A stretch of 64,000 nt of DNA from positions 186,001-250,000 of the forward strand of contig NZ_FQYY01000005.1 of NCBI RefSeq assembly GCF_900141885.1, in the 5' to 3' direction. The notes below the pieces were generated by a model. The model was not told the origin of the DNA, ran no database searches, and saw nothing but the letters and a program-made list of their open reading frames with translations. This stretch comes from Mesonia phycicola (lineage in GTDB: Bacteria > Bacteroidota > Bacteroidia > Flavobacteriales > Flavobacteriaceae). The position numbers and the translations under genes are program-made. Below are positions 1-64,000 of the stretch, piece by piece. Within the stretch, counting starts at the first letter, position 1. Every line of letters begins with the position of its first letter.

Positions 1-68
1 GTGTTAAAAATTGTTATTTTGATAAAATTATTGCTTTTTAAACCCCTAATATTAAACTTACTTCAATA

Positions 69-1016
69 ATGGCAACTAAAATACTGATTATAGGCGCTTG
101 TGGACAAATAGGTACAGAACTTACCCTTGCATTAAGAGCTAAACATGGAAACGAAAATGTTATAGCCGGAGACATTAGAGAAGGTGGAGAAGAGTTGATG
201 AAGTCTGGTCCATTTGAACAAGTTGACGCTACTAATTATAAAGCTATTGAAGATATTGTAATGCATTATGAAGTAGATCATATTTATTTAATGGCTGCTA
301 TGTTGAGTGCAACAGCAGAAAAATTCCCTATGCGAGGGTGGAATTTAAATATGGATTCTCTTTTTAATGTATTGAATCTTGCTAAAGATAAAAAGATAAG
401 CAAAATATTTTGGCCTTCTAGTATTGCTGTTTTTGGACCTACAACTCCTAAAAATGACACACCACAAACTACGGTAATGGAACCTACAACGGTTTACGGA
501 ATTAGTAAACAAACAGGTGAACGTTGGTGTGAATATTACCATCAAAAATATGGTGTAGATGTTAGAAGTATACGTTATCCAGGTTTAATTAGTTATAAAA
601 CTCTTCCTGGTGGTGGTACTACAGATTATGCCGTAGAAATTTTTCATGAAGCTTTAGAAAAACAAGAATACACTTCTTTTTTAAGTGAAACTACTGCGTT
701 ACCTATGATGTTTATGGATGATGCTATTAGAGCTACTATATCTCTTATGGAGGCCCCAAATGAAAATTTAACCGTTAGATCTTCTTATAATTTAGGCGGA
801 ATTAGTTTTACACCTAAACAACTTGCTGAAAGTATTAAGACTGAAATCCCTTCGTTTAGTATTAATTATGAGCCTGATTTTAGACAACCTATAGCAGATT
901 CTTGGCCTTCTAGTATCAACGATGAGCAAGCTCAAAAAGATTGGGACTGGAAACATGAATATGATTTACCAAAAATGACAAAAGCTATGTTAAATGGACT
1001 AGAGTCTTTAAAATAA
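69..1016 (+). CDS. L-threonine 3-dehydrogenase, epimerase-like (NAD-dependent)
   Basis: A 315-residue short-chain dehydrogenase/epimerase-fold protein. It shows the Rossmann motif GACGQIG at residues 9-15, a serine pair at 117-118 and the catalytic YxxxK (Y143, K147). The length and the C-terminal part resemble the UDP-galactose-epimerase-like L-threonine dehydrogenases of Flavobacterium, which oxidise L-threonine to 2-amino-3-ketobutyrate with NAD in the cytoplasm; that assignment comes from family knowledge. The gene stands alone: it is convergent with sdhB and separated from it by a symmetrical terminator. A related sugar-nucleotide epimerase is the alternative, but no sugar-pathway genes are nearby. 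Confidence 0.85.
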   Translation: MATKILIIGACGQIGTELTLALRAKHGNENVIAGDIREGGEELMKSGPFEQVDATNYKAIEDIVMHYEVDHIYLMAAMLSATAEKFPMRGWNLNMDSLFNVLNLAKDKKISKIFWPSSIAVFGPTTPKNDTPQTTVMEPTTVYGISKQTGERWCEYYHQKYGVDVRSIRYPGLISYKTLPGGGTTDYAVEIFHEALEKQEYTSFLSETTALPMMFMDDAIRATISLMEAPNENLTVRSSYNLGGISFTPKQLAESIKTEIPSFSINYEPDFRQPIADSWPSSINDEQAQKDWDWKHEYDLPKMTKAMLNGLESLK

Positions 1017-1040
1017 TCTGTTAAATAAATAGAAAATAAA

Positions 1041-1072
1041 AAATCCCAAATTCAATATTGAATTTGGGATTT
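1041..1072. terminator. Bidirectional terminator between threonine dehydrogenase gene and sdhB
   Basis: A near-perfect inverted repeat (AAATCCCAAATTC and its complement around a short loop) with A-runs before and T-runs after it. It can end transcription of both convergent genes. Confidence 0.85.
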
Positions 1073-1094
1073 TTTATTTTGATGAGTTAAGGTA

Positions 1095-1841
1095 TTAACC
1101 TTTTGTATTAGCACTCATATATTCACGGTTCATACGTGCAATGTTCTCTAAAGAAATACCTTTAGGACATTCAATTTCACAAGCACCAGTATTACTACAG
1201 TTACCAAAACCTTCTTCATCCATTTGTCTAACCATTTCTTGTACACGGTCTGCAGCTTCTACTTGACCTTGTGGCAATAAAGCATACTGTGATACTTTTG
1301 CAGAAGTAAACAACATAGCACTTGCATTTTTACAAGCTGCTACACAGGCTCCGCAACCAATACAAGTTGCAGCTGCAAATGCATCATCTGCATCGTGTTT
1401 ATTAATTGGGATACTGTTAGCATCAATAGTATTACCAGAAGTGTTTACAGAAATGTAACCTCCAGCGTGTTGTATACGATCAAAAGAAGATCTATCTACA
1501 ATTAAATCTTTTACAACAGGAAAAGCTTTTGCTCTAAATGGCTCAATTACAATGGTATCTCCATCTTTAAAAGAACGCATATGTAATTGGCAAGTAGTAA
1601 CCAATTTATCTGGACCGTGAGGTTCACCATTAATTTGTAAAGAACAAGCTCCACAAATTCCTTCACGACAATCGTGATCAAATTCTACAGGCTCTTCTCC
1701 TTTATTAATTAATTCCTCATTTAAAACATCTAACATTTCAAGAAAAGACATATCACCTTCAACTCCATCTATAGGATAGGTTACCATCTTCCCTTTTGTG
1801 TTAGCGTTTTCTTGACGCCATATTTTAAGTGTAAGTTTCAT
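1095..1841 (-). CDS. sdhB: Succinate dehydrogenase/fumarate reductase iron-sulfur subunit
   Basis: A 248-residue electron-transfer subunit of complex II. The N-terminal plant-type ferredoxin domain carries the [2Fe-2S] ligands C58, C63, C66 and C84. The C-terminal domain carries C160, C163, C166 and C170, then C215, C221 and C225, which supply the [4Fe-4S] and [3Fe-4S] clusters. It passes electrons from SdhA flavin to the quinone at SdhC. It is the last gene of the minus-strand order sdhC-sdhA-sdhB, 74 bp after sdhA. That gap contains an inverted repeat, described separately. Confidence 0.96.
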
Positions 1842-1856
1842 ATGATTTAGATTTTA

Positions 1857-1910
1857 GTATTGAGTATTGAGTACTGAGTCGCTAATTTGTAACATCTCAT
1901 AGCTCAATAC
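1857..1910. repeat. Inverted/tandem repeat in the sdhA-sdhB gap
   Basis: The 74-bp sdhA-sdhB gap holds tandem copies of a TATTGAG-like unit (from 1857) and the complementary arm CTCAATAC (1903-1910). The transcript could fold into a hairpin between two co-transcribed cistrons. There is no T-run, so it does not look like a full terminator. The TATTGAG unit resembles simple dispersed intergenic repeats of Flavobacteriia, but only this copy was noticed here. Confidence 0.55.
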
Positions 1911-1915
1911 CGCAT

Positions 1916-3919
1916 CTATTTATAACTTCTTGTTTTTAATTCAATATTTTTGAAGTCTAATTCTTCTTTATGCAGTTGCGCATCTCTTGGGTTACCTTTG
2001 TATTCCCAAGCTGCTACATACTTATAGTTCTCATCATCTCTCAGTGCTTCTCCTTCTTCTGTTTGGTACTCTTCTCTAAAGTGACCTCCACAAGATTCGT
2101 TTCTATGTAAAGCATCTTTAGCAAATAATTCTCCAAGTTCTAAGAAATCTGCTACACGTCCTGCTTTTTCTAATTCAGCATTTTTACCTTCAGTCTTTCC
2201 AGTAACTTTTACGTTTGCCCAAAAATCTTCTCTTAGTTCTTTAATTTCTTCTAAAGCTTCTTGTAAACCTTTAGCGTTTCTTGCCATACCACACTTGTTC
2301 CACATAATTTTACCAAGTTTCTTGTGGTAATAATCTACAGAATGTTGGCCAGAGGCATTCATTAAACGAGAAATTCTTTCTGTTACTTCTTTTTCAGCAG
2401 CTTCAAACTCTGGGCTATCTGTAGAGATAGCTCCTGTTCTAATATCTTTAGAAAGGTAATCTCCAATAGTGTAAGGAAGTACAAAATAACCATCAGCTAA
2501 ACCTTGCATTAATGCAGAAGCTCCAAGTCTGTTAGCTCCGTGATCAGAGAAGTTTGCTTCTCCTGCAGCGTAACAACCAGGGATAGTTGTTTGTAAGTTA
2601 TAATCTACCCAAAGACCACCCATTGTATAATGTACCGCAGGGTAAATCATCATTGGAGTTTCGTATGGGTTTTGATCTACAATTTTTTGATACATTTGGA
2701 AAAGGTTACCATATTTGGCTTCTACTACCTCTTTACCTAATTTTGTGATTTCAGCTTTACTTGGGTTTTTATGTCCAGAAGTAAATGCTTTTTCTTTACC
2801 ATAACGCTCAATTGCACTAGCAAAATCTAAGAAAACAGCTTCACCTGTTTTGTTAACACCAAAACCAGCATCACAACGTTCTTTCGCTGCTCTAGAAGCA
2901 ACATCACGAGGTACTAAATTACCAAATGCAGGGTATCTTCTTTCTAAGTAGTAATCTCTTTCGTCTTCAGATAAATCGGTAGGTTTTTTTCTACCTTCTC
3001 TAATAGCGATAGAGTCTTCTTTTTTCTTAGGTACCCAAATACGCCCGTCATTACGAAGAGACTCAGACATTAATGTTAATTTAGACTGATGTTCTCCAGA
3101 AACAGGAATACAAGTTGGGTGAATTTGTGTGTAACAAGGGTTTGCAAAGTAAGCTCCTCTACGGTGCGCTCTCCAAGCAGCAGTTACATTACTTCCCATA
3201 GCATTGGTAGATAGGAAGAAAACATTACCGTAACCGCCAGAACCTAAAACAACTGCGTGAGCAGAGTGTCTCTCGATTTCTCCTGTTACCATATTACGTG
3301 CTATAATACCACGAGCTTTACCATCTACAATTACTAAATCCATCATTTCATGACGATTGAAAGCTTGAATCTTCCCTCGGTTAATTTGACGGTTCATTGC
3401 AGAGTAAGCCCCTAATAAAAGCTGTTGTCCTGTTTGACCTTTTGCGTAGAAAGTACGAGAAACTAGTACCCCACCAAAAGATCTGTTATCTAAAAGACCA
3501 CCGTATTCACGAGCAAAAGGAACCCCTTGCGCAACACATTGGTCAATAATATTTCCAGATACTTCGGCTAAACGATAAACGTTTGCTTCACGAGATCTGT
3601 AATCTCCACCTTTTACGGTGTCGTAAAATAATCTATAATTAGAGTCACCATCTCCTTGGTAATTTTTAGCGGCATTTATACCACCTTGTGCAGCAATAGA
3701 GTGTGCACGTCTAGGAGAATCTTGATAACAAAATGTTTTTACATTATAACCTAATTCAGCTAGAGTAGCGGCTGCACTACCACCAGCTAATCCTGTACCA
3801 ATAATTATAACATCTATGTTACGTTTATTAGCAGGGTTTACCAAGTTAATATCGTTCTTATGCTTTGTCCACTTATCTTTTAGTGGCCCTTGTGGTATTT
3901 TTGAATCTAAAACTGACAT
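1916..3919 (-). CDS. sdhA: Succinate dehydrogenase/fumarate reductase flavoprotein subunit
   Basis: A 667-residue catalytic subunit of complex II, which oxidises succinate to fumarate. It has the FAD dinucleotide-binding motif GTGLAGG at residues 41-47. The HSIAAQGG segment starting at H73 matches the site of covalent FAD attachment in the family. A HPTC substrate-site segment and a C-terminal capping region follow. The length fits the b558-type complex II of Bacteroidota, which is longer than the E. coli enzyme. It starts 13 bp after the sdhC stop and is co-transcribed with it. Confidence 0.96.
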
Positions 3920-3932
3920 ATTCTCTGGCGTA

Positions 3933-4595
3933 TTATAAGTTATTGATATAGTGAAAAAGAGCTATAAAAATGAACCCAAGTGGAATAATAATAGCATAAG
4001 CTACAGTGAAATTTCTAATACCCTTAGAGTATTTGTTGTTCCAACCTATAGATTGGAAAGACGAAGAAAAACCGTGTAGTAAATGCAACATTAAAAACAC
4101 AAAAGCAACAACATAAAGACCGGTTCTTACAGGGCTTTCAAATTTAGCAATTGTTTCACCATAATATCTGGTAGCATCTTCTGGATGAGATTGTACATAT
4201 TTATGTACTAATTCTGGCACCCAAAAATCGTAAAAATGTAATGCTAAAAATGCAAGAATAGCTAAGCCAGACCAGATCATGTTTCTAGACATCCAGCTAG
4301 AATTGGCAGCGCCGTTATAACTTACATAATTAACGGCACGAGCATTTCTATTACGAATTTCTAACACAAATCCCATTACAAAATGGAAAATAACTCCGAA
4401 AATAAGTATAGGCTGCAAGAGCGCTTGTACTAAGAAATTGGTTCCCATAAAATGAGATAACTCATTAAAGGTATCTGGAGAAATTACAGATGTGAAATTG
4501 ATAACGAAATGTTGACCTAAAAAAAGAACAAGAAAAAGTCCCGATAAAGCCATAGCAAACTTTTTTGCTACAGAAGATTTTATTAATCCACCCAT
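3933..4595 (-). CDS. sdhC: Succinate dehydrogenase cytochrome b subunit (b558 type)
   Basis: A membrane anchor of complex II that binds heme b and quinone, with about five hydrophobic helices and histidines in several of them. The open frame extends to 4655, but the ATG at 4595 (protein begins [12 protein letters not shown], 220 residues) is preferred. The family normally starts there, and a textbook promoter occupies 4625-4656, so the upstream codons would lie in promoter DNA. It is the first gene of sdhC-sdhA-sdhB. The single fused-type anchor without a separate SdhD is normal for this family. Confidence 0.93.
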
Positions 4596-4624
4596 TGGTT
4601 TTGAGTATTTGTATAAATTTCTAA

Positions 4625-4656
4625 CAAAAATACGCTTCAAATTACTTATCCACAAA
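4625..4656 (-). promoter_or_regulatory. sdhCAB promoter, Bacteroidota type
   Basis: On the minus strand a -33 TTTG (4653-4656) is followed after 20 nt by the -7 box TATTTTTG (4625-4632). This matches the TTTG / TAnnTTTG pattern of the Bacteroidota primary sigma factor. The expected transcript start lies about 25 nt before the ATG at 4595. Confidence 0.75.
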
Positions 4657-4835
4657 CTTTCACAATTGTAATTTGTTATTTAGAATTAGTATAAGCTATT
4701 GCGTTTTCGTAAATATGAAATATTTGATGCTAAGAGATATGAGTTTTCTCTTTTTGTGGTTAAATAATTAGGTGTTTTTTAATTATGAAAACTTAATTTT
4801 TTGTTGCTAGATGAAAGATTGTCGGTGTGCTTTCT

Positions 4836-4843
4836 TAAATTTG
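4836..4843 (+). promoter_or_regulatory. -7 box upstream of pepP
   Basis: TAAATTTG matches TAnnTTTG and lies 17 nt before the start codon of the aminopeptidase gene. No well-spaced TTG was found upstream, so only the -7 element is called. Confidence 0.5.
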
Positions 4844-4859
4844 AAAAAATTCAATATTT

Positions 4860-6152
4860 ATGAGATATCAACCTATAAATTCAGATTTGTTTATACATAA
4901 TCGTAAAAACTTTATGGCTAAAATGAAGCCAAATAGTTTAGCGGTATTTAATTCTAATGATATTTACCCAATTGGGGCCGATAGTACCATCCCTTTTCAA
5001 CAAGATAGAAATATTTATTATTTAAGTGGAGTAGATCAAGAAGAGAGTATTTTGGTGTTATTTCCAGATGCACCTCATGAAAAGCATCGTGAAATTTTAT
5101 TTTTAACTGAAACTAATGATCATATTGCTGTATGGGAAGGTGAAAAACTAACAGAAGAAAAAGCTTTAGAAATTTCTGGCGTAAAAACGGTTTACTGGTT
5201 AAAAGATTTTCAGAAAATATTTTATGAGTTAATGGCTCAAGCAGAAACGGTATATATTAATACAAATGAACATTACCGCGCAAATGTAGAGACAGAAACA
5301 CGTGAAGCTCGTTTTAATAAATGGCTAAAAGATAGTTACCCTGCACACAGTGTAGCTAAAAGTAATCCTATTTTGCAACAATTACGTGCCGTAAAACATC
5401 CTTTAGAGCTAGAAGCTATGCAGCGCGCTTGTGATATTACAGAAAAAGGATTTAGAAGAGTGCTAGGTTTTGTGAAACCAGGTGTGTGGGAATATGAAAT
5501 AGAAGCAGAGTTTATGCATGAGTTTTTGCGTAACCGCTCCAGAGGTTTTGCTTACACGCCAATTGTAGCTTCAGGTAAAAATGCTAACGTTTTGCATTAC
5601 ATTGAAAACAAAATGCAATGTAAAGAAGGAGAGTTAATTTTGTTAGATGTTGGAGCAGAGTATGCAAATTACGCAAGTGATATGTCTAGAACAATACCTG
5701 TTTCTGGTAGATTTAGTAAGCGTCAAAAAGAAGTTTACAATAAAATTAATCAGATTAAAAAAGACGCGACAAAAATGTTAGTGCCTGGTACAGATTGGGC
5801 AGAATACCATAAAGAGGTTGGTAAAATGGCAACTTCAGCATTTTTAGATCTTAATTTACTAGATAAAGCCGATGTGCAAAATGAAAACCCAGACTGGCCA
5901 GCTTATAAAAAATATTTTATGCACGGTACCTCTCATAACCTTGGTTTAGATACGCACGATTATGGCTTGTTGCATCAACCAATTGTGGCTAACCAAGTGT
6001 TTACCGTAGAACCTGGAGTTTATATTCCTGAAGAAGGATTTGGAATTAGATTAGAAGATGATGTGGTAGTTCAAGAAAAGGGAGAGCCTATTAACTTGAT
6101 GAAAAACATCCCAATTGAAGCAGATGAAATTGAAGATTTAATGAATAAGTAA
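4860..6152 (+). CDS. pepP: Xaa-Pro aminopeptidase (aminopeptidase P, M24B)
   Basis: A 430-residue metallopeptidase that removes an N-terminal residue preceding proline. It has an N-terminal aminopeptidase-P domain (about residues 1-140) and a C-terminal pita-bread domain. The expected dimetal ligands are visible: D263 and D274, H359 in HGTSHN, E384 in VEPGVY, and E399 in GIRLEDD. No signal peptide is visible, so it should be cytoplasmic. It is a single gene, convergent with the serine hydrolase downstream. Confidence 0.93.
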   Translation: MRYQPINSDLFIHNRKNFMAKMKPNSLAVFNSNDIYPIGADSTIPFQQDRNIYYLSGVDQEESILVLFPDAPHEKHREILFLTETNDHIAVWEGEKLTEEKALEISGVKTVYWLKDFQKIFYELMAQAETVYINTNEHYRANVETETREARFNKWLKDSYPAHSVAKSNPILQQLRAVKHPLELEAMQRACDITEKGFRRVLGFVKPGVWEYEIEAEFMHEFLRNRSRGFAYTPIVASGKNANVLHYIENKMQCKEGELILLDVGAEYANYASDMSRTIPVSGRFSKRQKEVYNKINQIKKDATKMLVPGTDWAEYHKEVGKMATSAFLDLNLLDKADVQNENPDWPAYKKYFMHGTSHNLGLDTHDYGLLHQPIVANQVFTVEPGVYIPEEGFGIRLEDDVVVQEKGEPINLMKNIPIEADEIEDLMNK

Positions 6153-6173
6153 TCATTAGTCAATAGTATGTAT

Positions 6174-6254
6174 AAAAGCTATCTAGAAAATTAATTTTCG
6201 TCAACCTGAAAAACATCAGAATGACGGTTTTGAAAATTTTCTAGATAGCTTTTT
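6174..6254. terminator. Large bidirectional hairpin with a REP-like core
   Basis: Arms of about 19 nt (AAAAGCTATCTAGAAAATT and its complement) enclose about 40 nt that fold again through CGTCA/TGACG. T-rich DNA flanks both sides. It sits between convergent pepP and the serine hydrolase gene. Its loop carries the GTCAACCTGA core seen at other intergenic sites in the window. Confidence 0.75.
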
Positions 6255-6292
6255 TGTTTTAAATAGATTTGAATTTCGCTTCTGCGGAAGTC

Positions 6293-7843
6293 TTACTTAC
6301 CTTCAATTTTTGTAAAATGCAAGTCTTCAAAATCGAAACTAAAATCTGTGATTGGAGCGATAGGTTTCATGATAGCTTCTTTTGCTATTCCATTTTCATC
6401 AAAAGTGAATAAAACAAATACATCTGCATCAAAACTACGATTATCCCATTTTGCTACATAAGTAGTTGCATTATAAGGTAAAAGTTCTCCTTTAATAGCG
6501 GTATTTCTTTCAGAGTGGATAAAAAACTGATTATTTTGCTTAGAAATTACAAGATTTCCAAACCATTCGTCTTTATAAGAACCTTTAATTTTAAGGCTGG
6601 CATCGGTATTCTTTTTTAGCATTTGGTCTACTTTTTTATACACCGCTTTTTTAATGCTATCGTTATAAGAAATCCAACCTTCGTTTGATTTTCCTTTCTT
6701 TTCTACCCAATTTCTGTCTTTATAACCTAGGTAGCTATCTTTAATAGTATTAGTGATAGAGCTAAAAGAACTCCCTACCATTTGGTTGGTAAGTACTACA
6801 ATACCTAAATCTAAATCGGGTATCATAGTAAACTGAGTTACTGTACCTAATAATCCACCTGTGTGAGCTACTTGTAAATGACCATTAACATCGCTCACAA
6901 ACCAACCTAAAGAGTAGCCAGAAAAGTGAGTATTGTAATCGTTATTTTTTCTTACAGGTAAAGGAGTTTGTAATTGCCACAAATTATGCATTTGTTTTTC
7001 GCTTAATAACCTTTCTCCATTTTTAGTAACAGCATCATTCATTAAAAAGTCTGCCCAAGTAAGCATATCTGTAACGTTACTCATAATACCACCAGCGGGA
7101 TTTGCTAAGTCACTCCAGTCATGAGGTATTTGTATTACTTTGCCCTCTGTTCTGGTATGTGCATCAATAATATTGGTTTTATCGGTAACACGGTTGTAAG
7201 AAGCTTTACTGTTTTTCATTCCAACCGGCTGTAAAATTCGTTGTTCAATAAACTCTTCCCAAGTTAATCCGCTTACTCGATGAATTACTTCTCCAGCAAT
7301 AATAAACATGTTGTTGTTGTATTTAAATTCTGACCTAAAAGAACTTTCTGGAGTTTGTTTGCTCATATTAGCAAGCACATCATCTATAGTAAAATTACCT
7401 CCTTCAGGTAAAAACATTAAATCTCCTGCTCCTAGACCCAATCCGCTACGGTGAGTAACTAAATCTCTAATAGTAAACTCTTCGGTTACCCAGGCATCTG
7501 GCATTTTAAATTCTGGTATGTGTTTTCTTACTTTATCATCCCAATCTAATTTTCCTTCATCTGCCAAGAGAGCTAAGGCAAAGCAAGTAAAACCTTTACT
7601 GTTAGAAGCAACACCTACTAAGGTGTTTTTATTCATTTCTTTTTTATTAGTTAAAGATCTTACGCCGTGACCTTTGGCGTAAACTATTTTCCCGTCTTTA
7701 ATTATCCCTACAGAAATACCAGGAACATCAAAAGTTTCTAAAGAATGCTGAATTACTTTGTCAAGTTTTCTTTCTTTTAATTGTGCTAAAACACTAATTG
7801 AAACAAAAAGAGTGAAAAGTAAAAGGAGGTTTGTTTTTTTCAT
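6293..7843 (-). CDS. Exported serine hydrolase, beta-lactamase class C fold, with C-terminal extension
   Basis: A 516-residue protein with an N-terminal signal peptide. The penicillin-binding/beta-lactamase catalytic set is complete: SxxK at S80-K83, YxN at Y175-N177 and the HTGG triad equivalent at 327-330. About 120 residues after the catalytic domain form a beta-rich C-terminal extension of the DUF3471 kind. The family includes esterases, D-aminopeptidases and DD-peptidases, so the substrate is unknown and antibiotic resistance should not be assumed. It probably acts in the periplasm or on the cell surface. Confidence 0.85.
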   Translation of the reverse strand: MKKTNLLLLFTLFVSISVLAQLKERKLDKVIQHSLETFDVPGISVGIIKDGKIVYAKGHGVRSLTNKKEMNKNTLVGVASNSKGFTCFALALLADEGKLDWDDKVRKHIPEFKMPDAWVTEEFTIRDLVTHRSGLGLGAGDLMFLPEGGNFTIDDVLANMSKQTPESSFRSEFKYNNNMFIIAGEVIHRVSGLTWEEFIEQRILQPVGMKNSKASYNRVTDKTNIIDAHTRTEGKVIQIPHDWSDLANPAGGIMSNVTDMLTWADFLMNDAVTKNGERLLSEKQMHNLWQLQTPLPVRKNNDYNTHFSGYSLGWFVSDVNGHLQVAHTGGLLGTVTQFTMIPDLDLGIVVLTNQMVGSSFSSITNTIKDSYLGYKDRNWVEKKGKSNEGWISYNDSIKKAVYKKVDQMLKKNTDASLKIKGSYKDEWFGNLVISKQNNQFFIHSERNTAIKGELLPYNATTYVAKWDNRSFDADVFVLFTFDENGIAKEAIMKPIAPITDFSFDFEDLHFTKIEGK

Positions 7844-7868
7844 GAAATGGTTTTTTTAACAAGATTAC

Positions 7869-7896
7869 GTCCTGCTGAACTAGATTCAGCATCGCA
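7869..7896. repeat. REP-like palindrome, partial
   Basis: The stretch from ACGTCCTGCTGAAC to GATTCAGC contains the GCTGAAC/GATTCAGC stem related to the core found near 6200, 11817 and 13631. It lies in the gap between divergent hydrolase genes. Confidence 0.5.
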
Positions 7897-7954
7897 TTAA
7901 GTTATTCAATTTTTAGTTTTGTATTTCAAAATTTTTAAATGCTCGAAAAGACAC

Positions 7955-7962
7955 TATTTTTG
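7955..7962 (+). promoter_or_regulatory. -7 box directly before the alpha/beta hydrolase start
   Basis: TATTTTTG matches TAnnTTTG and ends only 4 nt before the ATG at 7967. Transcription would begin at or next to the start codon, giving a leaderless or nearly leaderless mRNA. It also argues against the longer open frame from 7919. Confidence 0.55.
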
Positions 7963-7966
7963 CGCT

Positions 7967-8743
7967 ATGCAAGAATACATTACTTACAAAAATATACAAA
8001 TTGCTTTTACTACTGAAGGTAAAGGTGAAAGTATCGTTTTATTACACGGTTTTTTAGAAAGCTCTGCTATTTGGAGGGCTATAACGCCTATTCTAATTAA
8101 AAATCACCAAGTAATTAGTATAGATTTATTGGGTCACGGTGCCAGCCAGCGTTTGGGTTATATACATACAATGGAAGAAATGGCACAAACTGTACATCAA
8201 GTTCTTCTTCATTTAAAGGTAAATAAAGCTTCTTTTGTAGGGCACTCTATGGGTGGTTATGTGGCGTTGGCTTTTGCTGAATTATTTCCGAAGAAAACAG
8301 AAAAATTAATTTTATTAAATTCTACTTCTGAAGCAGATTCTGTAGAGCGAAAAGAAAACAGAGATCGTGCTAAGCGTTTAATTAAACAAAATAAAGATGC
8401 TTTTGTGAGTATGGCGATTAAAAATTTATTTGCTGAAGAAACAAAAGAAAAATTCCCAGAAGAGATAAAGCAGTTGCTTATTGAAGCAAAAAAAATACCT
8501 GTAGAAAACATCATTGCTACTGTAGAGGGTTTAAAAAATAGAAAAGATAGAACCGAAGTTTTGCAGAATTTTAAAGGTAAAAAAATGATATTAGCAGGAA
8601 AAAGTGATCCAGTGGTTCCGTTTATGGCGATAGAAAAGTTAGCAGAGCAAACCAATACAGAGCTGGTAAGTTTTTCTAACGGGCATATGAGCTACTTAGA
8701 AAATACAGAAGAGTTAATAAATACCTTAAACAATATATTTTAA
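7967..8743 (+). CDS. Alpha/beta hydrolase
   Basis: A 258-residue cytoplasmic hydrolase. Its nucleophile elbow is GHSMGG with S94, and acid D214 and histidine H240 complete the triad; the oxyanion-hole HGF is at 27-29. The start at 7967 was chosen because a -7 promoter box lies just upstream and homologues normally start near this residue. The substrate is not predictable; the fold covers esterases, MenH-like and haloperoxidase-like enzymes. It ends 1 bp before the next gene, so the two are probably co-transcribed. Confidence 0.82.
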   Translation: MQEYITYKNIQIAFTTEGKGESIVLLHGFLESSAIWRAITPILIKNHQVISIDLLGHGASQRLGYIHTMEEMAQTVHQVLLHLKVNKASFVGHSMGGYVALAFAELFPKKTEKLILLNSTSEADSVERKENRDRAKRLIKQNKDAFVSMAIKNLFAEETKEKFPEEIKQLLIEAKKIPVENIIATVEGLKNRKDRTEVLQNFKGKKMILAGKSDPVVPFMAIEKLAEQTNTELVSFSNGHMSYLENTEELINTLNNIF

Positions 8744-8744
8744 A

Positions 8745-9452
8745 ATGAAAAAAAATCTACTTTATAGCCTTACTTTATTAATTGTTTTAATTTCTATTAT
8801 AAGTTGCAGTTCTCTATCAGATGGGAAACTAATTGTAAAAGACGGTAGTTATTATTCTAGTTATGAGGTTTACGAAAATAAGAAACGAGATACCTTAAAA
8901 AAATATATTTATACTATAGAGTCAGGTTTAGAAAAATTAGAAGGTGGAGGTTTTGAAACTATGATTAGGTTTTTAGAACATTCTTATGAGGAAAAAGAAT
9001 TTGTTTTTAAAGATGTGGAAGATACAGTTTCTTTAGATATTTTTTATGAAATTAGTCTAGAAGAAGATAGAGAATTAGAACTTGTAAATCGTGTATTGGA
9101 TTATTATGATTTATTCTTGTCTGTTGAAAGTAAATATGTTGATTATTGGGAGTTGTATGTTGAAGATGAAAATAAAGTAAAGAAATTTAAGTGTGAGTCT
9201 AAATATGGAGAAGGTGTTATAGATAAATCAGGTGCAAACATTAAAATTAAATGTATGAACCTTTTTGCTGTTACTGGACAATTAAAAAGTAATGGAGATA
9301 AACTAATTTATAAAGGTGATCATAAGCCTAAATTCAATTTAGATTTTTTAGACGATAGTTTATCTAAAAATAAAGAGCTACTAGATAAATATGGCTTAGC
9401 AATAAAACCTATTCAGCAAGAAGTAGGTGTTTATACAATTACTAAAAAATAA
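8745..9452 (+). CDS. Lipoprotein of unknown function
   Basis: A 235-residue protein with a signal peptide ending in a lipobox (IISC, cysteine near residue 21), so it is predicted to be lipidated and anchored in an envelope membrane. The mature part is rich in acidic residues, lysine and tyrosine. I do not recognise a family. It starts 1 bp after the alpha/beta hydrolase gene and ends at a strong terminator, so it is the distal gene of a two-gene unit. Confidence 0.7.
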   Translation: MKKNLLYSLTLLIVLISIISCSSLSDGKLIVKDGSYYSSYEVYENKKRDTLKKYIYTIESGLEKLEGGGFETMIRFLEHSYEEKEFVFKDVEDTVSLDIFYEISLEEDRELELVNRVLDYYDLFLSVESKYVDYWELYVEDENKVKKFKCESKYGEGVIDKSGANIKIKCMNLFAVTGQLKSNGDKLIYKGDHKPKFNLDFLDDSLSKNKELLDKYGLAIKPIQQEVGVYTITKK

Positions 9453-9477
9453 AAAGGCTCCCAAGTGGGAGTCTTTT
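9452..9477 (+). terminator. Terminator after the lipoprotein gene
   Basis: The stem AAAAGGCTCCC/GGGAGTCTTTT around an AAGT loop, with flanking A- and T-runs. It can serve the plus-strand unit and the convergent aspartate kinase gene. Confidence 0.85.
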
Positions 9478-9498
9478 GTCGGTTAAACACTTATTGAT

Positions 9499-10821
9499 TT
9501 AAGCAAACATTGGTTTTGTATTAAAAACATACTGGTTAAGTAGCTGTAAAGTTTGTTCTTTATCTGGAGTATTAATTAGTAATGAAATATTATTGTTACT
9601 ACCACCGTAAGCAATCATTCTTACATTTACATCTTGTAAGATGTGAAACAATTTAGGGGTATTTTCGTGATGAATAATATTGTTACCTACCAAACACACA
9701 ATAGTTTTATTTTCTTCTACTTCTACGTGAGAAAATTTTACTAATTCTGCTGTTATTTCTTCTAAATAAGTAGTGTTGTCTATAGTTAGAGAAACTGCAA
9801 TTTCTGAAGTAGTAATCATATCTATAGAGGTTTCATACTTTTCAAAAATCTCAAATACTTTTTTAAGAAAGCCGTGTGCTAATAACATACGTTCAGATTT
9901 TATCTTAATAGTAGTAATGTCATCTTTTGCGGCAATAGCTTTAATACCTTCTCCAGTAATGTGATTAGAGATTAATGTACCCTCTGCTTCAGGTAAATTA
10001 GTGTTTTTTAATCGAACAGGTATTTCTAGTTCTCTCACAGGAATTACTGTTTGCGGATGCAAAATTTTTGCTCCAAAATAAGCCAATTCCGCAGCTTCAT
10101 CAAAAGATAGTTGTGCAATAGATTGGGTGTTGTCTACAAATCTTGGATCGTTATTATGGAAACCATCAATATCTGTCCAAATTTGTACTTCTTCTGCTTT
10201 AATTGCAGCTCCAATAATAGTTGCGGTATAATCGCTTCCGCCACGTTTTAAATTGCTAATTTCTCCATCATTATCTAAACAGATAAAACCTTGGGTAATG
10301 TAAATTTCTTGGTTTGGTGTGTCTTTTAAAATTCTGTTTAAACCTTGTTGAATGTAAAAATAATCAGGTTCTCCTTCTTTATCTACACGCATAAAGTCTA
10401 AAGCAGGTATTAAAGAAGACGCAATACCTTGTTCTTGTAGGTATTGATTTACTAAAAAGGTAGAAAAAAGTTCACCTTGAGCCACAATCTCATTGTAGTT
10501 ACTGGTTTGGTTGTCTACAAAAGATTGTAATTGTGCAGAAAGTTGAGAAATATATGTTTTAATATTTTCTGCTCTTTCTTCTTGCTTAATTAATTCTGAA
10601 ACCGCGGCTAAATATTTTTGTTCTAGTTGGTTAATAATAGCTCTGCTTTCGTTGGTTTGGTTAGATTTTATAAGTTGAGAAAGTTCTACTAGTTTATTGG
10701 TACTACCGCTCATTGCAGATAGAACTACAATTTTAGGTTCACCATTATTAATTATTTCTTTTACTTTTTGAATATTAGCAATGCTTCCTACTGAAGTACC
10801 TCCAAACTTTAAAACCTTCAT
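9499..10821 (-). CDS. Aspartate kinase (monofunctional)
   Basis: A 440-residue cytoplasmic kinase that phosphorylates L-aspartate, the first step toward lysine, threonine and methionine. The nucleotide site KFGGTS is at residues 5-10. A GGSDYTAT segment lies mid-protein, and the C-terminal third has two ACT-like halves for amino-acid feedback. No homoserine dehydrogenase domain is present. It is transcribed away from the ACT-like protein gene at 10922. Which product inhibits it cannot be read from the sequence. Confidence 0.92.
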   Translation of the reverse strand: MKVLKFGGTSVGSIANIQKVKEIINNGEPKIVVLSAMSGSTNKLVELSQLIKSNQTNESRAIINQLEQKYLAAVSELIKQEERAENIKTYISQLSAQLQSFVDNQTSNYNEIVAQGELFSTFLVNQYLQEQGIASSLIPALDFMRVDKEGEPDYFYIQQGLNRILKDTPNQEIYITQGFICLDNDGEISNLKRGGSDYTATIIGAAIKAEEVQIWTDIDGFHNNDPRFVDNTQSIAQLSFDEAAELAYFGAKILHPQTVIPVRELEIPVRLKNTNLPEAEGTLISNHITGEGIKAIAAKDDITTIKIKSERMLLAHGFLKKVFEIFEKYETSIDMITTSEIAVSLTIDNTTYLEEITAELVKFSHVEVEENKTIVCLVGNNIIHHENTPKLFHILQDVNVRMIAYGGSNNNISLLINTPDKEQTLQLLNQYVFNTKPMFA

Positions 10822-10838
10822 CTTTCATTAATTTTGTG

Positions 10839-10846
10839 CAAATGTA
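10839..10846 (-). promoter_or_regulatory. -7 box of the aspartate kinase gene
   Basis: Minus-strand TACATTTG matches TAnnTTTG and lies 17 nt before the ATG at 10821. No correctly spaced -33 TTG was found. Confidence 0.5.
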
Positions 10847-10921
10847 ATGTGGTAAAGAGAGTTTACCTTGAAAATTCAATAATTTTACTAATTTTACACA
10901 ACAAGTTAAATAATTAACAAA

Positions 10922-11578
10922 ATGAAAACAGTAGCGCAAAGTGTAGAGCAAATTTTAAAAGCACAACCTTTTTTAGAAGAAGCGTTGCAAAGAAGTATTA
11001 TAAACTATAGTGCATTAGCAGAAGAGTTACAACCAGAAATTGCTTCCATTTTAAAAAAACCTGTAAAAACCGGAGCAATTATGATGGCGCTTAGAAGATA
11101 TCAATCCCCTGTTGGAGTGAGTAATAATTTTAAAATTAAAAATGCTTTTAAAAATCTAGGAGATATTACCGTACGTTCTAATATATCTGCATTTACATTT
11201 AAAAATACAACTACCTTGGTAAATTGTCACGGAGAGTTACTGAGTTATGTGTCTGAAAACACTCATTTATTTTATGCCTTTACCCGTGGTATTTTAGAAA
11301 GTAATATTATGATTTCTGGGTCTGAAGCTACAAAAGTGAAAACATTTTTTAAAGAAGAAACACTCATTGTACAACGAGAAGGCTTGGCAGCAATTAGCGT
11401 GCAGTTACCGCAAGATAATTTTAAAGTTGCTGGTTTGTATTACCAGATTTTTAAACATTTAGCTTGGCAAAACATTGCTTTGTATGAAGTGGTTTCTACT
11501 ACTAACGAGTTTACCGTTTTAGTCGAAGAAGAATTGGTAGAGCAAGCTTTTGCAGCAATTAAGAACTTAAAAGTTTAA
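10922..11578 (+). CDS. ACT-domain-like protein, divergent from aspartate kinase
   Basis: A 218-residue soluble protein without signal peptide. The N-terminal 60 residues are helical. The C-terminal stretch from about residue 165 has the beta-alpha-beta pattern of an ACT domain (KVAGLYYQIFKHLAWQNIAL, then a strand). It is divergent from aspartate kinase across 100 bp, so a role in sensing or adjusting aspartate-family amino acids is plausible. That is inference from context and fold pattern; homologues are often annotated as hypothetical or aspartate-kinase-like. No catalytic motif is visible. Confidence 0.6.
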   Translation: MKTVAQSVEQILKAQPFLEEALQRSIINYSALAEELQPEIASILKKPVKTGAIMMALRRYQSPVGVSNNFKIKNAFKNLGDITVRSNISAFTFKNTTTLVNCHGELLSYVSENTHLFYAFTRGILESNIMISGSEATKVKTFFKEETLIVQREGLAAISVQLPQDNFKVAGLYYQIFKHLAWQNIALYEVVSTTNEFTVLVEEELVEQAFAAIKNLKV

Positions 11579-11600
11579 TGAATTATTGTAAATTGGTAGA

Positions 11601-11801
11601 ATGAAGAATAAATAACTTAGGATTGCAGTAATTCTTCTTGGAGCATTAAACGTTTTTCAGGGAGTGCAGTTATTTAGAATTTTAGAAAATTATAAAGAAG
11701 TAGAAATGTGGAGAATGGTTTTTGCTATTGCAGGATTTTCCATCATCTTGCTATTTTCTGTTTTTGTATTCTATAGAATACGTAAATTATCGAGGAAATA
11801 A
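11601..11801 (+). pseudogene. Small membrane protein gene with in-frame TAA at codon 5
   Basis: From the ATG at 11601 the frame reads MKNK, then TAA (11613-11615), then 61 further sense codons to a TAA at 11799-11801. The downstream part is clearly protein-like: a hydrophobic segment (LRIAVILLGALNV), a charged linker (ILENYKEVEMW), a second hydrophobic segment (MVFAIAGFSIILLFSVFVF) and a basic tail. That is a typical 66-residue two-helix inner-membrane protein. One substitution (AAA to TAA) explains the break. Reinitiation at an internal codon or an assembly error are alternatives. Its 3' part recurs as a degraded copy near 13568. Confidence 0.65.
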
Positions 11802-11914
11802 AATATTTTCTCCGTCAACCTGAACTTGATTCAGTTTCTCATTATAGTTTTCCGTTTTATGTAATACGGTGTGATGCTGAAATCGAATATTCAACGGAGT
11901 TAAATAAATTCAGA
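11733..11914 (+). repeat. Direct repeat, copy A (small membrane protein tail plus palindromic DNA)
   Basis: The last 70 bp of the small membrane protein frame and about 110 bp beyond recur, imperfectly, at about 13568-13729. Shared blocks include TAGAATACGTAA, the stretch from ATAAAATATTTTCTCCGTCA to TTGATTCAGTTTCT, and GTTAAATAAATTCAGA near the end. The non-coding part is palindromic, with CTCCGTCAAC at one end and ACGGAG at the other. The two copies flank the lipoprotein pair at 11927-13530. Confidence 0.8.
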
Positions 11915-11926
11915 ATAATATTTCTT

Positions 11927-12637
11927 TTACTTTTTATAAGGTAATTTAGGAAGAGTCATATAATATTCTCCTTTTGAATCTTTTACTTTTCTTACTTTAA
12001 ATTTTGCTTTGGCTCCGTATTTTAATCCCCAATCTTCATTTAAGTCTGTCCATATTCTAATAAAAATGGTTTCAGGGTTGTTGGTGTTTAATGAGTTGTA
12101 TATATAATTCCAATCTTCAATAAGTTCGTCTTTAGAGATGTCAGTATTAATAAATACTAATATTTTGTATTGATAAGAATCAAAATTACTTTCTTTAGGT
12201 AAAATAATTTTACTTGTAATTTCATGAAAATTTCCTAAATAACTATCTATATCTGTGTCTAAAGTGATACTGTCGCATTGAGCGTAATTATCTTTTATGG
12301 ATGATTGTCTAAGTGTGTCTAGTTGAGTTATTCCGCAGTGTGTTTCTCCGTTATAACACATAAGGGAGTTGTTTTTATCATAGATGTATGTTCTGTAAGG
12401 AATAGACATGTAGATGAAACTTTTAATAGTTTCTGTATCTAAATCTTGACTTAATTGAGCATCTATAACATTGTTTTCTATGGGGGCTTTTTTAATATTA
12501 CTATCTATTTCTTCTTGAGAATATACAGTTAACTTGGGTATGCCTGCTATAGTCTTAATTATGCTTCCACAAGAAACTAAGAGTATAACTGTGCTAGCGA
12601 TAAATATATAGGTCAATGTTTTTGATAAGTTTTTCAT
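11927..12637 (-). CDS. Lipoprotein of unknown function (cassette 1)
   Basis: A 236-residue lipoprotein. It starts at the ATG at 12637 (MKNLSK), in preference to the one 4 codons upstream, because the signal peptide is then well formed and ends in a lipobox (LVSCGS). The mature part has a cysteine pair (MCYNGETHCG) and a strand-helix pattern (YKILVFINTDISKDEL) that faintly recalls thioredoxin-like folds; this is not enough to assign a family. It lies between the two copies of the direct repeat, divergent from the next lipoprotein gene, and so belongs to the variable segment. Confidence 0.6.
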   Translation of the reverse strand: MKNLSKTLTYIFIASTVILLVSCGSIIKTIAGIPKLTVYSQEEIDSNIKKAPIENNVIDAQLSQDLDTETIKSFIYMSIPYRTYIYDKNNSLMCYNGETHCGITQLDTLRQSSIKDNYAQCDSITLDTDIDSYLGNFHEITSKIILPKESNFDSYQYKILVFINTDISKDELIEDWNYIYNSLNTNNPETIFIRIWTDLNEDWGLKYGAKAKFKVRKVKDSKGEYYMTLPKLPYKK

Positions 12638-12786
12638 TTTATAAACCATTCCAATTACTTATAACCTTATAAATATTACCTTGATAGAGTTTTTATATTT
12701 TTTTAATTAGCTAAACCGTTAATTTTTATAAATTTCAATTAACTAGCTTAAATTAATAAATATAGGATTTAACTATTAAAATTTAG

Positions 12787-13530
12787 ATGAAAAAATTAGT
12801 CTTTATAGCTTTAATCTCTCTATTTTATTCTTCCTGTAAAAAGGCAATACAAAAAGAGGAAATTTTAGAAATTAAAGAAAATTCTTTTACGTGTAAAATA
12901 GAAGCGGCTAACTTAAAGGTAAATGTAAATAACAACGAACAGTGTGCTAATTATTTTAATTATACCCAAGATAGTGAAAATGGTTTTAAGTTAGAGGCAG
13001 GACAGTTAAAAGATGTAGTTGGGATATTGCTAAATATTAACCTCATTAATTTTCAGGTTAATTCTAATAAAACTAAAGGAAAATTTTTCTATGTAGATTA
13101 TAAGGGTGAATTGAATGATGAGCATAAAACAATGGTGGTAAATCGACTTTTAGAACATTACAATCTGAAAATTGATACGGTACAGAAAAAAGTTGCTATT
13201 AATTCATTGAAAATTACTAATAAAGACAAATTAGGTAGTTTTTTGTCTAAAGTAGATAGACAAAAACAGTTACGAACAAGTTTGAAGGTTTCGGGAAATG
13301 AGGCAGTTTTTGAGAATTTTACTTTGTCTGGGTTTGCAAAATAACTGCAAAAATTTTATTTACAACGCTTTGAATTTGAAGAAAAGGAAGGAGCTGGTAA
13401 TTATTATAGTTTTGAAATGATATTTAGTAAAAACCTAAATGAGATTTTAAATTTTCTAGAAGAAGAATTAGGAGTTTCTATGGAGAAAGTCTACCGAGAC
13501 GTTAATATGGTATATGTATTAGATAAATAA
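12787..13530 (+). pseudogene. Lipoprotein gene interrupted by an in-frame stop (cassette 1)
   Basis: The first open part (12787-13344) encodes a 185-residue lipoprotein with a lipobox near residue 17 (YSSCKK). After its TAA (13342-13344) the same frame stays open for 61 more codons to 13530. The extension is protein-like (FEFEEKEGAGNYYSFEM, then LNEILNFLEEELGV). The whole reads as two similar half-domains, each with a helix of the L-E-x-x-L kind followed by a strand ending in V-x-L, which recalls the DUF3738 layout; that match is tentative. The current product, if made, lacks the second half. Confidence 0.6.
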
Positions 13531-13567
13531 AATAAGTTAAATTTAGAGAATAGTTTTTGTTGTTGTG

Positions 13568-13729
13568 AGTTTTTCTATCATTTTTCTATTTTTTAGAATA
13601 CGTAACTATCGAGGCAATAAAATATTTTCTCCGTCAACCTAAACTTGATTCAGTTTCTAATTCTGCTTTTGTGTTTAGTTAAGTAAATTTTTGATATTGA
13701 AGATTCAACAGAGTTAAATAAATTCAGAG
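13568..13729 (+). repeat. Direct repeat, copy B (degraded)
   Basis: This is the second copy of the 11733-11914 repeat. The small-protein tail is recognisable in frame (SFSII, then RIRN) but has lost about 15 bp, and its stop codon is destroyed by an AGGAAATAA to AGGCAATAA change. The CTCCGTCAACCT palindrome and the GTTAAATAAATTCAGA block are kept. It is followed directly by the copied end of thiL, so it preserves an older order of small membrane protein then convergent thiL. Confidence 0.75.
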
Positions 13730-13767
13730 TGACACTTGTTTTAATTTTTTAATATATCAAAGAAGTT

Positions 13768-13904
13768 TTATTCTTAGTCCTTAGCATCTGTAAAAGAATT
13801 CCATCCGCGAGATTGGATAGGGATTTTTTGGTTGGCTCTGGTAATTAAATGCATCCCTTCGTGTTCTTCCGTCATATGTCCAATTACGGTAAGATTAGGG
13901 TTTG
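13768..13904 (-). pseudogene. Duplicated 3' end of thiL
   Basis: This 137-bp stretch matches 16334-16470, the last 45 codons plus stop of thiL, in the same orientation with 3 mismatches. One mismatch turns a GAA near the end into TAA, so the copied tail would read DAKD and stop two codons early. Similarity ends abruptly at 13904. It has no start codon and cannot make ThiL. The near identity implies a recent copy or recent import from a close relative. Confidence 0.9.
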
Positions 13905-14057
13905 AGTTTAAGTATGTTAAACAAAAGTTAAATAAATAAGATTCTTTAACAGTGTTTTTATATTTATATACGTTACGTTAAGATTTTTCGTTTGGCATTT
14001 GTATGCTGTCCCCCTCAATCGTAAAATCATAAATCTAAGTAAACTAATACTTTATTT
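13905..14057. other. Non-coding spacer in the island
   Basis: About 150 bp of AT-rich DNA between the thiL tail copy and the broken lipoprotein start. I see no open frame, hairpin terminator or repeat related to other parts of the window. Confidence 0.4.
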
Positions 14058-14218
14058 ATGATCAAAAATTATTAATCCCTCCCCTCTCTTCTTTATTTTT
14101 TTTTGCTTGTCAAAAAGATGATTTAAAGGAAAGCGATAATAATAGCATCGATTCAAGAGATTTCTTAACAACCGAAATAGATGATAACGGAAACACAATA
14201 ACAAATAACTGTGAATAA
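14058..14218 (+). pseudogene. Lipoprotein head with a probable one-base frameshift
   Basis: ATG at 14058 starts MIKN and stops at once (TAA). Adding one A to the A-run at 14064-14068 gives MIKKLL followed by the other frame, IPPLSSLFFFACQKDD: a complete lipoprotein signal peptide with its lipobox cysteine at 14108-14110. It continues as an acidic, Asn-rich stretch to TAA at 14216-14218. The product would be only about 53 residues, so this may be the head of a longer gene that has been cut. The next gene begins 1 bp later. Confidence 0.55.
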
Positions 14219-14219
14219 T

Positions 14220-14744
14220 ATGAAAACGAAATTATTAATATTAATACTTATAACCTTTTCTGTAAATTTGAGTAGAGGTCAAATGACAGTTAACTCGCTT
14301 ACAAGTAGTGAATATAACACAATAGAAATTAATGGAGTTTTGCTTAATACTATCAAAAATACCAATGGATCAATTACTCAAATGAACAGTTTGTTCGGTA
14401 ATCCAAATAATATAATTGAGAAGGGTAGTTCAATAAATGAGCTTCATAGAATTTTTATTTACGGTTTGAATGATGGTAATACCATCGAATTTAGTGGTTT
14501 ATCGCTTAATCAGACACCATCTGTCATCCGTTTACATACTCCTTCGATTAAAATTAAAGGTATTAGCGTTAATGTTCAAGATAATATTACCTCATTACCT
14601 TCTATGTGGATTAAAGGTCAAAATAATGATGGTAGCTATTCTATTCTTTTTTCTAAAGATAATGGCGATTGTTGTGTTTTTACTATTGAATACGATAATT
14701 CAACCAATCTTGTAACGATGATAAAATATGAAGAATTCACTTAA
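14220..14744 (+). CDS. Small exported protein of unknown function
   Basis: A 174-residue protein. The ATG at 14220 is chosen over the GTG at 14211 because the signal peptide (MKTKLLILILITFS, ending near SRGQ) then has normal form. The mature part is rich in Asn, Ser and Ile, with a short CC pair near residue 150 and repeated strand-like segments, compatible with a beta-rich periplasmic or secreted protein. I recognise no family. It faces the copied tail of the MMPL exporter gene across a hairpin, the same arrangement as the exported proteins at 48.7-49.8 kb. Confidence 0.6.
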   Translation: MKTKLLILILITFSVNLSRGQMTVNSLTSSEYNTIEINGVLLNTIKNTNGSITQMNSLFGNPNNIIEKGSSINELHRIFIYGLNDGNTIEFSGLSLNQTPSVIRLHTPSIKIKGISVNVQDNITSLPSMWIKGQNNDGSYSILFSKDNGDCCVFTIEYDNSTNLVTMIKYEEFT

Positions 14745-14837
14745 AAATTGTTGATTTTAATTACTAGGATAAAGGTATATAAATGAAAAGCATTACTCAT
14801 GTAAGTCTTGTTTGTTTTGTCCTAAGTAAGACTTTAG

Positions 14838-14866
14838 AAACCGATAACTACCCTAGTTGTCGGTTT
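14838..14866. terminator. Terminator carried with the MMPL tail copy
   Basis: The imperfect stem AACCGATAACTA/TAGTTGTCGGTT around CCC, followed by a T-run. It corresponds in place and partly in sequence to the terminator at 49809-49836 beside the intact MMPL gene. Confidence 0.65.
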
Positions 14867-14969
14867 TTTCTTGCTCTAAATTTTCATCGTCTCCTAAGGT
14901 TCTTAAATTTGGTTCTTTTAGCGTTTTCTTGTTTGCAATATTTCTTTCTAATGAAAGTAATAGTTGTGG
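14853..14969 (-). pseudogene. Fragment: C-terminal 38 codons of an MMPL/RND-type exporter gene
   Basis: On the minus strand the fragment reads LLLSLERNIANKKTLKEP and then a divergent acidic tail ending EKTDN, stop. This aligns in frame with the C-terminus of the exporter encoded at 49823-52237. A block of 44 bp (14911-14954) is identical to 49887-49930, while the tail beyond it is clearly diverged with small gaps. It therefore looks like the 3' end of an orthologous or older copy rather than a fresh duplicate. Similarity ends near 14970. Confidence 0.88.
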
Positions 14970-14973
14970 TTAG

Positions 14974-15642
14974 AATTATAAAAAGAAAGGTATTTTTCAG
15001 TTGACAGATAAAGATAATTATAACGCTTATCATGACTTTGTGGAGAGCAAGAATACAGGGTGGACTTATACAGGTCCTTCTGATTTAGAAAATAGTTTCC
15101 ATGCTATATTGAGTGCTTTGTGGTTTTATCAAGAGAACGTTCTAGATAATATTGATATTGATGAGAATACTACTGCAGATTCAAAAGTGCGAATACACAT
15201 GCATACCAATTATATATTTTCTGGTGGTTTAAAAACAGAAACTACCCCAAGTGTACAAGATTTATTTGGGTTTGCAGATTTTTATAAAACAAAGAAAGAC
15301 TTAGGTGCAGATGACAGTGAGGATATTACAAGTATTGTGGTAAGTAGGAGAGGTCTTTACGCTTTAAGAATAGGTGACCCACAAAAAGTTGAAAATTTTG
15401 CTTCCGATATAGATAATCCTAATTTAGAAGATAAAGGGGTTACTTACAAACAAGCACTTAAGAATTTATATGATAAAAATGTATTGGAGGAAACAAAATT
15501 AATGTGCAATAATTGTCCAGATGCTTATGAAGCAGCCTTGTTTGAAATGAATTTTATTGAGTTTGTGAAATATATTCCAGGAATAAAGGTTTTTCGAAGA
15601 TTAAATGATGGTAATGGTAATTATACTTGGGAAGAAATATAA
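14974..15642 (+). pseudogene. Headless JAB/JAMM-like domain protein fragment
   Basis: An open frame from just after the MMPL fragment to 15642. It has no ATG or signal peptide; the first possible start is a TTG at 15001, so the gene has most likely lost its 5' part. Counting from 15001 (213 residues), H66-x-H68 followed by S84-x-x-D87 matches the HxH...SxxD metal-site pattern of JAB/MPN-like metallopeptidase domains, with a longer spacer than usual. Such domains often end bacterial polymorphic toxins and Rhs-type proteins. A CNNC pair lies near residues 169-172. Family membership is inferred from this motif only. Confidence 0.55.
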
Positions 15643-15661
15643 ATTAATTAATAAGAAAAAA

Positions 15662-16276
15662 ATGAAATATATATATATTATAACTATCTGTCTATTAATG
15701 TCTGCTTATAGTGTTAATGCTCAAAACGAAACAATAGTACCTATTGAAAACTGGTGCACCGTAAATTTATCTGATGATATTTATTATTTTAAAGATGTAA
15801 ATAATTATTTAGATAAATTTGTAGGGGTATGGGTATATTCAAATAACAATACCTATCTAAAATTAGAAATTATAAAAGAAACTCACCAAGATATGAATGG
15901 TGGTTTTCCTTTGAATTTAGATGATTTTGAAGACTATATAGTAATCTCTATGCAGTATATGGAAAATGGTATAGAAAAATACAACAGCCTGCCTTTAACT
16001 ATCAATAGAGATAACCCAAGAATGAGTGGGAATAATATTGATGCTAACAATACAAATAAAATAAAAATCACTTATGCCGAACCCTCTTTAATTAGTTGTG
16101 AAAGAATTATGCAGGCAGATTTATTTTTAGAATTTTTAGGAGAGAATCCTAACCAATTACAATGGATCCGCGTAGATGGTTTGCCTGATTATGGTAGCCC
16201 AAACATATGCCCTAGTGGAGTAGAAGACGACACGTCATTTTTAATACCAGCCAATTTAATATTGGCTAAGCAATAA
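15662..16276 (+). CDS. Exported protein, DUF6705-like
   Basis: A 204-residue protein with a signal peptide ending at VNAQ. The ATG at 15662 is chosen because the longer frame from 15605 would put 19 residues before the signal peptide. The mature start (PIENW, then YYFKDVNNYLDKFVGVW) resembles DUF6705, a Bacteroidota family of small secreted proteins of unknown role; that match is from memory of the family pattern. It starts 19 bp after the JAB-like fragment in the same direction and could be its partner or immunity protein. That role is speculative. Confidence 0.6.
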   Translation: MKYIYIITICLLMSAYSVNAQNETIVPIENWCTVNLSDDIYYFKDVNNYLDKFVGVWVYSNNNTYLKLEIIKETHQDMNGGFPLNLDDFEDYIVISMQYMENGIEKYNSLPLTINRDNPRMSGNNIDANNTNKIKITYAEPSLISCERIMQADLFLEFLGENPNQLQWIRVDGLPDYGSPNICPSGVEDDTSFLIPANLILAKQ

Positions 16277-16283
16277 CAATAAC

Positions 16284-16313
16284 AAAAAATCCCGCTATCA
16301 AGCGGGATTTTTT
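16284..16313. terminator. Bidirectional terminator between the exported protein gene and thiL
   Basis: A perfect stem AAAAAATCCCGCT/AGCGGGATTTTTT with an ATCA loop, between convergent genes. Confidence 0.9.
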
Positions 16314-16333
16314 GTTATTTCAGCCAAAGAAAA

Positions 16334-17392
16334 TTATTCTTCGTCCTTAGCATCTGTAAAAGAATTCCATCCGCGAGATTGGATAGGGATTTTTTGGTTT
16401 GCTCTGGTAATTAAATGCATTCCTTCGTGTTCTTCCGTCATATGTCCAATTACGGTAAGATTAGGGTTTGCTTTTATTTTTTCAAAATCTTTTTGGTCAA
16501 TAGTGAAAAGTAATTCATAATCTTCGCCTCCGCTTAAAGAAACAGTAGTGCTATCTATATTAAACTCTTCGCAAACAGAAATAACAGCAGGATCTAATGG
16601 TATTTTTTCTTCAAACAAATTAGCACCAACTTTAGAGTTTTTACACAAGTGTATAATTTCAGAAGAAAGTCCGTCGCTAATATCAATCATAGAAGTAGGT
16701 TGTACTTCTAACGCTTTCAAAAGACCAGGAATATCTTTTCTTGCTTCAGGTTTTAATTGTCTCTCAACAATATAAGTGTAAGGCTCTAAATCTGGTTGAG
16801 AGTTTGGGTTTACTTTAAAAACTTGCTTTTCACGTTCTAGCACTTGTAATCCCATGTAAGCCGCACCTAAATCGCCGGTAACCACAAGTAAATCGTTTGG
16901 TTTTGCTCCGCTTCTTGTAGTAATAGCTTCTTTTTTAGCTCTACCAATTGCGGTAATGCTAATTACTAAACCAGAAGTAGAAGAGGTAGTGTCACCACCA
17001 ACCACATCTATATTATAAGTTTTAGAAGCTAGTAAAATGCCAGCATATAATTCTTCTAATGCTTCCACAGGAAATCTATTAGAAGCAGCAATAGAAACGG
17101 TAACTTGTGTAGCCTCTGCATTCATCGCATACACATCAGAAAGGTTTACCATAATTGCTTTATAGCCTAAATGCTTTAACGGCATAAAAGACAAATCAAA
17201 ATGAACACCTTCTACTAGCATATCTGTGGTAATTACCACTTCGTCATTTTCAAAATTTAAAACCGCAGCATCATCGCCAATACCAATTTTGGTAGAAGTT
17301 TGTTTAATGTCAAAAAACTTAGTTAAGTGATCTATAAGTCCAAATTCACCTAATTCAGATAAGCTGGTTCTACTTTCTTTATTATCGAACAT
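16334..17392 (-). CDS. thiL: Thiamine-monophosphate kinase
   Basis: A 352-residue cytoplasmic kinase that converts thiamine phosphate to thiamine diphosphate. It has the AIR-synthase-like fold with the GIGDDAAV motif near residue 40, a VVGGDT motif, DISDGL and SGGEDYELL, all typical of ThiL. It is a single gene, divergent from the suf operon. Its last 137 bp are duplicated upstream at 13768-13904, and the intact copy shows no damage. Confidence 0.95.
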   Translation of the reverse strand: MFDNKESRTSLSELGEFGLIDHLTKFFDIKQTSTKIGIGDDAAVLNFENDEVVITTDMLVEGVHFDLSFMPLKHLGYKAIMVNLSDVYAMNAEATQVTVSIAASNRFPVEALEELYAGILLASKTYNIDVVGGDTTSSTSGLVISITAIGRAKKEAITTRSGAKPNDLLVVTGDLGAAYMGLQVLEREKQVFKVNPNSQPDLEPYTYIVERQLKPEARKDIPGLLKALEVQPTSMIDISDGLSSEIIHLCKNSKVGANLFEEKIPLDPAVISVCEEFNIDSTTVSLSGGEDYELLFTIDQKDFEKIKANPNLTVIGHMTEEHEGMHLITRANQKIPIQSRGWNSFTDAKDEE

Positions 17393-17418
17393 AATTTTTC
17401 GTTTTCATTTTGAGTTTG

Positions 17419-17426
17419 CAAAAATA
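17419..17426 (-). promoter_or_regulatory. -7 box of thiL
   Basis: Minus-strand TATTTTTG matches TAnnTTTG, 26 nt upstream of the thiL ATG. No -33 motif is evident at the usual spacing. Confidence 0.5.
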
Positions 17427-17599
17427 AGCTTTTTGAAAACGATAACCTTAACTTCAATTAAAACATTACTTCTGAAAAGAATTTAGTTTTTTTACGACCA
17501 ATATTTGTGTGAGCAACCGCTATTAGCGTGATAGCATTTTCTAATTGTAAAATAAATTAGAATAATGTTTCGCTATATGGTATTCACGGTTGTAAATGG

Positions 17600-17607
17600 T
17601 ATATTTG
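17600..17607 (+). promoter_or_regulatory. -7 box of the suf operon
   Basis: TATATTTG matches TAnnTTTG, 29 nt before the sufA start. The 243-bp thiL-suf gap shows no clear Fur- or IscR-like palindrome by eye. Confidence 0.55.
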
Positions 17608-17636
17608 TGCAATTAAATTAATTAACGATTTGCGTT

Positions 17637-17966
17637 ATGATAAAAGTTAGTAATGAAGCAAAAGCAAAAGTGGCGCAGCTAATGGCTGAAGACGGGTTTG
17701 ATGTTGCGGTAGATTTTGTGAGAGTAGGAGTGAAGAGCGGAGGGTGCTCTGGACTTTCTTACGATTTAAAATTTGATAAAGAACAGGTGGAAGGAGATAA
17801 GCTTTTTGAAGATAATGAGGTAAAAATCTTAGTAGATAAGCGCAGTTTTTTATACTTGGTAGGAACGACACTAGAGTTTTCTGGAGGTTTAAACGGGAAA
17901 GGGTTTGTATTTAACAACCCTAACGCGCAGAGAACTTGCGGTTGCGGAGAGTCATTTTCACTATAA
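17637..17966 (+). CDS. sufA: A-type Fe-S carrier protein
   Basis: A 109-residue HesB/IscA/SufA-family carrier that accepts Fe-S clusters from the SufBCD scaffold and delivers them to target proteins. The three cluster cysteines are present: one in SGGCSG near residue 38 and the C-terminal CGCG pair near 101-103. It is the first gene of the suf operon, 20 bp before the sufB start. IscA is an alternative name; the SUF context favours SufA. Confidence 0.9.
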
Positions 17967-17986
17967 TTTTTAGAAGAAAACAAGAA

Positions 17987-19435
17987 ATGAATAAGTTTAC
18001 AGAAGACGATTTAAAGAAAGAACTTGAAACCAAAGAGTACGAGTATGGTTTTTATACAGATATAGAGTCAGATACTTTTCCTGTTGGTTTAAATGAAGAT
18101 ATTGTACGTGCAATATCTAAAAAGAAAGAAGAGCCAGAATGGATGACAGAGTGGAGGTTAGAAGCTTTTCGTGTTTGGGAACAAATGGAAGAGCCAGAGT
18201 GGGCAAATGTGAATTATGAAAAGCCTAACTTTCAAAACATCTCTTACTACTCTGCACCCAACAAAAAACCTAAGTACGATAGTATAGATGATGTAGATCC
18301 AGAATTGTTAGATACTTTTAAACGATTAGGGATTTCTTTAGACGAGCAGAAAAAACTAGCAGGTGTAGCGGTAGATGTAGTAATGGATTCTGTTTCTGTA
18401 ACCACAACTTTCAAAAAAACATTAGCAGAAAAAGGAATTATTTTCTGTTCAATTTCAGAAGCAATAAAAGAACATCCAGAATTAGTGAAAAAACATTTGG
18501 GTACAGTGGTTCCGCAGAAAGATAATTTCTACGCAGCGCTAAACTCAGCAGTTTTTAGTGATGGTTCTTTCTGTTACATCCCAAAAGGAGTAAAATGCCC
18601 AATGGAGCTTTCTACTTATTTTAGAATTAACCAAGCTGGTACAGGTCAGTTTGAAAGAACTCTAGTAGTGGCAGATGAAGGTAGTTATGTAAGTTACCTA
18701 GAAGGTTGTACAGCACCGTCAAGAGATGAAAACCAACTACACGCAGCAGTTGTAGAGCTTATAGCTTTAGATGATGCAGAAATTAAATATAGTACGGTAC
18801 AAAACTGGTTTCCAGGAGGTAAAGATGGTAAAGGTGGAGTTTTTAACTTTGTAACCAAAAGAGGACTTTGTGAGAAAAATGCAAAAATCTCTTGGACACA
18901 AGTAGAAACTGGTTCTGCAGTTACTTGGAAGTATCCGAGCTGTGTATTAAAAGGAGACAACTCTATAGGTGAGTTTTATTCTATTGCAGTAACCAATAAC
19001 TACCAACAAGCAGATACAGGTACTAAAATGATACACTTAGGTAAAAATACTAGAAGTACTATTATCTCTAAAGGTATCTCTGCTGGGAAATCTCAAAATA
19101 GTTACCGTGGTTTAGTGCAAATAAATAATAGAGCAGAGAATGCAAGAAACTTCTCACAATGTGACTCTTTATTAATGGGTAACAAATGTGGAGCACACAC
19201 TTTTCCGTACATTGAAGTAAAAAATAAATCTGCAAAAGTAGAGCACGAAGCAACTACTAGTAAAATTGGAGAAGATCAAATATTTTACTGTAACCAACGT
19301 GGTATAGACACAGAAAAAGCAATTGCATTAATTGTAAATGGCTTTAGCAAAGAAGTGTTAAATAAATTACCAATGGAGTTTGCGGTAGAAGCTCAAAAAT
19401 TATTAGAAATTTCATTAGAAGGTTCAGTAGGATAA
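17987..19435 (+). CDS. sufB: Fe-S cluster assembly scaffold SufB
   Basis: A 482-residue scaffold subunit of the SufBCD complex, where sulfide from SufS/SufE is built into clusters. It is full length, with the right-handed beta-helix core and the conserved C-terminal region including [12 protein letters not shown] and [16 protein letters not shown]. The start at 17987 ([10 protein letters not shown]) is chosen over the upstream ATG at 17936, which would overlap sufA and add 17 residues absent from the family. It is co-transcribed with sufA. Confidence 0.95.
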
Positions 19436-19446
19436 TATATTAAACA

Positions 19447-19854
19447 ATGAAAAAAATCATAATCACGCTACTTACTGTAGCTGCTATCACAGCAAGTTGT
19501 AAAAATGAAGAAAAACCAGTAGAGAAAGAAGTAGAAGAAACTACTACTCTAAAGGCAAACCCGATTAATAGAAATACTTTATTGCAGGGAGAGTATATTT
19601 ATACAGAAGAAGCAGCCGTATTAAAAGGAAACAGCTTTATATATGGAGTGAAACTTGATAGTATGGCACAAGTATTAGCCAATCAAGTAGAATCTTTTAA
19701 GAGAGAAGATTATGATATGGTACCAGTAATTGTAAAGGGCTTAATTAGTAAAAACCCAAATAAAGAAGGCTGGGAAGAAATTGTTGAAATTAAAGAAATT
19801 ATAAAAGTATCTGAGCCAACCTCAGAAGCAGCTATTAAAGTTAAAGGAGAATAA
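19447..19854 (+). CDS. Small lipoprotein within the suf operon
   Basis: A 135-residue protein with a signal peptide and lipobox (ITASCKN, cysteine at residue 18), then an acidic Glu/Lys stretch and a compact C-terminal part. It sits 11 bp after sufB and 13 bp before sufC, so it is co-transcribed with cytoplasmic Fe-S assembly genes although it should be in the envelope. I recognise no family. A link to Fe-S biogenesis rests on position only. Confidence 0.75.
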   Translation: MKKIIITLLTVAAITASCKNEEKPVEKEVEETTTLKANPINRNTLLQGEYIYTEEAAVLKGNSFIYGVKLDSMAQVLANQVESFKREDYDMVPVIVKGLISKNPNKEGWEEIVEIKEIIKVSEPTSEAAIKVKGE

Positions 19855-19867
19855 AAGAGAATAAGAT

Positions 19868-20623
19868 ATGTTAAAGATAAACAACTTACACGCAAGTGTA
19901 GAAGATAAAGAGATTTTAAAAGGAATTAATCTAGAAGTAAAAGCTGGAGAAGTTCATGCTATTATGGGGCCAAATGGTTCTGGTAAAAGTACATTGGCAA
20001 GTGTAATTGCAGGGAAAGAAGAGTATGAGCAAACAGAAGGAGAAATTATTTTTGATAACGAAGAAATTTCAGAATTAGAAGCAGAAGAAAGAGCTCATAA
20101 AGGTCTTTTCTTATCTTTTCAATATCCTGTAGAAATTCCAGGTGTTTCTGTAACTAACTTTATGAAAACTGCGATTAATGAAAATCGTAAAGCCAAAGGT
20201 TTAGAAGACATGCCTGCTAAAGATATGTTGAAAATGATTAGAGAAAAATCTGAGTTGCTAGATATGGATAGAAAGTTTTTGTCTAGATCTTTAAATGAAG
20301 GATTTTCTGGAGGAGAGAAAAAACGTAACGAGATTTTTCAAATGGCAATGTTAGAGCCAAAATTAGCTATTCTAGATGAAACAGATTCTGGTTTAGATAT
20401 TGATGCGTTAAGAATTGTTTCTAACGGGGTAAATAAATTAAAAACTAAAGATAATGCTGTATTAGTAATTACGCATTACCAACGTTTGTTAGATTATATC
20501 GTGCCAGATTACGTACACGTTTTATTAAACGGTAAAATTGTAAAATCTGGAGGTAAAGAGCTTGCTCACAAATTAGAAGAGCACGGTTATGATTGGATTA
20601 AAGAAGAGTTAAAAGCGGTATAA
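19868..20623 (+). CDS. sufC: Fe-S assembly ATPase SufC
   Basis: A 251-residue ABC-type ATPase that drives the SufBCD scaffold and is soluble rather than a transporter. Walker A GPNGSGKST is at 34-42, the signature is FSGGEKKRNEI and Walker B is LAILDETDSGLD, as in SufC. It is followed by sufD after 47 bp. Confidence 0.96.
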   Translation: MLKINNLHASVEDKEILKGINLEVKAGEVHAIMGPNGSGKSTLASVIAGKEEYEQTEGEIIFDNEEISELEAEERAHKGLFLSFQYPVEIPGVSVTNFMKTAINENRKAKGLEDMPAKDMLKMIREKSELLDMDRKFLSRSLNEGFSGGEKKRNEIFQMAMLEPKLAILDETDSGLDIDALRIVSNGVNKLKTKDNAVLVITHYQRLLDYIVPDYVHVLLNGKIVKSGGKELAHKLEEHGYDWIKEELKAV

Positions 20624-20670
20624 AAACCACACTATTCTCTAAATCACTTTAACCCAAAATACAAATTAAC

Positions 20671-21984
20671 ATGGAATTAAAAGATAAATTAATTTCTTCA
20701 TTCTTCGCTTTTGAAGAGAACGTAGATGTAAATAGCGACATTCATAACATTAGAAGTGCCGCTATGAAGAATTTTGAAAGCCTTGGTTTTCCTTCTAAAA
20801 AAGAAGAAGACTGGAAATACACTTCTCTAAACTCAGTTTTAAAAGAAGATTATAGCATTTTTCCTAAAAAAGAAGATGCAATAGATTATAAAGATGTAAA
20901 AAAATATTTTATTCACGATATAGATACTTATACCGTAGTATTTATTGATGGGATTTACTCTTCACATCTATCTAACACTACGCATGATAAAATAGATGTT
21001 TGTTTAATGTCTTCAGCTTTAACTAAAGACAAGTACAAGCCAATTATAGATAATTACTTTAATAAAATTGCACCTGCAACTAGTTTAAACAGTTTAAATA
21101 CTGCTTTCTCTAAAGAAGGAGCTTTTATTAATATACCTAAAAATACATTGGCAGATAAGCCTATTCAGATTTTAAATTTCTCTACAGGAAATGAGTCTGC
21201 ACTTATGCTTCAGCCAAGAAATTTAGTAATAGTAGGAGAAAACTCTCACGTTCAAATTATAGAGCGTCACCAAAGCTTGACAGAAAATTCTGTATTCACT
21301 AATTCTGTTACTGAAATTTATGCAGAAAAAAGAGCAATGGTAGATTATTACAAAATCCAGAATGATCATTCTAGTGCTTCTTTAATAGATAGTACTTACG
21401 TAGATCAAAAAGGAGAGAGTAACTGCTCTGTACATACATTTTCTTTTGGAGGAAAAATAACTCGTAATAATTTACAGTTTTTCCAGAATGGAGAGCGCAT
21501 AGACTCTACCATGAAAGGAGTTACTATTATAGAAGATAAACAACACGTAGATCATAATACATTAGTTCATCATATAGAGCCAAATTGTGAAAGTCACCAA
21601 GACTACAAAGGTATTTTTGATGATAAAGCAGTAGGTGTTTTTAATGGTAAGGTTCTTGTAGAAAAAGAAGCACAGAAAACAAACGCTTTTCAGAGTAACA
21701 ACAATATTTTAATTAGTGATAAAGCTACTATCAACTCTAAACCTCAATTAGAGATTTTTGCAGATGATGTTAAATGTAGTCACGGTTGTACTATTGGACA
21801 GTTAGATGAAGATGCTTTGTTTTACATGAAATCTCGTGGTATTCCTGCTAAAGAAGCAAGAGCTTTACTTATGTACGCTTTTGCTAATAATGTTTTAGAA
21901 AGTGTAAAAATACCAGAGTTACAAAAAAGAATAAATAAGTTAATAGCCAATAAGTTAAATGTAAACTTAGGCTTCGATTTATAA
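20671..21984 (+). CDS. sufD: Fe-S assembly protein SufD
   Basis: A 437-residue SufB paralogue that completes the SufBC2D scaffold. The N-terminal part is variable (EDWKYTSL motif near residue 45), a beta-helix core follows and the conserved end is CSHGCTIGQLDEDALFYMKSRGI-like. It lies between sufC and sufS, as is usual. Confidence 0.95.
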   Translation: MELKDKLISSFFAFEENVDVNSDIHNIRSAAMKNFESLGFPSKKEEDWKYTSLNSVLKEDYSIFPKKEDAIDYKDVKKYFIHDIDTYTVVFIDGIYSSHLSNTTHDKIDVCLMSSALTKDKYKPIIDNYFNKIAPATSLNSLNTAFSKEGAFINIPKNTLADKPIQILNFSTGNESALMLQPRNLVIVGENSHVQIIERHQSLTENSVFTNSVTEIYAEKRAMVDYYKIQNDHSSASLIDSTYVDQKGESNCSVHTFSFGGKITRNNLQFFQNGERIDSTMKGVTIIEDKQHVDHNTLVHHIEPNCESHQDYKGIFDDKAVGVFNGKVLVEKEAQKTNAFQSNNNILISDKATINSKPQLEIFADDVKCSHGCTIGQLDEDALFYMKSRGIPAKEARALLMYAFANNVLESVKIPELQKRINKLIANKLNVNLGFDL

Positions 21985-22005
21985 ATCTGGATTTTAAATC
22001 ATTTT

Positions 22006-23229
22006 ATGAGCAACTCATTCAACATAGAAAAAATACGAGCAGATTTCCCTATACTTTCTCGTAAAGTAAACGGACATCCGTTAGTGTATTTTGATAATGC
22101 AGCAACTTCACAAACTCCAAGTCAGGTAATTCATGCTATTGTAGATTATTATGAAAACTACAACGCAAATATTCACCGTGGAGTGCATACACTTTCACAA
22201 GAAGCTACAGATGCTTATGAAGAGGCAAGAGAAACGTTAAGAGCTCATTTTAATGCAGCCAAAAAAGAAGAAATTATATTTACCTCAGGTACCACTCACG
22301 GTATAAATTTAGTAGCAAGTGGTTTTGCTTCAGAATTAAAAAAAGGAGATGAGGTAATTGTATCTGCTTTAGAGCACCACTCTAATATTGTACCTTGGCA
22401 AATGTTGTGTGAAAAAACAGGAGCTATTTTAAAAGTAATCCCAATGACAAATTCGGGAGAGCTTGATATGGCTGCTTTTCAAGATTTACTTTCTGCTCAA
22501 ACAAAATTAGTATTTGTAAATCACGTCTCTAACGCATTGGGTACAGTAAACCCTATAAAAACTATTATTACAGAAGCGCATAAAAAAGGAGCCGCAGTAT
22601 TAATAGATGGAGCTCAAGCAGCACCACATATTAAAGCAGATGTTCAAGCATTAGATGTAGATTTTTATGTGGTTTCTGGTCACAAAATGTGCGGGCCAAC
22701 AGGAGTAGGAGTTCTTTACGGTAAAGAAGAATGGTTAAACAAATTACCACCCTACCAAGGTGGTGGTGAGATGATAGACCAAGTAACTTTTGAAAAAACT
22801 ACCTACGCAGGCTTACCACATAAATTTGAAGCAGGTACTCCAAATATTTGTGGAGGTATTGCTTTTGGTAAGGCTATAGATTATTTAAATGAAATTAGTT
22901 TTGAAGCAATTGCAGCTTATGAACACGAACTTTTAGAGTATGCAACAAAACAGCTTCTAGAAATAGAAGGAGTTACAATTTATGGTACTTCTAAAGAGAA
23001 AACCGCTGTAATTTCATTTAATATAGAAGGGATTCACCCTTACGATATTGGTACAATTATAGATAAGTTAGGGATAGCAGTAAGAACAGGGCATCACTGT
23101 GCGCAACCTATTATGGATTTTTATAAAATACCAGGTACAGTTAGAGCATCTTTTGCATTCTATAATACAAAAGAAGAGATTGATGCATTTGTAGCAAGTG
23201 TAAAGCGTGCTAAAATTATGTTATCTTAA
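22006..23229 (+). CDS. sufS: Cysteine desulfurase SufS
   Basis: A 407-residue class V aminotransferase-fold enzyme that takes sulfur from L-cysteine through a persulfide and forms alanine. The PLP lysine is K227 in SGHKMCG and the persulfide cysteine is C365 in RTGHHCAQP, the short-loop group II type that needs SufE. The partner sufE lies downstream, with a lipoprotein gene between them. Confidence 0.96.
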   Translation: MSNSFNIEKIRADFPILSRKVNGHPLVYFDNAATSQTPSQVIHAIVDYYENYNANIHRGVHTLSQEATDAYEEARETLRAHFNAAKKEEIIFTSGTTHGINLVASGFASELKKGDEVIVSALEHHSNIVPWQMLCEKTGAILKVIPMTNSGELDMAAFQDLLSAQTKLVFVNHVSNALGTVNPIKTIITEAHKKGAAVLIDGAQAAPHIKADVQALDVDFYVVSGHKMCGPTGVGVLYGKEEWLNKLPPYQGGGEMIDQVTFEKTTYAGLPHKFEAGTPNICGGIAFGKAIDYLNEISFEAIAAYEHELLEYATKQLLEIEGVTIYGTSKEKTAVISFNIEGIHPYDIGTIIDKLGIAVRTGHHCAQPIMDFYKIPGTVRASFAFYNTKEEIDAFVASVKRAKIMLS

Positions 23230-23257
23230 ATTTTAAATTTAGAAATTAATATCCATT

Positions 23258-23740
23258 ATGAAACTAAGATATATAGCTTTTTTACTAATTATTTTTACAG
23301 TAACAGCTTGTAAAGAAACTGCAGATAATAAAGAAGAAAAGAGTAAAGAGGTAGAAAACACGGTAGAAGTTGTAGAGGAAACACAACCAAAAGTTGAAAA
23401 AAATATTAGACCACTAGAATCTGGAGAGTATTTTACTTTAAGTATAGGAGAGACTTCTGCAGAGAAATACAAGCCACATTTTAATTTAAATGTAGAAGAA
23501 AATCGAATTTCAGGATTTTCAGGATGCAATAATTTTAGTGGAAGTTTTACTATGGAAGATGGAAATATATCTTTTGATAAAATGGTATCTACAAAGAAAA
23601 TGTGTGCAGAAGGAATGGAGTTTGAAAGTCAGTTTTTAAAATCTCTAGAAGAAACTGAAAAATTTAATTATAAGGGATATACCATTCAGTTTCTTAACGA
23701 AGATGATGAAGTATTAATGAAATTTAAAATTAAAGATTAA
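23258..23740 (+). CDS. META-domain lipoprotein in the suf operon
   Basis: A 160-residue lipoprotein with lipobox cysteine near residue 18 (TVTACKE), an acidic linker and a C-terminal META (HslJ-like) domain shown by GFSGCNNFSGSF and the following ISFDKMVSTKKMC. META domains are envelope domains of poorly known function. The gene is between sufS and sufE, ending 2 bp before sufE, so it belongs to the operon. Any contribution to Fe-S or oxidative stress is inference. Confidence 0.82.
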   Translation: MKLRYIAFLLIIFTVTACKETADNKEEKSKEVENTVEVVEETQPKVEKNIRPLESGEYFTLSIGETSAEKYKPHFNLNVEENRISGFSGCNNFSGSFTMEDGNISFDKMVSTKKMCAEGMEFESQFLKSLEETEKFNYKGYTIQFLNEDDEVLMKFKIKD

Positions 23741-23742
23741 TT

Positions 23743-24168
23743 TTGAGTAATATTAAAGAAATAAAGGAAGAGATTGTAGATGAATTTGCAATGTTTGATG
23801 ATTGGATGCAGCGCTATGAGTATATGATAGAGCTTGGTAAATCGCTTCCACTTATTGATGAGCAATATAAAAACGAAGATCATATTATTAAAGGGTGCCA
23901 AAGTAAAGTTTGGGTTCACGCAGATATGAAAGATGGTTTGGTAGTTTTTACAGCAGATAGTGACGCAATTATTACCAAAGGAATTATTGCAATTTTAATA
24001 AGAGTATTTTCTAATCAAGCACCAAATACTATTTTAGAAACCGATACAGATTTTATAGATGAGATCGGTCTAAAAGAACATTTATCACCAACCAGAGCAA
24101 ATGGTTTGGTAAGTATGATTAAACAAATTAAAATGTATGCTTTGGCATACCAAACCAAAGTAAATTAA
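23743..24168 (+). CDS. sufE: Sulfur acceptor SufE (TTG start)
   Basis: A 141-residue SufE-family protein that accepts the persulfide from SufS and stimulates it. The acceptor cysteine is C52 in IIKGCQSKVW. It starts with TTG at 23743: the region before the first internal ATG (MSNIKEIKEEIVDEFA) is conserved in SufE proteins, so the weak start codon is very likely real. It begins 2 bp after the META lipoprotein gene, suggesting translational coupling. Confidence 0.93.
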   Translation: MSNIKEIKEEIVDEFAMFDDWMQRYEYMIELGKSLPLIDEQYKNEDHIIKGCQSKVWVHADMKDGLVVFTADSDAIITKGIIAILIRVFSNQAPNTILETDTDFIDEIGLKEHLSPTRANGLVSMIKQIKMYALAYQTKVN

Positions 24169-24172
24169 AATT

Positions 24173-24499
24173 ATGTCTGTAGAAGAAATAGATACTAACG
24201 AGTTGGGAGAGAAAATTGTAAAGGTTTTAAAAACTATTTACGATCCAGAAATCCCAGTAGATATTTACGAGCTTGGTTTAATTTACGATGTTTTTGTAAA
24301 TGAAGACTACGATGTAAAAATATTAATGACTCTAACTACACCAAACTGCCCTGTAGCAGAAACAATGCCGCAAGAGGTAGAAGAAAAAGTAAAGTCATTA
24401 GATAGTGTAAATAATGTAGAACTAGAATTAACTTTTGATCCGCCTTGGACACAAGATTTAATGAGTGAAGAAGCAAAGCTAGAATTAGGGATGCTTTAA
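24173..24499 (+). CDS. MIP18/DUF59 Fe-S assembly factor (SufT-like)
   Basis: A 108-residue protein of the DUF59 family, with the DPEIPVDIYELGLIYD segment and a cysteine at residue 59 in TTPNCPVAETMP. In other bacteria such proteins (SufT) help mature Fe-S proteins. Its position directly after sufE supports that role. It is cytoplasmic and is called SufT-like by context. Confidence 0.88.
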   Translation: MSVEEIDTNELGEKIVKVLKTIYDPEIPVDIYELGLIYDVFVNEDYDVKILMTLTTPNCPVAETMPQEVEEKVKSLDSVNNVELELTFDPPWTQDLMSEEAKLELGML

Positions 24500-24533
24500 A
24501 CTTTCTCTAAATAGTTAAACGAATAATATATGC

Positions 24534-24556
24534 AAGCCGAATTAATTTTCGGCTTT
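24534..24556 (+). terminator. Possible terminator at the end of the suf operon
   Basis: The stem AAGCCGAA/TTTCGGCTT around a short loop, followed by a weak T-rich stretch. It lies inside the longer frame of the next gene and so supports the later start at 24572. Confidence 0.5.
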
Positions 24557-24571
24557 CTAATTGGTAAAAAG

Positions 24572-25081
24572 ATGGAAAAAGAAATTGTAAATAGAGTTGC
24601 TCAAAGTAAATTAAAAACTTTTGATCTAGAAGATTATTATCCTGCTGGAGAGCGGGTAGTTTTTGATATTAAAGATTGGTTATTTCAAGGTTTTGTATTG
24701 CGTGAAAAAGAGTTTAGAGATGAAGTGAAAAACCATGACTGGTCACAGTACAAAGATAAATACCTAGCGCTAACCTGTACTACAGATGCAATTATCCCTG
24801 TTTGGGCTTATATGCTTATTACAACTGCCTTACAGCCATTTGCAAAAAAAATAGTGCTAGGAGATAAAAAAGAACTAGAAACTAGTATTTATCAAGATAT
24901 TATTTCAAAAATAGAAGTAGATGAGTACAAAGGCTTACCAGTAATTATCAAAGGTTGCTCTAAAAAACCTGTGCCAGATAATGCCTATTTGCAAATAATA
25001 CAAAAGCTGCAGTTGGTAGCAAAAAGTATAATGTTTGGTGAAGCTTGCTCTTCTGTGCCTTTATTTAAACAGAAAAAATAG
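24572..25081 (+). CDS. DUF2480 family protein
   Basis: A 169-residue cytoplasmic protein of DUF2480, a Bacteroidota family found next to suf genes. The start MEKEIVNRVAQS at 24572 is used because homologues start there and the upstream ATG at 24530 precedes a hairpin. Recognisable segments are FDLEDYYPAGERVVFDIKDW and TTDAIIPVWAYML. It has several cysteines near the C-terminus (KGCSKK, ACSS). The function is unknown; association with Fe-S assembly is inferred from neighbours. Confidence 0.82.
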   Translation: MEKEIVNRVAQSKLKTFDLEDYYPAGERVVFDIKDWLFQGFVLREKEFRDEVKNHDWSQYKDKYLALTCTTDAIIPVWAYMLITTALQPFAKKIVLGDKKELETSIYQDIISKIEVDEYKGLPVIIKGCSKKPVPDNAYLQIIQKLQLVAKSIMFGEACSSVPLFKQKK

Positions 25082-25122
25082 CATATTTAAAAATCTTTTA
25101 GTGAGCTATTAACAAATAAGTT

Positions 25123-25130
25123 TACCTTTG
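25123..25130 (+). promoter_or_regulatory. -7 box of the DUF3078 gene
   Basis: TACCTTTG matches TAnnTTTG, 31 nt before the start codon. Confidence 0.5.
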
Positions 25131-25161
25131 TTGCCGATTTTTAAAATATAAAATTATAATT

Positions 25162-26067
25162 ATGAAAAAATTATTATTTATTGCATTGGCATTGCTAGCT
25201 ACTCAAATTGGTTTTTCTCAAGATGAAGAACAAAATGGAGATGAGCCAAAACAAGGTTGGGTTGGTTCTGGTACGTTTTCTTTATTATTTAATCAAGCTG
25301 CTTTTAATGCAGAATGGCAAGGTGGTGGTACTTCAAACTACGCAGGGAATGCAACAATTAGTTACAGTTTAAATTACAACAAAGATAATTTTACTTGGGA
25401 TAACAGTTTTTTAGGAGACTTTGGTTTAACTAAAATTAAAGACCAAGAATATACAAGAAAAACAAATGACCGTTTAGAGCTTAACTCTATAGCTGGTTGG
25501 GAGATTAACGACTCTAATTGGTACTATTCTGCATTTGTAAACTTTAGAACTCAATTTGCTAAAGGTTATGAGTATGATAGTGATGATGACTCTGTAAGAG
25601 AAGAAACAACACGTTTTATGTCTCCAGGTTATTTACAAGTTGGTCCGGGCATGTTATGGAAAAAAAATGAAAACTTTAGAGTTAACATAGCTCCAGCTAC
25701 TGCAAGATTTATATTTGTAAGCGATAAGTTTACAACTACAGCAGGTTATGTAGATGGTGACTATTTTGGTGTAGATGAAGGAGAAACTATGCGTTTTGAA
25801 TTTGGTGCATCTCTTAGCGGATACGCTAAATTTAAGGTGGTAGAAAATGTTTTTATGGAAAATACATTAAACCTTTACTCTAACTATTTAGAAAACCCTC
25901 AAAATGTTGATATAGATTACACAGGTCAACTTAACATGAAGGTAAACGATTATCTTTCTGCTAACTTTGTTTTCCAAGCGATTTATGATGATAATGCAGT
26001 AGGAGCATTTCAAATTAGAGAAGTTTTAGGTGTTGGTTTTACTTACAACATTAACCCAGTAAAATAA
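25162..26067 (+). CDS. DUF3078 outer-membrane-type protein
   Basis: A 301-residue protein with a signal peptide ending at GFSQ and alternating beta-strand segments rich in aromatic residues, ending with a phenylalanine-containing strand (GFTYNINPVK). These traits fit a beta-barrel of DUF3078, a Bacteroidota family. The segment with FNQAAFNAEWQGGG near the N-terminus is typical of it. The substrate or role is unknown. It has its own promoter and terminator. Confidence 0.8.
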   Translation: MKKLLFIALALLATQIGFSQDEEQNGDEPKQGWVGSGTFSLLFNQAAFNAEWQGGGTSNYAGNATISYSLNYNKDNFTWDNSFLGDFGLTKIKDQEYTRKTNDRLELNSIAGWEINDSNWYYSAFVNFRTQFAKGYEYDSDDDSVREETTRFMSPGYLQVGPGMLWKKNENFRVNIAPATARFIFVSDKFTTTAGYVDGDYFGVDEGETMRFEFGASLSGYAKFKVVENVFMENTLNLYSNYLENPQNVDIDYTGQLNMKVNDYLSANFVFQAIYDDNAVGAFQIREVLGVGFTYNINPVK

Positions 26068-26084
26068 TTTTACTACAATATAAT

Positions 26085-26119
26085 TAAAAAAGGCTTCTCA
26101 TATTGAGAAGCCTTTTTTT
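26085..26119. terminator. Bidirectional terminator between the DUF3078 gene and the RND operon
   Basis: The stem AAAAAAGGCTTCTCA/TGAGAAGCCTTTTTT around a TAT loop, with T-run, between convergent genes. Confidence 0.92.
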
Positions 26120-26145
26120 GTTACTATAATACAAGCAAGTGAAAT

Positions 26146-29100
26146 TTAACTTACTGTATTTTTATTCATTTTTATCTGTAACCACATTTTAAATTTAGTA
26201 ACTAAGAAGTATAAAACAGGAACAATAATTAAGGTCAAGAAAGTTGCAATAAACAAACCATAAATAACAGTTTTAGCTAAAGGTCCCCAGAAAATTACGT
26301 TATCTCCACCAAAGTAGATATTTGCATCTAACTCAGAAAATAAGGTGAAAAAGTTAAGGTTAAACCCTATAGATAATGGTATAAGTCCTAAAATGGTGGT
26401 AATAGCTGTTAGTAATACAGGTCTTAAACGAGCTTTACCAGCTTCAACTACACTTTCAAAAAGGTCTGGAGTGCTCAAGTATTCTTTCTCACCTAAACCA
26501 AGTTTTAGTTTTTTTCTATCTACAATAAGCTGCGCATAATCTAATAACACTACTCCATTATTTACTACAACTCCGGCTAAAGAAATGATCCCTACCATAG
26601 TCATCATAATTACAAAAGCTTCTCCGCTAATTACTAAACCTCCAAATACACCAATAAAGCTTAAGAAAATTGCCAACATGATTATAGTTGGTTTAGAAAT
26701 TGAATTAAATTGGAATATTAAAATAAAGAAGATTAAAGCCAGTCCAGTAAAAAATGCACCTACTAAGAAAGCCATTTGCTTGTTCTGTTCTTCTATTTGC
26801 CCAGTGTAATCTACGTGTACATCGTCAGACATATTTTCAAAACCTTTCATTTCGTCTTGTATCTGAGTCACAATTGCGCCAGCATCTGTAAATCCAGGAG
26901 CCAATGCAGAGTAAACAGTAACTATACGTTTAGTGTCTTTGTGCTTAATGGCGCTAAACCCAGAGGTGTTTTTGTAAGTTGCTACAGTAGATAACGGTAC
27001 ACTTTTCACCTGTCCGGTATTATCTCTAAATGTAATATTTTGGTTAAATAAAGCACTTCTATTATATCTATTTTCTTCATTAAAACGAACATAAATATCA
27101 TAATCGTCTCCATCTTCTTTGTAAATACCTGCTTTAGATCCGAAAATAGAGTTTCTTAATTGTTGTCCAATTTGAGAAGCACTAATACCTAATTCACCTG
27201 CTTTTTCACGATCTATTTCAATACGCATGCTAGGTTTGTCTTTATTAACATCAATTTTCAATTCATCAATCCCTTGTATGTTTTTAGAGTTGATAAATTC
27301 ACGCATATTTTCAGCAGTATTGATTAATTCATTATAATCATTTCCTTGAATTTCAATATTGATTGGAGAACCTGCTGGAGGACCGTTTTGATCTTTTTCT
27401 ACTGAGATTAAAACTCCTGGGTATATACCTGTAAGGGCTTCTTGTACCTTTTGTCTAAGAACTTCACTGTCTTTTCCTTGTCTAAATTTAAACTCACGCA
27501 TAGAAGCGGTAATTTTTCCTTTATGTGGCATTTCTGCAGAAGAACCTCCATCTGTTTGTGGGTTACCAGCACCTTCTCCTACTTGAGAAACTGCGCTTTC
27601 TACCATAAAGTTATAGTCACCATTTTTATACTCATCATTATCAAGCACCTTAAAAACACGTTGTTCTATTTTTTTGGTAATAGCATTTGTCTTTTCTATT
27701 GAAGTACCTTGTGGGTACTCTATATAAACAATAATTTGATTTGGCTTATTGTCTGGGAAAAACTCTATTTTAGTACGTTTTTGCCCCAAAGAAATCCCAA
27801 AGGCTACAAAAGATAAAATAAGTAATAGAAAAGTACCTATTGATAGAATGTATGGTTTTTTGCCAGTAAGAGATTTTCTTAGTTGACGTTCGTACCAGTT
27901 TTCTAGTTTTACAAGAGTTTTAGTTTGAAAACTATTGGCCCATTTTCTAAGAAATAATCTGTATACCCAAAGCATGATAGCAGTAAACACCATAAGCGTA
28001 CCAAGTGCTTGGTATACGCCACCCATAATAAGAATTAAAACACCTATTATGGCCATACATACGGTAAGAATAACAATGCGTTTTATAGGCATATCTTTAT
28101 CTTCAATAGTCATAAAATCTGAAACCAAAACCGAATTGAAGAAAATGGCTACAAATAATGACGACCCGAGTACGGTAGATAAAGTAATAGGTAAAATAAT
28201 CATAAATTCACCCATAATTCCTGGCCACAAACCTAGCGGAATAAACGCGGCAACTGTGGTAGCGGTAGAAATTATAATAGGAAAAGCAATTTCTCCAATA
28301 CCTTTTTTAGCAGCTTCCATTCTGTTCATGCCTTCTTCTTCCATAAGACGGTAAACATTTTCTACTACTACAATACCATTATCTACCAGCATTCCTAATC
28401 CCATAATTAAACCAAATAAAACCATGGTGTTTAGAGTGTACCCTAATGCTTCTAACAACATTAAAGACATAAACATAGACATTGGTATAGCAAAGCCTAC
28501 AAAAATTGCATTTTTGAATCCTAAGAAAAACATTAGTACGGTTACTACTAATAGCACTCCAAAAATAATGTTGTTAACCAAGTCATCTACTTGCCCAATG
28601 GTAACAGAAGACTGGTCGTTAGCTATAGTTACTTGTACATCTGCAGGAAACTCGTTTTCTTGTGCGTTTGCTACTATTTCTCTTACCTGCTCTGCAGCAT
28701 CTACCATGTTTTTACCTGCTCTTTTCTTTACATCTAGCATTACCACAGGCTTTCCAAATTCTCTAGCGTAGGTGGTTTTGTCTTCTTCTTTAAAACTTAC
28801 ACTTGCTACATCTCTAAGGTAAATAGGTTTTCCGTTTTCAGATTTTACTACAAAATTATTTAGTTCTTTAGGGTCTTCTATTTCTCCTAAAATTCTAATG
28901 GTTCGTCTTTGTCCGCTAGCTTTTATATTACCTGCAGATAGAGTAACATTACCTGCATTAATACTGTTAATAATGTCGCTAAAAGTAACTTTAGCAGCCA
29001 TCATTTTATAAATATCTACGGCGACTTCTACCTCTTTTTCTTGTGCACCACGAATAGAGGCTTCTTTAATTTCGTTTAAGTCTTCAATATCATCTTGAAG

Positions 29101-29625
29101 GTATTCTGCAAATTCTTTTAATTTCTCAATAGTGTAATCTCCAGAGATATTAATATTAAGAATAGGCATTTCTTCAGATAAACTAAGCTCAAAAACATCT
29201 GGCTCTACTTTAGCGCCATTAAAGGTAGGCCAGTCTTCGCTTGAAGTTTCTGTATCTATCTCGTCTTTTACTTTTTGTTTGGCTTTTTCTACAGAAATAT
29301 CTTCGTCAAACTCTACCATAATCATCCCGTAATCTTCTTGAGAGGTAGAGGTGATTTCAACTACATTACTAACAGTTTTTAGTTGATCTTCTAGTGGGTC
29401 TATTACTAGTTTTTCAATATCTTCTGCAGTGTTACCTGGGTAAATGGTACTAACGTAAATTTTAGTTTCGTTTACTTCAGGGAAATTTTCTCTTGGCATA
29501 TCGAAAAAAGACGAGATACCTAGATAGAAGATTACCAATATTAAAACATAGATGGTAGTCTTATTGTTGATGGCCCAGGATGATAATTTAAATTCCTTAT
29601 CAACTTGATTTTTATTGTCTGTCAT
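26146..29625 (-). CDS. RND efflux pump, inner-membrane transporter
   Basis: An 1159-residue resistance-nodulation-division permease of the AcrB/MexB/CusA superfamily. It exports substrates out of the cell by proton antiport. It shows an N-terminal helix, a large periplasmic region, the TM4 segment GLGMLVDNGIVVVENVYR, a second periplasmic half and a C-terminal six-helix bundle with AGVVVNNGVVLLDY. The first half of the TM bundle is longer than usual, with extra helices near residues 510-550. It is last in the operon TetR-TolC-adaptor-pump. The substrate is unknown. Confidence 0.93.
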   Translation of the reverse strand: MTDNKNQVDKEFKLSSWAINNKTTIYVLILVIFYLGISSFFDMPRENFPEVNETKIYVSTIYPGNTAEDIEKLVIDPLEDQLKTVSNVVEITSTSQEDYGMIMVEFDEDISVEKAKQKVKDEIDTETSSEDWPTFNGAKVEPDVFELSLSEEMPILNINISGDYTIEKLKEFAEYLQDDIEDLNEIKEASIRGAQEKEVEVAVDIYKMMAAKVTFSDIINSINAGNVTLSAGNIKASGQRRTIRILGEIEDPKELNNFVVKSENGKPIYLRDVASVSFKEEDKTTYAREFGKPVVMLDVKKRAGKNMVDAAEQVREIVANAQENEFPADVQVTIANDQSSVTIGQVDDLVNNIIFGVLLVVTVLMFFLGFKNAIFVGFAIPMSMFMSLMLLEALGYTLNTMVLFGLIMGLGMLVDNGIVVVENVYRLMEEEGMNRMEAAKKGIGEIAFPIIISTATTVAAFIPLGLWPGIMGEFMIILPITLSTVLGSSLFVAIFFNSVLVSDFMTIEDKDMPIKRIVILTVCMAIIGVLILIMGGVYQALGTLMVFTAIMLWVYRLFLRKWANSFQTKTLVKLENWYERQLRKSLTGKKPYILSIGTFLLLILSFVAFGISLGQKRTKIEFFPDNKPNQIIVYIEYPQGTSIEKTNAITKKIEQRVFKVLDNDEYKNGDYNFMVESAVSQVGEGAGNPQTDGGSSAEMPHKGKITASMREFKFRQGKDSEVLRQKVQEALTGIYPGVLISVEKDQNGPPAGSPINIEIQGNDYNELINTAENMREFINSKNIQGIDELKIDVNKDKPSMRIEIDREKAGELGISASQIGQQLRNSIFGSKAGIYKEDGDDYDIYVRFNEENRYNRSALFNQNITFRDNTGQVKSVPLSTVATYKNTSGFSAIKHKDTKRIVTVYSALAPGFTDAGAIVTQIQDEMKGFENMSDDVHVDYTGQIEEQNKQMAFLVGAFFTGLALIFFILIFQFNSISKPTIIMLAIFLSFIGVFGGLVISGEAFVIMMTMVGIISLAGVVVNNGVVLLDYAQLIVDRKKLKLGLGEKEYLSTPDLFESVVEAGKARLRPVLLTAITTILGLIPLSIGFNLNFFTLFSELDANIYFGGDNVIFWGPLAKTVIYGLFIATFLTLIIVPVLYFLVTKFKMWLQIKMNKNTVS

Positions 29626-29653
29626 GTTTATTTACTTTAAGAAATTTAGAAAG

Positions 29654-30835
29654 TTACTTGCTTTCTTCATAAGAAATCATCTCTACCGATTGCCCATCTT
29701 TAACGCTTCTGGCTCCTTCGTTAATGATTAAATCGTCTTTTTGAAGTCCTTTAGTAACTTCTACTACATCTCCTTGTATTTTTCCTGTTTCAATAATGGT
29801 TCTATTGGCGTTTCCAATATTTTTATCATTTGCATTTTTTACTACGTAAACATACTGTTCTCCATTAGCATTTTCAGAAATGATACTTTGCGGAATTAAA
29901 ATTGCTTTTTCACTAGAGTAATCATTTATTCTCACTTTTGCAGTTAAATTAGGTTTGATGTTTTTCTCTTTGTTTGGTACATCAATCTCTACTTTAAAAG
30001 TTCTGTTGCTTGGGTCTACATAATTGGCAACTTGTTTTATTTTGGTTTCTATAGTTTTGTTAAGCACCGGAATAAAAACTTCTGTTTTTTTACCTTTAGT
30101 AACACTTTCTATATAACGCTCTGGTACATTAGTTTCAATGTACATGTTATCTAAGTTTACAATTCTGATTAATGGAGATTGTCCTGGAGATACTACATTT
30201 CCTTGCTCTGTAATTACATCGTCAATAGTACCTGTGAATGGTGCGCGAATTTGAGTTTTACCAATTTGTTGTTGCAATTGGCTTACCGCTTTTTGTTGAG
30301 CTTTGTAATTAGACTCTGCTTGTAAAAATGTGATTTCACTACCAATGTTTTGGTCCCAAAGACGTTTTTGTCTCTCGTAAGTAGTTTTAGCTAATTCTTC
30401 TTGAATTTTTAACTTTGCTAATTGTGAGCCAAGGCCACCATCATCAATTTTTGCTAAAAGTTGCCCTTTTTTAACTTGGTCACCTTCGTTAACATATACT
30501 TCGGTAAGAATACCGCTGTATTCTGGGTATATAGTAAGTACTTGTTGGGTAGTAATATTACCTTGTAATTCTAATTGGTGTTCAAAATTTTCTTCAATTG
30601 CTTGAATAGTGGTTACTAATGGAATTTTTTTAACCGTATCTAGCTTAGAAATTTTAGTGTCTAGCTCTTTAATTTTAGAGTTTATGTTTTCTTGTTGAGA
30701 AACTAGCTCAGTTCTTTTTTGTCTTATTTTGGTAAGATCGTTAGATTCTAAAGCTTTTTCAAAAGATTTTTCTTCTTTGTTACCGCAAGCGCTAACAACC
30801 ATTGAAGCGATGATGATTAGTATATAATTTTTCAT
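29654..30835 (-). CDS. RND efflux periplasmic adaptor (membrane fusion protein)
   Basis: A 393-residue lipoprotein (lipobox VSACGN near residue 17). A coiled-coil stretch lies at about residues 40-70. The biotinyl-lipoyl half motif VYVNEGDQVKKGQLLAKID is followed by a second helical hairpin and the matching half IRAPFTGTIDDV, then a beta-barrel region. It bridges the permease and the outer-membrane channel. It lies 28 bp from the pump gene and 2 bp after the TolC-like gene. Confidence 0.93.
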   Translation of the reverse strand: MKNYILIIIASMVVSACGNKEEKSFEKALESNDLTKIRQKRTELVSQQENINSKIKELDTKISKLDTVKKIPLVTTIQAIEENFEHQLELQGNITTQQVLTIYPEYSGILTEVYVNEGDQVKKGQLLAKIDDGGLGSQLAKLKIQEELAKTTYERQKRLWDQNIGSEITFLQAESNYKAQQKAVSQLQQQIGKTQIRAPFTGTIDDVITEQGNVVSPGQSPLIRIVNLDNMYIETNVPERYIESVTKGKKTEVFIPVLNKTIETKIKQVANYVDPSNRTFKVEIDVPNKEKNIKPNLTAKVRINDYSSEKAILIPQSIISENANGEQYVYVVKNANDKNIGNANRTIIETGKIQGDVVEVTKGLQKDDLIINEGARSVKDGQSVEMISYEESK

Positions 30836-30837
30836 GA

Positions 30838-32205
30838 TTATTGTTGAGAATTGGTAAAGTTAAGGTTTGGTGTGTTTAATAGAGTTTCTAATTCTGCTTT
30901 AGCATTAAGAACCTCTAGCATAGACTGTAATAATTCTTGCTGTGCAGCGTAAAGTTGTGTTTGTGCTTGTCTCAGCTCAAAACTAGTAGCAATACCTTCA
31001 GAAAATTTAATTTCATTTTTATTTTCTATACGTTCTGCTAAATCTAAATTTTGTTCTTTAATTCTATACTTGTCTATAGCGTATTGATAATCATTTTTAG
31101 CTTTTGTCATTCCCAATTTAATTTGAGCTTTTGCTTCTTTAAATTGAGTTTCAGCTTGATCTAATGCTATTCTAGCTTGTGCGGTTTGTGCACTTCTTTT
31201 AAGTGAACTAAAAATAGGAATGTTTAAACTTACCCCCCAAATAGAAGATTGAAAGTATTCTTGACTGCTATCAAAAAAAGTAAATTCTTGAGTATAAGCA
31301 CTAGTGCCATAATTTAGAAATGTAGATAAACTAGGTAATGCTTTAGATCTTTGTAAATCTAGTTCATGTTCTCTTTGTTCAATTTGTACATTAGCTAACT
31401 GGTAATCTAAATTGTCTTCAATATTAATATCAGAATTAAGTAGTGTTAAGCTAATATTTTCTTCAACTAAACTTTCTAGAGAATCTACTAATTCTACAGA
31501 TTTTTCTAACGGTATGCCTAAGGTTAGTTTTAGAGCATCTTGTGCAATTGCAACTAATCTATTTGCGTTGTTTAAATCATTGCTTACTTGTAAAAAAGTA
31601 ATCTGTAGTTGTTCTACACTTTCTTCTTCTTGAAGTCCGTTTTCGTATATTTTACGGGTTTCTTCTAAATTATCATTTAGTTTTTCTTTATTGTATTTTA
31701 AAATTTTAGCACTTTCTTGGGCTAATAACACATTTCCGTAAGCGTCTATAACGTCTTTTCTAATTTCTAGGGCTGTTTTTTCTGCATTGGTAGTAGTGTA
31801 TTTTTCAAAAGTTTTAGCAGCTCTAACCCCTACAATGTAAGAGCCATCAAATAAAAGTTGAGTGGCTGTTGCAGTTGCAGAAAGACTTTGTTTAGTACCA
31901 AAAATTACTGGGGAATAAGTACCTGCTGTACCTCCAAAAAATTCAGAAGGTATTAGTGTTACGGGCTGTTTTAAGTTGTTTTGGTAATCTACACTAGCAT
32001 TAATTTGTGGTAAACCAGCAGCAGTGGTTTCCCATTTCTTTTTTGCAGCAGCAGCAATATCTCTTTTAGCATTTATAGCAGTATAGCTACTATCTAAAGC
32101 AAAAGTTATGGCTTCTTTTAAGCTAAATTTATAGTTTTCTTTAGTTTCTTGCGCTTGTAGTATACAGCTAAAAAGCAAAAGAAAACAACTTAGGCGTATT
32201 TTCAT
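30838..32205 (-). CDS. TolC-family outer-membrane efflux channel
   Basis: A 455-residue protein with a signal peptide ending at LQAQ and long alpha-helical, Gln/Glu-rich repeats typical of the two OEP domains (about residues 30-220 and 240-440). It provides the exit duct for the pump. Its ATG overlaps the end of the TetR gene by 4 bp, so the regulator and pump genes are translationally coupled. Confidence 0.92.
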   Translation of the reverse strand: MKIRLSCFLLLFSCILQAQETKENYKFSLKEAITFALDSSYTAINAKRDIAAAAKKKWETTAAGLPQINASVDYQNNLKQPVTLIPSEFFGGTAGTYSPVIFGTKQSLSATATATQLLFDGSYIVGVRAAKTFEKYTTTNAEKTALEIRKDVIDAYGNVLLAQESAKILKYNKEKLNDNLEETRKIYENGLQEEESVEQLQITFLQVSNDLNNANRLVAIAQDALKLTLGIPLEKSVELVDSLESLVEENISLTLLNSDINIEDNLDYQLANVQIEQREHELDLQRSKALPSLSTFLNYGTSAYTQEFTFFDSSQEYFQSSIWGVSLNIPIFSSLKRSAQTAQARIALDQAETQFKEAKAQIKLGMTKAKNDYQYAIDKYRIKEQNLDLAERIENKNEIKFSEGIATSFELRQAQTQLYAAQQELLQSMLEVLNAKAELETLLNTPNLNFTNSQQ

Positions 32206-32807
32206 GAGTGGCAGTTATGGTTTAGGTTATTAATGTATTTTAATCCTTTTTCTGAGGCTATTGCTCTAAAATGGTATTCTAAAAAATGATCTACTAAAAA
32301 CGGTATAGTGTATTTTTCTATAGGAAAATAATCACTGTTTTTAATGCCTTCTAATGTCATAAAGTAAAAATTCTGAACAATTTCTATTTCAATACTTTCT
32401 CTGTAAAGACCTTCTTCTTTCCCTCTTTTAAGATTGTTACCTATGCATTTTCGCATATTTTCTATTTTTCTAGCTTTTAACTTTTCTTCAATTTTTGGGT
32501 AATACTTGCATAATTGAAATTGTGGCGAAGCTTTTTCTTCTTTGAGTCTTTTTAAAATATATTCATGAATAAGTAATAGCTCATCAATGGGGTTATGGTT
32601 TTCTTCTATAATTTTGTCTATTCCATTAGTAATAATGTTAAAAAGCTCCATGACACAAGTTTCTACAAGCTTTTCTTTATTAGGGTAATGTGCGTAGATG
32701 GTTTTTTTTGAAATACTTAATTTTTCGGCAATGTCATTCATAGTGATGCTTTTAAACCCAAGGGTTAAAAACATTTCTGTCGCGGTATTTAAAATTTTTT
32801 CTTTCAT
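32202..32807 (-). CDS. TetR/AcrR-family repressor of the RND operon
   Basis: A 201-residue regulator with the N-terminal helix-turn-helix (AEKLSISKKTIYAHYPNKEKL, about residues 25-45) and a helical ligand-binding domain. It is first in the operon and overlaps the TolC-like gene by 4 bp. A palindrome across its own promoter (32828-32855) is the obvious operator, so autorepression with release by a pump substrate is expected. That regulatory model is inferred. Confidence 0.9.
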   Translation of the reverse strand: MKEKILNTATEMFLTLGFKSITMNDIAEKLSISKKTIYAHYPNKEKLVETCVMELFNIITNGIDKIIEENHNPIDELLLIHEYILKRLKEEKASPQFQLCKYYPKIEEKLKARKIENMRKCIGNNLKRGKEEGLYRESIEIEIVQNFYFMTLEGIKNSDYFPIEKYTIPFLVDHFLEYHFRAIASEKGLKYINNLNHNCHS

Positions 32808-32815
32808 AGCGTTTG

Positions 32816-32845
32816 CAAAAGTAATATGGAAACTTTAAATACCAA
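32816..32845 (-). promoter_or_regulatory. Promoter of the TetR-RND operon
   Basis: On the minus strand TTG (32843-32845) is followed after 19 nt by the -7 box TACTTTTG (32816-32823), 8 nt before the ATG at 32807. Confidence 0.7.
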
Positions 32846-32855
32846 TAGGGTTTCC
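32828..32855. promoter_or_regulatory. Candidate TetR operator (28-bp palindrome)
   Basis: The arms GGAAAC (32828-32833) and GTTTCC (32850-32855) are perfectly complementary, and the half-sites extend with two mismatches to GGAAACYYTA. The palindrome covers the -33 element and the spacer of the tetR promoter, where a bound repressor would block transcription. Confidence 0.65.
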
Positions 32856-32941
32856 TTAGTTTTTTTTTAGAATTCATATTATCTTTATGTGAGTATTTTA
32901 AAATCGCTTATTTATGGTATTTTAGCTGAAAATTTTAAGCT

Positions 32942-33916
32942 ATGAGTGACCTTTCTTTTTATAGAGAAGAGTTTTTAAACTACCTAGAGAGTAATTTATA
33001 TAAAAAAGAACCCGTTAACCTTTATGAGCCGATATCTTATATCTTAAAGTTAGGAGGAAAAAGATTAAGACCTGTATTAGTATTAATTTCTGCAGAAGCT
33101 TTAGGTGTATCTTATAAAAAAGCATTAGATGCTGCTTTAGCGGTTGAGGTGTTTCATAATTTCTCTTTGGTTCATGATGATATAATGGACGATGCTCCTT
33201 TAAGAAGAGGGAAAATGACAGTTCATGAAAAATGGGATGTAAATACAGGTATATTATCTGGAGATGCTATGTTAATTAAAGCATATCAATTATTTGAGAA
33301 CTACGAAGGAGAGCAGTTTAAAGAGTTGGCAAAACTATTTAGTAAAACAGCTATAGAAGTTTGTGAAGGGCAGCAGTATGATATAGATTTTGAAACTAGA
33401 GAAGATGTCACAATTGATGATTATCTTAAAATGATTGAGTATAAAACTGCTGTTTTGGTTGGTGCTGCTTTAGAGATGGGAGCAATTGTAGCAAATGCAC
33501 CAAAAGAAATTAGAAAACAAATTTATGAGTATGGTAGATTAATAGGTGTTGCTTTTCAGTTACAAGATGATTATTTAGATGTGTTTGGAGACCCAGAAAC
33601 TTTTGGTAAACAAGTTGGGGGAGATATTATTGAAAATAAAAAAACATATCTTTATCTAAAAGCATTAGAAAAATCTTCTGCAGAAGATGCAGACCAATTA
33701 AGACATTTGTATACTATTTTGCCTACAAATACCACGCAGAAAATAGAAACTGTAAAGCATTTGTTTGAAACAAGTGGAGCGGCAGAGGTGACACAGCAAG
33801 AAATAGCAAGGTATACAGACAAAGCGTTTGCGGTGCTAAACGATTTAGAAATTAAAGAAGAACAAAAGCAATTATTAAAAGATTTAGGAGAGGTTTTATT
33901 AGTTAGAACCACTTAA
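32942..33916 (+). CDS. Polyprenyl diphosphate synthase (trans-isoprenyl type)
   Basis: A 324-residue enzyme that adds isopentenyl diphosphate units to an allylic diphosphate. In Bacteroidota it usually makes the long side chain of menaquinone. The first aspartate-rich motif DDIMDD starts at D79, and the second is FQLQDDYLDVFGD. LKLGGKRLRP near residue 40 binds diphosphate. The chain length of the product cannot be read with certainty. It is upstream of sucA with its own spacing of 157 bp. Confidence 0.92.
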   Translation: MSDLSFYREEFLNYLESNLYKKEPVNLYEPISYILKLGGKRLRPVLVLISAEALGVSYKKALDAALAVEVFHNFSLVHDDIMDDAPLRRGKMTVHEKWDVNTGILSGDAMLIKAYQLFENYEGEQFKELAKLFSKTAIEVCEGQQYDIDFETREDVTIDDYLKMIEYKTAVLVGAALEMGAIVANAPKEIRKQIYEYGRLIGVAFQLQDDYLDVFGDPETFGKQVGGDIIENKKTYLYLKALEKSSAEDADQLRHLYTILPTNTTQKIETVKHLFETSGAAEVTQQEIARYTDKAFAVLNDLEIKEEQKQLLKDLGEVLLVRTT

Positions 33917-34029
33917 TTGATTAAGAAATAATTTTATTAATTTCTGACTTACTAGAGAGCTATAAGCAAAAATATCTATGTTATAACAGAAATTTATAAT
34001 TTATTAGAGGCTATATCTCGTAAAAATTG

Positions 34030-34037
34030 TATTTTTG
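34030..34037 (+). promoter_or_regulatory. -7 box of sucAB
   Basis: TATTTTTG matches TAnnTTTG, 36 nt before the sucA start. No -33 TTG was found at the usual distance. Confidence 0.5.
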
Positions 34038-34073
34038 GTAATGTTTTAAAAACATAATTGTATATTCCTATTT

Positions 34074-36860
34074 ATGGATCAATTTTCATTTCTTAATGCG
34101 GCAAATACCGCATATTTTGCAGAACTTTACGATCAATATCTACAGTTTCCTGATAGTGTAGAGCCAAGTTGGAGAGCATTTTTTCAAGGTTTTGATTTTG
34201 GTAAAGGCAGTAGCGTTGTTGAGCATGAAGAAACTTCAACACAAAACAATACTATTTTAGAGCCAGCAAATGGCACAGTTGTAAATATTCCCGATAACGT
34301 TTTAAAAGAGTTTCAGGTAGTTCAGTTGATAGACGGCTATAGAGTTAGAGGTCATTTATTTACAAGAACAAACCCAGTAAGAGAAAGAAGAAAGTACGAG
34401 CCTACTTTAGAAGTAGAAAACTTTGGTTTAAGTCAAGCAGATTTAGATACAGAATTTTCTGCAGGAGAAATTCTTGGTATTGGTACAACTTCTCTTAAAA
34501 ATATTATTCAGCATTTAAAGAATATCTATTGTGAGTCTATAGGTGTTGAGTATATGTACATAAGAAAACCTGAAGAAATTCAGTGGATTCAAAATCATTT
34601 AAACGTAAATGAAAATCATCCGAAGTTTTCTAACGAGAAGAAAAAACAGATTCTGAAAAAATTGAATGAAGCTGTTTCTTTTGAAGGTTTTTTACATACA
34701 AAATACGTTGGTCAAAAACGTTTTTCTTTAGAAGGAGGAGAAAGTTTTATTCCTGCTCTAGATGCTTTGATTGAAGCAGCTGCAGAAAAAGGAGTGAAAG
34801 AGTTTGTAATGGGGATGGCTCACCGTGGTCGTTTAAGTACACTTACAAATATTTTTGGTAAAAGTGCTAAAGATATTTTTAGTGAATTTGATGGTAAAGA
34901 TTACGAGCAAGAAGTGTTTGACGGAGATGTGAAGTACCACTTAGGTTGGACGTCTTGTAGAACAACAGATAGTGGCAAAGAAATTAATTTAAATATAGCA
35001 CCAAACCCTTCGCACTTAGAGACTGTAGGTCCTGTTGTAGAGGGTATTGCACGTGCTAAGCAAGATGGTCACTATTTAGGTTCACCTAAAAATGTACTTC
35101 CTATCGTTGTGCATGGTGATGCTGCAATTGCTGGTCAAGGTGTAGTTTATGAAACTGTTCAAATGTCCCAATTAGAAGGGTATAGAACAGAAGGTACTAT
35201 ACATATTGTAATAAATAACCAAATAGGTTTTACAACTAATTATTTAGATGCAAGATCTTCTACTTACTGTACAGATGTAGCTAAAGTTACTTTGTCTCCT
35301 GTGCTGCACGTAAATGCAGACGATGCAGAAGCTGTAGTGCATGCTATGCTTTTTGCTTTAGATTTTAGAATGGAGTTTGGTAGAGATGTGTTTATAGACT
35401 TATTAGGTTATAGAAAATATGGGCACAACGAAGGTGATGAGCCACGTTTTACACAGCCAAAATTATATAAAGCTATTGCAAAGCACGACAACCCAAGAGA
35501 TATTTATGCAGAAAAGCTTATAAAGGAAGGGGTTATCGACAAAGATTTTGTAGCAAAATTAGAAAAAGAATACAAAGATAATTTAGAGGAAAGTTTAGAA
35601 AGCTCTCGTAAAGAAGAAACTACCGAGATCACTCCGATAATGCAAGACGAGTGGGAAGGTTTTACTTACGGTACAGAGAGCGATATGATGGAGCCTGTAG
35701 ATACTAAAGTGGATTTAGAAGAACTTACTTTAGTAGCAGAAAAAATCACAAACTTACCAGAAGATAAAAAGTTCTTAAGAAAAATAACTAGACTTATTGG
35801 TGCAAGAAATAAAATGTATTTTGAGAGCAATAAGCTAGATTGGGGTATGGCAGAGCTTTTAGCATACGGTACCTTGTTAAAAGAAGGGCATAATGTAAGA
35901 ATGACGGGTCAAGATGTAGAAAGAGGTACTTTTTCTCACCGTCACGCAGTTTTAAAGGTAGAAGAAAGTGAAGAAGAAGTAGTTCTTCACAATCAAATTG
36001 CAGAAGAGCAAGGGCATTTCTATATCTATAATTCTTTACTTTCAGAATATGGAGTAGTTGGTTTTGATTATGGTTATGCTATGGCTAACCCAAAAACGTT
36101 AACCATTTGGGAAGCACAATTTGGAGATTTTAGTAACGGAGCGCAAATTATGCTAGATCAGTACATTTCTGCAGCAGAAGATAAGTGGAAATTACAAAAC
36201 GGTTTAGTAATGTTTTTACCACACGGTTACGAGGGTCAAGGGGCAGAGCACTCATCTGCTAGAATGGAAAGATACCTTCAGCTTTGTGCAAAAGATAACA
36301 TGTACGTAGCAGATGTTACTACGCCGGCTAACCTGTTTCATTTAATAAGAAGACAAGTAAAATTAGGATTTAGAAAGCCACTTATTGTGTTTACTCCAAA
36401 AAGTTTGCTAAGACATCCAAAAGTTGTTTCAACAAAAGAAGAATTAGCAGAAGGAAGTTTTCAAACAGTACTTGACGATGTAACTGCAGAAGTTAAGAAT
36501 ATAAAAACTTTAGTATTTTGTACTGGTAAATTCTATTATGATTTATTAGAAAGAAAAGAAAAAGAAGAGAGAAACGATGTTGCATTAGTGAGAGTGGAGC
36601 AATTGTTCCCAATCCCTACAAGCAGAATATCAGAAATTATCAATAAATACACAAATGTAGACGATTTAGTTTGGGCGCAAGAAGAACCAAGAAATATGGG
36701 GGCTTACGGCCATTTCTTATTACATTTAGATGAAGCTAAAAACTTTAGAGTTTGTAGCAGAAGATTTTATGGTGCTCCTGCAGCAGGTAGCTCTGTAAGA
36801 TTTAAAAGAAGACACGAGAGAGTAATAGATAGTGTTTTCGATAAAACAATAAACGACTAA
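34074..36860 (+). CDS. sucA: 2-oxoglutarate dehydrogenase E1 component
   Basis: A 928-residue thiamine-diphosphate enzyme that decarboxylates 2-oxoglutarate in the TCA cycle and transfers the succinyl group to SucB. Recognisable features are the N-terminal segment binding E2 (FAELYDQYLQFPDSV), GMAHRGRLSTL, the ThDP site region VVHGDAAIAGQGVVYE and the C-terminal GAEHSSARMERYLQLC. The length is normal. It lies 33 bp upstream of sucB. Confidence 0.97.
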   Translation: MDQFSFLNAANTAYFAELYDQYLQFPDSVEPSWRAFFQGFDFGKGSSVVEHEETSTQNNTILEPANGTVVNIPDNVLKEFQVVQLIDGYRVRGHLFTRTNPVRERRKYEPTLEVENFGLSQADLDTEFSAGEILGIGTTSLKNIIQHLKNIYCESIGVEYMYIRKPEEIQWIQNHLNVNENHPKFSNEKKKQILKKLNEAVSFEGFLHTKYVGQKRFSLEGGESFIPALDALIEAAAEKGVKEFVMGMAHRGRLSTLTNIFGKSAKDIFSEFDGKDYEQEVFDGDVKYHLGWTSCRTTDSGKEINLNIAPNPSHLETVGPVVEGIARAKQDGHYLGSPKNVLPIVVHGDAAIAGQGVVYETVQMSQLEGYRTEGTIHIVINNQIGFTTNYLDARSSTYCTDVAKVTLSPVLHVNADDAEAVVHAMLFALDFRMEFGRDVFIDLLGYRKYGHNEGDEPRFTQPKLYKAIAKHDNPRDIYAEKLIKEGVIDKDFVAKLEKEYKDNLEESLESSRKEETTEITPIMQDEWEGFTYGTESDMMEPVDTKVDLEELTLVAEKITNLPEDKKFLRKITRLIGARNKMYFESNKLDWGMAELLAYGTLLKEGHNVRMTGQDVERGTFSHRHAVLKVEESEEEVVLHNQIAEEQGHFYIYNSLLSEYGVVGFDYGYAMANPKTLTIWEAQFGDFSNGAQIMLDQYISAAEDKWKLQNGLVMFLPHGYEGQGAEHSSARMERYLQLCAKDNMYVADVTTPANLFHLIRRQVKLGFRKPLIVFTPKSLLRHPKVVSTKEELAEGSFQTVLDDVTAEVKNIKTLVFCTGKFYYDLLERKEKEERNDVALVRVEQLFPIPTSRISEIINKYTNVDDLVWAQEEPRNMGAYGHFLLHLDEAKNFRVCSRRFYGAPAAGSSVRFKRRHERVIDSVFDKTIND

Positions 36861-36893
36861 TTCAAGAAATACGATACCGAAATAATTTAAATT

Positions 36894-38120
36894 ATGGCTT
36901 TAGAAATGAAAGTCCCTTCACCAGGGGAATCAATTACAGAAGTTGAAATAGCACAATGGCTTGTTGAAGATGGAGACTTTGTAGAAAAAGATCAAGCAAT
37001 AGCAGAAGTAGATAGTGATAAAGCAACACTAGAATTACCTGCAGAGGCAAGTGGAGTAATTACTCTTAAAGCAGAAGAAGGTGATGCTGTGCAAGTGGGT
37101 GAAGTAGTGTGTTTAATAGATACAGATGCTGCAAAACCAAGTGGGGGAGAATCTGAAAAGAAAGAAGAAAGTAAGCCGGAAGCTAAAACTGAAGAGCCTT
37201 CAAAACCTTCTACTCCAGAGCAAAAACAAGATGATAAAAATTACGCTACAGGAACTCCTTCTCCAGCAGCAAAGAAAACTTTAGCTGAAAAAGGAATTGA
37301 CGCTAAAGATGTGCAGGGTAGTGGTAAAAATGGAAGAATTACTCAAGATGATGCGGTAAACGCAAAACCATCTATGGGAACTCCAGGTAACGGTACACGT
37401 AGTGAGTCTCGCAAAAAAATGTCTATGCTTCGTCGTAAAGTAGCAGAGCGTTTAGTGAGTGCTAAAAATGAGACAGCGATGTTAACTACCTTTAACGAGG
37501 CAGATATGTCAGCTATCTTTAATTTAAGAAAACAATACAAAGAAGACTTTAAAACTAAACACGGAGTTGGTTTAGGTTTTATGTCTTTCTTTACACTTGC
37601 GGTAGTGCGTGCATTAGATATGTACCCTGCAGTAAATAGTATGATTGATGGTAAAGAAATGATTACCTACGATTATAAAGATATTAGTATTGCAGTATCT
37701 GGACCTAAAGGTTTAATGGTACCTGTAATGAGAAATGTAGAAAACTTAACTTTTAGAGGAGTAGAGTCTGAAGTTAAACGTTTAGCATTAAGAGCTAGAG
37801 ATGGTAAAATCACGGTAGATGAAATGACAGGTGGTACTTTTACTATTTCTAACGGAGGTGTTTTTGGCTCTATGCTTTCTACACCAATTATCAACCCACC
37901 ACAAAGTGGTATCTTAGGTATGCACAATATTATTGAGCGTCCGGTAGCTGTAGATGGGAAGGTAGAAATTAGACCAATGATGTACTTAGCACTTTCTTAC
38001 GATCATAGAATTATTGATGGTAAAGAGTCAGTTGGTTTCTTGGTAGCAATAAAAGAAGCCTTAGAAAATCCAGAAGAATTATTAATGGATGGCAATGTAA
38101 AAAGAGCTTTAGAGCTGTAA
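36894..38120 (+). CDS. sucB: Dihydrolipoyllysine succinyltransferase (2-oxoglutarate dehydrogenase E2)
   Basis: A 408-residue protein in three parts: a lipoyl domain with the modified lysine K43 in DSDKATLE, a linker rich in Lys, Glu and Pro, a peripheral-subunit-binding domain ([18 protein letters not shown], about residues 122-155) and the catalytic acyltransferase domain with H371 and D375 in DHRIIDG. It works with SucA and a lipoamide dehydrogenase encoded elsewhere. Confidence 0.96.
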
Positions 38121-38141
38121 TAAATAAACCGTATTTCTATT

Positions 38142-38173
38142 AAAAAGCCTTGATTGAAGAATCAAGGCTTTTT
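38142..38173. terminator. Terminator after sucB
   Basis: The stem AAAAAGCCTTGATT/AATCAAGGCTTTTT around GAAG. It is symmetrical and so serves the convergent gene as well. Confidence 0.92.
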
Positions 38174-38211
38174 AATTCTTTTTATTTAAGCTTACTTTCA
38201 AGTAATGTGCT

Positions 38212-38649
38212 TCACTTTAAATAAAGCGTTTTTGTTTTATAATCTATTACCGCTTTTCCTTTCTTTAAAATATCTGCACCAATAATTCCATGAACTTTTT
38301 CTGCTTTATGGTCGGTTAATGCTTGGTTTACGTGACTTAAATCAAAAACCACTAAGTCAATTTTCTTTTTTTTCCAATTGTTAATTGCTACGGTGTTTTT
38401 AGTAGAAACTTGGGTAAGCATATTTGTTGCCCCAGCACCAGCAGCTTTTACATCACTATCTTCTGCAAACAAATCAAAATATTCTACCATTTCTCTACCA
38501 ATACAGCTACTAGATGCGCCAGTGTCTAAAATAAAATTCCCTTCAATATTATTTATACTAGCTACTAGCTCTAAATGGTTAGTTGCGGTAGTCTTTAATT
38601 TAGTACGTTGGTAGCCTTTTTCTGTTAAAAATCTTCGTAAGCTTGACAT
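38212..38649 (-). CDS. Retropepsin-like aspartic protease, single domain
   Basis: A 145-residue protein with the clan AA signature FILDTGASSSCIG (catalytic-type D42) and a second glycine-rich strand near the end (VHGIIGADILKKGKAVID). Its size is one retropepsin domain, so activity would need a homodimer. No signal peptide or membrane helix is visible, so it should be cytoplasmic. Such proteins are widespread in Bacteroidota, but targets are unknown. Confidence 0.78.
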   Translation of the reverse strand: MSSLRRFLTEKGYQRTKLKTTATNHLELVASINNIEGNFILDTGASSSCIGREMVEYFDLFAEDSDVKAAGAGATNMLTQVSTKNTVAINNWKKKKIDLVVFDLSHVNQALTDHKAEKVHGIIGADILKKGKAVIDYKTKTLYLK

Positions 38650-38663
38650 TCTTCTTTTTTCAG

Positions 38664-38671
38664 CAAAGATA
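38664..38671 (-). promoter_or_regulatory. -7 box of the retropepsin-like gene
   Basis: Minus-strand TATCTTTG matches TAnnTTTG, 14 nt before the ATG at 38649. A minus-strand TTTG lies 25 nt further upstream, wider than usual. Confidence 0.45.
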
Positions 38672-38770
38672 GACGAAGAATTTAAATTAGTTTTGCCAAA
38701 CGAAAAGCTTTATTTTGATTTTTGCAAAAATTGAACTGTAAGCATTTTGGTAAAATAATAATTGATTTTA

Positions 38771-39541
38771 ATGAAGTTAATAGACACGCATACTCATTTA
38801 TATAGTGATGCTTTTGCTGAAGATAGGCAAGATGTTGTGAATAGAGCAATAGAAAGCGGAGTAGATAAATTTTATATTCCTGCCATAGATTCAGAGACTA
38901 CGCAGGCTATGTACGATTTAGAAAAAGCATTTCCAGGCCGTATGTATTTAATGATGGGGCTTCATCCAACTTCTGTTAAAGAAAATTATGAAGAAGAATT
39001 GAAGCATGTAGAAGAAGAATTAGCGAAACGAAAATTTTATGCTATTGGAGAAATTGGGATAGATTTATATTGGGAGCAGTCTACTTTAGCAATTCAGCAA
39101 GATGCGTTTAGAAGGCAAATTAAGTTAGCTAAAAAGTATAATTTACCTATTGTAATTCATTGCAGAAATGCTTTTGATGAGGTTTTTGCTATTTTAGAAG
39201 AAGAAAAAGGAGAAGGTTTATTCGGAATTTTTCATTGTTTTACAGGAAATTTAGAACAAGCCAAGAAAGCAATTTCATATAACATGAAGCTAGGTATTGG
39301 TGGTGTAGTAACTTTTAAAAACGGAAAAATTGATCAGTTTTTGCATGAAATAGCGCTAGAGCATATAGTTTTAGAGACAGATGCTCCTTATTTAGCACCT
39401 ACGCCATTCCGCGGTAAAAGAAACGAAAGTGCTTATGTGGTGAATGTGGCAGAGAAAATGGCAGAAGTGTATCAAATTTCTGAAGAAGAGTTAGCGCAAG
39501 TAACTACCCAAAATGCGCTAAAGATTTTCAATTTAAAATAA
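38771..39541 (+). CDS. tatD: TatD-family metal-dependent DNase
   Basis: A 256-residue TIM-barrel hydrolase of the TatD family. It has metal ligands H7 and H9 in DTHTH, EIGIDLYW, a HCRNAFDE histidine, FHCFTGN and LETDAPYLAP near the end. It starts at the ATG at 38771 rather than the TTG 9 bp upstream, as in homologues. Family members are 3'-5' exonucleases in DNA repair or degradation. It is followed after 8 bp by the asparaginase gene. Confidence 0.92.
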   Translation: MKLIDTHTHLYSDAFAEDRQDVVNRAIESGVDKFYIPAIDSETTQAMYDLEKAFPGRMYLMMGLHPTSVKENYEEELKHVEEELAKRKFYAIGEIGIDLYWEQSTLAIQQDAFRRQIKLAKKYNLPIVIHCRNAFDEVFAILEEEKGEGLFGIFHCFTGNLEQAKKAISYNMKLGIGGVVTFKNGKIDQFLHEIALEHIVLETDAPYLAPTPFRGKRNESAYVVNVAEKMAEVYQISEEELAQVTTQNALKIFNLK

Positions 39542-39549
39542 TATATAAT

Positions 39550-40581
39550 ATGACTAACAGTAATTCTAAAATTCTATTGATTTATACCGGAGGTACTATT
39601 GGTATGATTAAAGATTTTGAGACTGGAGCCTTAAAAGCATTTAATTTTGATGAATTACTGCAAAATATTCCAGAATTAAAACTGTTAGAGCACGAGATTG
39701 AAACTGTAAGTTTTAAAGAGCCAATAGACTCTTCTAACATGAATCCGGAGTATTATGTGATGATAGCAGAGATTATCGAGAGCAATTATAATGCTTATGA
39801 TGGTTTTGTAGTATTGCATGGGAGTGATACGATGGCGTATTCTTCTTCTGCATTAAGTTTTATGTTTGAAAATTTAAATAAGCCAGTAATTTTTACAGGT
39901 TCTCAATTACCAATTGGTGATTTAAGAACAGATGCAAAAGAAAATTTAATAACTTCTATTCAGTTAGCGGGATTAAAAAAGAATGGAAAACAGGTGATTA
40001 GAGAAGTTGGTCTGTATTTTGAGTATAAACTTTATCGAGCTAATAGATCATCTAAAGTAAGTGCAACTCATTTTCAAGCATTCAATTCTCCAAATTACCC
40101 TCCATTAGCAGAATCTGGAGTAGAATTGCAGGTAGATGAACATTCTTTAAAAAGAGTTTTAGGTAAAAAAAAGTTCTTTGTACATAAACAATTAGATAAT
40201 AATATTGTAATTGTGAAGCTTTTTCCTGGAATAAATGAAAAAACTTTAGCTCATTTACTGTCTCTAGAGACCATAAAGGCAGTAATTTTAGAAACTTATG
40301 GTAGTGGTAATGCTTGTAATGAGCCTTGGTTTACAAATATTGTTAAAAAAACAATAAAAGCAGGAGTGCACGTTATTAATGTTACGCAGTGTGTTGGAGG
40401 TAGTGTCGTTATGGGTCATTACGAGACTAGTACAGAGCTAAAGTCAATAGGAGTAATATCTGGCGGAGATATAACTACAGAAGCTGCGGTAGCAAAATTA
40501 ATGTATTTACTACCTAAAAATCTTTCGCCAAAAGTGTTCAAAACTATATTTGAGACCTCGTTAAGAGGAGAAATGTCATAA
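39550..40581 (+). CDS. ansA: Type I L-asparaginase (cytoplasmic)
   Basis: A 343-residue enzyme that hydrolyses asparagine to aspartate and ammonia. The nucleophile is T16 in YTGGTIGM, and the second catalytic set is D93-T94 in HGSDTMAYS. No signal peptide is visible, so it is the cytoplasmic type. It is probably co-transcribed with tatD. Confidence 0.92.
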   Translation: MTNSNSKILLIYTGGTIGMIKDFETGALKAFNFDELLQNIPELKLLEHEIETVSFKEPIDSSNMNPEYYVMIAEIIESNYNAYDGFVVLHGSDTMAYSSSALSFMFENLNKPVIFTGSQLPIGDLRTDAKENLITSIQLAGLKKNGKQVIREVGLYFEYKLYRANRSSKVSATHFQAFNSPNYPPLAESGVELQVDEHSLKRVLGKKKFFVHKQLDNNIVIVKLFPGINEKTLAHLLSLETIKAVILETYGSGNACNEPWFTNIVKKTIKAGVHVINVTQCVGGSVVMGHYETSTELKSIGVISGGDITTEAAVAKLMYLLPKNLSPKVFKTIFETSLRGEMS

Positions 40582-40676
40582 AATTAACGTTAGACGCTTG
40601 AATGGGATTATTTTTTTTTGTTATTTGCCACCCCTTATAAAAAAGGAATAATTGAAGTTTAGCGTTTCAAGTAGAG

Positions 40677-40764
40677 AGAGAGGTGGCCGAGTGGTCGAAG
40701 GCGCACGCCTGGAAAGTGTGTATACGTCAAAAGCGTATCGAGGGTTCGAATCCCTTCCTCTCTG
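40677..40764 (+). tRNA. tRNA-Ser (anticodon GGA)
   Basis: An 88-nt class II tRNA. The acceptor arms AGAGAGG and CCTCTCT pair fully, and the discriminator is G at 40764. The anticodon stem CACGC/GTGTG holds the loop CTGGAAA with anticodon GGA at 40711-40713. A long variable arm (GTATACG...CGTATC) and the T loop TTCGAAT follow. The 3' CCA is not encoded. It lies between ansA and the exbB-like gene. Confidence 0.97.
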
Positions 40765-40839
40765 CTAAATTAAGATTTTTAATGAGTAATAATTTTTATA
40801 TATTTAACCCTTTAACTAATTAAATTAAGACAACAAGTA

Positions 40840-41634
40840 ATGAAAAGATTATTTTCTATTCTGGTAATCGCTACAATTATGGTCTTCAGTGGCCTTAATG
40901 CTAAAGCGACTAATAGTGTAAACAATTTCGCTTCAGCAACAAGTTTTATCATCCAAGAGGATGAAGAAGCTGCACCTGCAGAGGCTACAGAAGAAAACGT
41001 AAGTTTTCATCAAGAATTAAAAAGACGTTTTATAGAAGGGGGTCCTGCATTTATGGGGATTGTACTTTTATGTTTAATCTTAGGATTAGCAATTGCTATA
41101 GAACGTATTATTTTCTTAAATTTATCTACAACTAATTCTAAAAAATTAGCACAAAGAGTAGAAGATGCTTTAAATAGCGGTGGAGTTGATGCAGCAAAAG
41201 AAGTTTGTAGAGATACAAAAGGGCCTGTTGCTTCTATTTACTACCAAGGTTTAGATAGAGCAGATGAGAGCTTAGAAGCTGCAGAGAAAGCAGTAGTTGC
41301 TTACGGAGGTGTACAAATGGGACAATTAGAGAAAAACGTATCTTGGGTTTCTTTATTTATCGCTTTAGCACCGATGCTTGGTTTCATGGGTACTGTAATT
41401 GGTATGATTGAAGCGTTTGATAAAATTCAAGCAGCGGGAGATATGCAACCATCACTTGTAGCAGGAGGTATTAAAGTAGCTCTTTTAACAACAGTATTTG
41501 GTCTTATTGTAGCTATTATTCTTCAAATTTTTTATAACTATATTATCGCTAAAATAGATAGTATCGTTAACGATATGGAAGATGCATCAATTACTTTAAT
41601 TGATATCTTAGTAGACTACAAAAGAAGAAAGTAA
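40840..41634 (+). CDS. MotA/TolQ/ExbB-family proton channel protein
   Basis: A 264-residue inner-membrane protein. It has an N-terminal signal-like helix and an acidic periplasmic stretch (about residues 40-60), then three helices in the ExbB layout: about residues 70-92, and the pair at about 168-190 and 208-235 containing WVSLFIALAPMLGFMGTVIGMIEAF. With the ExbD proteins encoded downstream it should convert the proton gradient into work for TonB-type or envelope machinery. It is first in a cluster of four genes. Confidence 0.9.
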   Translation: MKRLFSILVIATIMVFSGLNAKATNSVNNFASATSFIIQEDEEAAPAEATEENVSFHQELKRRFIEGGPAFMGIVLLCLILGLAIAIERIIFLNLSTTNSKKLAQRVEDALNSGGVDAAKEVCRDTKGPVASIYYQGLDRADESLEAAEKAVVAYGGVQMGQLEKNVSWVSLFIALAPMLGFMGTVIGMIEAFDKIQAAGDMQPSLVAGGIKVALLTTVFGLIVAIILQIFYNYIIAKIDSIVNDMEDASITLIDILVDYKRRK

Positions 41635-41653
41635 TTTAAACCAATAAATAATT

Positions 41654-42091
41654 ATGACTTTACATAAAGTTTTAAAATATTTAGCATTGGTGATTGGTGT
41701 AATTGGTCTTGTGCTTTTAGCAAGAGTGGTTATTACTGGTGATGATGCTTTAGAGACATCAGCAGACCTTCAAGGAAGTGTGCTAGAACCATTAATGTGG
41801 TTATCTTATTTTGTTATTGCAGCTATTATTGTTTTGGTAGGAGTTTCTGTAGTAAAAGACTTAATAAACGGTAACATCAAAAAAACATTAATTTCTGTAG
41901 GTGTATTTGCAGTAATTGTATTGCTAGGTTACATTCTTGCTGATGGAGTAGAGACTGAAATGACAGATGGCGAAATGCTTTCTGCTGGAGCTTCACAATG
42001 GGTTGGTGCTGGTTTAATAGTATTTTATATTTTAGCAGCAGTGGCTATTGGAGCAATGGCTTTTTCAGGAGTTAAAAAATTAGGAAAGTAA
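41654..42091 (+). CDS. Small four-helix membrane protein in the ExbBD cluster
   Basis: A 145-residue protein with four hydrophobic segments (about residues 8-25, 48-68, 82-101 and 115-140) and short loops. No family was recognised. It lies between the exbB-like gene (19 bp) and the first exbD-like gene (6 bp), so it is co-transcribed with them. A structural part of the proton-channel complex is a reasonable guess from position only. Confidence 0.75.
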   Translation: MTLHKVLKYLALVIGVIGLVLLARVVITGDDALETSADLQGSVLEPLMWLSYFVIAAIIVLVGVSVVKDLINGNIKKTLISVGVFAVIVLLGYILADGVETEMTDGEMLSAGASQWVGAGLIVFYILAAVAIGAMAFSGVKKLGK

Positions 42092-42097
42092 TTTATT

Positions 42098-42700
42098 ATG
42101 GCAAAAAGAAGTGCACCAGAAGTTAATGCAGGGTCGATGGCAGACATCGCATTCTTGCTGTTAATCTTCTTCTTGGTAACAACTACTATTGAGACCGATG
42201 CAGGTCTTAATAGAAAATTGCCGCCAATTCAAGAAGAACCACAAGATCCCCCACCATTAAAGAAAAAGAACATTTTTCAGGTTTTAATTAACCAACAAAA
42301 TGATCTTTTGGTAGAAGAGAGAGAAATGGAACTTGGTGATTTACGTCAAGCTGCTATAGACTTTTTAGATAATGGAGGTCAAGGTTGTGACTATTGTCAA
42401 GGTAAAGGAGATGCCGCTTCTTCAGATAACCCAACTAAAGCAGTAATTTCATTGCAACATACTAGAGAAACAGATTACTCTACATATATAGCAATACAAA
42501 ATGAATTAGTTGCAGCTTATAATTTCTTAAGAAATAGAGAAGCAAACAGGTTATTTGGAATGAGTTTTACAGAAATGGAAGCAGATTTTAACGATGCTCA
42601 ATATAATGGCAATAAAGATCAATTAGAAGATAAAATTGGCGTTATTAGAGATATGTTCCCAATGAAACTTTCAGAAGCAGAACCTAAAGAAAATAATTAA
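42098..42700 (+). CDS. ExbD/TolR-family protein with a CxxC insertion
   Basis: A 200-residue single-helix protein. The helix (about residues 14-30) carries D16, the proton-pathway aspartate of the family. The periplasmic domain is longer than in classical ExbD. It contains C97 and C100 in GCDYCQGKGD, which could form a disulfide or bind metal or heme; no CxxCH is present, so it is not a c-type heme site. It is one of two consecutive exbD-like genes. Confidence 0.88.
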   Translation: MAKRSAPEVNAGSMADIAFLLLIFFLVTTTIETDAGLNRKLPPIQEEPQDPPPLKKKNIFQVLINQQNDLLVEEREMELGDLRQAAIDFLDNGGQGCDYCQGKGDAASSDNPTKAVISLQHTRETDYSTYIAIQNELVAAYNFLRNREANRLFGMSFTEMEADFNDAQYNGNKDQLEDKIGVIRDMFPMKLSEAEPKENN

Positions 42701-42722
42701 CTAAGACTAATACAGATTAATT

Positions 42723-43205
42723 ATGTCTAAATTTAAAAAGAAAAAAGGTGGAGAGTTACCAGCAATTTCAACGGCATCACTGCCAGATATTGTATTCATG
42801 CTTTTATTCTTCTTTATGGTGGCTACTGTTATGCGTGAGAATACGTTAATGATTAAAAACGAACTTCCTTTCGCAGATCAAGTTGAAAAACTTCAAAAGA
42901 AAGATTTGGTAATGTATGTTTACGCAGGGAAACCAAGTGAACGTTACCAAAGACAATATGGAACAGAAGCTAGGGTTCAATTAAATGATAAATTTGCAGA
43001 TGTTAGTGATATCAAGCAATTTATTATTGAAGAAAGAGAATCTAAACGTGAAGAGCTTAAAAATAAGTTAACTACTTCATTAAAAATTGATGGAGAAACT
43101 AACATGGGGTTAGTTTCAGACATTAAATATGAATTAAGAAGAGCAGAAGCATATCGTATAAATTATACCACCAAAAAAGGTGATGCTGCTCAAAACATGC
43201 AATAA
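42723..43205 (+). CDS. ExbD/TolR-family protein
   Basis: A 160-residue protein with a basic N-terminus, one helix with the family aspartate D22 (SLPDIVFMLLFFFMV) and a periplasmic domain. It has no CxxC. Two unlike ExbD subunits with one ExbB-like channel suggest a hetero-dimeric ExbD plug. It is last in the cluster; a terminator follows. Confidence 0.88.
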   Translation: MSKFKKKKGGELPAISTASLPDIVFMLLFFFMVATVMRENTLMIKNELPFADQVEKLQKKDLVMYVYAGKPSERYQRQYGTEARVQLNDKFADVSDIKQFIIEERESKREELKNKLTTSLKIDGETNMGLVSDIKYELRRAEAYRINYTTKKGDAAQNMQ

Positions 43206-43227
43206 TAATTACTTGTTGTTAGCATAT

Positions 43228-43258
43228 AAAAACATCCAACATTACGTTGGATGTTTTT
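43228..43258 (+). terminator. Terminator of the exbB-exbD cluster
   Basis: The stem AAAAACATCCAAC/GTTGGATGTTTTT with an ATTAC loop and T-run. Confidence 0.92.
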
Positions 43259-43291
43259 TATTTATAATCCTTTTTTGATTACCTTTTATTA

Positions 43292-44017
43292 ATGAAACGA
43301 TTTCTCTTTATAGCTGCTGTAACCATATTTGGTAATTTCTCTTTATTTGCTCAGCAAGAAATAGAACCAAAAGTAGATTCTATTGTTGTAGGGGAAACCA
43401 AAATAGATAGTTTGTATAGAGAAGATCAATTTTATTTTGGTCTTACCTTAAATTTATTGCTTAATCAACCTTCTGGTATTAGTCAATCAGACTTTTCTGG
43501 TGGTTTACAATTAGGTTATCTTAGAGACATGCCTATAAATAAACCTAGAACATTAGCTATTGCTGCAGGTGTTGGTTGGTCTGCAAATACTTATAATCAA
43601 AACCTACAAATTACAGATAATAATGGAGTTACCGAGTATTACGAGTTAGATGATGACGATGTAGATTATAGTAAAAATAAATTTTCTACCTACCTTGTTG
43701 AGTTTCCTTTAGAGTTTAGATGGAGAAATAGTACACCAACAGATTACAAATTTTGGAGAATTTATGCCGGGGTAAAAGCTAGCTATTTATATGGTTTTAA
43801 ATCTACTTATGAGGGAGATGGTGGTAATGTTACCGTAAAAGATCTTGACGGTTTAAATAAATGGCGCTATGGGGTGATGTTTACTTTTGGTTATAATACC
43901 TTTAATTTTCATTTTTACTATAGTTTAAACCCTCTGTTTGATGCTAAAACGACAGATAATAATTACGATATAGGTTTAAATCCGTTAAAAATGGGACTTA
44001 CCTTTTATATTTTATAA
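43292..44017 (+). CDS. PorT-like outer-membrane beta-barrel protein
   Basis: A 241-residue protein with a signal peptide ending at SLFAQ, followed by alternating amphipathic strands and a final strand ending FYIL. It resembles the small PorT-type outer-membrane barrels of Bacteroidota. True PorT takes part in type IX secretion, but many barrels carry that name loosely, so no function is claimed. Its last 6 bp overlap the convergent PAP2-like gene. Confidence 0.7.
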   Translation: MKRFLFIAAVTIFGNFSLFAQQEIEPKVDSIVVGETKIDSLYREDQFYFGLTLNLLLNQPSGISQSDFSGGLQLGYLRDMPINKPRTLAIAAGVGWSANTYNQNLQITDNNGVTEYYELDDDDVDYSKNKFSTYLVEFPLEFRWRNSTPTDYKFWRIYAGVKASYLYGFKSTYEGDGGNVTVKDLDGLNKWRYGVMFTFGYNTFNFHFYYSLNPLFDAKTTDNNYDIGLNPLKMGLTFYIL

Positions 44018-44626
44018 TGTAAAATGGTTAGTTACCAATATAATTAATTGCGGAAAAGCTCCTATTAGTAAACCTACTATTAACTCGTGTGTAGAATGTG
44101 CTTTTTCTTGAATTCTAGAAGAGGCTGTCCATCCTATACTAAATACTAAAAAAGCTATTATATAAGTTAAATTTGTACTGTATATGATGCTTAAACAGGT
44201 TATAAATGATGCTAAGCCTGCTATACCTATTAAATGTAAGCTTACTTTGTATTTAAATATAACCAATAGTAAAGCAATGATAGATGTATATAAAATTGCT
44301 GAAAAATAATAGTATAACGTTCTAAACTCTTCCCCTATTAATATAAAATTTAATACTGTAAGTATTACTAAGCAGAAAAAAACCATGGGCAATCTTCTTT
44401 CTTTAACATTGCTTAGCTGTATGGTATTGGCAAGACCAAGGTTTTTTAATAAATAATAGAATACTACAGGGATAAAGATAGTAAGTATAGCAACTGCTAA
44501 TAGTTTAGCACTAATAATAGAAGCAGGTAAAAATCTTGGAGTTATTTGAAAATAGGCAAGAGTCCCTATAAAAGGCATCCATAACGGATGAAAAATATAA
44601 GATGCACTTTTAATAAACCACTTCAT
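44012..44626 (-). CDS. PAP2-related integral membrane protein
   Basis: A 204-residue protein with six or more hydrophobic helices. Near the C-terminus SR, five residues, H, three residues, E (SRIQEKAHSTHEL) resembles the third phosphatase motif of PAP2 enzymes, with Glu in place of Asp. The first two motifs are not evident, so it may be an inactive or distant member. Its start codon directly follows rpoN (0-1 bp), so it is co-transcribed with the sigma factor gene. Confidence 0.6.
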   Translation of the reverse strand: MKWFIKSASYIFHPLWMPFIGTLAYFQITPRFLPASIISAKLLAVAILTIFIPVVFYYLLKNLGLANTIQLSNVKERRLPMVFFCLVILTVLNFILIGEEFRTLYYYFSAILYTSIIALLLVIFKYKVSLHLIGIAGLASFITCLSIIYSTNLTYIIAFLVFSIGWTASSRIQEKAHSTHELIVGLLIGAFPQLIILVTNHFTL

Positions 44627-46084
44627 TTAAATTTCTTTACGTAAACGAGCTACAGGTATATCTAATTGCTCTCTATATTTTGCAATTGTTCTTCTTGCAA
44701 TTGGGTAGCCTTTATCTTTAAGTATTTTAGAAAGTTTATCGTCGGTTAGAGGTTTTCTTTTGTCTTCTTCTCCAACGGTGATTTCTAAAATTTTCTTTAT
44801 TTCACGAGTAGATACATCTTCTCCTTGATCATTTTTCATAGATTCAGAAAAGAATTCTTTAATTAATTTAGTGCCGTATGGCGTATCTACATATTTACTA
44901 TTTGCTACACGAGATACAGTAGAAACATCCATATCTATTTCTTCTGCAATATCTTTTAATATCATTGGTTTTAAATCTCGCTCATCTCCACTCAAAAAAT
45001 ACTTTTCTTGGTGATGCATAATAGCACTCATTGTAACAAAAAGAGTTTCTTGGCGTTGTCTAATAGCCTCTATAAACCATTTTGCAGAATCTAGTTTTTG
45101 TTTTATAAACATTACTGCATCTTTCTGCTCTTTGGTTTTCTTTTTCGTCTCTTTATAACCTTTAAGCATATTATTATACTCTCTAGAAACATGCATTTGT
45201 GGTGCATTTCTTCCATTAAGAGATAATTCTAACTCTCCGTCTTTAATTTTTATAGTAAAATCTGGAGTCACATGTTCTACAGGTCTTAAATTACCAGCAT
45301 AAGAGCCTCCTGGTTTCGGATTTAAATGCTCTATTTGATCAATAGCATCTCTCAACTGATCTTCTGTTATGTCAAATTTTGCAAGTAATTTTTTATAGTG
45401 CTTCTTAGTAAACTGATCAAAAGCTTTTTCTAAAATTTCTATTGCTAGTTCAACATTTGTACTAGCATTTTTTCTTTTTAATTGTATTAGTAAACACTCT
45501 TGTAAATTTCTAGCGCCAACGCCAGCAGGATCTAGTTGATGTACTATTTTAAAAACTTTTTCAACCGTTTCTTCGTCTGTGTATACGTTTTGAGTAAAAG
45601 CTAAATCATCTACAATATCTGGAGTGTCTCTTCTTATATAACCACTCTCGTCTACGCTACCAACCAAAAATTCTGCAATATCATACTCGTTATCTTTGAG
45701 TCTAAAAGTTTGCAATTGTGTTTTTAAATGTTGAGAGAAAGATGTGCCAGATGCATAAGGTACAGTTTTCTCATCATCATCTTTACTGTAATTATTGGCT
45801 TGTAAACGGTAACTTGGCACTTCATCATCACTCAAATATTCATCTACATTAATTTCAGTTTCAATTACATCAGAGTCATTTTCTTGTACGTCATTTTTAA
45901 ATTCATCTTCAAAATCGTATTCTTCCGATTTTTCTTTACCATTATCTAAAGCAGGATTATCTTCTAATTCTTGCTTTACTCGTTGCTCAAAAGCTTGCGT
46001 AGGCAGTTGTATCAACTTCATTAGTTGAATTTGCTGCGGAGATAACTTTTGAGAAAGTTTAAAATTTAACTGTTGCTTTAGCAT
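44627..46084 (-). CDS. rpoN: RNA polymerase sigma-54 factor
   Basis: A 485-residue sigma-N. The N-terminal Gln-rich activator-contact region (QLNFKLSQKLSPQQIQLMKL) comes first, then an acidic region II, a core-binding domain and the C-terminal RpoN box ARRTIAKYRE that reads the -24 element. It directs transcription of genes under enhancer-binding activators. It is upstream of the PAP2-like gene on the minus strand. Confidence 0.96.
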   Translation of the reverse strand: MLKQQLNFKLSQKLSPQQIQLMKLIQLPTQAFEQRVKQELEDNPALDNGKEKSEEYDFEDEFKNDVQENDSDVIETEINVDEYLSDDEVPSYRLQANNYSKDDDEKTVPYASGTSFSQHLKTQLQTFRLKDNEYDIAEFLVGSVDESGYIRRDTPDIVDDLAFTQNVYTDEETVEKVFKIVHQLDPAGVGARNLQECLLIQLKRKNASTNVELAIEILEKAFDQFTKKHYKKLLAKFDITEDQLRDAIDQIEHLNPKPGGSYAGNLRPVEHVTPDFTIKIKDGELELSLNGRNAPQMHVSREYNNMLKGYKETKKKTKEQKDAVMFIKQKLDSAKWFIEAIRQRQETLFVTMSAIMHHQEKYFLSGDERDLKPMILKDIAEEIDMDVSTVSRVANSKYVDTPYGTKLIKEFFSESMKNDQGEDVSTREIKKILEITVGEEDKRKPLTDDKLSKILKDKGYPIARRTIAKYREQLDIPVARLRKEI

Positions 46085-46184
46085 AGATAATTAGATTGCT
46101 TCTTACAAAAATAACAAAATTGGCACGACAGTTGTTACCAAAATTTTGTTAAGCTTCATAAAATATAATTTATGGTGAAAAGCT

Positions 46185-47033
46185 TTAACTTTCTATAAAT
46201 TTCTTGAATTTTTTTGGATAATTAGTAGCGAATTCTAAATTTTCTAGAGTGATAGGGTGAGTAAATTTTAAAGAAAAAGCGGTAAGATAAATTCCTCTAA
46301 ATTTTTCTGTAGAACCATACATTTCATCTCCAATTATAGGATAACCATTTTTACTTAAATGTATTCTTATTTGGTGTGTTCTACCTGTAGTTGGGTAAAG
46401 TTGAACTAGGGAATATTGTTTTTCATTTTTTACTATTTTTTGAAGTAACTTAAATTTAGTTTCTGCTTTTTTATCTTCAATAGCATCTGTAAAAACCCCT
46501 TCATTTACAAGTTCACCAGATATAATTGCTAGGTATGATTTTTCAATTTCTTTCTCTTCAAAAGCTCTGTTTAAAAAGATTTGAGTGCTTTTGGTTTTAG
46601 CAATAATTAAAAGTCCGCTAGTTGGGTTATCTAACCTATGTACCGGAATGGGGTAAGAGAGAGTATCTTCTTGGGTTGAATTTTTTAAGTTGTGCGGAAG
46701 CGCATTTTCAATGGTTTTAAAATAGTTTCCGTTAGTTGGGTAACCAGCAGGTTTATTAATTACCGCTAAATAGTCATCTTCAAAAATAACTTCTAATGGG
46801 AGTGTAAAAATTTTTTTCTTCGGAAGGTTTTCTTGTAGTAATTCTAATATCTGTCCTTCTTCTATCCAATCTCCAGTATTCGCTGGTTTTCCATTAAGTA
46901 GAATACGTTGTTTTTTCACAGCTTTTTTTAATCCGCTACGGGAGGCTAAGGTTTTAAAGATGGTAGCTGCATATTCTTGTAGCCTTATTGGTTCTTTAAT
47001 GCTGGGAACTATATGTTTTTCTATAATTTTCAT
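46185..47033 (-). CDS. RluA-family pseudouridine synthase
   Basis: A 282-residue RNA-modifying enzyme with an N-terminal S4-like RNA-binding domain (about residues 20-70) and a catalytic domain with D135 in HRLDNPTSG. It makes pseudouridine in rRNA or tRNA; the site is not predictable. The ATG at 47033 is chosen because the longer frame to 47057 runs into the asnS terminator hairpin. Confidence 0.88.
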   Translation of the reverse strand: MKIIEKHIVPSIKEPIRLQEYAATIFKTLASRSGLKKAVKKQRILLNGKPANTGDWIEEGQILELLQENLPKKKIFTLPLEVIFEDDYLAVINKPAGYPTNGNYFKTIENALPHNLKNSTQEDTLSYPIPVHRLDNPTSGLLIIAKTKSTQIFLNRAFEEKEIEKSYLAIISGELVNEGVFTDAIEDKKAETKFKLLQKIVKNEKQYSLVQLYPTTGRTHQIRIHLSKNGYPIIGDEMYGSTEKFRGIYLTAFSLKFTHPITLENLEFATNYPKKFKKFIES

Positions 47034-47047
47034 GGAAATAAAAATAA

Positions 47048-47082
47048 AAAACCTCACAGTCTTTGAAAACTTGTGAGGTTTT
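47048..47082 (-). terminator. Terminator of asnS
   Basis: The stem AAACCTCACA/TGTGAGGTTT just after the asnS stop on the minus strand, with a T-rich 3' side in that direction. Confidence 0.85.
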
Positions 47083-47112
47083 GTAATTTATAAATATAAC
47101 TTTATTGAAAAA

Positions 47113-48555
47113 TTAAAATTCAGCATTTTTTGGTGTTCTAGGGTAAGGGATTACGTCACGTATATTTGTCATTCCTGTAGCAAATAATACTAAACGCTCA
47201 AAACCTAAACCAAAGCCACTGTGTACACAAGTTCCAAATCTTCTAGTGTCTAAATACCACCACAATTCTTTTTCGTCTACACCAAGTTCTTTCATTTTAT
47301 CTTGTAAAACATCTAAACGTTCTTCTCTTTGTGAACCTCCAACAATCTCTCCAATTCCAGGGAAAAGAATATCCATTGCTCTAACGGTTTTACCATCTTC
47401 ATTTAAACGCATATAAAACGCTTTAATATCTGCTGGATAATCAAATAAAATTACTGGGCAGTTAAAGTGTTTTTCAACTAAATAACGTTCGTGTTCACTT
47501 TGTAAATCTGCACCCCACTCTTCAATTATGTAATTAAATTTTTTCTTTTTATTAGGCTTAGAGTTCTTTAAAATATCTATAGCTTCTGTATAGCTAACAC
47601 GTTTAAAATTGTTGTCTACAATAAAACGAAGTTTATCACGTAAAGCCATTGGCGCACGCTCTGCTTGTGGTTTTGATTTATCTTCTTGAATTACTCTGTT
47701 TTCTAAGAAGGCTAAATCATCATCACAGTTTTGTAACACGTGGTTTAAAACATATTTAATAAAATCTTCTGCCAAATCCATATTACCTTCTAAATCACAA
47801 AAAGCAACTTCTGGCTCAATCATCCAAAATTCTGCAAGGTGACGAGAAGTGTTAGAGTTTTCCGCTCTAAAGGTAGGTCCGAAAGTATAAATTTGTCCAA
47901 GTCCTAAAGCGTAAGTTTCTCCTTCTAACTGTCCGCTTACAGTTAAGTTAGACTCTTTTCCGAAGAAATCTTCTTTATAATTAATAGAACCATCTTCATT
48001 TTTAGGCGGATTGTTTAAATCAAAATTAGTGACTTTAAACATTTCTCCTGCTCCTTCTGCATCACTACCCGTAATAATTGGTGTGTTTACGTAGTTAAAA
48101 CCATTTTGGTTAAAGTATTGGTGCACAGCAAAAGAAAGTTGAGAGCGTAAACGCATAACTGCGCTAAAAGTATTTGTTCTCACACGCAAGTGTGCTTGCT
48201 CACGTAATTTTTCTAGTGTGTGGCGTTTTGGAGAAAGAATAGTCTTTTTTACCTCTTCTGGGTCTGCTTTACCCAGAATTTCTATGGTGTTAACTTCAAT
48301 TTCTACACGTTGCCCTTTTCCTTCGCTTTCTTTTAAAATTCCTGTAATGGCAACTGCAGCGCCAATGTTTATTTCTTTTAAAACCTCTTCTGGTGTATTT
48401 TCAAAATCTAAAACACATTGTAAATTATTAATGGTAGAACCATCATTTAAAGCTATAAAACGATTACTTCTAAAGGCGCGAACCCAACCTTTTGCAGTAA
48501 ACTCTTGTGAAAATTGGTCGCTTTTTAATAATTCAGCAATTTTTGTGTGTTTCAT
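47113..48555 (-). CDS. asnS: Asparaginyl-tRNA synthetase
   Basis: A 480-residue class IIb synthetase that charges tRNA-Asn. It has an N-terminal OB-fold anticodon-binding domain (about residues 15-110) and a catalytic domain with the class II motifs, including FRAENSNTSRHLAEFWMIEPE and the C-terminal GFGLGFERLV. The start MKHTKIAELL at 48555 is used because the promoter -7 box at 48577-48584 excludes the upstream ATG at 48579. Confidence 0.96.
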   Translation of the reverse strand: MKHTKIAELLKSDQFSQEFTAKGWVRAFRSNRFIALNDGSTINNLQCVLDFENTPEEVLKEINIGAAVAITGILKESEGKGQRVEIEVNTIEILGKADPEEVKKTILSPKRHTLEKLREQAHLRVRTNTFSAVMRLRSQLSFAVHQYFNQNGFNYVNTPIITGSDAEGAGEMFKVTNFDLNNPPKNEDGSINYKEDFFGKESNLTVSGQLEGETYALGLGQIYTFGPTFRAENSNTSRHLAEFWMIEPEVAFCDLEGNMDLAEDFIKYVLNHVLQNCDDDLAFLENRVIQEDKSKPQAERAPMALRDKLRFIVDNNFKRVSYTEAIDILKNSKPNKKKKFNYIIEEWGADLQSEHERYLVEKHFNCPVILFDYPADIKAFYMRLNEDGKTVRAMDILFPGIGEIVGGSQREERLDVLQDKMKELGVDEKELWWYLDTRRFGTCVHSGFGLGFERLVLFATGMTNIRDVIPYPRTPKNAEF

Positions 48556-48576
48556 CTTTGTTTTTCGTTTAAAAGG

Positions 48577-48607
48577 CAAAGATACTTTTTCTGCAAATGC
48601 TTGGCAA
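48577..48607 (-). promoter_or_regulatory. asnS promoter
   Basis: Minus-strand TTG (48605-48607), 20 nt spacer, then TATCTTTG (48577-48584), 21 nt before the ATG at 48555. Confidence 0.7.
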
Positions 48608-48690
48608 GAGCTTGTTTTAATTTATATAAATTTCATTTTGGTTCTGCTTGTTATTTTTATTATTTTATATGATATTTAAAACCAAAAACA

Positions 48691-49239
48691 ATGTTTAAAA
48701 AACAATTTACAGTAGTAATAGCATTAATGTTTACCATATTTAACTTGAGTAATATTTTAGCACAAAATAAACTAACAGCTTCTGCGTATGCAGAAAAAGT
48801 TTCTGGAGAGTTAAATGTTGATAAAGGTAAAATTTATTATTTAGCTGAAGGTACAGGTAGCGTAGGTGATAAATACTTAAAAAATGGTTTTAGCTTATTA
48901 ACATTTGTTAATGGTGATAAATCTGCAAACTTTACAATTATTCAAAATACTTGTGGAATCTCAGATATTACAAAAAAGGTAGTTTTAGAAAATTTGAGCT
49001 CACCTAATCAATTTGAGAATTTAATTTATAAAAATTTAATAACTAAAGATATTTTTGAAGATGATGGTCAAGAAATTATTGCTGTATTGTTTTATAAAAA
49101 AGACTTTGCTCCAATGTTAGGAGATTATGTAAAAAAGCTAAAACAATTAGAAAAAAAGGAGGGTATATCTTTTATTATTCTAACCTTAGAAGGGAAGAAT
49201 GATATTAAAGGCGTTGATGATATTGTCGAAAGTTTTTAA
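48691..49239 (+). CDS. Exported protein of unknown function, paralogue 1
   Basis: A 182-residue protein with a signal peptide ending near ILAQ. It shares a plan with the next gene: a GKIYYLAE segment, a strand run FSLLTFV, a cysteine, the motif FENLIYKNLITKDIF, then AVLFYKKDF. I recognise no family. It is co-directional with its paralogue 9 bp downstream, and both converge on the MMPL exporter gene. Together they occupy a site resembling the cassette at 14.2-15.0 kb. Confidence 0.65.
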   Translation: MFKKQFTVVIALMFTIFNLSNILAQNKLTASAYAEKVSGELNVDKGKIYYLAEGTGSVGDKYLKNGFSLLTFVNGDKSANFTIIQNTCGISDITKKVVLENLSSPNQFENLIYKNLITKDIFEDDGQEIIAVLFYKKDFAPMLGDYVKKLKQLEKKEGISFIILTLEGKNDIKGVDDIVESF

Positions 49240-49248
49240 AAAAAAAGC

Positions 49249-49794
49249 ATGAAAAAAATCTACATTTTATTTGTATTGTTTAGTTTTTCTTTGGTGTGTA
49301 ATGCTCAAGCTCCAAAAATTCACGAAAACAGTGTGGAAGAAAAAGCTATTATCGAAGAGTTAAAACTAACCGAAGATAAATTTTATTTTATTGCTGAAGA
49401 ATCCAAACGGCCAGATAATTATAAAGGGGATGAGGATGAGACTTTAAATTCTATTCTATTTTTTGTTAAAAAGTACAACTCGGTTGGATGCAAAGAATTA
49501 GAAGATAATAATGATAGCTCACTAAGTTGCGATTTAGATCAAATTACAAAAGATAAAATCAGTAAATCTTTTAGAGGGTATAATTTATTTGAAGGAATGA
49601 TCTTTAAAAATATTGAAACTAAAGCTGAATTTTCATTTTTAGAAGATCAAGTTACGGCAGTCTTAATTTATTCCAATCAATTTAAAGATTTTATTGATTA
49701 TGAAAAACAAATTCAAGGTCTTGAAACACTTCAAGCTTCAGGAGTGATAGATAATTTTTTCGTGATTATCCAAAATTATTATTTGAAAGAGTAA
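49249..49794 (+). CDS. Exported protein of unknown function, paralogue 2
   Basis: A 181-residue protein with a signal peptide ending at VCNAQ. Segments match paralogue 1: DKFYFIAE, ILFFVKKY, FEGMIFKNIETKAEF and VTAVLIYSNQF. Two cysteines about 13 residues apart lie around an acidic loop in the middle, while paralogue 1 has one. The pair arose by tandem duplication and has diverged strongly. Function unknown. Confidence 0.65.
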   Translation: MKKIYILFVLFSFSLVCNAQAPKIHENSVEEKAIIEELKLTEDKFYFIAEESKRPDNYKGDEDETLNSILFFVKKYNSVGCKELEDNNDSSLSCDLDQITKDKISKSFRGYNLFEGMIFKNIETKAEFSFLEDQVTAVLIYSNQFKDFIDYEKQIQGLETLQASGVIDNFFVIIQNYYLKE

Positions 49795-49808
49795 TAGTCT
49801 AAATATAA

Positions 49809-49836
49809 AACCGACAACAATTCTAGTTGTCGGTTT
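49809..49836. terminator. Bidirectional terminator beside the MMPL gene
   Basis: The stem ACCGACAAC/GTTGTCGGT with a 7-nt loop, between the convergent exported-protein and MMPL genes. A diverged copy is at 14838-14866. Confidence 0.88.
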
Positions 49837-52237
49837 CTTTATTTTCTTCTTCTAAATCTTCACCGTCTGCTAAAATTTGTAAATGCGGTTCTTTTAGCGT
49901 TTTCTTGTTTGCAATATTTCTTTCTAATGATAGTAGTAGCGATGGTAATAAAAGTAAGTTAGAAAGCATTGCAAATAGTAAAGTGGCAGAAACTAAACCA
50001 CCTAAAGCTTTGGTTCCTCCAAAACTACTAATCATGAATACTGAGAAACCGAAAAACAAAACAATAGAAGTATAGAACATACTTACCGTAGTTTCTCTCA
50101 AAGCTGGATATACAGATTTTTTAATCTTCCAGTTATTTGTTTTAAGTACTTGTCTATATTTTGCTAGAAAATGAATGGTATCATCTACAGAAATACCAAA
50201 GGCAATACTAAATACTAAAATAGTAGAAGGTTTAATAGGTATGCCTAAAAAGCCCATCATACCAGCAGTAATTAGTAGTGGTAGTAAGTTTGGTACAAGA
50301 GAGATTAAAATCATTCTAAAAGAACGGAACATCCAGGCCATAAAAATAGCAATTAGTACTATGGCAAGTGTAAGAGACATTACTAAGTTTTGTACCAAGT
50401 AATTGGTTCCTTTCTGAAAAACTAAAGCTTTACCTGTCATGGTTACTTCATAACGGTCTTCTGGGAAAATTTCGTGAATTTTTGGCCATAAATTAGCTTC
50501 AATTCTTTCCATTTCTTCGGTTCCTACATCTTTCATAAAAACCGTCATGCGTGCATATTGCCCTGTAGAATCTACATAAGCATTTAGCTGATCGCTTGTG
50601 CCGTCTGATAAATTTTTAAGATATGGAAATATAAAGTTTTGCTCTTGTGAGGTTGGTAATTGGTAATATTTCGGATTACCGTTATAATATGCCTGCTTAG
50701 AGTATTTTACTAAATCTACTACAGAAACTGGTTGAGAAAGTTCTGGAGCATCTAGTAATAAATCTTCTAATCGTTGCATTTTCTTCAACGTAGAAAGTTT
50801 AAGCACTCCTTTTTTTCTATTGGTGTTTATTAAAATTTCTAGCGGCATGATACCATCAAACTCGTCTTCAAAAAATTCAATATCTTTAAAAAACTCTGCG
50901 TCTTGTGGCATATCTTCTAACAGACTACCAGAAACTTTAATTTGATAGATACCAATAATACTGGTAGCTAATAAAATTACAGAGCAAATGTAAATAGTAA
51001 TTCTACGGTGTTTTACGGTACGTTGTATCCAATCTACAAAGCCTTCAATCCAAGTTTTACCTAAATGGCGTAAATGCTTTTCTTTAGGTCTAGGCATGTA
51101 GCTGTAGATAATTGGAATAATAAGTAAACTTAGTACAAATATTGCTAAAATATTTACAGAGGCAACCACACCAAATTCTTTTAGTAAGGTACTTTCTGTA
51201 ATAATAAAAGTAGCAAAACCAGAGGCTGTAGTAACGTTAGTCATTAAAGTAGCATTACCAACTTTAGTAATAACTCGTTGTAAAGATTTGGCTTGATTAC
51301 CGTGATTTTTTATTTCTTGCTGGTATTTATTAATAAGAAATATACAGTTAGGGATACCAATTACAATAATTAACGGAGGTATAATTGCTGTTAATACAGT
51401 GATCTCATAATTCATTAATCCTAAAAAACCAAAAGACCACATTACCCCAATAATTACGGTGAACATAGATATTAGTGTGGCTCTAAATGATCTAAAAAAG
51501 AAGAAGAATATTAAAGAGGTTACTAGTAGAGCTCCCCCTACAAAAAGACCAATTTCATCTACAATATTTTGAGAATTTAATGTTCTGATATATGGCATAC
51601 CAGATACGTGCAACTCTAAATTGTTATCTTTTTCAAACTGTTTAAGTAACGGATCTATTTCTTCTAAAATAAAAATCTTTCGTTGCTTAGAGTTTACAAT
51701 GTCTTTTTTAATATAAACAGCCGTTTGTACTGTGTTAGATTTTTTACTGTACACTAAACCTTCATAAAAAGGCAAGCTGTCAAATAATTCTTTTTTATAG
51801 TTGCTTACTTGTTGCTGGTTTAGTTTTTCTTCTTTTACAAGATCTACTAACTCAAATCTTGGGGGGTTATCAAATTTTTGAAGTTTTTTAAGTTTACCAA
51901 CTCCAATAGTAAATTCTACTTCTGGAAAAGAATCTAACTTTTCTGCTAATTGATTCCAAGCATTAAATTTTTCTGGAGTAAATAGAGTAGGGTCGTTGGT
52001 AGCTACTAGAAGTACATTTCCTTCTTCTCCAAACCTATCTAAAAATTTTTGATACTCTTGGTTCACCTCGTGGTGATCCGGTAGTAAATTGGCTTCTGTA
52101 AAAGAGAAGCGCATATTTTTCCATTGTGTACCAAGAAATACGGTGATACAAGCTATAAGAACCAGAATAACTGTTCGGTTTCTTAGTATAATACCTGCAA
52201 TAGTATTCCAGAATCCGAAACTGAAAATTTTAGACAT
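49823..52237 (-). CDS. MMPL/RND-superfamily exporter
   Basis: An 804-residue inner-membrane protein with the RND plan: one helix, a periplasmic domain and a six-helix block, repeated twice. It has the SSD-like segments IIVIGIPNCIFLINKYQQE and FGISVDDTIHFLAKYRQ. MMPL-like exporters of this size move lipids, hopanoids or pigments; the substrate is unknown. No adaptor or outer-membrane channel gene is adjacent. The last 38 codons have a diverged copy at 14853-14969. Confidence 0.85.
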   Translation of the reverse strand: MSKIFSFGFWNTIAGIILRNRTVILVLIACITVFLGTQWKNMRFSFTEANLLPDHHEVNQEYQKFLDRFGEEGNVLLVATNDPTLFTPEKFNAWNQLAEKLDSFPEVEFTIGVGKLKKLQKFDNPPRFELVDLVKEEKLNQQQVSNYKKELFDSLPFYEGLVYSKKSNTVQTAVYIKKDIVNSKQRKIFILEEIDPLLKQFEKDNNLELHVSGMPYIRTLNSQNIVDEIGLFVGGALLVTSLIFFFFFRSFRATLISMFTVIIGVMWSFGFLGLMNYEITVLTAIIPPLIIVIGIPNCIFLINKYQQEIKNHGNQAKSLQRVITKVGNATLMTNVTTASGFATFIITESTLLKEFGVVASVNILAIFVLSLLIIPIIYSYMPRPKEKHLRHLGKTWIEGFVDWIQRTVKHRRITIYICSVILLATSIIGIYQIKVSGSLLEDMPQDAEFFKDIEFFEDEFDGIMPLEILINTNRKKGVLKLSTLKKMQRLEDLLLDAPELSQPVSVVDLVKYSKQAYYNGNPKYYQLPTSQEQNFIFPYLKNLSDGTSDQLNAYVDSTGQYARMTVFMKDVGTEEMERIEANLWPKIHEIFPEDRYEVTMTGKALVFQKGTNYLVQNLVMSLTLAIVLIAIFMAWMFRSFRMILISLVPNLLPLLITAGMMGFLGIPIKPSTILVFSIAFGISVDDTIHFLAKYRQVLKTNNWKIKKSVYPALRETTVSMFYTSIVLFFGFSVFMISSFGGTKALGGLVSATLLFAMLSNLLLLPSLLLSLERNIANKKTLKEPHLQILADGEDLEEENKETDN

Positions 52238-52255
52238 ATCAAAAAATTACGGGGG

Positions 52256-52263
52256 CAAAGGTA
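52256..52263 (-). promoter_or_regulatory. -7 box of the MMPL gene
   Basis: Minus-strand TACCTTTG matches TAnnTTTG, 18 nt before the ATG at 52237. Confidence 0.5.
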
Positions 52264-52298
52264 TAAAATGCTTATTAATAAACTATTGAAAAAGTAAA

Positions 52299-54746
52299 TT
52301 AAAGCTTAAAATAAAACGTAAACTTAAAGGCAATGTTATCTTCTAAATCTGGTAAATGGTATGCGCCGTATCTATATGCAAAGTTTAATCCAAAACCAGT
52401 GATTATATTGTTTATCTCAAAACCAGATTCTGAGTAACCGTGTTCTAGTGTGTTAAAATTAATTCCGTAATGGTTTGCTTTATTGGTCATGTCTCCAATA
52501 GCATGGCGAGTAATTAATACTAATTGCGGATTTGAATATTTACCTATTTCCCATCTTCTAAAAAAATGTTTTACTTGTAAATTGGCTAACCTATCGCTAA
52601 AAAACTCACTAAAGTACATAGTCTCAAACGTTCTTCTTCCTGCTACAGAGAAACGTTGCATGATTTTATCTTTTTCGGGGTTGTTTGGGTATGCGTGAAA
52701 ACTATGCGTTAACGGGATGTCACCAAACCCATAATTACCTTCTAATATAACTTGTGTGCTAGTTTGGTTTAAACGCTCGTGAGTGTAGTTAATTTTAGCA
52801 CCAACTTTAGTGAAATTAAAATCACTGTCTATTACATTATCTATTGCTTGAGTAGCTTGAAAGGTGATTTGTGGGTATCCTTTTTTTATTTCAATGTTTC
52901 TGTCGTCAGATTTTAAATAGTCGCTAAACGGTGACCATCTAAATGAAGCGGTAGCCTCTGTAATGTTATATTGGCTATAAAGTTTTTTATCGTGTTGATA
53001 TAGATAACCTTTTGTTTGCGAAACCTCATTTTTTGATATTTGAAATTCACTTAATAACTTAGAGGTAAATCTATGTTGAAGGCTTATTTGTGTTTTTTTA
53101 TACTTATAATAATAACTAATGTTTACCAATCTTGGCTCAAATAAAGAATAAACCCTAGCATCTGTAAGGTAATGGAAGCTTCCTACCTCTGCAATATCGT
53201 CTGTGTAAATAGCATTTAGCCAAGTTCCTGTTTTTTTGTTTAAAGAAACTCCACCGCCAATGCTGTATTTAAAAGCGCTGTCTTTAAAACCATATACGCC
53301 GTAACCTTGTAATCTAAAATTAGAAGAAAGTTTCTCGTTAGTTACCCCTCCAAGACCTAATCTTATCCCTTCATATTGATTGTACTTTACAAGAGTTCTT
53401 AAATCAAAATCAAAAAAACCAACCGGAAAGTAACCGTTATTAAAATGTTGTATAACATTAATTTTTCTATTAATGTTTTCTTTGGTTATAATGCTGTCTA
53501 TTTTTTTAAAAGTATGTTGGTCACGACTTGTGAAGGGGATGGTTCTTAGGTTTTTCCATAACGTATCAGAAGTTTTTATAGCATCTGGTAATAATACCAC
53601 TGTACTACTGTTTTTTTCTACAGTTACAGATTGATTAAATAAAATATCTTGATAAGTTGAAACAGATTTTAAATATAATTGTTCTCCTTCTTTGTCTTTT
53701 TCTGGGAGTCTACCAATATCTATATTGCCGCCAAAAATAGATATATCTCTGCCTATAGAACCTGGTTTTATAGTAATGGTGTTTTTTTTTGGGAACCAAA
53801 TATTCTCTTTAGCGAAGTAAGAAAAATCTTGAATAACCTCTAAATCTGCTTTTCCTTTTAAATTCCCTATAGCCTTTTGTATGCCATAATTTAAAGTGTC
53901 TATATGAAGCACCCCTTCTAAACTTGCTAGATTGCTATTTTTTTTAGGCTTAAAAAGTACTACATATGCAGGACGTTTACCTTCTGTAGTGTCTAGAATT
54001 TTATAATCGTAATTTTTAAGAGCTTTGTTAGAGAGTGGTGAGCTGTATTCTGAACCAAAAATCACATAATATTTTTCGTACCAACTATTAGATTGTACTC
54101 TTGTTGCTAGCAGCTCATATACGGGCTCTTTAAAACCAGCAGTTCTTGTGGCAAAAATTGTTTCTTTTTCACCATTTCCTTTTTTGTATTCTATAACACT
54201 ACTTTTTTCTGCCAAATAATTTCTGCCTTCTTCTAAAACAGTTTTTATAAGTCTATAAGTTGAGTCTACAGTTAAGTTTAATTCATTTTGTTCATTATCA
54301 ATAACAAATTTGTTATAAGTGCTGTATTGATAGGAGTTGAATTTTTCTTTCGGATTATTTTGACTTTTATGAGTTAGGGTTTTGCTTATTATTGTATTTG
54401 CTTTATTTTTTTCTGAAGTAATAAATACTTCATCTAATTGGTTTGGAAAAGGGCTTAGGTTAACTTGGTAAAAATCTGCTCCAGAAATTTTTATCTTTTC
54501 TGATGCATAACCATTGTATTCTACTAAAAAGCTTGTGGTGCTATCTGTAATTTTAAAATTAAATGTTCCGTCTATTTTAGTAAGAAATTTTTGCTGAGAA
54601 GGTTGTAATTTAATGTATGCAAAAGGTAACCCACCTCCGTTCAGTTTATCTTTAACTTTTCCGGTAATTAATTGTTGAGCATTTGCAGAGTTAAAGCAAA
54701 CACACAAAAGAATAGATGCAAAAAAACCATGAAAGGCTTTAGCCAT
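52299..54746 (-). CDS. DUF5686 outer-membrane protein with carboxypeptidase-regulatory-like domain
   Basis: An 815-residue protein with a signal peptide ending at SANAQ. An N-terminal CarboxypepD_reg-like beta-sandwich follows (about residues 25-105, GKVKDKLNGGGLPFAYIKL). Then comes a long DUF5686 region ending in barrel-like strands and a C-terminal aromatic residue region (FKFTFYFKL). These proteins are common in Flavobacteriia and probably sit in the outer membrane; no role is established that I can name. No TonB plug domain is present. Confidence 0.82.
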   Translation of the reverse strand: MAKAFHGFFASILLCVCFNSANAQQLITGKVKDKLNGGGLPFAYIKLQPSQQKFLTKIDGTFNFKITDSTTSFLVEYNGYASEKIKISGADFYQVNLSPFPNQLDEVFITSEKNKANTIISKTLTHKSQNNPKEKFNSYQYSTYNKFVIDNEQNELNLTVDSTYRLIKTVLEEGRNYLAEKSSVIEYKKGNGEKETIFATRTAGFKEPVYELLATRVQSNSWYEKYYVIFGSEYSSPLSNKALKNYDYKILDTTEGKRPAYVVLFKPKKNSNLASLEGVLHIDTLNYGIQKAIGNLKGKADLEVIQDFSYFAKENIWFPKKNTITIKPGSIGRDISIFGGNIDIGRLPEKDKEGEQLYLKSVSTYQDILFNQSVTVEKNSSTVVLLPDAIKTSDTLWKNLRTIPFTSRDQHTFKKIDSIITKENINRKINVIQHFNNGYFPVGFFDFDLRTLVKYNQYEGIRLGLGGVTNEKLSSNFRLQGYGVYGFKDSAFKYSIGGGVSLNKKTGTWLNAIYTDDIAEVGSFHYLTDARVYSLFEPRLVNISYYYKYKKTQISLQHRFTSKLLSEFQISKNEVSQTKGYLYQHDKKLYSQYNITEATASFRWSPFSDYLKSDDRNIEIKKGYPQITFQATQAIDNVIDSDFNFTKVGAKINYTHERLNQTSTQVILEGNYGFGDIPLTHSFHAYPNNPEKDKIMQRFSVAGRRTFETMYFSEFFSDRLANLQVKHFFRRWEIGKYSNPQLVLITRHAIGDMTNKANHYGINFNTLEHGYSESGFEINNIITGFGLNFAYRYGAYHLPDLEDNIAFKFTFYFKL

Positions 54747-54782
54747 ATGGGGAATTTTAATTTAAAGACTAAGAAAATGAAA

Positions 54783-54805
54783 AAAAGCGACAATGATTGT
54801 CGCTT
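54783..54805 (-). terminator. Terminator of frr
   Basis: The stem AAAGCGACAA/TTGTCGCTTT around TGA. On the minus strand it is followed by a T-run, 28 bp after the frr stop. Confidence 0.9.
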
Positions 54806-54832
54806 TAATTAAAATTTAATAATTACAACGTA

Positions 54833-55387
54833 TTATACCGTCATAATCTCTTTTTCTTTATTAGCTAAAACTTCATCAATTTTAGCAATATATTTATCTG
54901 TTAATTTTTGGATATCAACTTCTGCATTTTTCTTTTCATCATCAGAAACGTCAGATTTTTTAATATCGTTATTTGCAGATTTTCTATCGTTTCTAACACC
55001 AACTTTAGCGTCTTCTGCTTCTGCTTTTGCTTGTTTTGCAAGTTCTCTACGGCGTTCTTCTGTTAATGGTGGTACGTTAATAATTACGCTTTCTCCATTA
55101 TTCATAGGATTAAACCCTAAGTTAGCAACTTGTATTGCTTTTTCAATTTCTTGAATTAAAGACTTTTCAAATGGCTGAATAGATATGGTTCTTGCGTCTG
55201 GTGTGTTTACATTACCAACTTGGTTAAGTGGAGTTTTAGACCCGTAATAATCTACCAAGACACTACCTACCATACTTGGGCTTGCTTTACCAGCTCTAAT
55301 TTTTACAAATTCTTTTTCTAAGTGAGCAATTGCTTTTTGCATGGATTCTTCAGCAGAATCTATAATAAAATTAATTTCTTCATCCAT
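54833..55387 (-). CDS. frr: Ribosome recycling factor
   Basis: A 184-residue factor that splits post-termination ribosomes with EF-G. The length is normal and the family landmarks are present: KIRAGKASPSMV, YYGSKTPLNQVGNV and NDGESVIINVP-like with PLTEERRRELAK. It lies 31 bp after pyrH on the minus strand, the usual pyrH-frr pair. Confidence 0.97.
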   Translation of the reverse strand: MDEEINFIIDSAEESMQKAIAHLEKEFVKIRAGKASPSMVGSVLVDYYGSKTPLNQVGNVNTPDARTISIQPFEKSLIQEIEKAIQVANLGFNPMNNGESVIINVPPLTEERRRELAKQAKAEAEDAKVGVRNDRKSANNDIKKSDVSDDEKKNAEVDIQKLTDKYIAKIDEVLANKEKEIMTV

Positions 55388-55418
55388 AACATTAAATTTT
55401 TAAACTTTAGTAGTGTGT

Positions 55419-56126
55419 TTATAGATTAACCTTTGTACCAATATTTTCTCCAGAAACTACTTTTAATAGGTTTCCGTCTTTATTCATATCAAAAACAATA
55501 ATAGGTAATTCATTTTCTTGACTTAAAGTAAAAGCAGTAGTGTCCATTACTTTTAATCCTTTTCTTAAAACATCGTCAAAAGTAATAAAATCAAATTTTG
55601 TAGCTTCTACATCTTTTTCAGGATCTGCAGTGTAAATACCATCTACACGTGTTCCTTTTAAAATGACGTCTGCTTCTATTTCAATAGCTCTTAAAACAGC
55701 AGCAGAATCTGTGGTGAAATATGGGTTACCTGTACCGCCACCAAAAATAACCACTCTACCTTTTTCTAAATGTCTAAGAGCTTTTCTTCTAATAAAAGGC
55801 TCTGCAACTTCGTTAATTTTTACTGCAGATTGTAAGCGTGTAGCAATACCTGCGTCTTCACAAGCACTTTGTAGTGCTAAGCCGTTAATTACGGTTGCTA
55901 GCATCCCCATATGGTCACCTTGTACACGGTCCATACCTTTACTAGCTCCAGCAACACCTCTAAAAATGTTACCACCGCCAATAACTATAGCAACTTGAAT
56001 TCCTTTGTCTACAATGGTTTTAATCTCTTTTGCATAATCTGCCAAACGCTCTGGGTCTATACCGTATTGACGTTTGCCCATTAAGGCTTCTCCTGAGAGT
56101 TTTAATAGAATTCTTTTGTATTGCAT
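55419..56126 (-). CDS. pyrH: UMP kinase
   Basis: A 235-residue amino-acid-kinase-fold enzyme that makes UDP from UMP. It has [14 protein letters not shown] at the N-terminus, [22 protein letters not shown] and the uridine site [14 protein letters not shown]. The start at 56126 is chosen because the upstream codons to 56180 contain the -7 box at 56147-56154. It pairs with frr. Confidence 0.97.
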
Positions 56127-56146
56127 GTCTTGTGTATAAAGTTGTG

Positions 56147-56154
56147 CAAATATA
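56147..56154 (-). promoter_or_regulatory. -7 box of pyrH-frr
   Basis: Minus-strand TATATTTG matches TAnnTTTG, 20 nt before the pyrH ATG at 56126. No -33 TTG at normal spacing. Confidence 0.5.
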
Positions 56155-56238
56155 ATGATATTCTTAATCTGTAAAAGCATTGCATGAAAAAACTAAATCT
56201 AATTTTTTTGCGCGATGGTATGTTTGTAGTGTATAAAA

Positions 56239-56272
56239 AAAACCGCTTCCATTAATTAATGAAAGCGGTTTT
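56239..56272 (-). terminator. Terminator of tsf
   Basis: A stem based on AAAACCGCTT and its complement with an AT-rich loop. On the minus strand it ends in a run of eight T, just after the tsf stop. Confidence 0.9.
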
Positions 56273-56293
56273 AAAATTTTATAAGAATTTAAA

Positions 56294-57259
56294 TTACCCT
56301 AAAGTAACTCTCTTAAATTCTGTGATAGTTACATCTCCGTAAGAAGATACGTAATCTGCAACATTTTTCTTTTCATCTTTAATAAAAGACTGGTCTAATA
56401 AACACATTTCTTTATCTAGAGTTGTATTGTCTGAGATGAAACGATCCATTTTACCTGGTAAAATTTTATCCCAGATTTTTTCTGGTTTACCCTCTGCTTG
56501 TAATTCTGCTTTAGCATCTTCTTCTGCTTTAGCTAAAACTTCAGGAGTTATTTGAGACATAGAGATGTATTGAGGTACATTTTTTAATGTTTTTCCTAAA
56601 CGACCTAACTCAATGTTTCCTTTTTCAATTTCAGCAATTCTAGCTTCTGTTTCAGAAGCAACAAATGCTGGGTCTAAGTCTTTGTAAGATAAAGAGCTAG
56701 CTCCCATAGATGCAATTTGCATAGCAACATCTTTCCCTAAAGTTTCTGCGTTGTCAACTTTTTGAGAGAAACCAACAATTGCAGCAATTTTGTTAATATG
56801 CACGTAAGAACCAACATAGGCAGCAGTTACAGTTTCAAAAGCATTAATATCTAGCTTTTCACCAATAACTCCAGTTTGCTCTACTAATTTTTCAGCAACT
56901 GTCATACCTCCAAAATCAGCAGCTAAAAATTCTTCTTTATTATCAAAATTTAAAGCTAAATCACCAAGTTCACTAGCTAATTGTAAAAAGTTTTCGTTTT
57001 TACCAACAAAATCAGTTTCACAACCTAAAACGATAGCAACACCTTTAGTTTGGTCTGCATTTACTTTAGCTACAGCAGCTCCTTCAGAAGACTCTCTGTC
57101 TGCTCTTTTTGCAGCAACTTTTTGACCTTTTTTACGTAGTACTTCGATAGCTTTATCGAAATCACCTTCAGCTTCTACAAGTGCTTTTTTACAGTCCATC
57201 ATCCCTGCACCGGTAGCTTTTCTTAATTTATTTACTTCAGCAGCAGCTATTTTTGCCAT
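56294..57259 (-). CDS. tsf: Translation elongation factor Ts
   Basis: A 321-residue exchange factor for EF-Tu. It has an N-terminal UBA-like domain (VNKLRKATGAGMMDCKKAL), the TDFVGKNE loop and the two dimerisation subdomains. It is longer than the E. coli protein, as usual in Bacteroidota. It is downstream of rpsB. Confidence 0.97.
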   Translation of the reverse strand: MAKIAAAEVNKLRKATGAGMMDCKKALVEAEGDFDKAIEVLRKKGQKVAAKRADRESSEGAAVAKVNADQTKGVAIVLGCETDFVGKNENFLQLASELGDLALNFDNKEEFLAADFGGMTVAEKLVEQTGVIGEKLDINAFETVTAAYVGSYVHINKIAAIVGFSQKVDNAETLGKDVAMQIASMGASSLSYKDLDPAFVASETEARIAEIEKGNIELGRLGKTLKNVPQYISMSQITPEVLAKAEEDAKAELQAEGKPEKIWDKILPGKMDRFISDNTTLDKEMCLLDQSFIKDEKKNVADYVSSYGDVTITEFKRVTLG

Positions 57260-57285
57260 GTTGTTTGTTTTTATTGTTAAAAAAA

Positions 57286-57334
57286 TAAGTCGTTCAGCCT
57301 ACGATTTTATGAATAAAAGAGCTAAACGACTTAT
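57286..57334 (-). terminator. Hairpin between rpsB and tsf
   Basis: Arms ATAAGTCGTT and AACGACTTAT (with AGC/GCT extension) around about 20 nt. On the minus strand the second arm is followed by seven T. It looks like a full terminator or attenuator inside the rpsB-tsf unit, 27 bp before the tsf start. Confidence 0.7.
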
Positions 57335-57358
57335 CATTAAATTTATAAAATTGTTATC

Positions 57359-58165
57359 TTATTTATCTTCTTTAGATTCAGCTTTCTCTAAAGTTTCTTT
57401 TTTCTCTTCTTCTTTAGAAGGAGCTTCTGCTTTTGGAGCAGCTGGTTTTGCTTCTTTTTTAGCAGCTTTGTCTGCTTTTCTGTCCGCTAAACCTTCTACG
57501 ATAGAATCTGAAACATAAGACATTACTTTTTTGATAGACTTAGATGCATCATCATTTGCAGGGATTACATAGTCAACCTCTCTTGGATCTGAGTTAGTAT
57601 CTACCATTGCAAAAATTGGAATGTTTAATTTTTGTGCTTCTTTGATAGCAATGTGCTCACGAGTGATGTCAACTACAAATAATGCTCCTGGTAAACGAGT
57701 CATATCTGAAATAGAACCTAAGTTTTTCTCTAACTTAGCTCTCATACGGTCTACTTGAAGACGCTCTTTTTTAGAAAGAGAGTTAAAAGTACCGTCTTTT
57801 TTCATGCGGTCTACTGCAGCCATTTTTTTAACAGCTTTACGAATGGTAACAAAGTTTGTTAACATTCCACCAGGCCAACGCTCAGTGATGTAAGGCATGT
57901 TAGCTTTTTCTGCTTCTTCAGAAACAATTTCTTTAGCTTGTTTTTTTGTAGCTACAAAAAGTATTTTTCTACCGCTTGCTGCTATTTTGCTAAGAGCCTC
58001 AGCAGCTTCTTGCATTTTTGCAGCACTTTTATATAAGTTGATGATGTGAATACCATTACGTTCCATATAAATATAAGGAGCCATATTTGGATTCCATCTT
58101 CTTGTCAAGTGACCAAAGTGTACACCTGCATCAAGTAATTCTTTAACTTCTACTTTGTTTGCCAT
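57359..58165 (-). CDS. rpsB: 30S ribosomal protein S2
   Basis: A 268-residue ribosomal protein with family segments GVHFGHLTRRWNPNM, RWPGGMLTN and IPIFAMVDTNSDP. It has a C-terminal Lys/Ala/Glu-rich tail of about 45 residues, typical of Bacteroidota. It precedes tsf, as in most bacteria. Confidence 0.98.
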   Translation of the reverse strand: MANKVEVKELLDAGVHFGHLTRRWNPNMAPYIYMERNGIHIINLYKSAAKMQEAAEALSKIAASGRKILFVATKKQAKEIVSEEAEKANMPYITERWPGGMLTNFVTIRKAVKKMAAVDRMKKDGTFNSLSKKERLQVDRMRAKLEKNLGSISDMTRLPGALFVVDITREHIAIKEAQKLNIPIFAMVDTNSDPREVDYVIPANDDASKSIKKVMSYVSDSIVEGLADRKADKAAKKEAKPAAPKAEAPSKEEEKKETLEKAESKEDK

Positions 58166-58202
58166 TTTTGTAATAGTTTACGTTCTGTTGAGATAGCGCA
58201 AT

Positions 58203-58234
58203 AAATAAGTGGCGTTTTTTACGGCCTTATTTAT
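58203..58234 (-). other. Imperfect hairpin in the rpsI-rpsB gap
   Basis: AAATAAGTGGC and GCCTTATTT form an imperfect stem around a short loop. It lies downstream of rpsI and in the presumed leader of rpsB. It lacks a clear T-run, so it may be a weak terminator or a leader structure. The rest of the 168-bp gap shows nothing else. Confidence 0.35.
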
Positions 58235-58333
58235 TTAGATGCTAAACTAACTTCATTATTAATTGAATAATGAATAACAACAAATACTTTTATTAAATTT
58301 TTAATTTTTGAAAGAACAACCTTCCAAAACGTA

Positions 58334-58720
58334 TTAACGCTTAGAGAATTGAAATTTCTTACGAGCTTTCTTCTGACCAAATTTCTTACGTTCAACCATT
58401 CTTGGGTCTCTTGTAAGTAAACCTTCTGGCTTAAGAGCAAGTCTGTTTTCTTCATCAATCTCACACATAGCTCTAGAGATAGCAAGACGTACAGCTTCTG
58501 CTTGTCCTGTAATTCCACCACCGTGAACGCTTACGTTAAGATCAAAATTACCTTCGTTACCTGTTAACATTAATGGTTGGTTAACTTTGTACTGTAAAGT
58601 ACCAGTAGTAAAGTAATCGTTAAGCTCTTTTTTGTTGATAGTAATATTTCCTTGTCCTTCAGAAATATAAACACGAGCTACTGCAGTCTTTCTACGACCA
58701 ATTTTGTGAATTGTTTCCAT
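58334..58720 (-). CDS. rpsI: 30S ribosomal protein S9
   Basis: A 128-residue ribosomal protein with GRRKTAVARVYI at the N-terminus, VHGGGITGQAEAVRLAISRA mid-protein and the basic tail ending KKFQFSKR that reaches the P site. It follows rplM with no gap. Confidence 0.98.
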   Translation of the reverse strand: METIHKIGRRKTAVARVYISEGQGNITINKKELNDYFTTGTLQYKVNQPLMLTGNEGNFDLNVSVHGGGITGQAEAVRLAISRAMCEIDEENRLALKPEGLLTRDPRMVERKKFGQKKARKKFQFSKR

Positions 58721-59176
58721 TTACACAAGTTCGTTTAGGTTAATATGCTTAGGTTTTTGCGCTTCTTGTTCATGCTCTGAACCTACGTAAACCTTTAAAT
58801 TTTTGAAAAGAGCTGAACCTAATTTGTTCTTAGGTAACATACCTTTTACAGATTTTTCGATAAGTCTTACTGGATCTTTACCGAATAATTCACTAGCTGT
58901 TAAGCTTCTTTGTCCACCCGGGTAGCCTGTGTGACGGATATACTCTTTCGCGTCCCATTTTTTACCTGTTAAGTTGATTTTTTCTGCATTAATAACAATT
59001 ACGTTATCACCGCAATCAACGTGTGGGGTGTAATCTGGCTTGTACTTACCTCTAATAAACTTTGCAGCTATTGAAGAAAGACGACCAAGCGATTGTCCTT
59101 CAGCATCTAACACGACCCATTCTTTATTAACGGTCTTCTTGTTGGCAGATACTGTTTTGTAACTCAATGTGTCCAC
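58721..59176 (-). CDS. rplM: 50S ribosomal protein L13
   Basis: A 151-residue ribosomal protein with WVVLDAEGQSLGRLSS, DCGDNVIVINAEKI and GMLPKNKLG. It is the first gene of the rplM-rpsI unit, directly abutting rpsI, with a canonical promoter upstream. Confidence 0.98.
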   Translation of the reverse strand: MDTLSYKTVSANKKTVNKEWVVLDAEGQSLGRLSSIAAKFIRGKYKPDYTPHVDCGDNVIVINAEKINLTGKKWDAKEYIRHTGYPGGQRSLTASELFGKDPVRLIEKSVKGMLPKNKLGSALFKNLKVYVGSEHEQEAQKPKHINLNELV

Positions 59177-59235
59177 ACTAAAAATTTTTAATTATTAAAC
59201 ATTCCATTCCCTTTCCCAATCCGGGAAACGGGGTG

Positions 59236-59265
59236 CAAATGTACGATTATTAATTTATTTGACAA
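59236..59265 (-). promoter_or_regulatory. rplM-rpsI promoter
   Basis: Minus-strand TTG (59263-59265), 19-nt spacer, then TACATTTG (59236-59243). The fit to the Bacteroidota consensus is the best in the window, as expected for ribosomal genes. The leader to the ATG is about 55 nt. Confidence 0.78.
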
Positions 59266-59430
59266 GCGTATAGGGTAATATTTTTAGCTAACTATACTAA
59301 TATCCAAAAGGTTAAATTCGTTTTTCAAACTTTTTTTTGTATTTTATTAATAACATTTAGTTAAAATAAGTTTATCTTACAGGTATTTCTGTTTAACTAC
59401 ATTTAATAATCTCAATAAAAAAATAGCGCT

Positions 59431-62400
59431 ATGGGTACAAAACTACTTGAATTTAAAATACAGTATGTAATATGTTATATACTCTTTTTTTTGGGTATTT
59501 GCTCAAAAATGAACTCTCAAGTTCAGATTTATAGTTATGATTTTGAAAATTATCTTGTTGGTGATTATACAACTTCTATTCCTGAATTTAATGCTAATAA
59601 TGGTGATTACTTTATTTTGACTGATGAAGCTTCAATTAGTGGTGATTTCACGAATGTACAAGGGAGTTATTTTTTTGCTGCTCAAGATATTGATGGGCAA
59701 GGAGCTTCTGCAAATCAAACTTTAACGTTTAATAATATTAACGTTGCAGGTTATACTAGTTTAGAATTTAGAGTTTATTTAGCAGAAGATGATAATGGTG
59801 CTAATGAAAATTGGGATGATCCAGATTATGTTCATTTTAGTTATGATGTAGACAATAGCGGTAGTTTCACAGATATTTTAAATATAGAGGCTACTGGAGG
59901 AACAAATACTGCACCAGCAATTGATACAAATTTTGATGGATTTGGTAATGGTACAGCTATAACAGATGCTTTTACTCAATATTCAATTTCTATACCTCAA
60001 ACCGGGGTAGATTTAGATTTAAAAGTTACATTTAATTTAAATTCCGGAGATGAAGATATAGCGATAGACAATATTGAAGTATATGGTACACCTTCAGTGA
60101 GTCCTTTTATATATAATGTAACACAAACTCCAATGGTGGGAAACGTCACTTCTAGTGATGTAGTTTCTGTATCTGCAGATGCTATAGATAGTGCTGATGG
60201 TATTGCAGGTGTAATTTTAAAGTGGGGTTTGGTTAGTGGTGCATTAACTAGCTCTATTAATATGAGTTTGAGTAGCGGCAATACGTATGTAGCAGACACT
60301 TCTATTCCAGCTCAAGTTGGTGGGTCTACAGTTTATTATCAAATTCAGGCTACAAATGGTAATGTAGTGCCATCAACTGTGTCAAGTGCAGAGTTTAGTT
60401 ACTCTGTTACAGATCCTCTTTCTTTAATTATTTCAGAAGTTGCAGATCCAGGAGATATTTCAAATGCTAAATTTCTTGAAATTTATAATAATGGAACATT
60501 ACCTATTGATTTTTCTACAGAAACTATCTATGTAGAAAGGTATGCAAATGGTAGTACTAGTCCACAAAGTTTACAGCTAACAGGTACTTTAAATGCTGGA
60601 GATTATTATGTAATTGCTGGTAATGCTACAGATTTTTCTACAGCTTATGGTTTTTCTGCAGATTTAGTTAGTGGCGCAATATCTGGAAATGGAAATGATG
60701 TATATGCTCTTTATATGAATGGCGATGAAAATACGGGAGTCTTACTAGATATTTATGGTGAGATAGGAGTAGATGGTACTGGTGAAGCTTGGGAGTATGA
60801 AGATAGCCGTGCAGTAAGAAATAGTCTTACTTATTCTCCTTCTACTGTTTGGATTGCTTCAGAATGGACAATTACTGCTGCTAATGCAAATGATATGACA
60901 CCTGGTAGGGGAGAACCAACTATTTATACCTACAACAGTGGTTGGTTGCCAACTACACCAATTGGTAATGCGTTGCCAACAGATTATGTAGTTATAGAAA
61001 ATGGAGAAGTGAGTTTAACTGCAGATTTAGAAATATTTAATTTAGAAGTAGAATCAGCAGGAATTTTAAATGTTGAAAATGTTCTTAAAGTAAATGGTAA
61101 TATTGTTAATAATGGAGAATTAATTTTTATTAGTAATGCTTCAACAACGGGGCAGTTAGATGAGTTTTATGGTAGCATTTCTGGAAGTAGTGATATTACA
61201 GTACAAAGATATATTCCTGGAGGTATAAGAGCTTTTAGATTTTTAACTAGTGCAGTTACTACTTCTACTAGTATTAATGATAATTGGCAAGAGGGAGTGA
61301 ATAATGTAGGTACAAATTTTGCTACAGATAACCTAAACCCTAATCCTGCTTACGGTATACATATTACTGGTTCTACTACTGGAGCCAACGGTTTTGATGC
61401 TACTGTGAGTGGTAACCCTTCATTATTTGGTTTTAATAATACTACGCAAACTTGGTTTGATGTAGCAAACACAAACGTTAACACCTTTGTAGCGGGAGAA
61501 CCGTATAGAGTTTTAGTAAGGGGAGATAGAGGTATTAACGTAACTTATAATTCTGCACCTGCTACTGTAACTACGTTAAGAGCTAAAGGAGATTTGGCTT
61601 ACGGAAGTCAGTCTACTAGTTTATCTACTGTGCAAGATTATTTTAATCTTATAGGTAATCCTTACCAAGCTATTGTAGATATGACATTGGTTTTGGCAAG
61701 ATCTGTAAATTTAAACATTAATCAATACTATGTGTGGGATGCTAATTTAGGTACTCGTGGGGCGTATGCAACGGTAGATTTATCTACAGGTGTTCCTGTC
61801 CCGTCTGGTTCCTTGGCTAATCAATATTTACAACCAGGGCAAGCAGTATTTGTTTCTACTTTATTAGGGGTTGCTTCTTCTATTACTTTTGAAGAAAGTG
61901 ATAAAGCAACGAGTGAAAGTTTGGTAAATGTTTTTAGAAGCTCTAATACCGACTCTTCTCTAAATATAGAATTGCAAGCACAAAGTGCATTTTTAAATAA
62001 CGGAAGTGTTGCAGATGGGGTGAGAGTAAAGTTTGTAGCAAATGCATCAAACTCAATTGAAGCAAATGACGCTTCTAAACTAGGTAATTTAGATGAAACA
62101 CTTTCTATAGTTAACGGTAATAACTATTTGAGTATAGAGACTAGAGATTTACCTCAAACGGGAGAAATAATACCTCTTTCTATATTTCAGTATAGAGAAG
62201 ATAGTTATGTGTTTAAAATTAACTTAGATAATTTAGGCAATGTAGACGCATATTTAATAGATGCTTATTTGGGTACACAAACTTTATTAGATTCTACTCA
62301 AGAAAATGTGATTAATTTTAATGTAGATGAAACAATAAGCGCTAGCGTTGATGAGCGTCGTTTTTCTATTATGTTTGTAGAGAGTACATTGGCAGATAAT

Positions 62401-62658
62401 AATTTTATTGAAAATGACTTTTTATTATATCCTAACCCAAGTACTAATGGCAACTTTACAATTCGGTTGGCAAAGCTAGAGACAAATAAATTAACGGTAA
62501 ATATTTTTGATGTATTAGGCAAACAAGTTTATGCGAGTCCATTTTTAGTTACCAACAATTCTGTAGAGCTAAATAACGTAAATTTAAATAGTGGTGTTTA
62601 TTTAGTGCAATTAGAATATAATGGAAAAATAACAACTCAAAAATTAATAGTAGAGTAA
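59431..62658 (+). CDS. Large secreted lamin-tail-domain protein with T9SS sorting domain
   Basis: A 1075-residue protein with a signal peptide (hydrophobic to about residue 25, cleavage near MNSQ). A jelly-roll-like N-terminal region comes first, then a lamin tail domain at about residues 330-440 (LSLIISEVADPG, KFLEIYNNGT, LNAGDYYVIAG), then a beta-rich region. The last 75 residues are a type A T9SS sorting domain (YPNPSTNGNFTI, VNIFDVLGKQV, LNSGVYLVQL, QKLIVE). It should be exported by the type IX system and attached to the cell surface or released. Its role may be adhesion or nuclease-associated; not determined. Confidence 0.85.
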   Translation: MGTKLLEFKIQYVICYILFFLGICSKMNSQVQIYSYDFENYLVGDYTTSIPEFNANNGDYFILTDEASISGDFTNVQGSYFFAAQDIDGQGASANQTLTFNNINVAGYTSLEFRVYLAEDDNGANENWDDPDYVHFSYDVDNSGSFTDILNIEATGGTNTAPAIDTNFDGFGNGTAITDAFTQYSISIPQTGVDLDLKVTFNLNSGDEDIAIDNIEVYGTPSVSPFIYNVTQTPMVGNVTSSDVVSVSADAIDSADGIAGVILKWGLVSGALTSSINMSLSSGNTYVADTSIPAQVGGSTVYYQIQATNGNVVPSTVSSAEFSYSVTDPLSLIISEVADPGDISNAKFLEIYNNGTLPIDFSTETIYVERYANGSTSPQSLQLTGTLNAGDYYVIAGNATDFSTAYGFSADLVSGAISGNGNDVYALYMNGDENTGVLLDIYGEIGVDGTGEAWEYEDSRAVRNSLTYSPSTVWIASEWTITAANANDMTPGRGEPTIYTYNSGWLPTTPIGNALPTDYVVIENGEVSLTADLEIFNLEVESAGILNVENVLKVNGNIVNNGELIFISNASTTGQLDEFYGSISGSSDITVQRYIPGGIRAFRFLTSAVTTSTSINDNWQEGVNNVGTNFATDNLNPNPAYGIHITGSTTGANGFDATVSGNPSLFGFNNTTQTWFDVANTNVNTFVAGEPYRVLVRGDRGINVTYNSAPATVTTLRAKGDLAYGSQSTSLSTVQDYFNLIGNPYQAIVDMTLVLARSVNLNINQYYVWDANLGTRGAYATVDLSTGVPVPSGSLANQYLQPGQAVFVSTLLGVASSITFEESDKATSESLVNVFRSSNTDSSLNIELQAQSAFLNNGSVADGVRVKFVANASNSIEANDASKLGNLDETLSIVNGNNYLSIETRDLPQTGEIIPLSIFQYREDSYVFKINLDNLGNVDAYLIDAYLGTQTLLDSTQENVINFNVDETISASVDERRFSIMFVESTLADNNFIENDFLLYPNPSTNGNFTIRLAKLETNKLTVNIFDVLGKQVYASPFLVTNNSVELNNVNLNSGVYLVQLEYNGKITTQKLIVE

Positions 62659-62679
62659 GACCAAGTTTAAACTAAAACA

Positions 62680-62711
62680 AAAATTCCATTTCATAAAGAG
62701 ATGGAATTTTT
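62680..62711. terminator. Terminator after the T9SS protein gene
   Basis: The stem AAAATTCCAT and ATGGAATTTT with a loop of about 12 nt and T-run, between convergent genes. Confidence 0.85.
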
Positions 62712-62735
62712 GTTTTTCTATGCTTTAACGTGTAG

Positions 62736-63365
62736 TTATTTTAAAAAACCTTGAGTTTTTAAATCTTTATGGTATTGTTCAATATCTTCAGGGATATCAT
62801 TTTGTATGAGCCAATTAACATCTAGCCCGTTTTGCATTGCGGTACTCATTAAAATAGCATTATCACCAATTAAATTACCTAGTTCATTCAAACCTTCTTC
62901 AAACTCCATATATAAATCTTCATGCATTTTGTGAATATGTAGAAGAATTCTGTACGTTCTTGTAACTACATATAAATTGAATTTTTTAGCTTGAAGAGGT
63001 GTTGTTTTTTTAAATAAGAGTTTACTGTTTTTAAGTAAGGTATTTAACATTAATAGGTTTAAAGAAACTTCTCCAAACTTATCTTTAGTAACTCTTACGT
63101 GTTCACTAATTTCTCCACTTAAATTACGAGTAAGCATTTTTAAATGGTTGAGTGATTTAGCGTAATCTGTAATTTCTTTAGCTCTTTCTGTAACGCGTTT
63201 TTCTAGTTTTAAGCGATGATCATCTACGGTTTGGTCATCAATCAATTCAAAATAAAGTCTGTTGACTAAATTTTCATCTTTCTTTAATAACCTAATTAAC
63301 AGTTTATCTTTTTCTTTTTCAGATAAATGAAGAACTGCTTCTTTAAATTCTTGGCTAAATTTCAT
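62736..63365 (-). CDS. Conserved-looking cytoplasmic protein of unknown function
   Basis: A 209-residue protein, almost all helical, with no signal peptide or membrane helix. The first 60 residues resemble an adaptor-like helical module (LSEKEKDKLLIRLLKKD). The middle is a charged coiled-coil-like stretch with heptads around residues 55-100. I recognise no family. It lies 84 bp after polA on the same strand. Confidence 0.65.
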   Translation of the reverse strand: MKFSQEFKEAVLHLSEKEKDKLLIRLLKKDENLVNRLYFELIDDQTVDDHRLKLEKRVTERAKEITDYAKSLNHLKMLTRNLSGEISEHVRVTKDKFGEVSLNLLMLNTLLKNSKLLFKKTTPLQAKKFNLYVVTRTYRILLHIHKMHEDLYMEFEEGLNELGNLIGDNAILMSTAMQNGLDVNWLIQNDIPEDIEQYHKDLKTQGFLK

Positions 63366-63449
63366 AGTTGCTATTCAAGATGTTTATGAAAAGATTTTTT
63401 TATGAGTTTAAATATTGCTCGATAACCATATGTAAAACCTCTTCATAGA

Positions 63450-64000
63450 TTAATGCGCTTCTAACCAATTTTGCCCAATACCCAATTCAACATCTAATGG
63501 AACTTCTAGTTGAAAAGCGTTTTCCATTTCAGATTTAATCATAGGTTTTAACTCTTCTAATTCATCTTTATGTACATCAAACACCAATTCATCATGAACT
63601 TGTAATAGCATTTTAGATTTATAGTTACCACCTTTTAATTTTTTCTGAATATTGATCATAGCTACTTTAATAATATCTGCAGCACTACCTTGTATTGGTG
63701 CATTTACTGCATTACGCTCAGCGCCACTTCTAACCATTCCGTTTTTAGCATTAATATCTTTTAGGTACCTACGTCTGCCCATTACGGTAGATACATAACC
63801 GTGCTCTCTTGCAAACTCTACTTGCTCGTCTATATAATCACGAAGCCTAGGGTATGTTTTGTAATATGTTTCAATAAGTTCTTTAGATTCTGCTCGGCTC
63901 AAATCTGTCTGATTACTAAGACCAAAAGCAGAAACGCCATAAATAATACCAAAATTTACCGTTTTGGCATTACTGCGCTGCTCGCGAGTAACTTCTTCTA
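63450..64000 (-). CDS. polA: DNA polymerase I, C-terminal part (cut by the window edge)
   Basis: The frame is open from the window end at 64000 to the stop at 63450, about 183 codons of a protein of roughly 900. It contains the O-helix region (AKTVNFGIIYG, then SAFGLS), GRRRYL, the AVNAPIQGSAADIIK segment and motif C (QVHDELVFD), so this is the polymerase palm and fingers. The protein fills gaps in DNA repair and removes RNA primers. An internal ATG at 63902 is not the real start. Confidence 0.96.
   Translation of the reverse strand, partial: EEVTREQRSNAKTVNFGIIYGVSAFGLSNQTDLSRAESKELIETYYKTYPRLRDYIDEQVEFAREHGYVSTVMGRRRYLKDINAKNGMVRSGAERNAVNAPIQGSAADIIKVAMINIQKKLKGGNYKSKMLLQVHDELVFDVHKDELEELKPMIKSEMENAFQLEVPLDVELGIGQNWLEAH

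Follow-up and report, generated by a model that had tools for sequence, protein, structure and literature searches.

A run of exported-protein genes next to thiL in the marine bacterium Mesonia phycicola is bordered by partial copies of other genes. This raises the question of how displaced gene ends and exported-protein genes came together at one site. The locus lies at 11.58-16.33 kb of the window, the 64,000-nt stretch of contig that was analyzed, and its features are collected in Table 1. The island next to thiL is a decaying patchwork of exported-protein genes carrying the ends of neighboring housekeeping genes, and ordinary recombination with the DNA of relatives most likely made it.

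Table 1. Features of the island, its flanks, and the MMPL gene (window positions)
Feature	Position	Strand	Basis
ACT-domain-like protein, conserved left flank	10922..11578	+	ORF; ACT_7 match under cut-off
SP, small membrane-protein gene, frameshifted near start	11600..11801	+	sequence; homologues
REP-like palindromic DNA, copy 1	11802..11935		sequence comparison
lipoA, lipoprotein	11927..12649	-	ORF
lipoB, lipoprotein gene, in-frame stop after codon 185	12787..13527	+	ORF; longer relative
SP' tail, REP-like copy 2, ancestral-type SP-thiL spacer	13539..13757	+	sequence comparison
thiL', displaced 3' end	13758..13910	-	sequence comparison
Lipoprotein gene start, frameshifted, cut short	14060..14216	+	by eye; similar starts in relatives
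secD, exported protein	14220..14744	+	sequence comparison
MMPL', displaced 3' end with terminator	14838..14975	-	sequence comparison
fragE, orphan 3' end of GH19-type lipoprotein gene	14983..15642	+	longer relatives
secF, exported DUF6705 protein	15662..16276	+	PF20448, E 3e-17
Terminator and thiL 3' flank, unlike flank of thiL'	16281..16330		sequence comparison
thiL, intact, conserved right flank	16334..17392	-	ORF, homologues
MMPL gene, kind of gene supplying the displaced tail	49823..52237	-	sequence

Anatomy of the island

Sequence comparison bore out the initial annotation, which described exported-protein and lipoprotein genes flanked by partial gene copies. There are three partial copies, and all are 3' ends. 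The two reported copies of the SP tail with its palindromic DNA were recovered at 11761-11935 and 13581-13749, matching over 73 nt at 88% and 58 nt at 83% (79% over 175 nt). With 14 more short matches in the genome, the palindromic DNA qualifies as a dispersed repeat. Intact SP homologues have 68 aa in L017 and 67 aa in L018, and an SP relative lies at the other convergent junction in L022. The reported thiL 3' end copy at 13745-13910 aligns with 16311-16476 at 90% without gaps, and the thiL tail forms a direct repeat of 96.5% identity over 143 nt (E 5e-64). The reported copy of the MMPL 3' end and terminator at 14838-14963 matches 49808-49939 at 82.6% over 132 nt (E 2e-33), and MMPL' has diverged from its own MMPL to roughly the degree seen in the nearer Mesonia species. 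The pairs diverge by 3.5% for thiL, by 12-17% plus indels for SP, and by about 17% for MMPL. An assembly artefact is an unlikely source of the copies because they are diverged and lie inside a 370-kb contig.

The SP' and thiL' tails adjoin directly and form one junction, which corrects an earlier reading. The pair has the same order as the empty, convergent SP-thiL junction of related Mesonia. A primary origin by tail copying, for instance through reverse-transcribed mRNA ends, was rejected for SP' and thiL' because the two adjoin in the ancestral order, which L017 also shows. The 3' flanks of the two thiL copies differ, which agrees with the proposal that tails were carried in with other DNA. 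The 24 nt past the thiL' stop are identical to those of G012 at 24/24 positions and to those of L017 at 23/24, and the intact thiL is followed by a different spacer and then by a terminator of the genus type. A likeness of the intact thiL flank to L018 extends merely 8 nt past the stop and was discarded as evidence. In this reading the island consists of adjacent alternative forms of a single convergent junction, together with a fragment of the MMPL junction.

A search for further gene-tail fragments had been suggested, and it was run on 370,000 bp of the contig using 273 genes of at least 150 aa and 180 non-coding stretches; SP is under this size limit. The thiL and MMPL tails were the only convincing partial gene copies outside open reading frames. 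One further row was a protein match of 35% (E 8e-4). The claim that gene starts are never copied holds within this survey but fails elsewhere, since in G065 a fragment of the thiL start (residues 2-48) lies upstream of the gene itself. The claim that the copies always sit at convergent junctions holds for the exported-protein genes, which face the tails, but the asnS-MMPL junction between core genes is co-directional.

Exported-protein genes

Four genes in the island are broken or truncated. ORFs 12787-13344 and 13345-13527 are a single lipoprotein gene with an in-frame stop, a correction of the earlier reading, and the lipoB relative in G008 is longer, with an open frame of 273 aa. ORF 15001-15642 (fragE) is itself an orphan gene end when compared to its longer relatives. 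It contains an HxH...SxxD stretch that is JAMM-like by eye, and it has no Pfam match of its own. Between the cut lipoprotein start and fragE lie secD and the MMPL' tail. Relatives of fragE and secD were found in none of 15 other Mesonia genomes, where lipoA had one weak match only. A large lipoprotein-type ORF is directly upstream of two of the three best secD relatives, and the secF relative in L136 is downstream of a GH19-type lipoprotein. Gene neighborhood suggests a possible toxin or immunity nature for the cargo. The contents of the island resemble polymorphic-toxin debris and include putative immunity-like exported proteins.

The island proteins were compared to Pfam, NCBIfam, PHROGs, and PADLOC, and no integrase, transposase, phage, or listed defense family was detected. 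This agrees with the earlier statement that no transposase or integrase is visible. A ComEC-family gene is present, a family also detected in 10/14 control genomes, E. coli included.

The junction in related Mesonia

The ACT gene lies beside thiL at 9/12 Mesonia-group loci, and both genes are retained in 6/6 relatives. Between species, the ACT-thiL interval is empty in some cases and in others encodes a small protein, alone or together with a lipoprotein. SP and thiL converge without an insert in L017 and L018, with about 45-50 bp between the ORF ends. The variable exported-protein genes predicted for such junctions were found in related Mesonia at ACT-thiL, hydrolase-AK, and asnS-MMPL. Convergent junctions were the most variable (4/6 compared to 8/34 of the others; Fisher p 0.055), in line with the proposed entry at convergent 3' ends. 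No donor and no strain in an intermediate state were found when fragE, secD, and lipoA were searched in the 15 other Mesonia genomes. The rows of the 81-locus survey that were set aside comprise paralogues, tandem neighbors, repeats of 19-36 nt (some within gene ends), brief matches to gene starts or middles (L072, L089), and a gene-end match at a contig edge (L086).

Displaced thiL tails in Flavobacteriaceae

Unexpectedly, 13 of 396 other Flavobacteriaceae genomes carry displaced thiL tails on the downstream side of thiL, and 12 of the 13 share the same convergent neighbor gene. The mean similarity of the displaced copies was 0.705 to each other (55 pairs, 11 genomes, without G338) and 0.582 to their own thiL. 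Many independent insertions were rejected on the basis of the common neighbor and the closer similarity of the copies to one another. Because of these two observations, the tails in the 12 genomes are most simply one old event with cargo that was later swapped or lost. The displaced copy in G338 shares 97% identity with the thiL of that genome, a pattern suggestive of gene conversion. By comparison, the apparent youth of the thiL pair in the window could also reflect gene conversion. A second match in G405 is far from thiL and was dropped as chance.

The breakpoints of the window event and of the 12-genome clade, two separate events, fall within about 15-20 nt of each other in a gene of 1,056 nt, and the G441 breakpoint is 96 nt before the stop. 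RNAalifold returned 0 pairs for a conserved RNA hairpin in 11 displaced tails, and the folds of single tails were mixed. Among the paper titles listed by a literature search, none concerned displaced thiL ends. A decidedly doubtful extension is that the thiL 3' end is a recurrent docking point in Flavobacteriaceae, where cargo would enter at a preferred point some 140-150 nt ahead of the stop. Regeneration of the gene end would leave the old end in place, and the slot between the two would exchange or lose cargo over long times. If this were true, the narrow range of tail lengths (96-150 nt), which also covers MMPL and SP, would suggest a previously undescribed mechanism acting on short 3' ends of genes.

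Origin of the island

We favor an exchange like that of a minimal mobile element in which one-sided, additive integration duplicated the anchoring gene ends, and we give this reading a probability of roughly 0.55. It builds on the anatomy, the empty site in relatives, the different thiL 3' flanks, the unequal divergence of the pairs, and the lack of a mobility family in the searches. We infer foreign donors, which of the two versions was resident, entry by natural transformation, the order of events, and the toxin or immunity nature of the cargo. In the ancestral state, SP and thiL would have stood face to face. The incoming DNA would derive from relatives whose copies of these housekeeping genes abut other exported-protein genes at their ends. 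One end would be anchored by homology in the short gene tail, and the remainder would be added rather than replace resident DNA. Possible routes are one RecA crossover involving a circular or concatenated fragment, and homology-facilitated illegitimate recombination. The outcome would be a whole gene, with one tail beside the new cargo and the other beyond it. Several points count against additive exchange. The 15 other Mesonia genomes yielded no donor and no intermediate strain, gene conversion could have given the thiL pair a young look, the tails of about 96-150 nt are narrower than random breakpoints would give, and simple homology leaves an MMPL piece at a junction 35 kb from MMPL without explanation.

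In the main rival reading, the island is the relic of an integrase-bearing element that recombined site-specifically within the thiL 3' end, brought a new tail that pushed the former one aside, and subsequently lost the integrase. Integration sites of this kind typically show direct repeats and regenerate the end of the gene. The displaced tails in 13 other genomes and the proximity of two separate breakpoints are also in its favor. The initial annotation held that the mechanism is not that of a classical mobile element; the family searches are consistent with this view, but it is less secure for thiL because displaced thiL tails recur and two separate breakpoints are close. We nevertheless consider such a relic unlikely. 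By eye, no integrase was seen among the ORFs between thiL and its tail in the window, G338, G429, G359, G041, G431, G275, or G441; family searches covered the window proteins, and the ORFs of the other genomes were read by eye. A pattern-based scan of IMG/VR, which detects close relatives only, gave no thiL relative. Phage records gave one weak match (38%, in a record without annotation) and plasmid records gave three weak matches, two of them annotated as thiL. G441 breaks elsewhere in the gene, and the SP and MMPL tails are left unexplained.

A local origin without foreign DNA, in which either the thiL-MMPL region or the junction was tandemly duplicated and then lost parts by deletion, would explain why MMPL' lies by the left end of the thiL side, the order expected at a collapsed tandem-duplication join, and is compatible with the 96.5% identity of the thiL copies. 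One local duplication fits poorly because the 3' flanks of the thiL copies differ and the pair divergences are unequal. Moreover, thiL' does not have the fragE-secF neighbor, and fragE and secD are without relatives in the 15 other Mesonia genomes. We regard a local origin as improbable. A further reading, which we regard as very improbable, is that effector displacement enlarged a long-standing toxin-immunity locus and that the housekeeping tails came along incidentally. The orphan gene end fragE, the position of the secD and secF relatives downstream of large lipoprotein-type genes, and a precedent in Vibrio (PMC5361080) agree with it, but the sole possible effector start is the cut lipoprotein start, and lipoA and lipoB have no evident toxin link.

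Under additive exchange, displaced gene tails would be readable scars of additive DNA uptake. If this reading holds, the tails orient gene gains that have no remaining integrase and reveal an accumulation of exported, toxin-related genes at such junctions. Exchange can be tracked across the family at the thiL slot.

Comparison with known systems

The island differs from a transposon or insertion sequence in that no transposase is found among its proteins. Integrative elements at a gene 3' end regenerate that end, displace the old one, and produce direct repeats. The island is alike in these respects, but no integrase was found in the island, its cargo is short, and several unrelated tails occur together. 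A Riemerella island with its own integrase is a reported example (PMC6764341).

The initial annotation considered the island a candidate for something undescribed, but its components have precedents. The minimal mobile element is a concept reportedly introduced by Saunders and Snyder in 2002. According to PMC8627216, it consists of variable genes between two conserved genes that are transferred by homologous recombination only. The island likewise lies between conserved ACT and thiL genes, and the family searches found no mobility genes in it; it departs from that description in keeping several versions side by side and in its duplicated gene tails, because a plain double crossover replaces DNA and leaves no tails.

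One-sided additive integration with duplicated gene ends has precedents (PMC3240628, PMC5361080). In E. coli, PCR detected partial gene-end duplications in 56/60 integrants, and the duplications were 109-950 bp in 14 sequenced integrants and were explained as single crossovers (PMC3240628). With this homology-facilitated illegitimate recombination or single-crossover integration, the island would share an insert whose anchor lies in the 3' portion of a gene, and a partial duplication of that gene's end. That system is a laboratory conjugation assay, whereas the island event is deduced from the anatomy of a natural genome. In the Vibrio T6SS effector-immunity arrays (PMC5361080), modules are gained additively, perhaps through homology-facilitated illegitimate recombination; earlier genes and the 3' end of an effector persist, and no integrase is known. 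The anchor there is a conserved region upstream of the effector module, whereas the anchors of the island would be housekeeping-gene tails. The island resembles such displacement arrays in its presumed additive gain of modules, in the older genes left behind, in the lack of a detected integrase, and in the orphan effector-type 3' end recognized in fragE by comparison with its longer relatives.

Repeated gene ends and the ancestral junction

The repeats on which the initial annotation built its idea of exported-protein cassettes entering at convergent gene 3' ends are present, each in two copies. Outside ORFs, a survey for partial gene copies in 370,000 bp of the contig (273 genes of at least 150 aa, 180 non-coding stretches) detected the thiL and MMPL tails only, bar one 35% match (E 8e-4).

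Repeated gene ends and their positions in the window
Feature	First position	Second position
SP (small membrane-protein gene) tail + palindromic DNA	11761-11935	13581-13749
thiL 3' end	13745-13910	16311-16476
MMPL 3' end + terminator	14838-14963	49808-49939

The empty site in two related loci, L017 and L018, has the order ACT (ACT-domain-like gene), SP, thiL, with an SP-thiL ORF gap of about 45-50 bp. In the window, the displaced SP tail (SP'), copy 2 of the REP-like palindromic DNA and the displaced thiL tail (thiL') adjoin without a gap in this same order. The 24 nt 3' of the thiL' stop are identical to relative G012 in 24/24 positions and to L017 in 23/24, and the match stops where palindromic DNA replaces the terminator. 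The SP'-palindrome-thiL' piece resembles the ancestral junction in form. To its left lie a longer SP with a frameshift near its start, palindromic copy 1, the lipoprotein gene lipoA and the broken lipoB; to its right lie a lipoprotein start, secD, the displaced MMPL tail, fragE (an orphan gene 3' end), secF and intact thiL. Intact thiL has the terminator type of L017 and G012 and a spacer unlike that of thiL', so that two thiL ends with unlike flanks occur within one island.

The closest relatives of the host genome mostly bear the name Mesonia. The tail pairs of the window are of unequal ages or from different donors, with divergences of 3.5% over 143 nt for thiL, 12-17% within aligned blocks plus further indels for SP, and about 17% for MMPL. 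The MMPL pair is as divergent as the native MMPL tail is from other Mesonia MMPL tails, to which it is 83% (L146), 81% (L145) and 80% (L142) identical; more distant tails have 70-76% identity. In G338 the displaced tail shares 97% identity with the thiL of that genome, whereas the copies in its relatives have diverged. Conversion between two tails may therefore keep a pair young, which counts against simple dating by divergence.

Displaced thiL tails in Flavobacteriaceae

Among 81 thiL regions from other genomes (851 non-coding stretches; 1,079 genes of at least 150 aa in 80 loci), a displaced thiL tail was detected only in L161 (G041), included because a second thiL match was already known there. 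The other hits comprised paralogues and tandem neighbours, short repeats, short matches to gene starts or middles, and a single match at a contig edge. The thiL tail was used as the query against 397 Flavobacteriaceae genomes, the window's own counted. It matched 383, with a second match in 14 genomes apart from the window's. In 13 of the 14 this second match is on the thiL strand and follows thiL at a distance of about 20 bp to 5.3 kb (four with E 0.0045-0.02 were accepted on position); in G405 it was not downstream of thiL.

Twelve of these 13 genomes share the same small convergent gene. A relative of this gene is found downstream of thiL on the opposite strand in 52 of 80 named loci, and it is therefore an old neighbour of thiL. 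The displaced tails are on average closer to one another than to their own thiL. On the simplest reading, an insertion in one ancestor of the 12 genomes would have given thiL a new end, and the old end stayed behind next to the small gene. In G338, G429, G359 and G041, which represent four genera, the slot is now occupied by a two-gene cargo of regulator and membrane protein, and in G431 and G275, which belong to the same genus, by a hydrolase (all names by eye); in six genomes it is nearly empty. The thirteenth genome, G441, stands apart, and its cargo appears by eye to be exported.

Varied inverted repeats form the end of the displaced tails in L225, L226, L228, L229, L231 and L232, ahead of the convergent small gene, and may function as a terminator; RNAalifold recovered no structure common to the displaced thiL tails. 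The rule that copied parts are never gene starts does not hold everywhere, as G065 has a thiL start fragment with three stops (residues 2-48, 49%) upstream of its thiL (C11:2179-2322). The thiL tail also has a 38% match at 1749-1874 of MT838005.1, an unannotated 5.8-kb record of a faecal phage.

Variability of junctions in relatives

Junctions beside exported genes vary among relatives. The ACT-thiL junction contains SP in L017 and L018, nothing in L019, L022, L023 and L033, a lipoprotein plus a small protein in L025 and, in L026 and L027, a 62-aa protein that is SP-like by eye but has no SP match; L020, L021 and L024 showed no ACT next to thiL. The hydrolase-AK junction holds 0-3 exported or small genes in the seven readable loci out of nine (L027 lacks the hydrolase end, and an antisense ORF of L026 was left out). 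At this junction L022 carries an SP relative and two lipo235 relatives (6119-7864, oriented as the window), so the same cassette families occur at two different convergent junctions. The asnS-MMPL junction, co-directional between core genes, is also variable.

Lengths of the junctions between 41 core genes were compared among the window and six relatives, with length variation of at least 250 bp scored as variable. Variable junctions were 4/6 convergent, 2/6 divergent and 6/28 co-directional (convergent versus all others, p 0.055), which is suggestive, not proof, of greater variability at convergent junctions. The divergent thiL-isc junction (17393-17636) is 244 bp here versus 4.9-5.9 kb in the close relatives G012 and G010. 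Two adjacent genes at 26146-30835 are 83% and 64% identical to G003 versus 56-58% and 47-49% to five other Mesonia genomes, which are closer than G003 to the window in most other genes; the block looks as if it had been swapped.

Cargo of the island

The island cargo is exported and mostly damaged, and its GC content is 28.4% versus 32.2% for the whole window. By a crude in-house test, lipoA and lipoB resemble lipoproteins, and secD and secF carry signal peptides. LipoB has an in-frame stop, and both of its pieces are spanned by a relative in G008 whose open frame is 273 aa long. In 6 of 396 other Flavobacteriaceae genomes, fragE aligns to the 3' portions of longer open frames (431-686 aa). 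A Pfam scan of four of these relatives identified GH19 in two (above the cut-off for L138, slightly under it for L136) and gave no match for the other two or for fragE itself; an HxH...SxxD stretch was read by eye in fragE. SecF belongs to DUF6705, a member of which also follows the GH19-type gene of L136. Among the three best secD relatives, L238 and L239 immediately follow a large lipoprotein-type ORF, and the top one, L237, sits within a row of small exported ORFs. The cargo looks like debris of putative polymorphic toxin and immunity genes.

Origin of the displaced tails

A circular or concatenated fragment carrying a piece of a gene end would recombine with the chromosomal gene by a single crossover, and this would yield the observed anatomy of a whole gene plus a displaced tail around cargo. 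Such additive recombination is the most likely reading (probability about 0.55). It does not account for the presence of an MMPL piece at a junction 35 kb away from MMPL itself, nor for the narrow range of tail sizes (96-150 nt). The best DNA match to the own thiL starts 135-150 nt before the gene end in the 12 genomes, 143 nt in the window and 96 nt in G441, and the aligned breakpoints of the window and the 12 genomes are about 15-20 nt apart. Site-specific integration with later loss of the integrase is a rather unlikely alternative; Pfam, NCBIfam, PHROGs and PADLOC detected no mobility or defence family among the island proteins.

Additive integration has been described elsewhere. In an E. 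coli study (PMC3240628), a PCR product of the lacZ-end duplication was obtained in 56/60 examined integrants, and the duplications were 109-950 bp long in 14 sequenced integrants and were interpreted as single crossovers. For Vibrio effector-immunity modules, additive gain has been described, 'perhaps' by homology-facilitated illegitimate recombination (PMC5361080). The minimal mobile element, as defined in PMC8627216, provides a general frame for the island.
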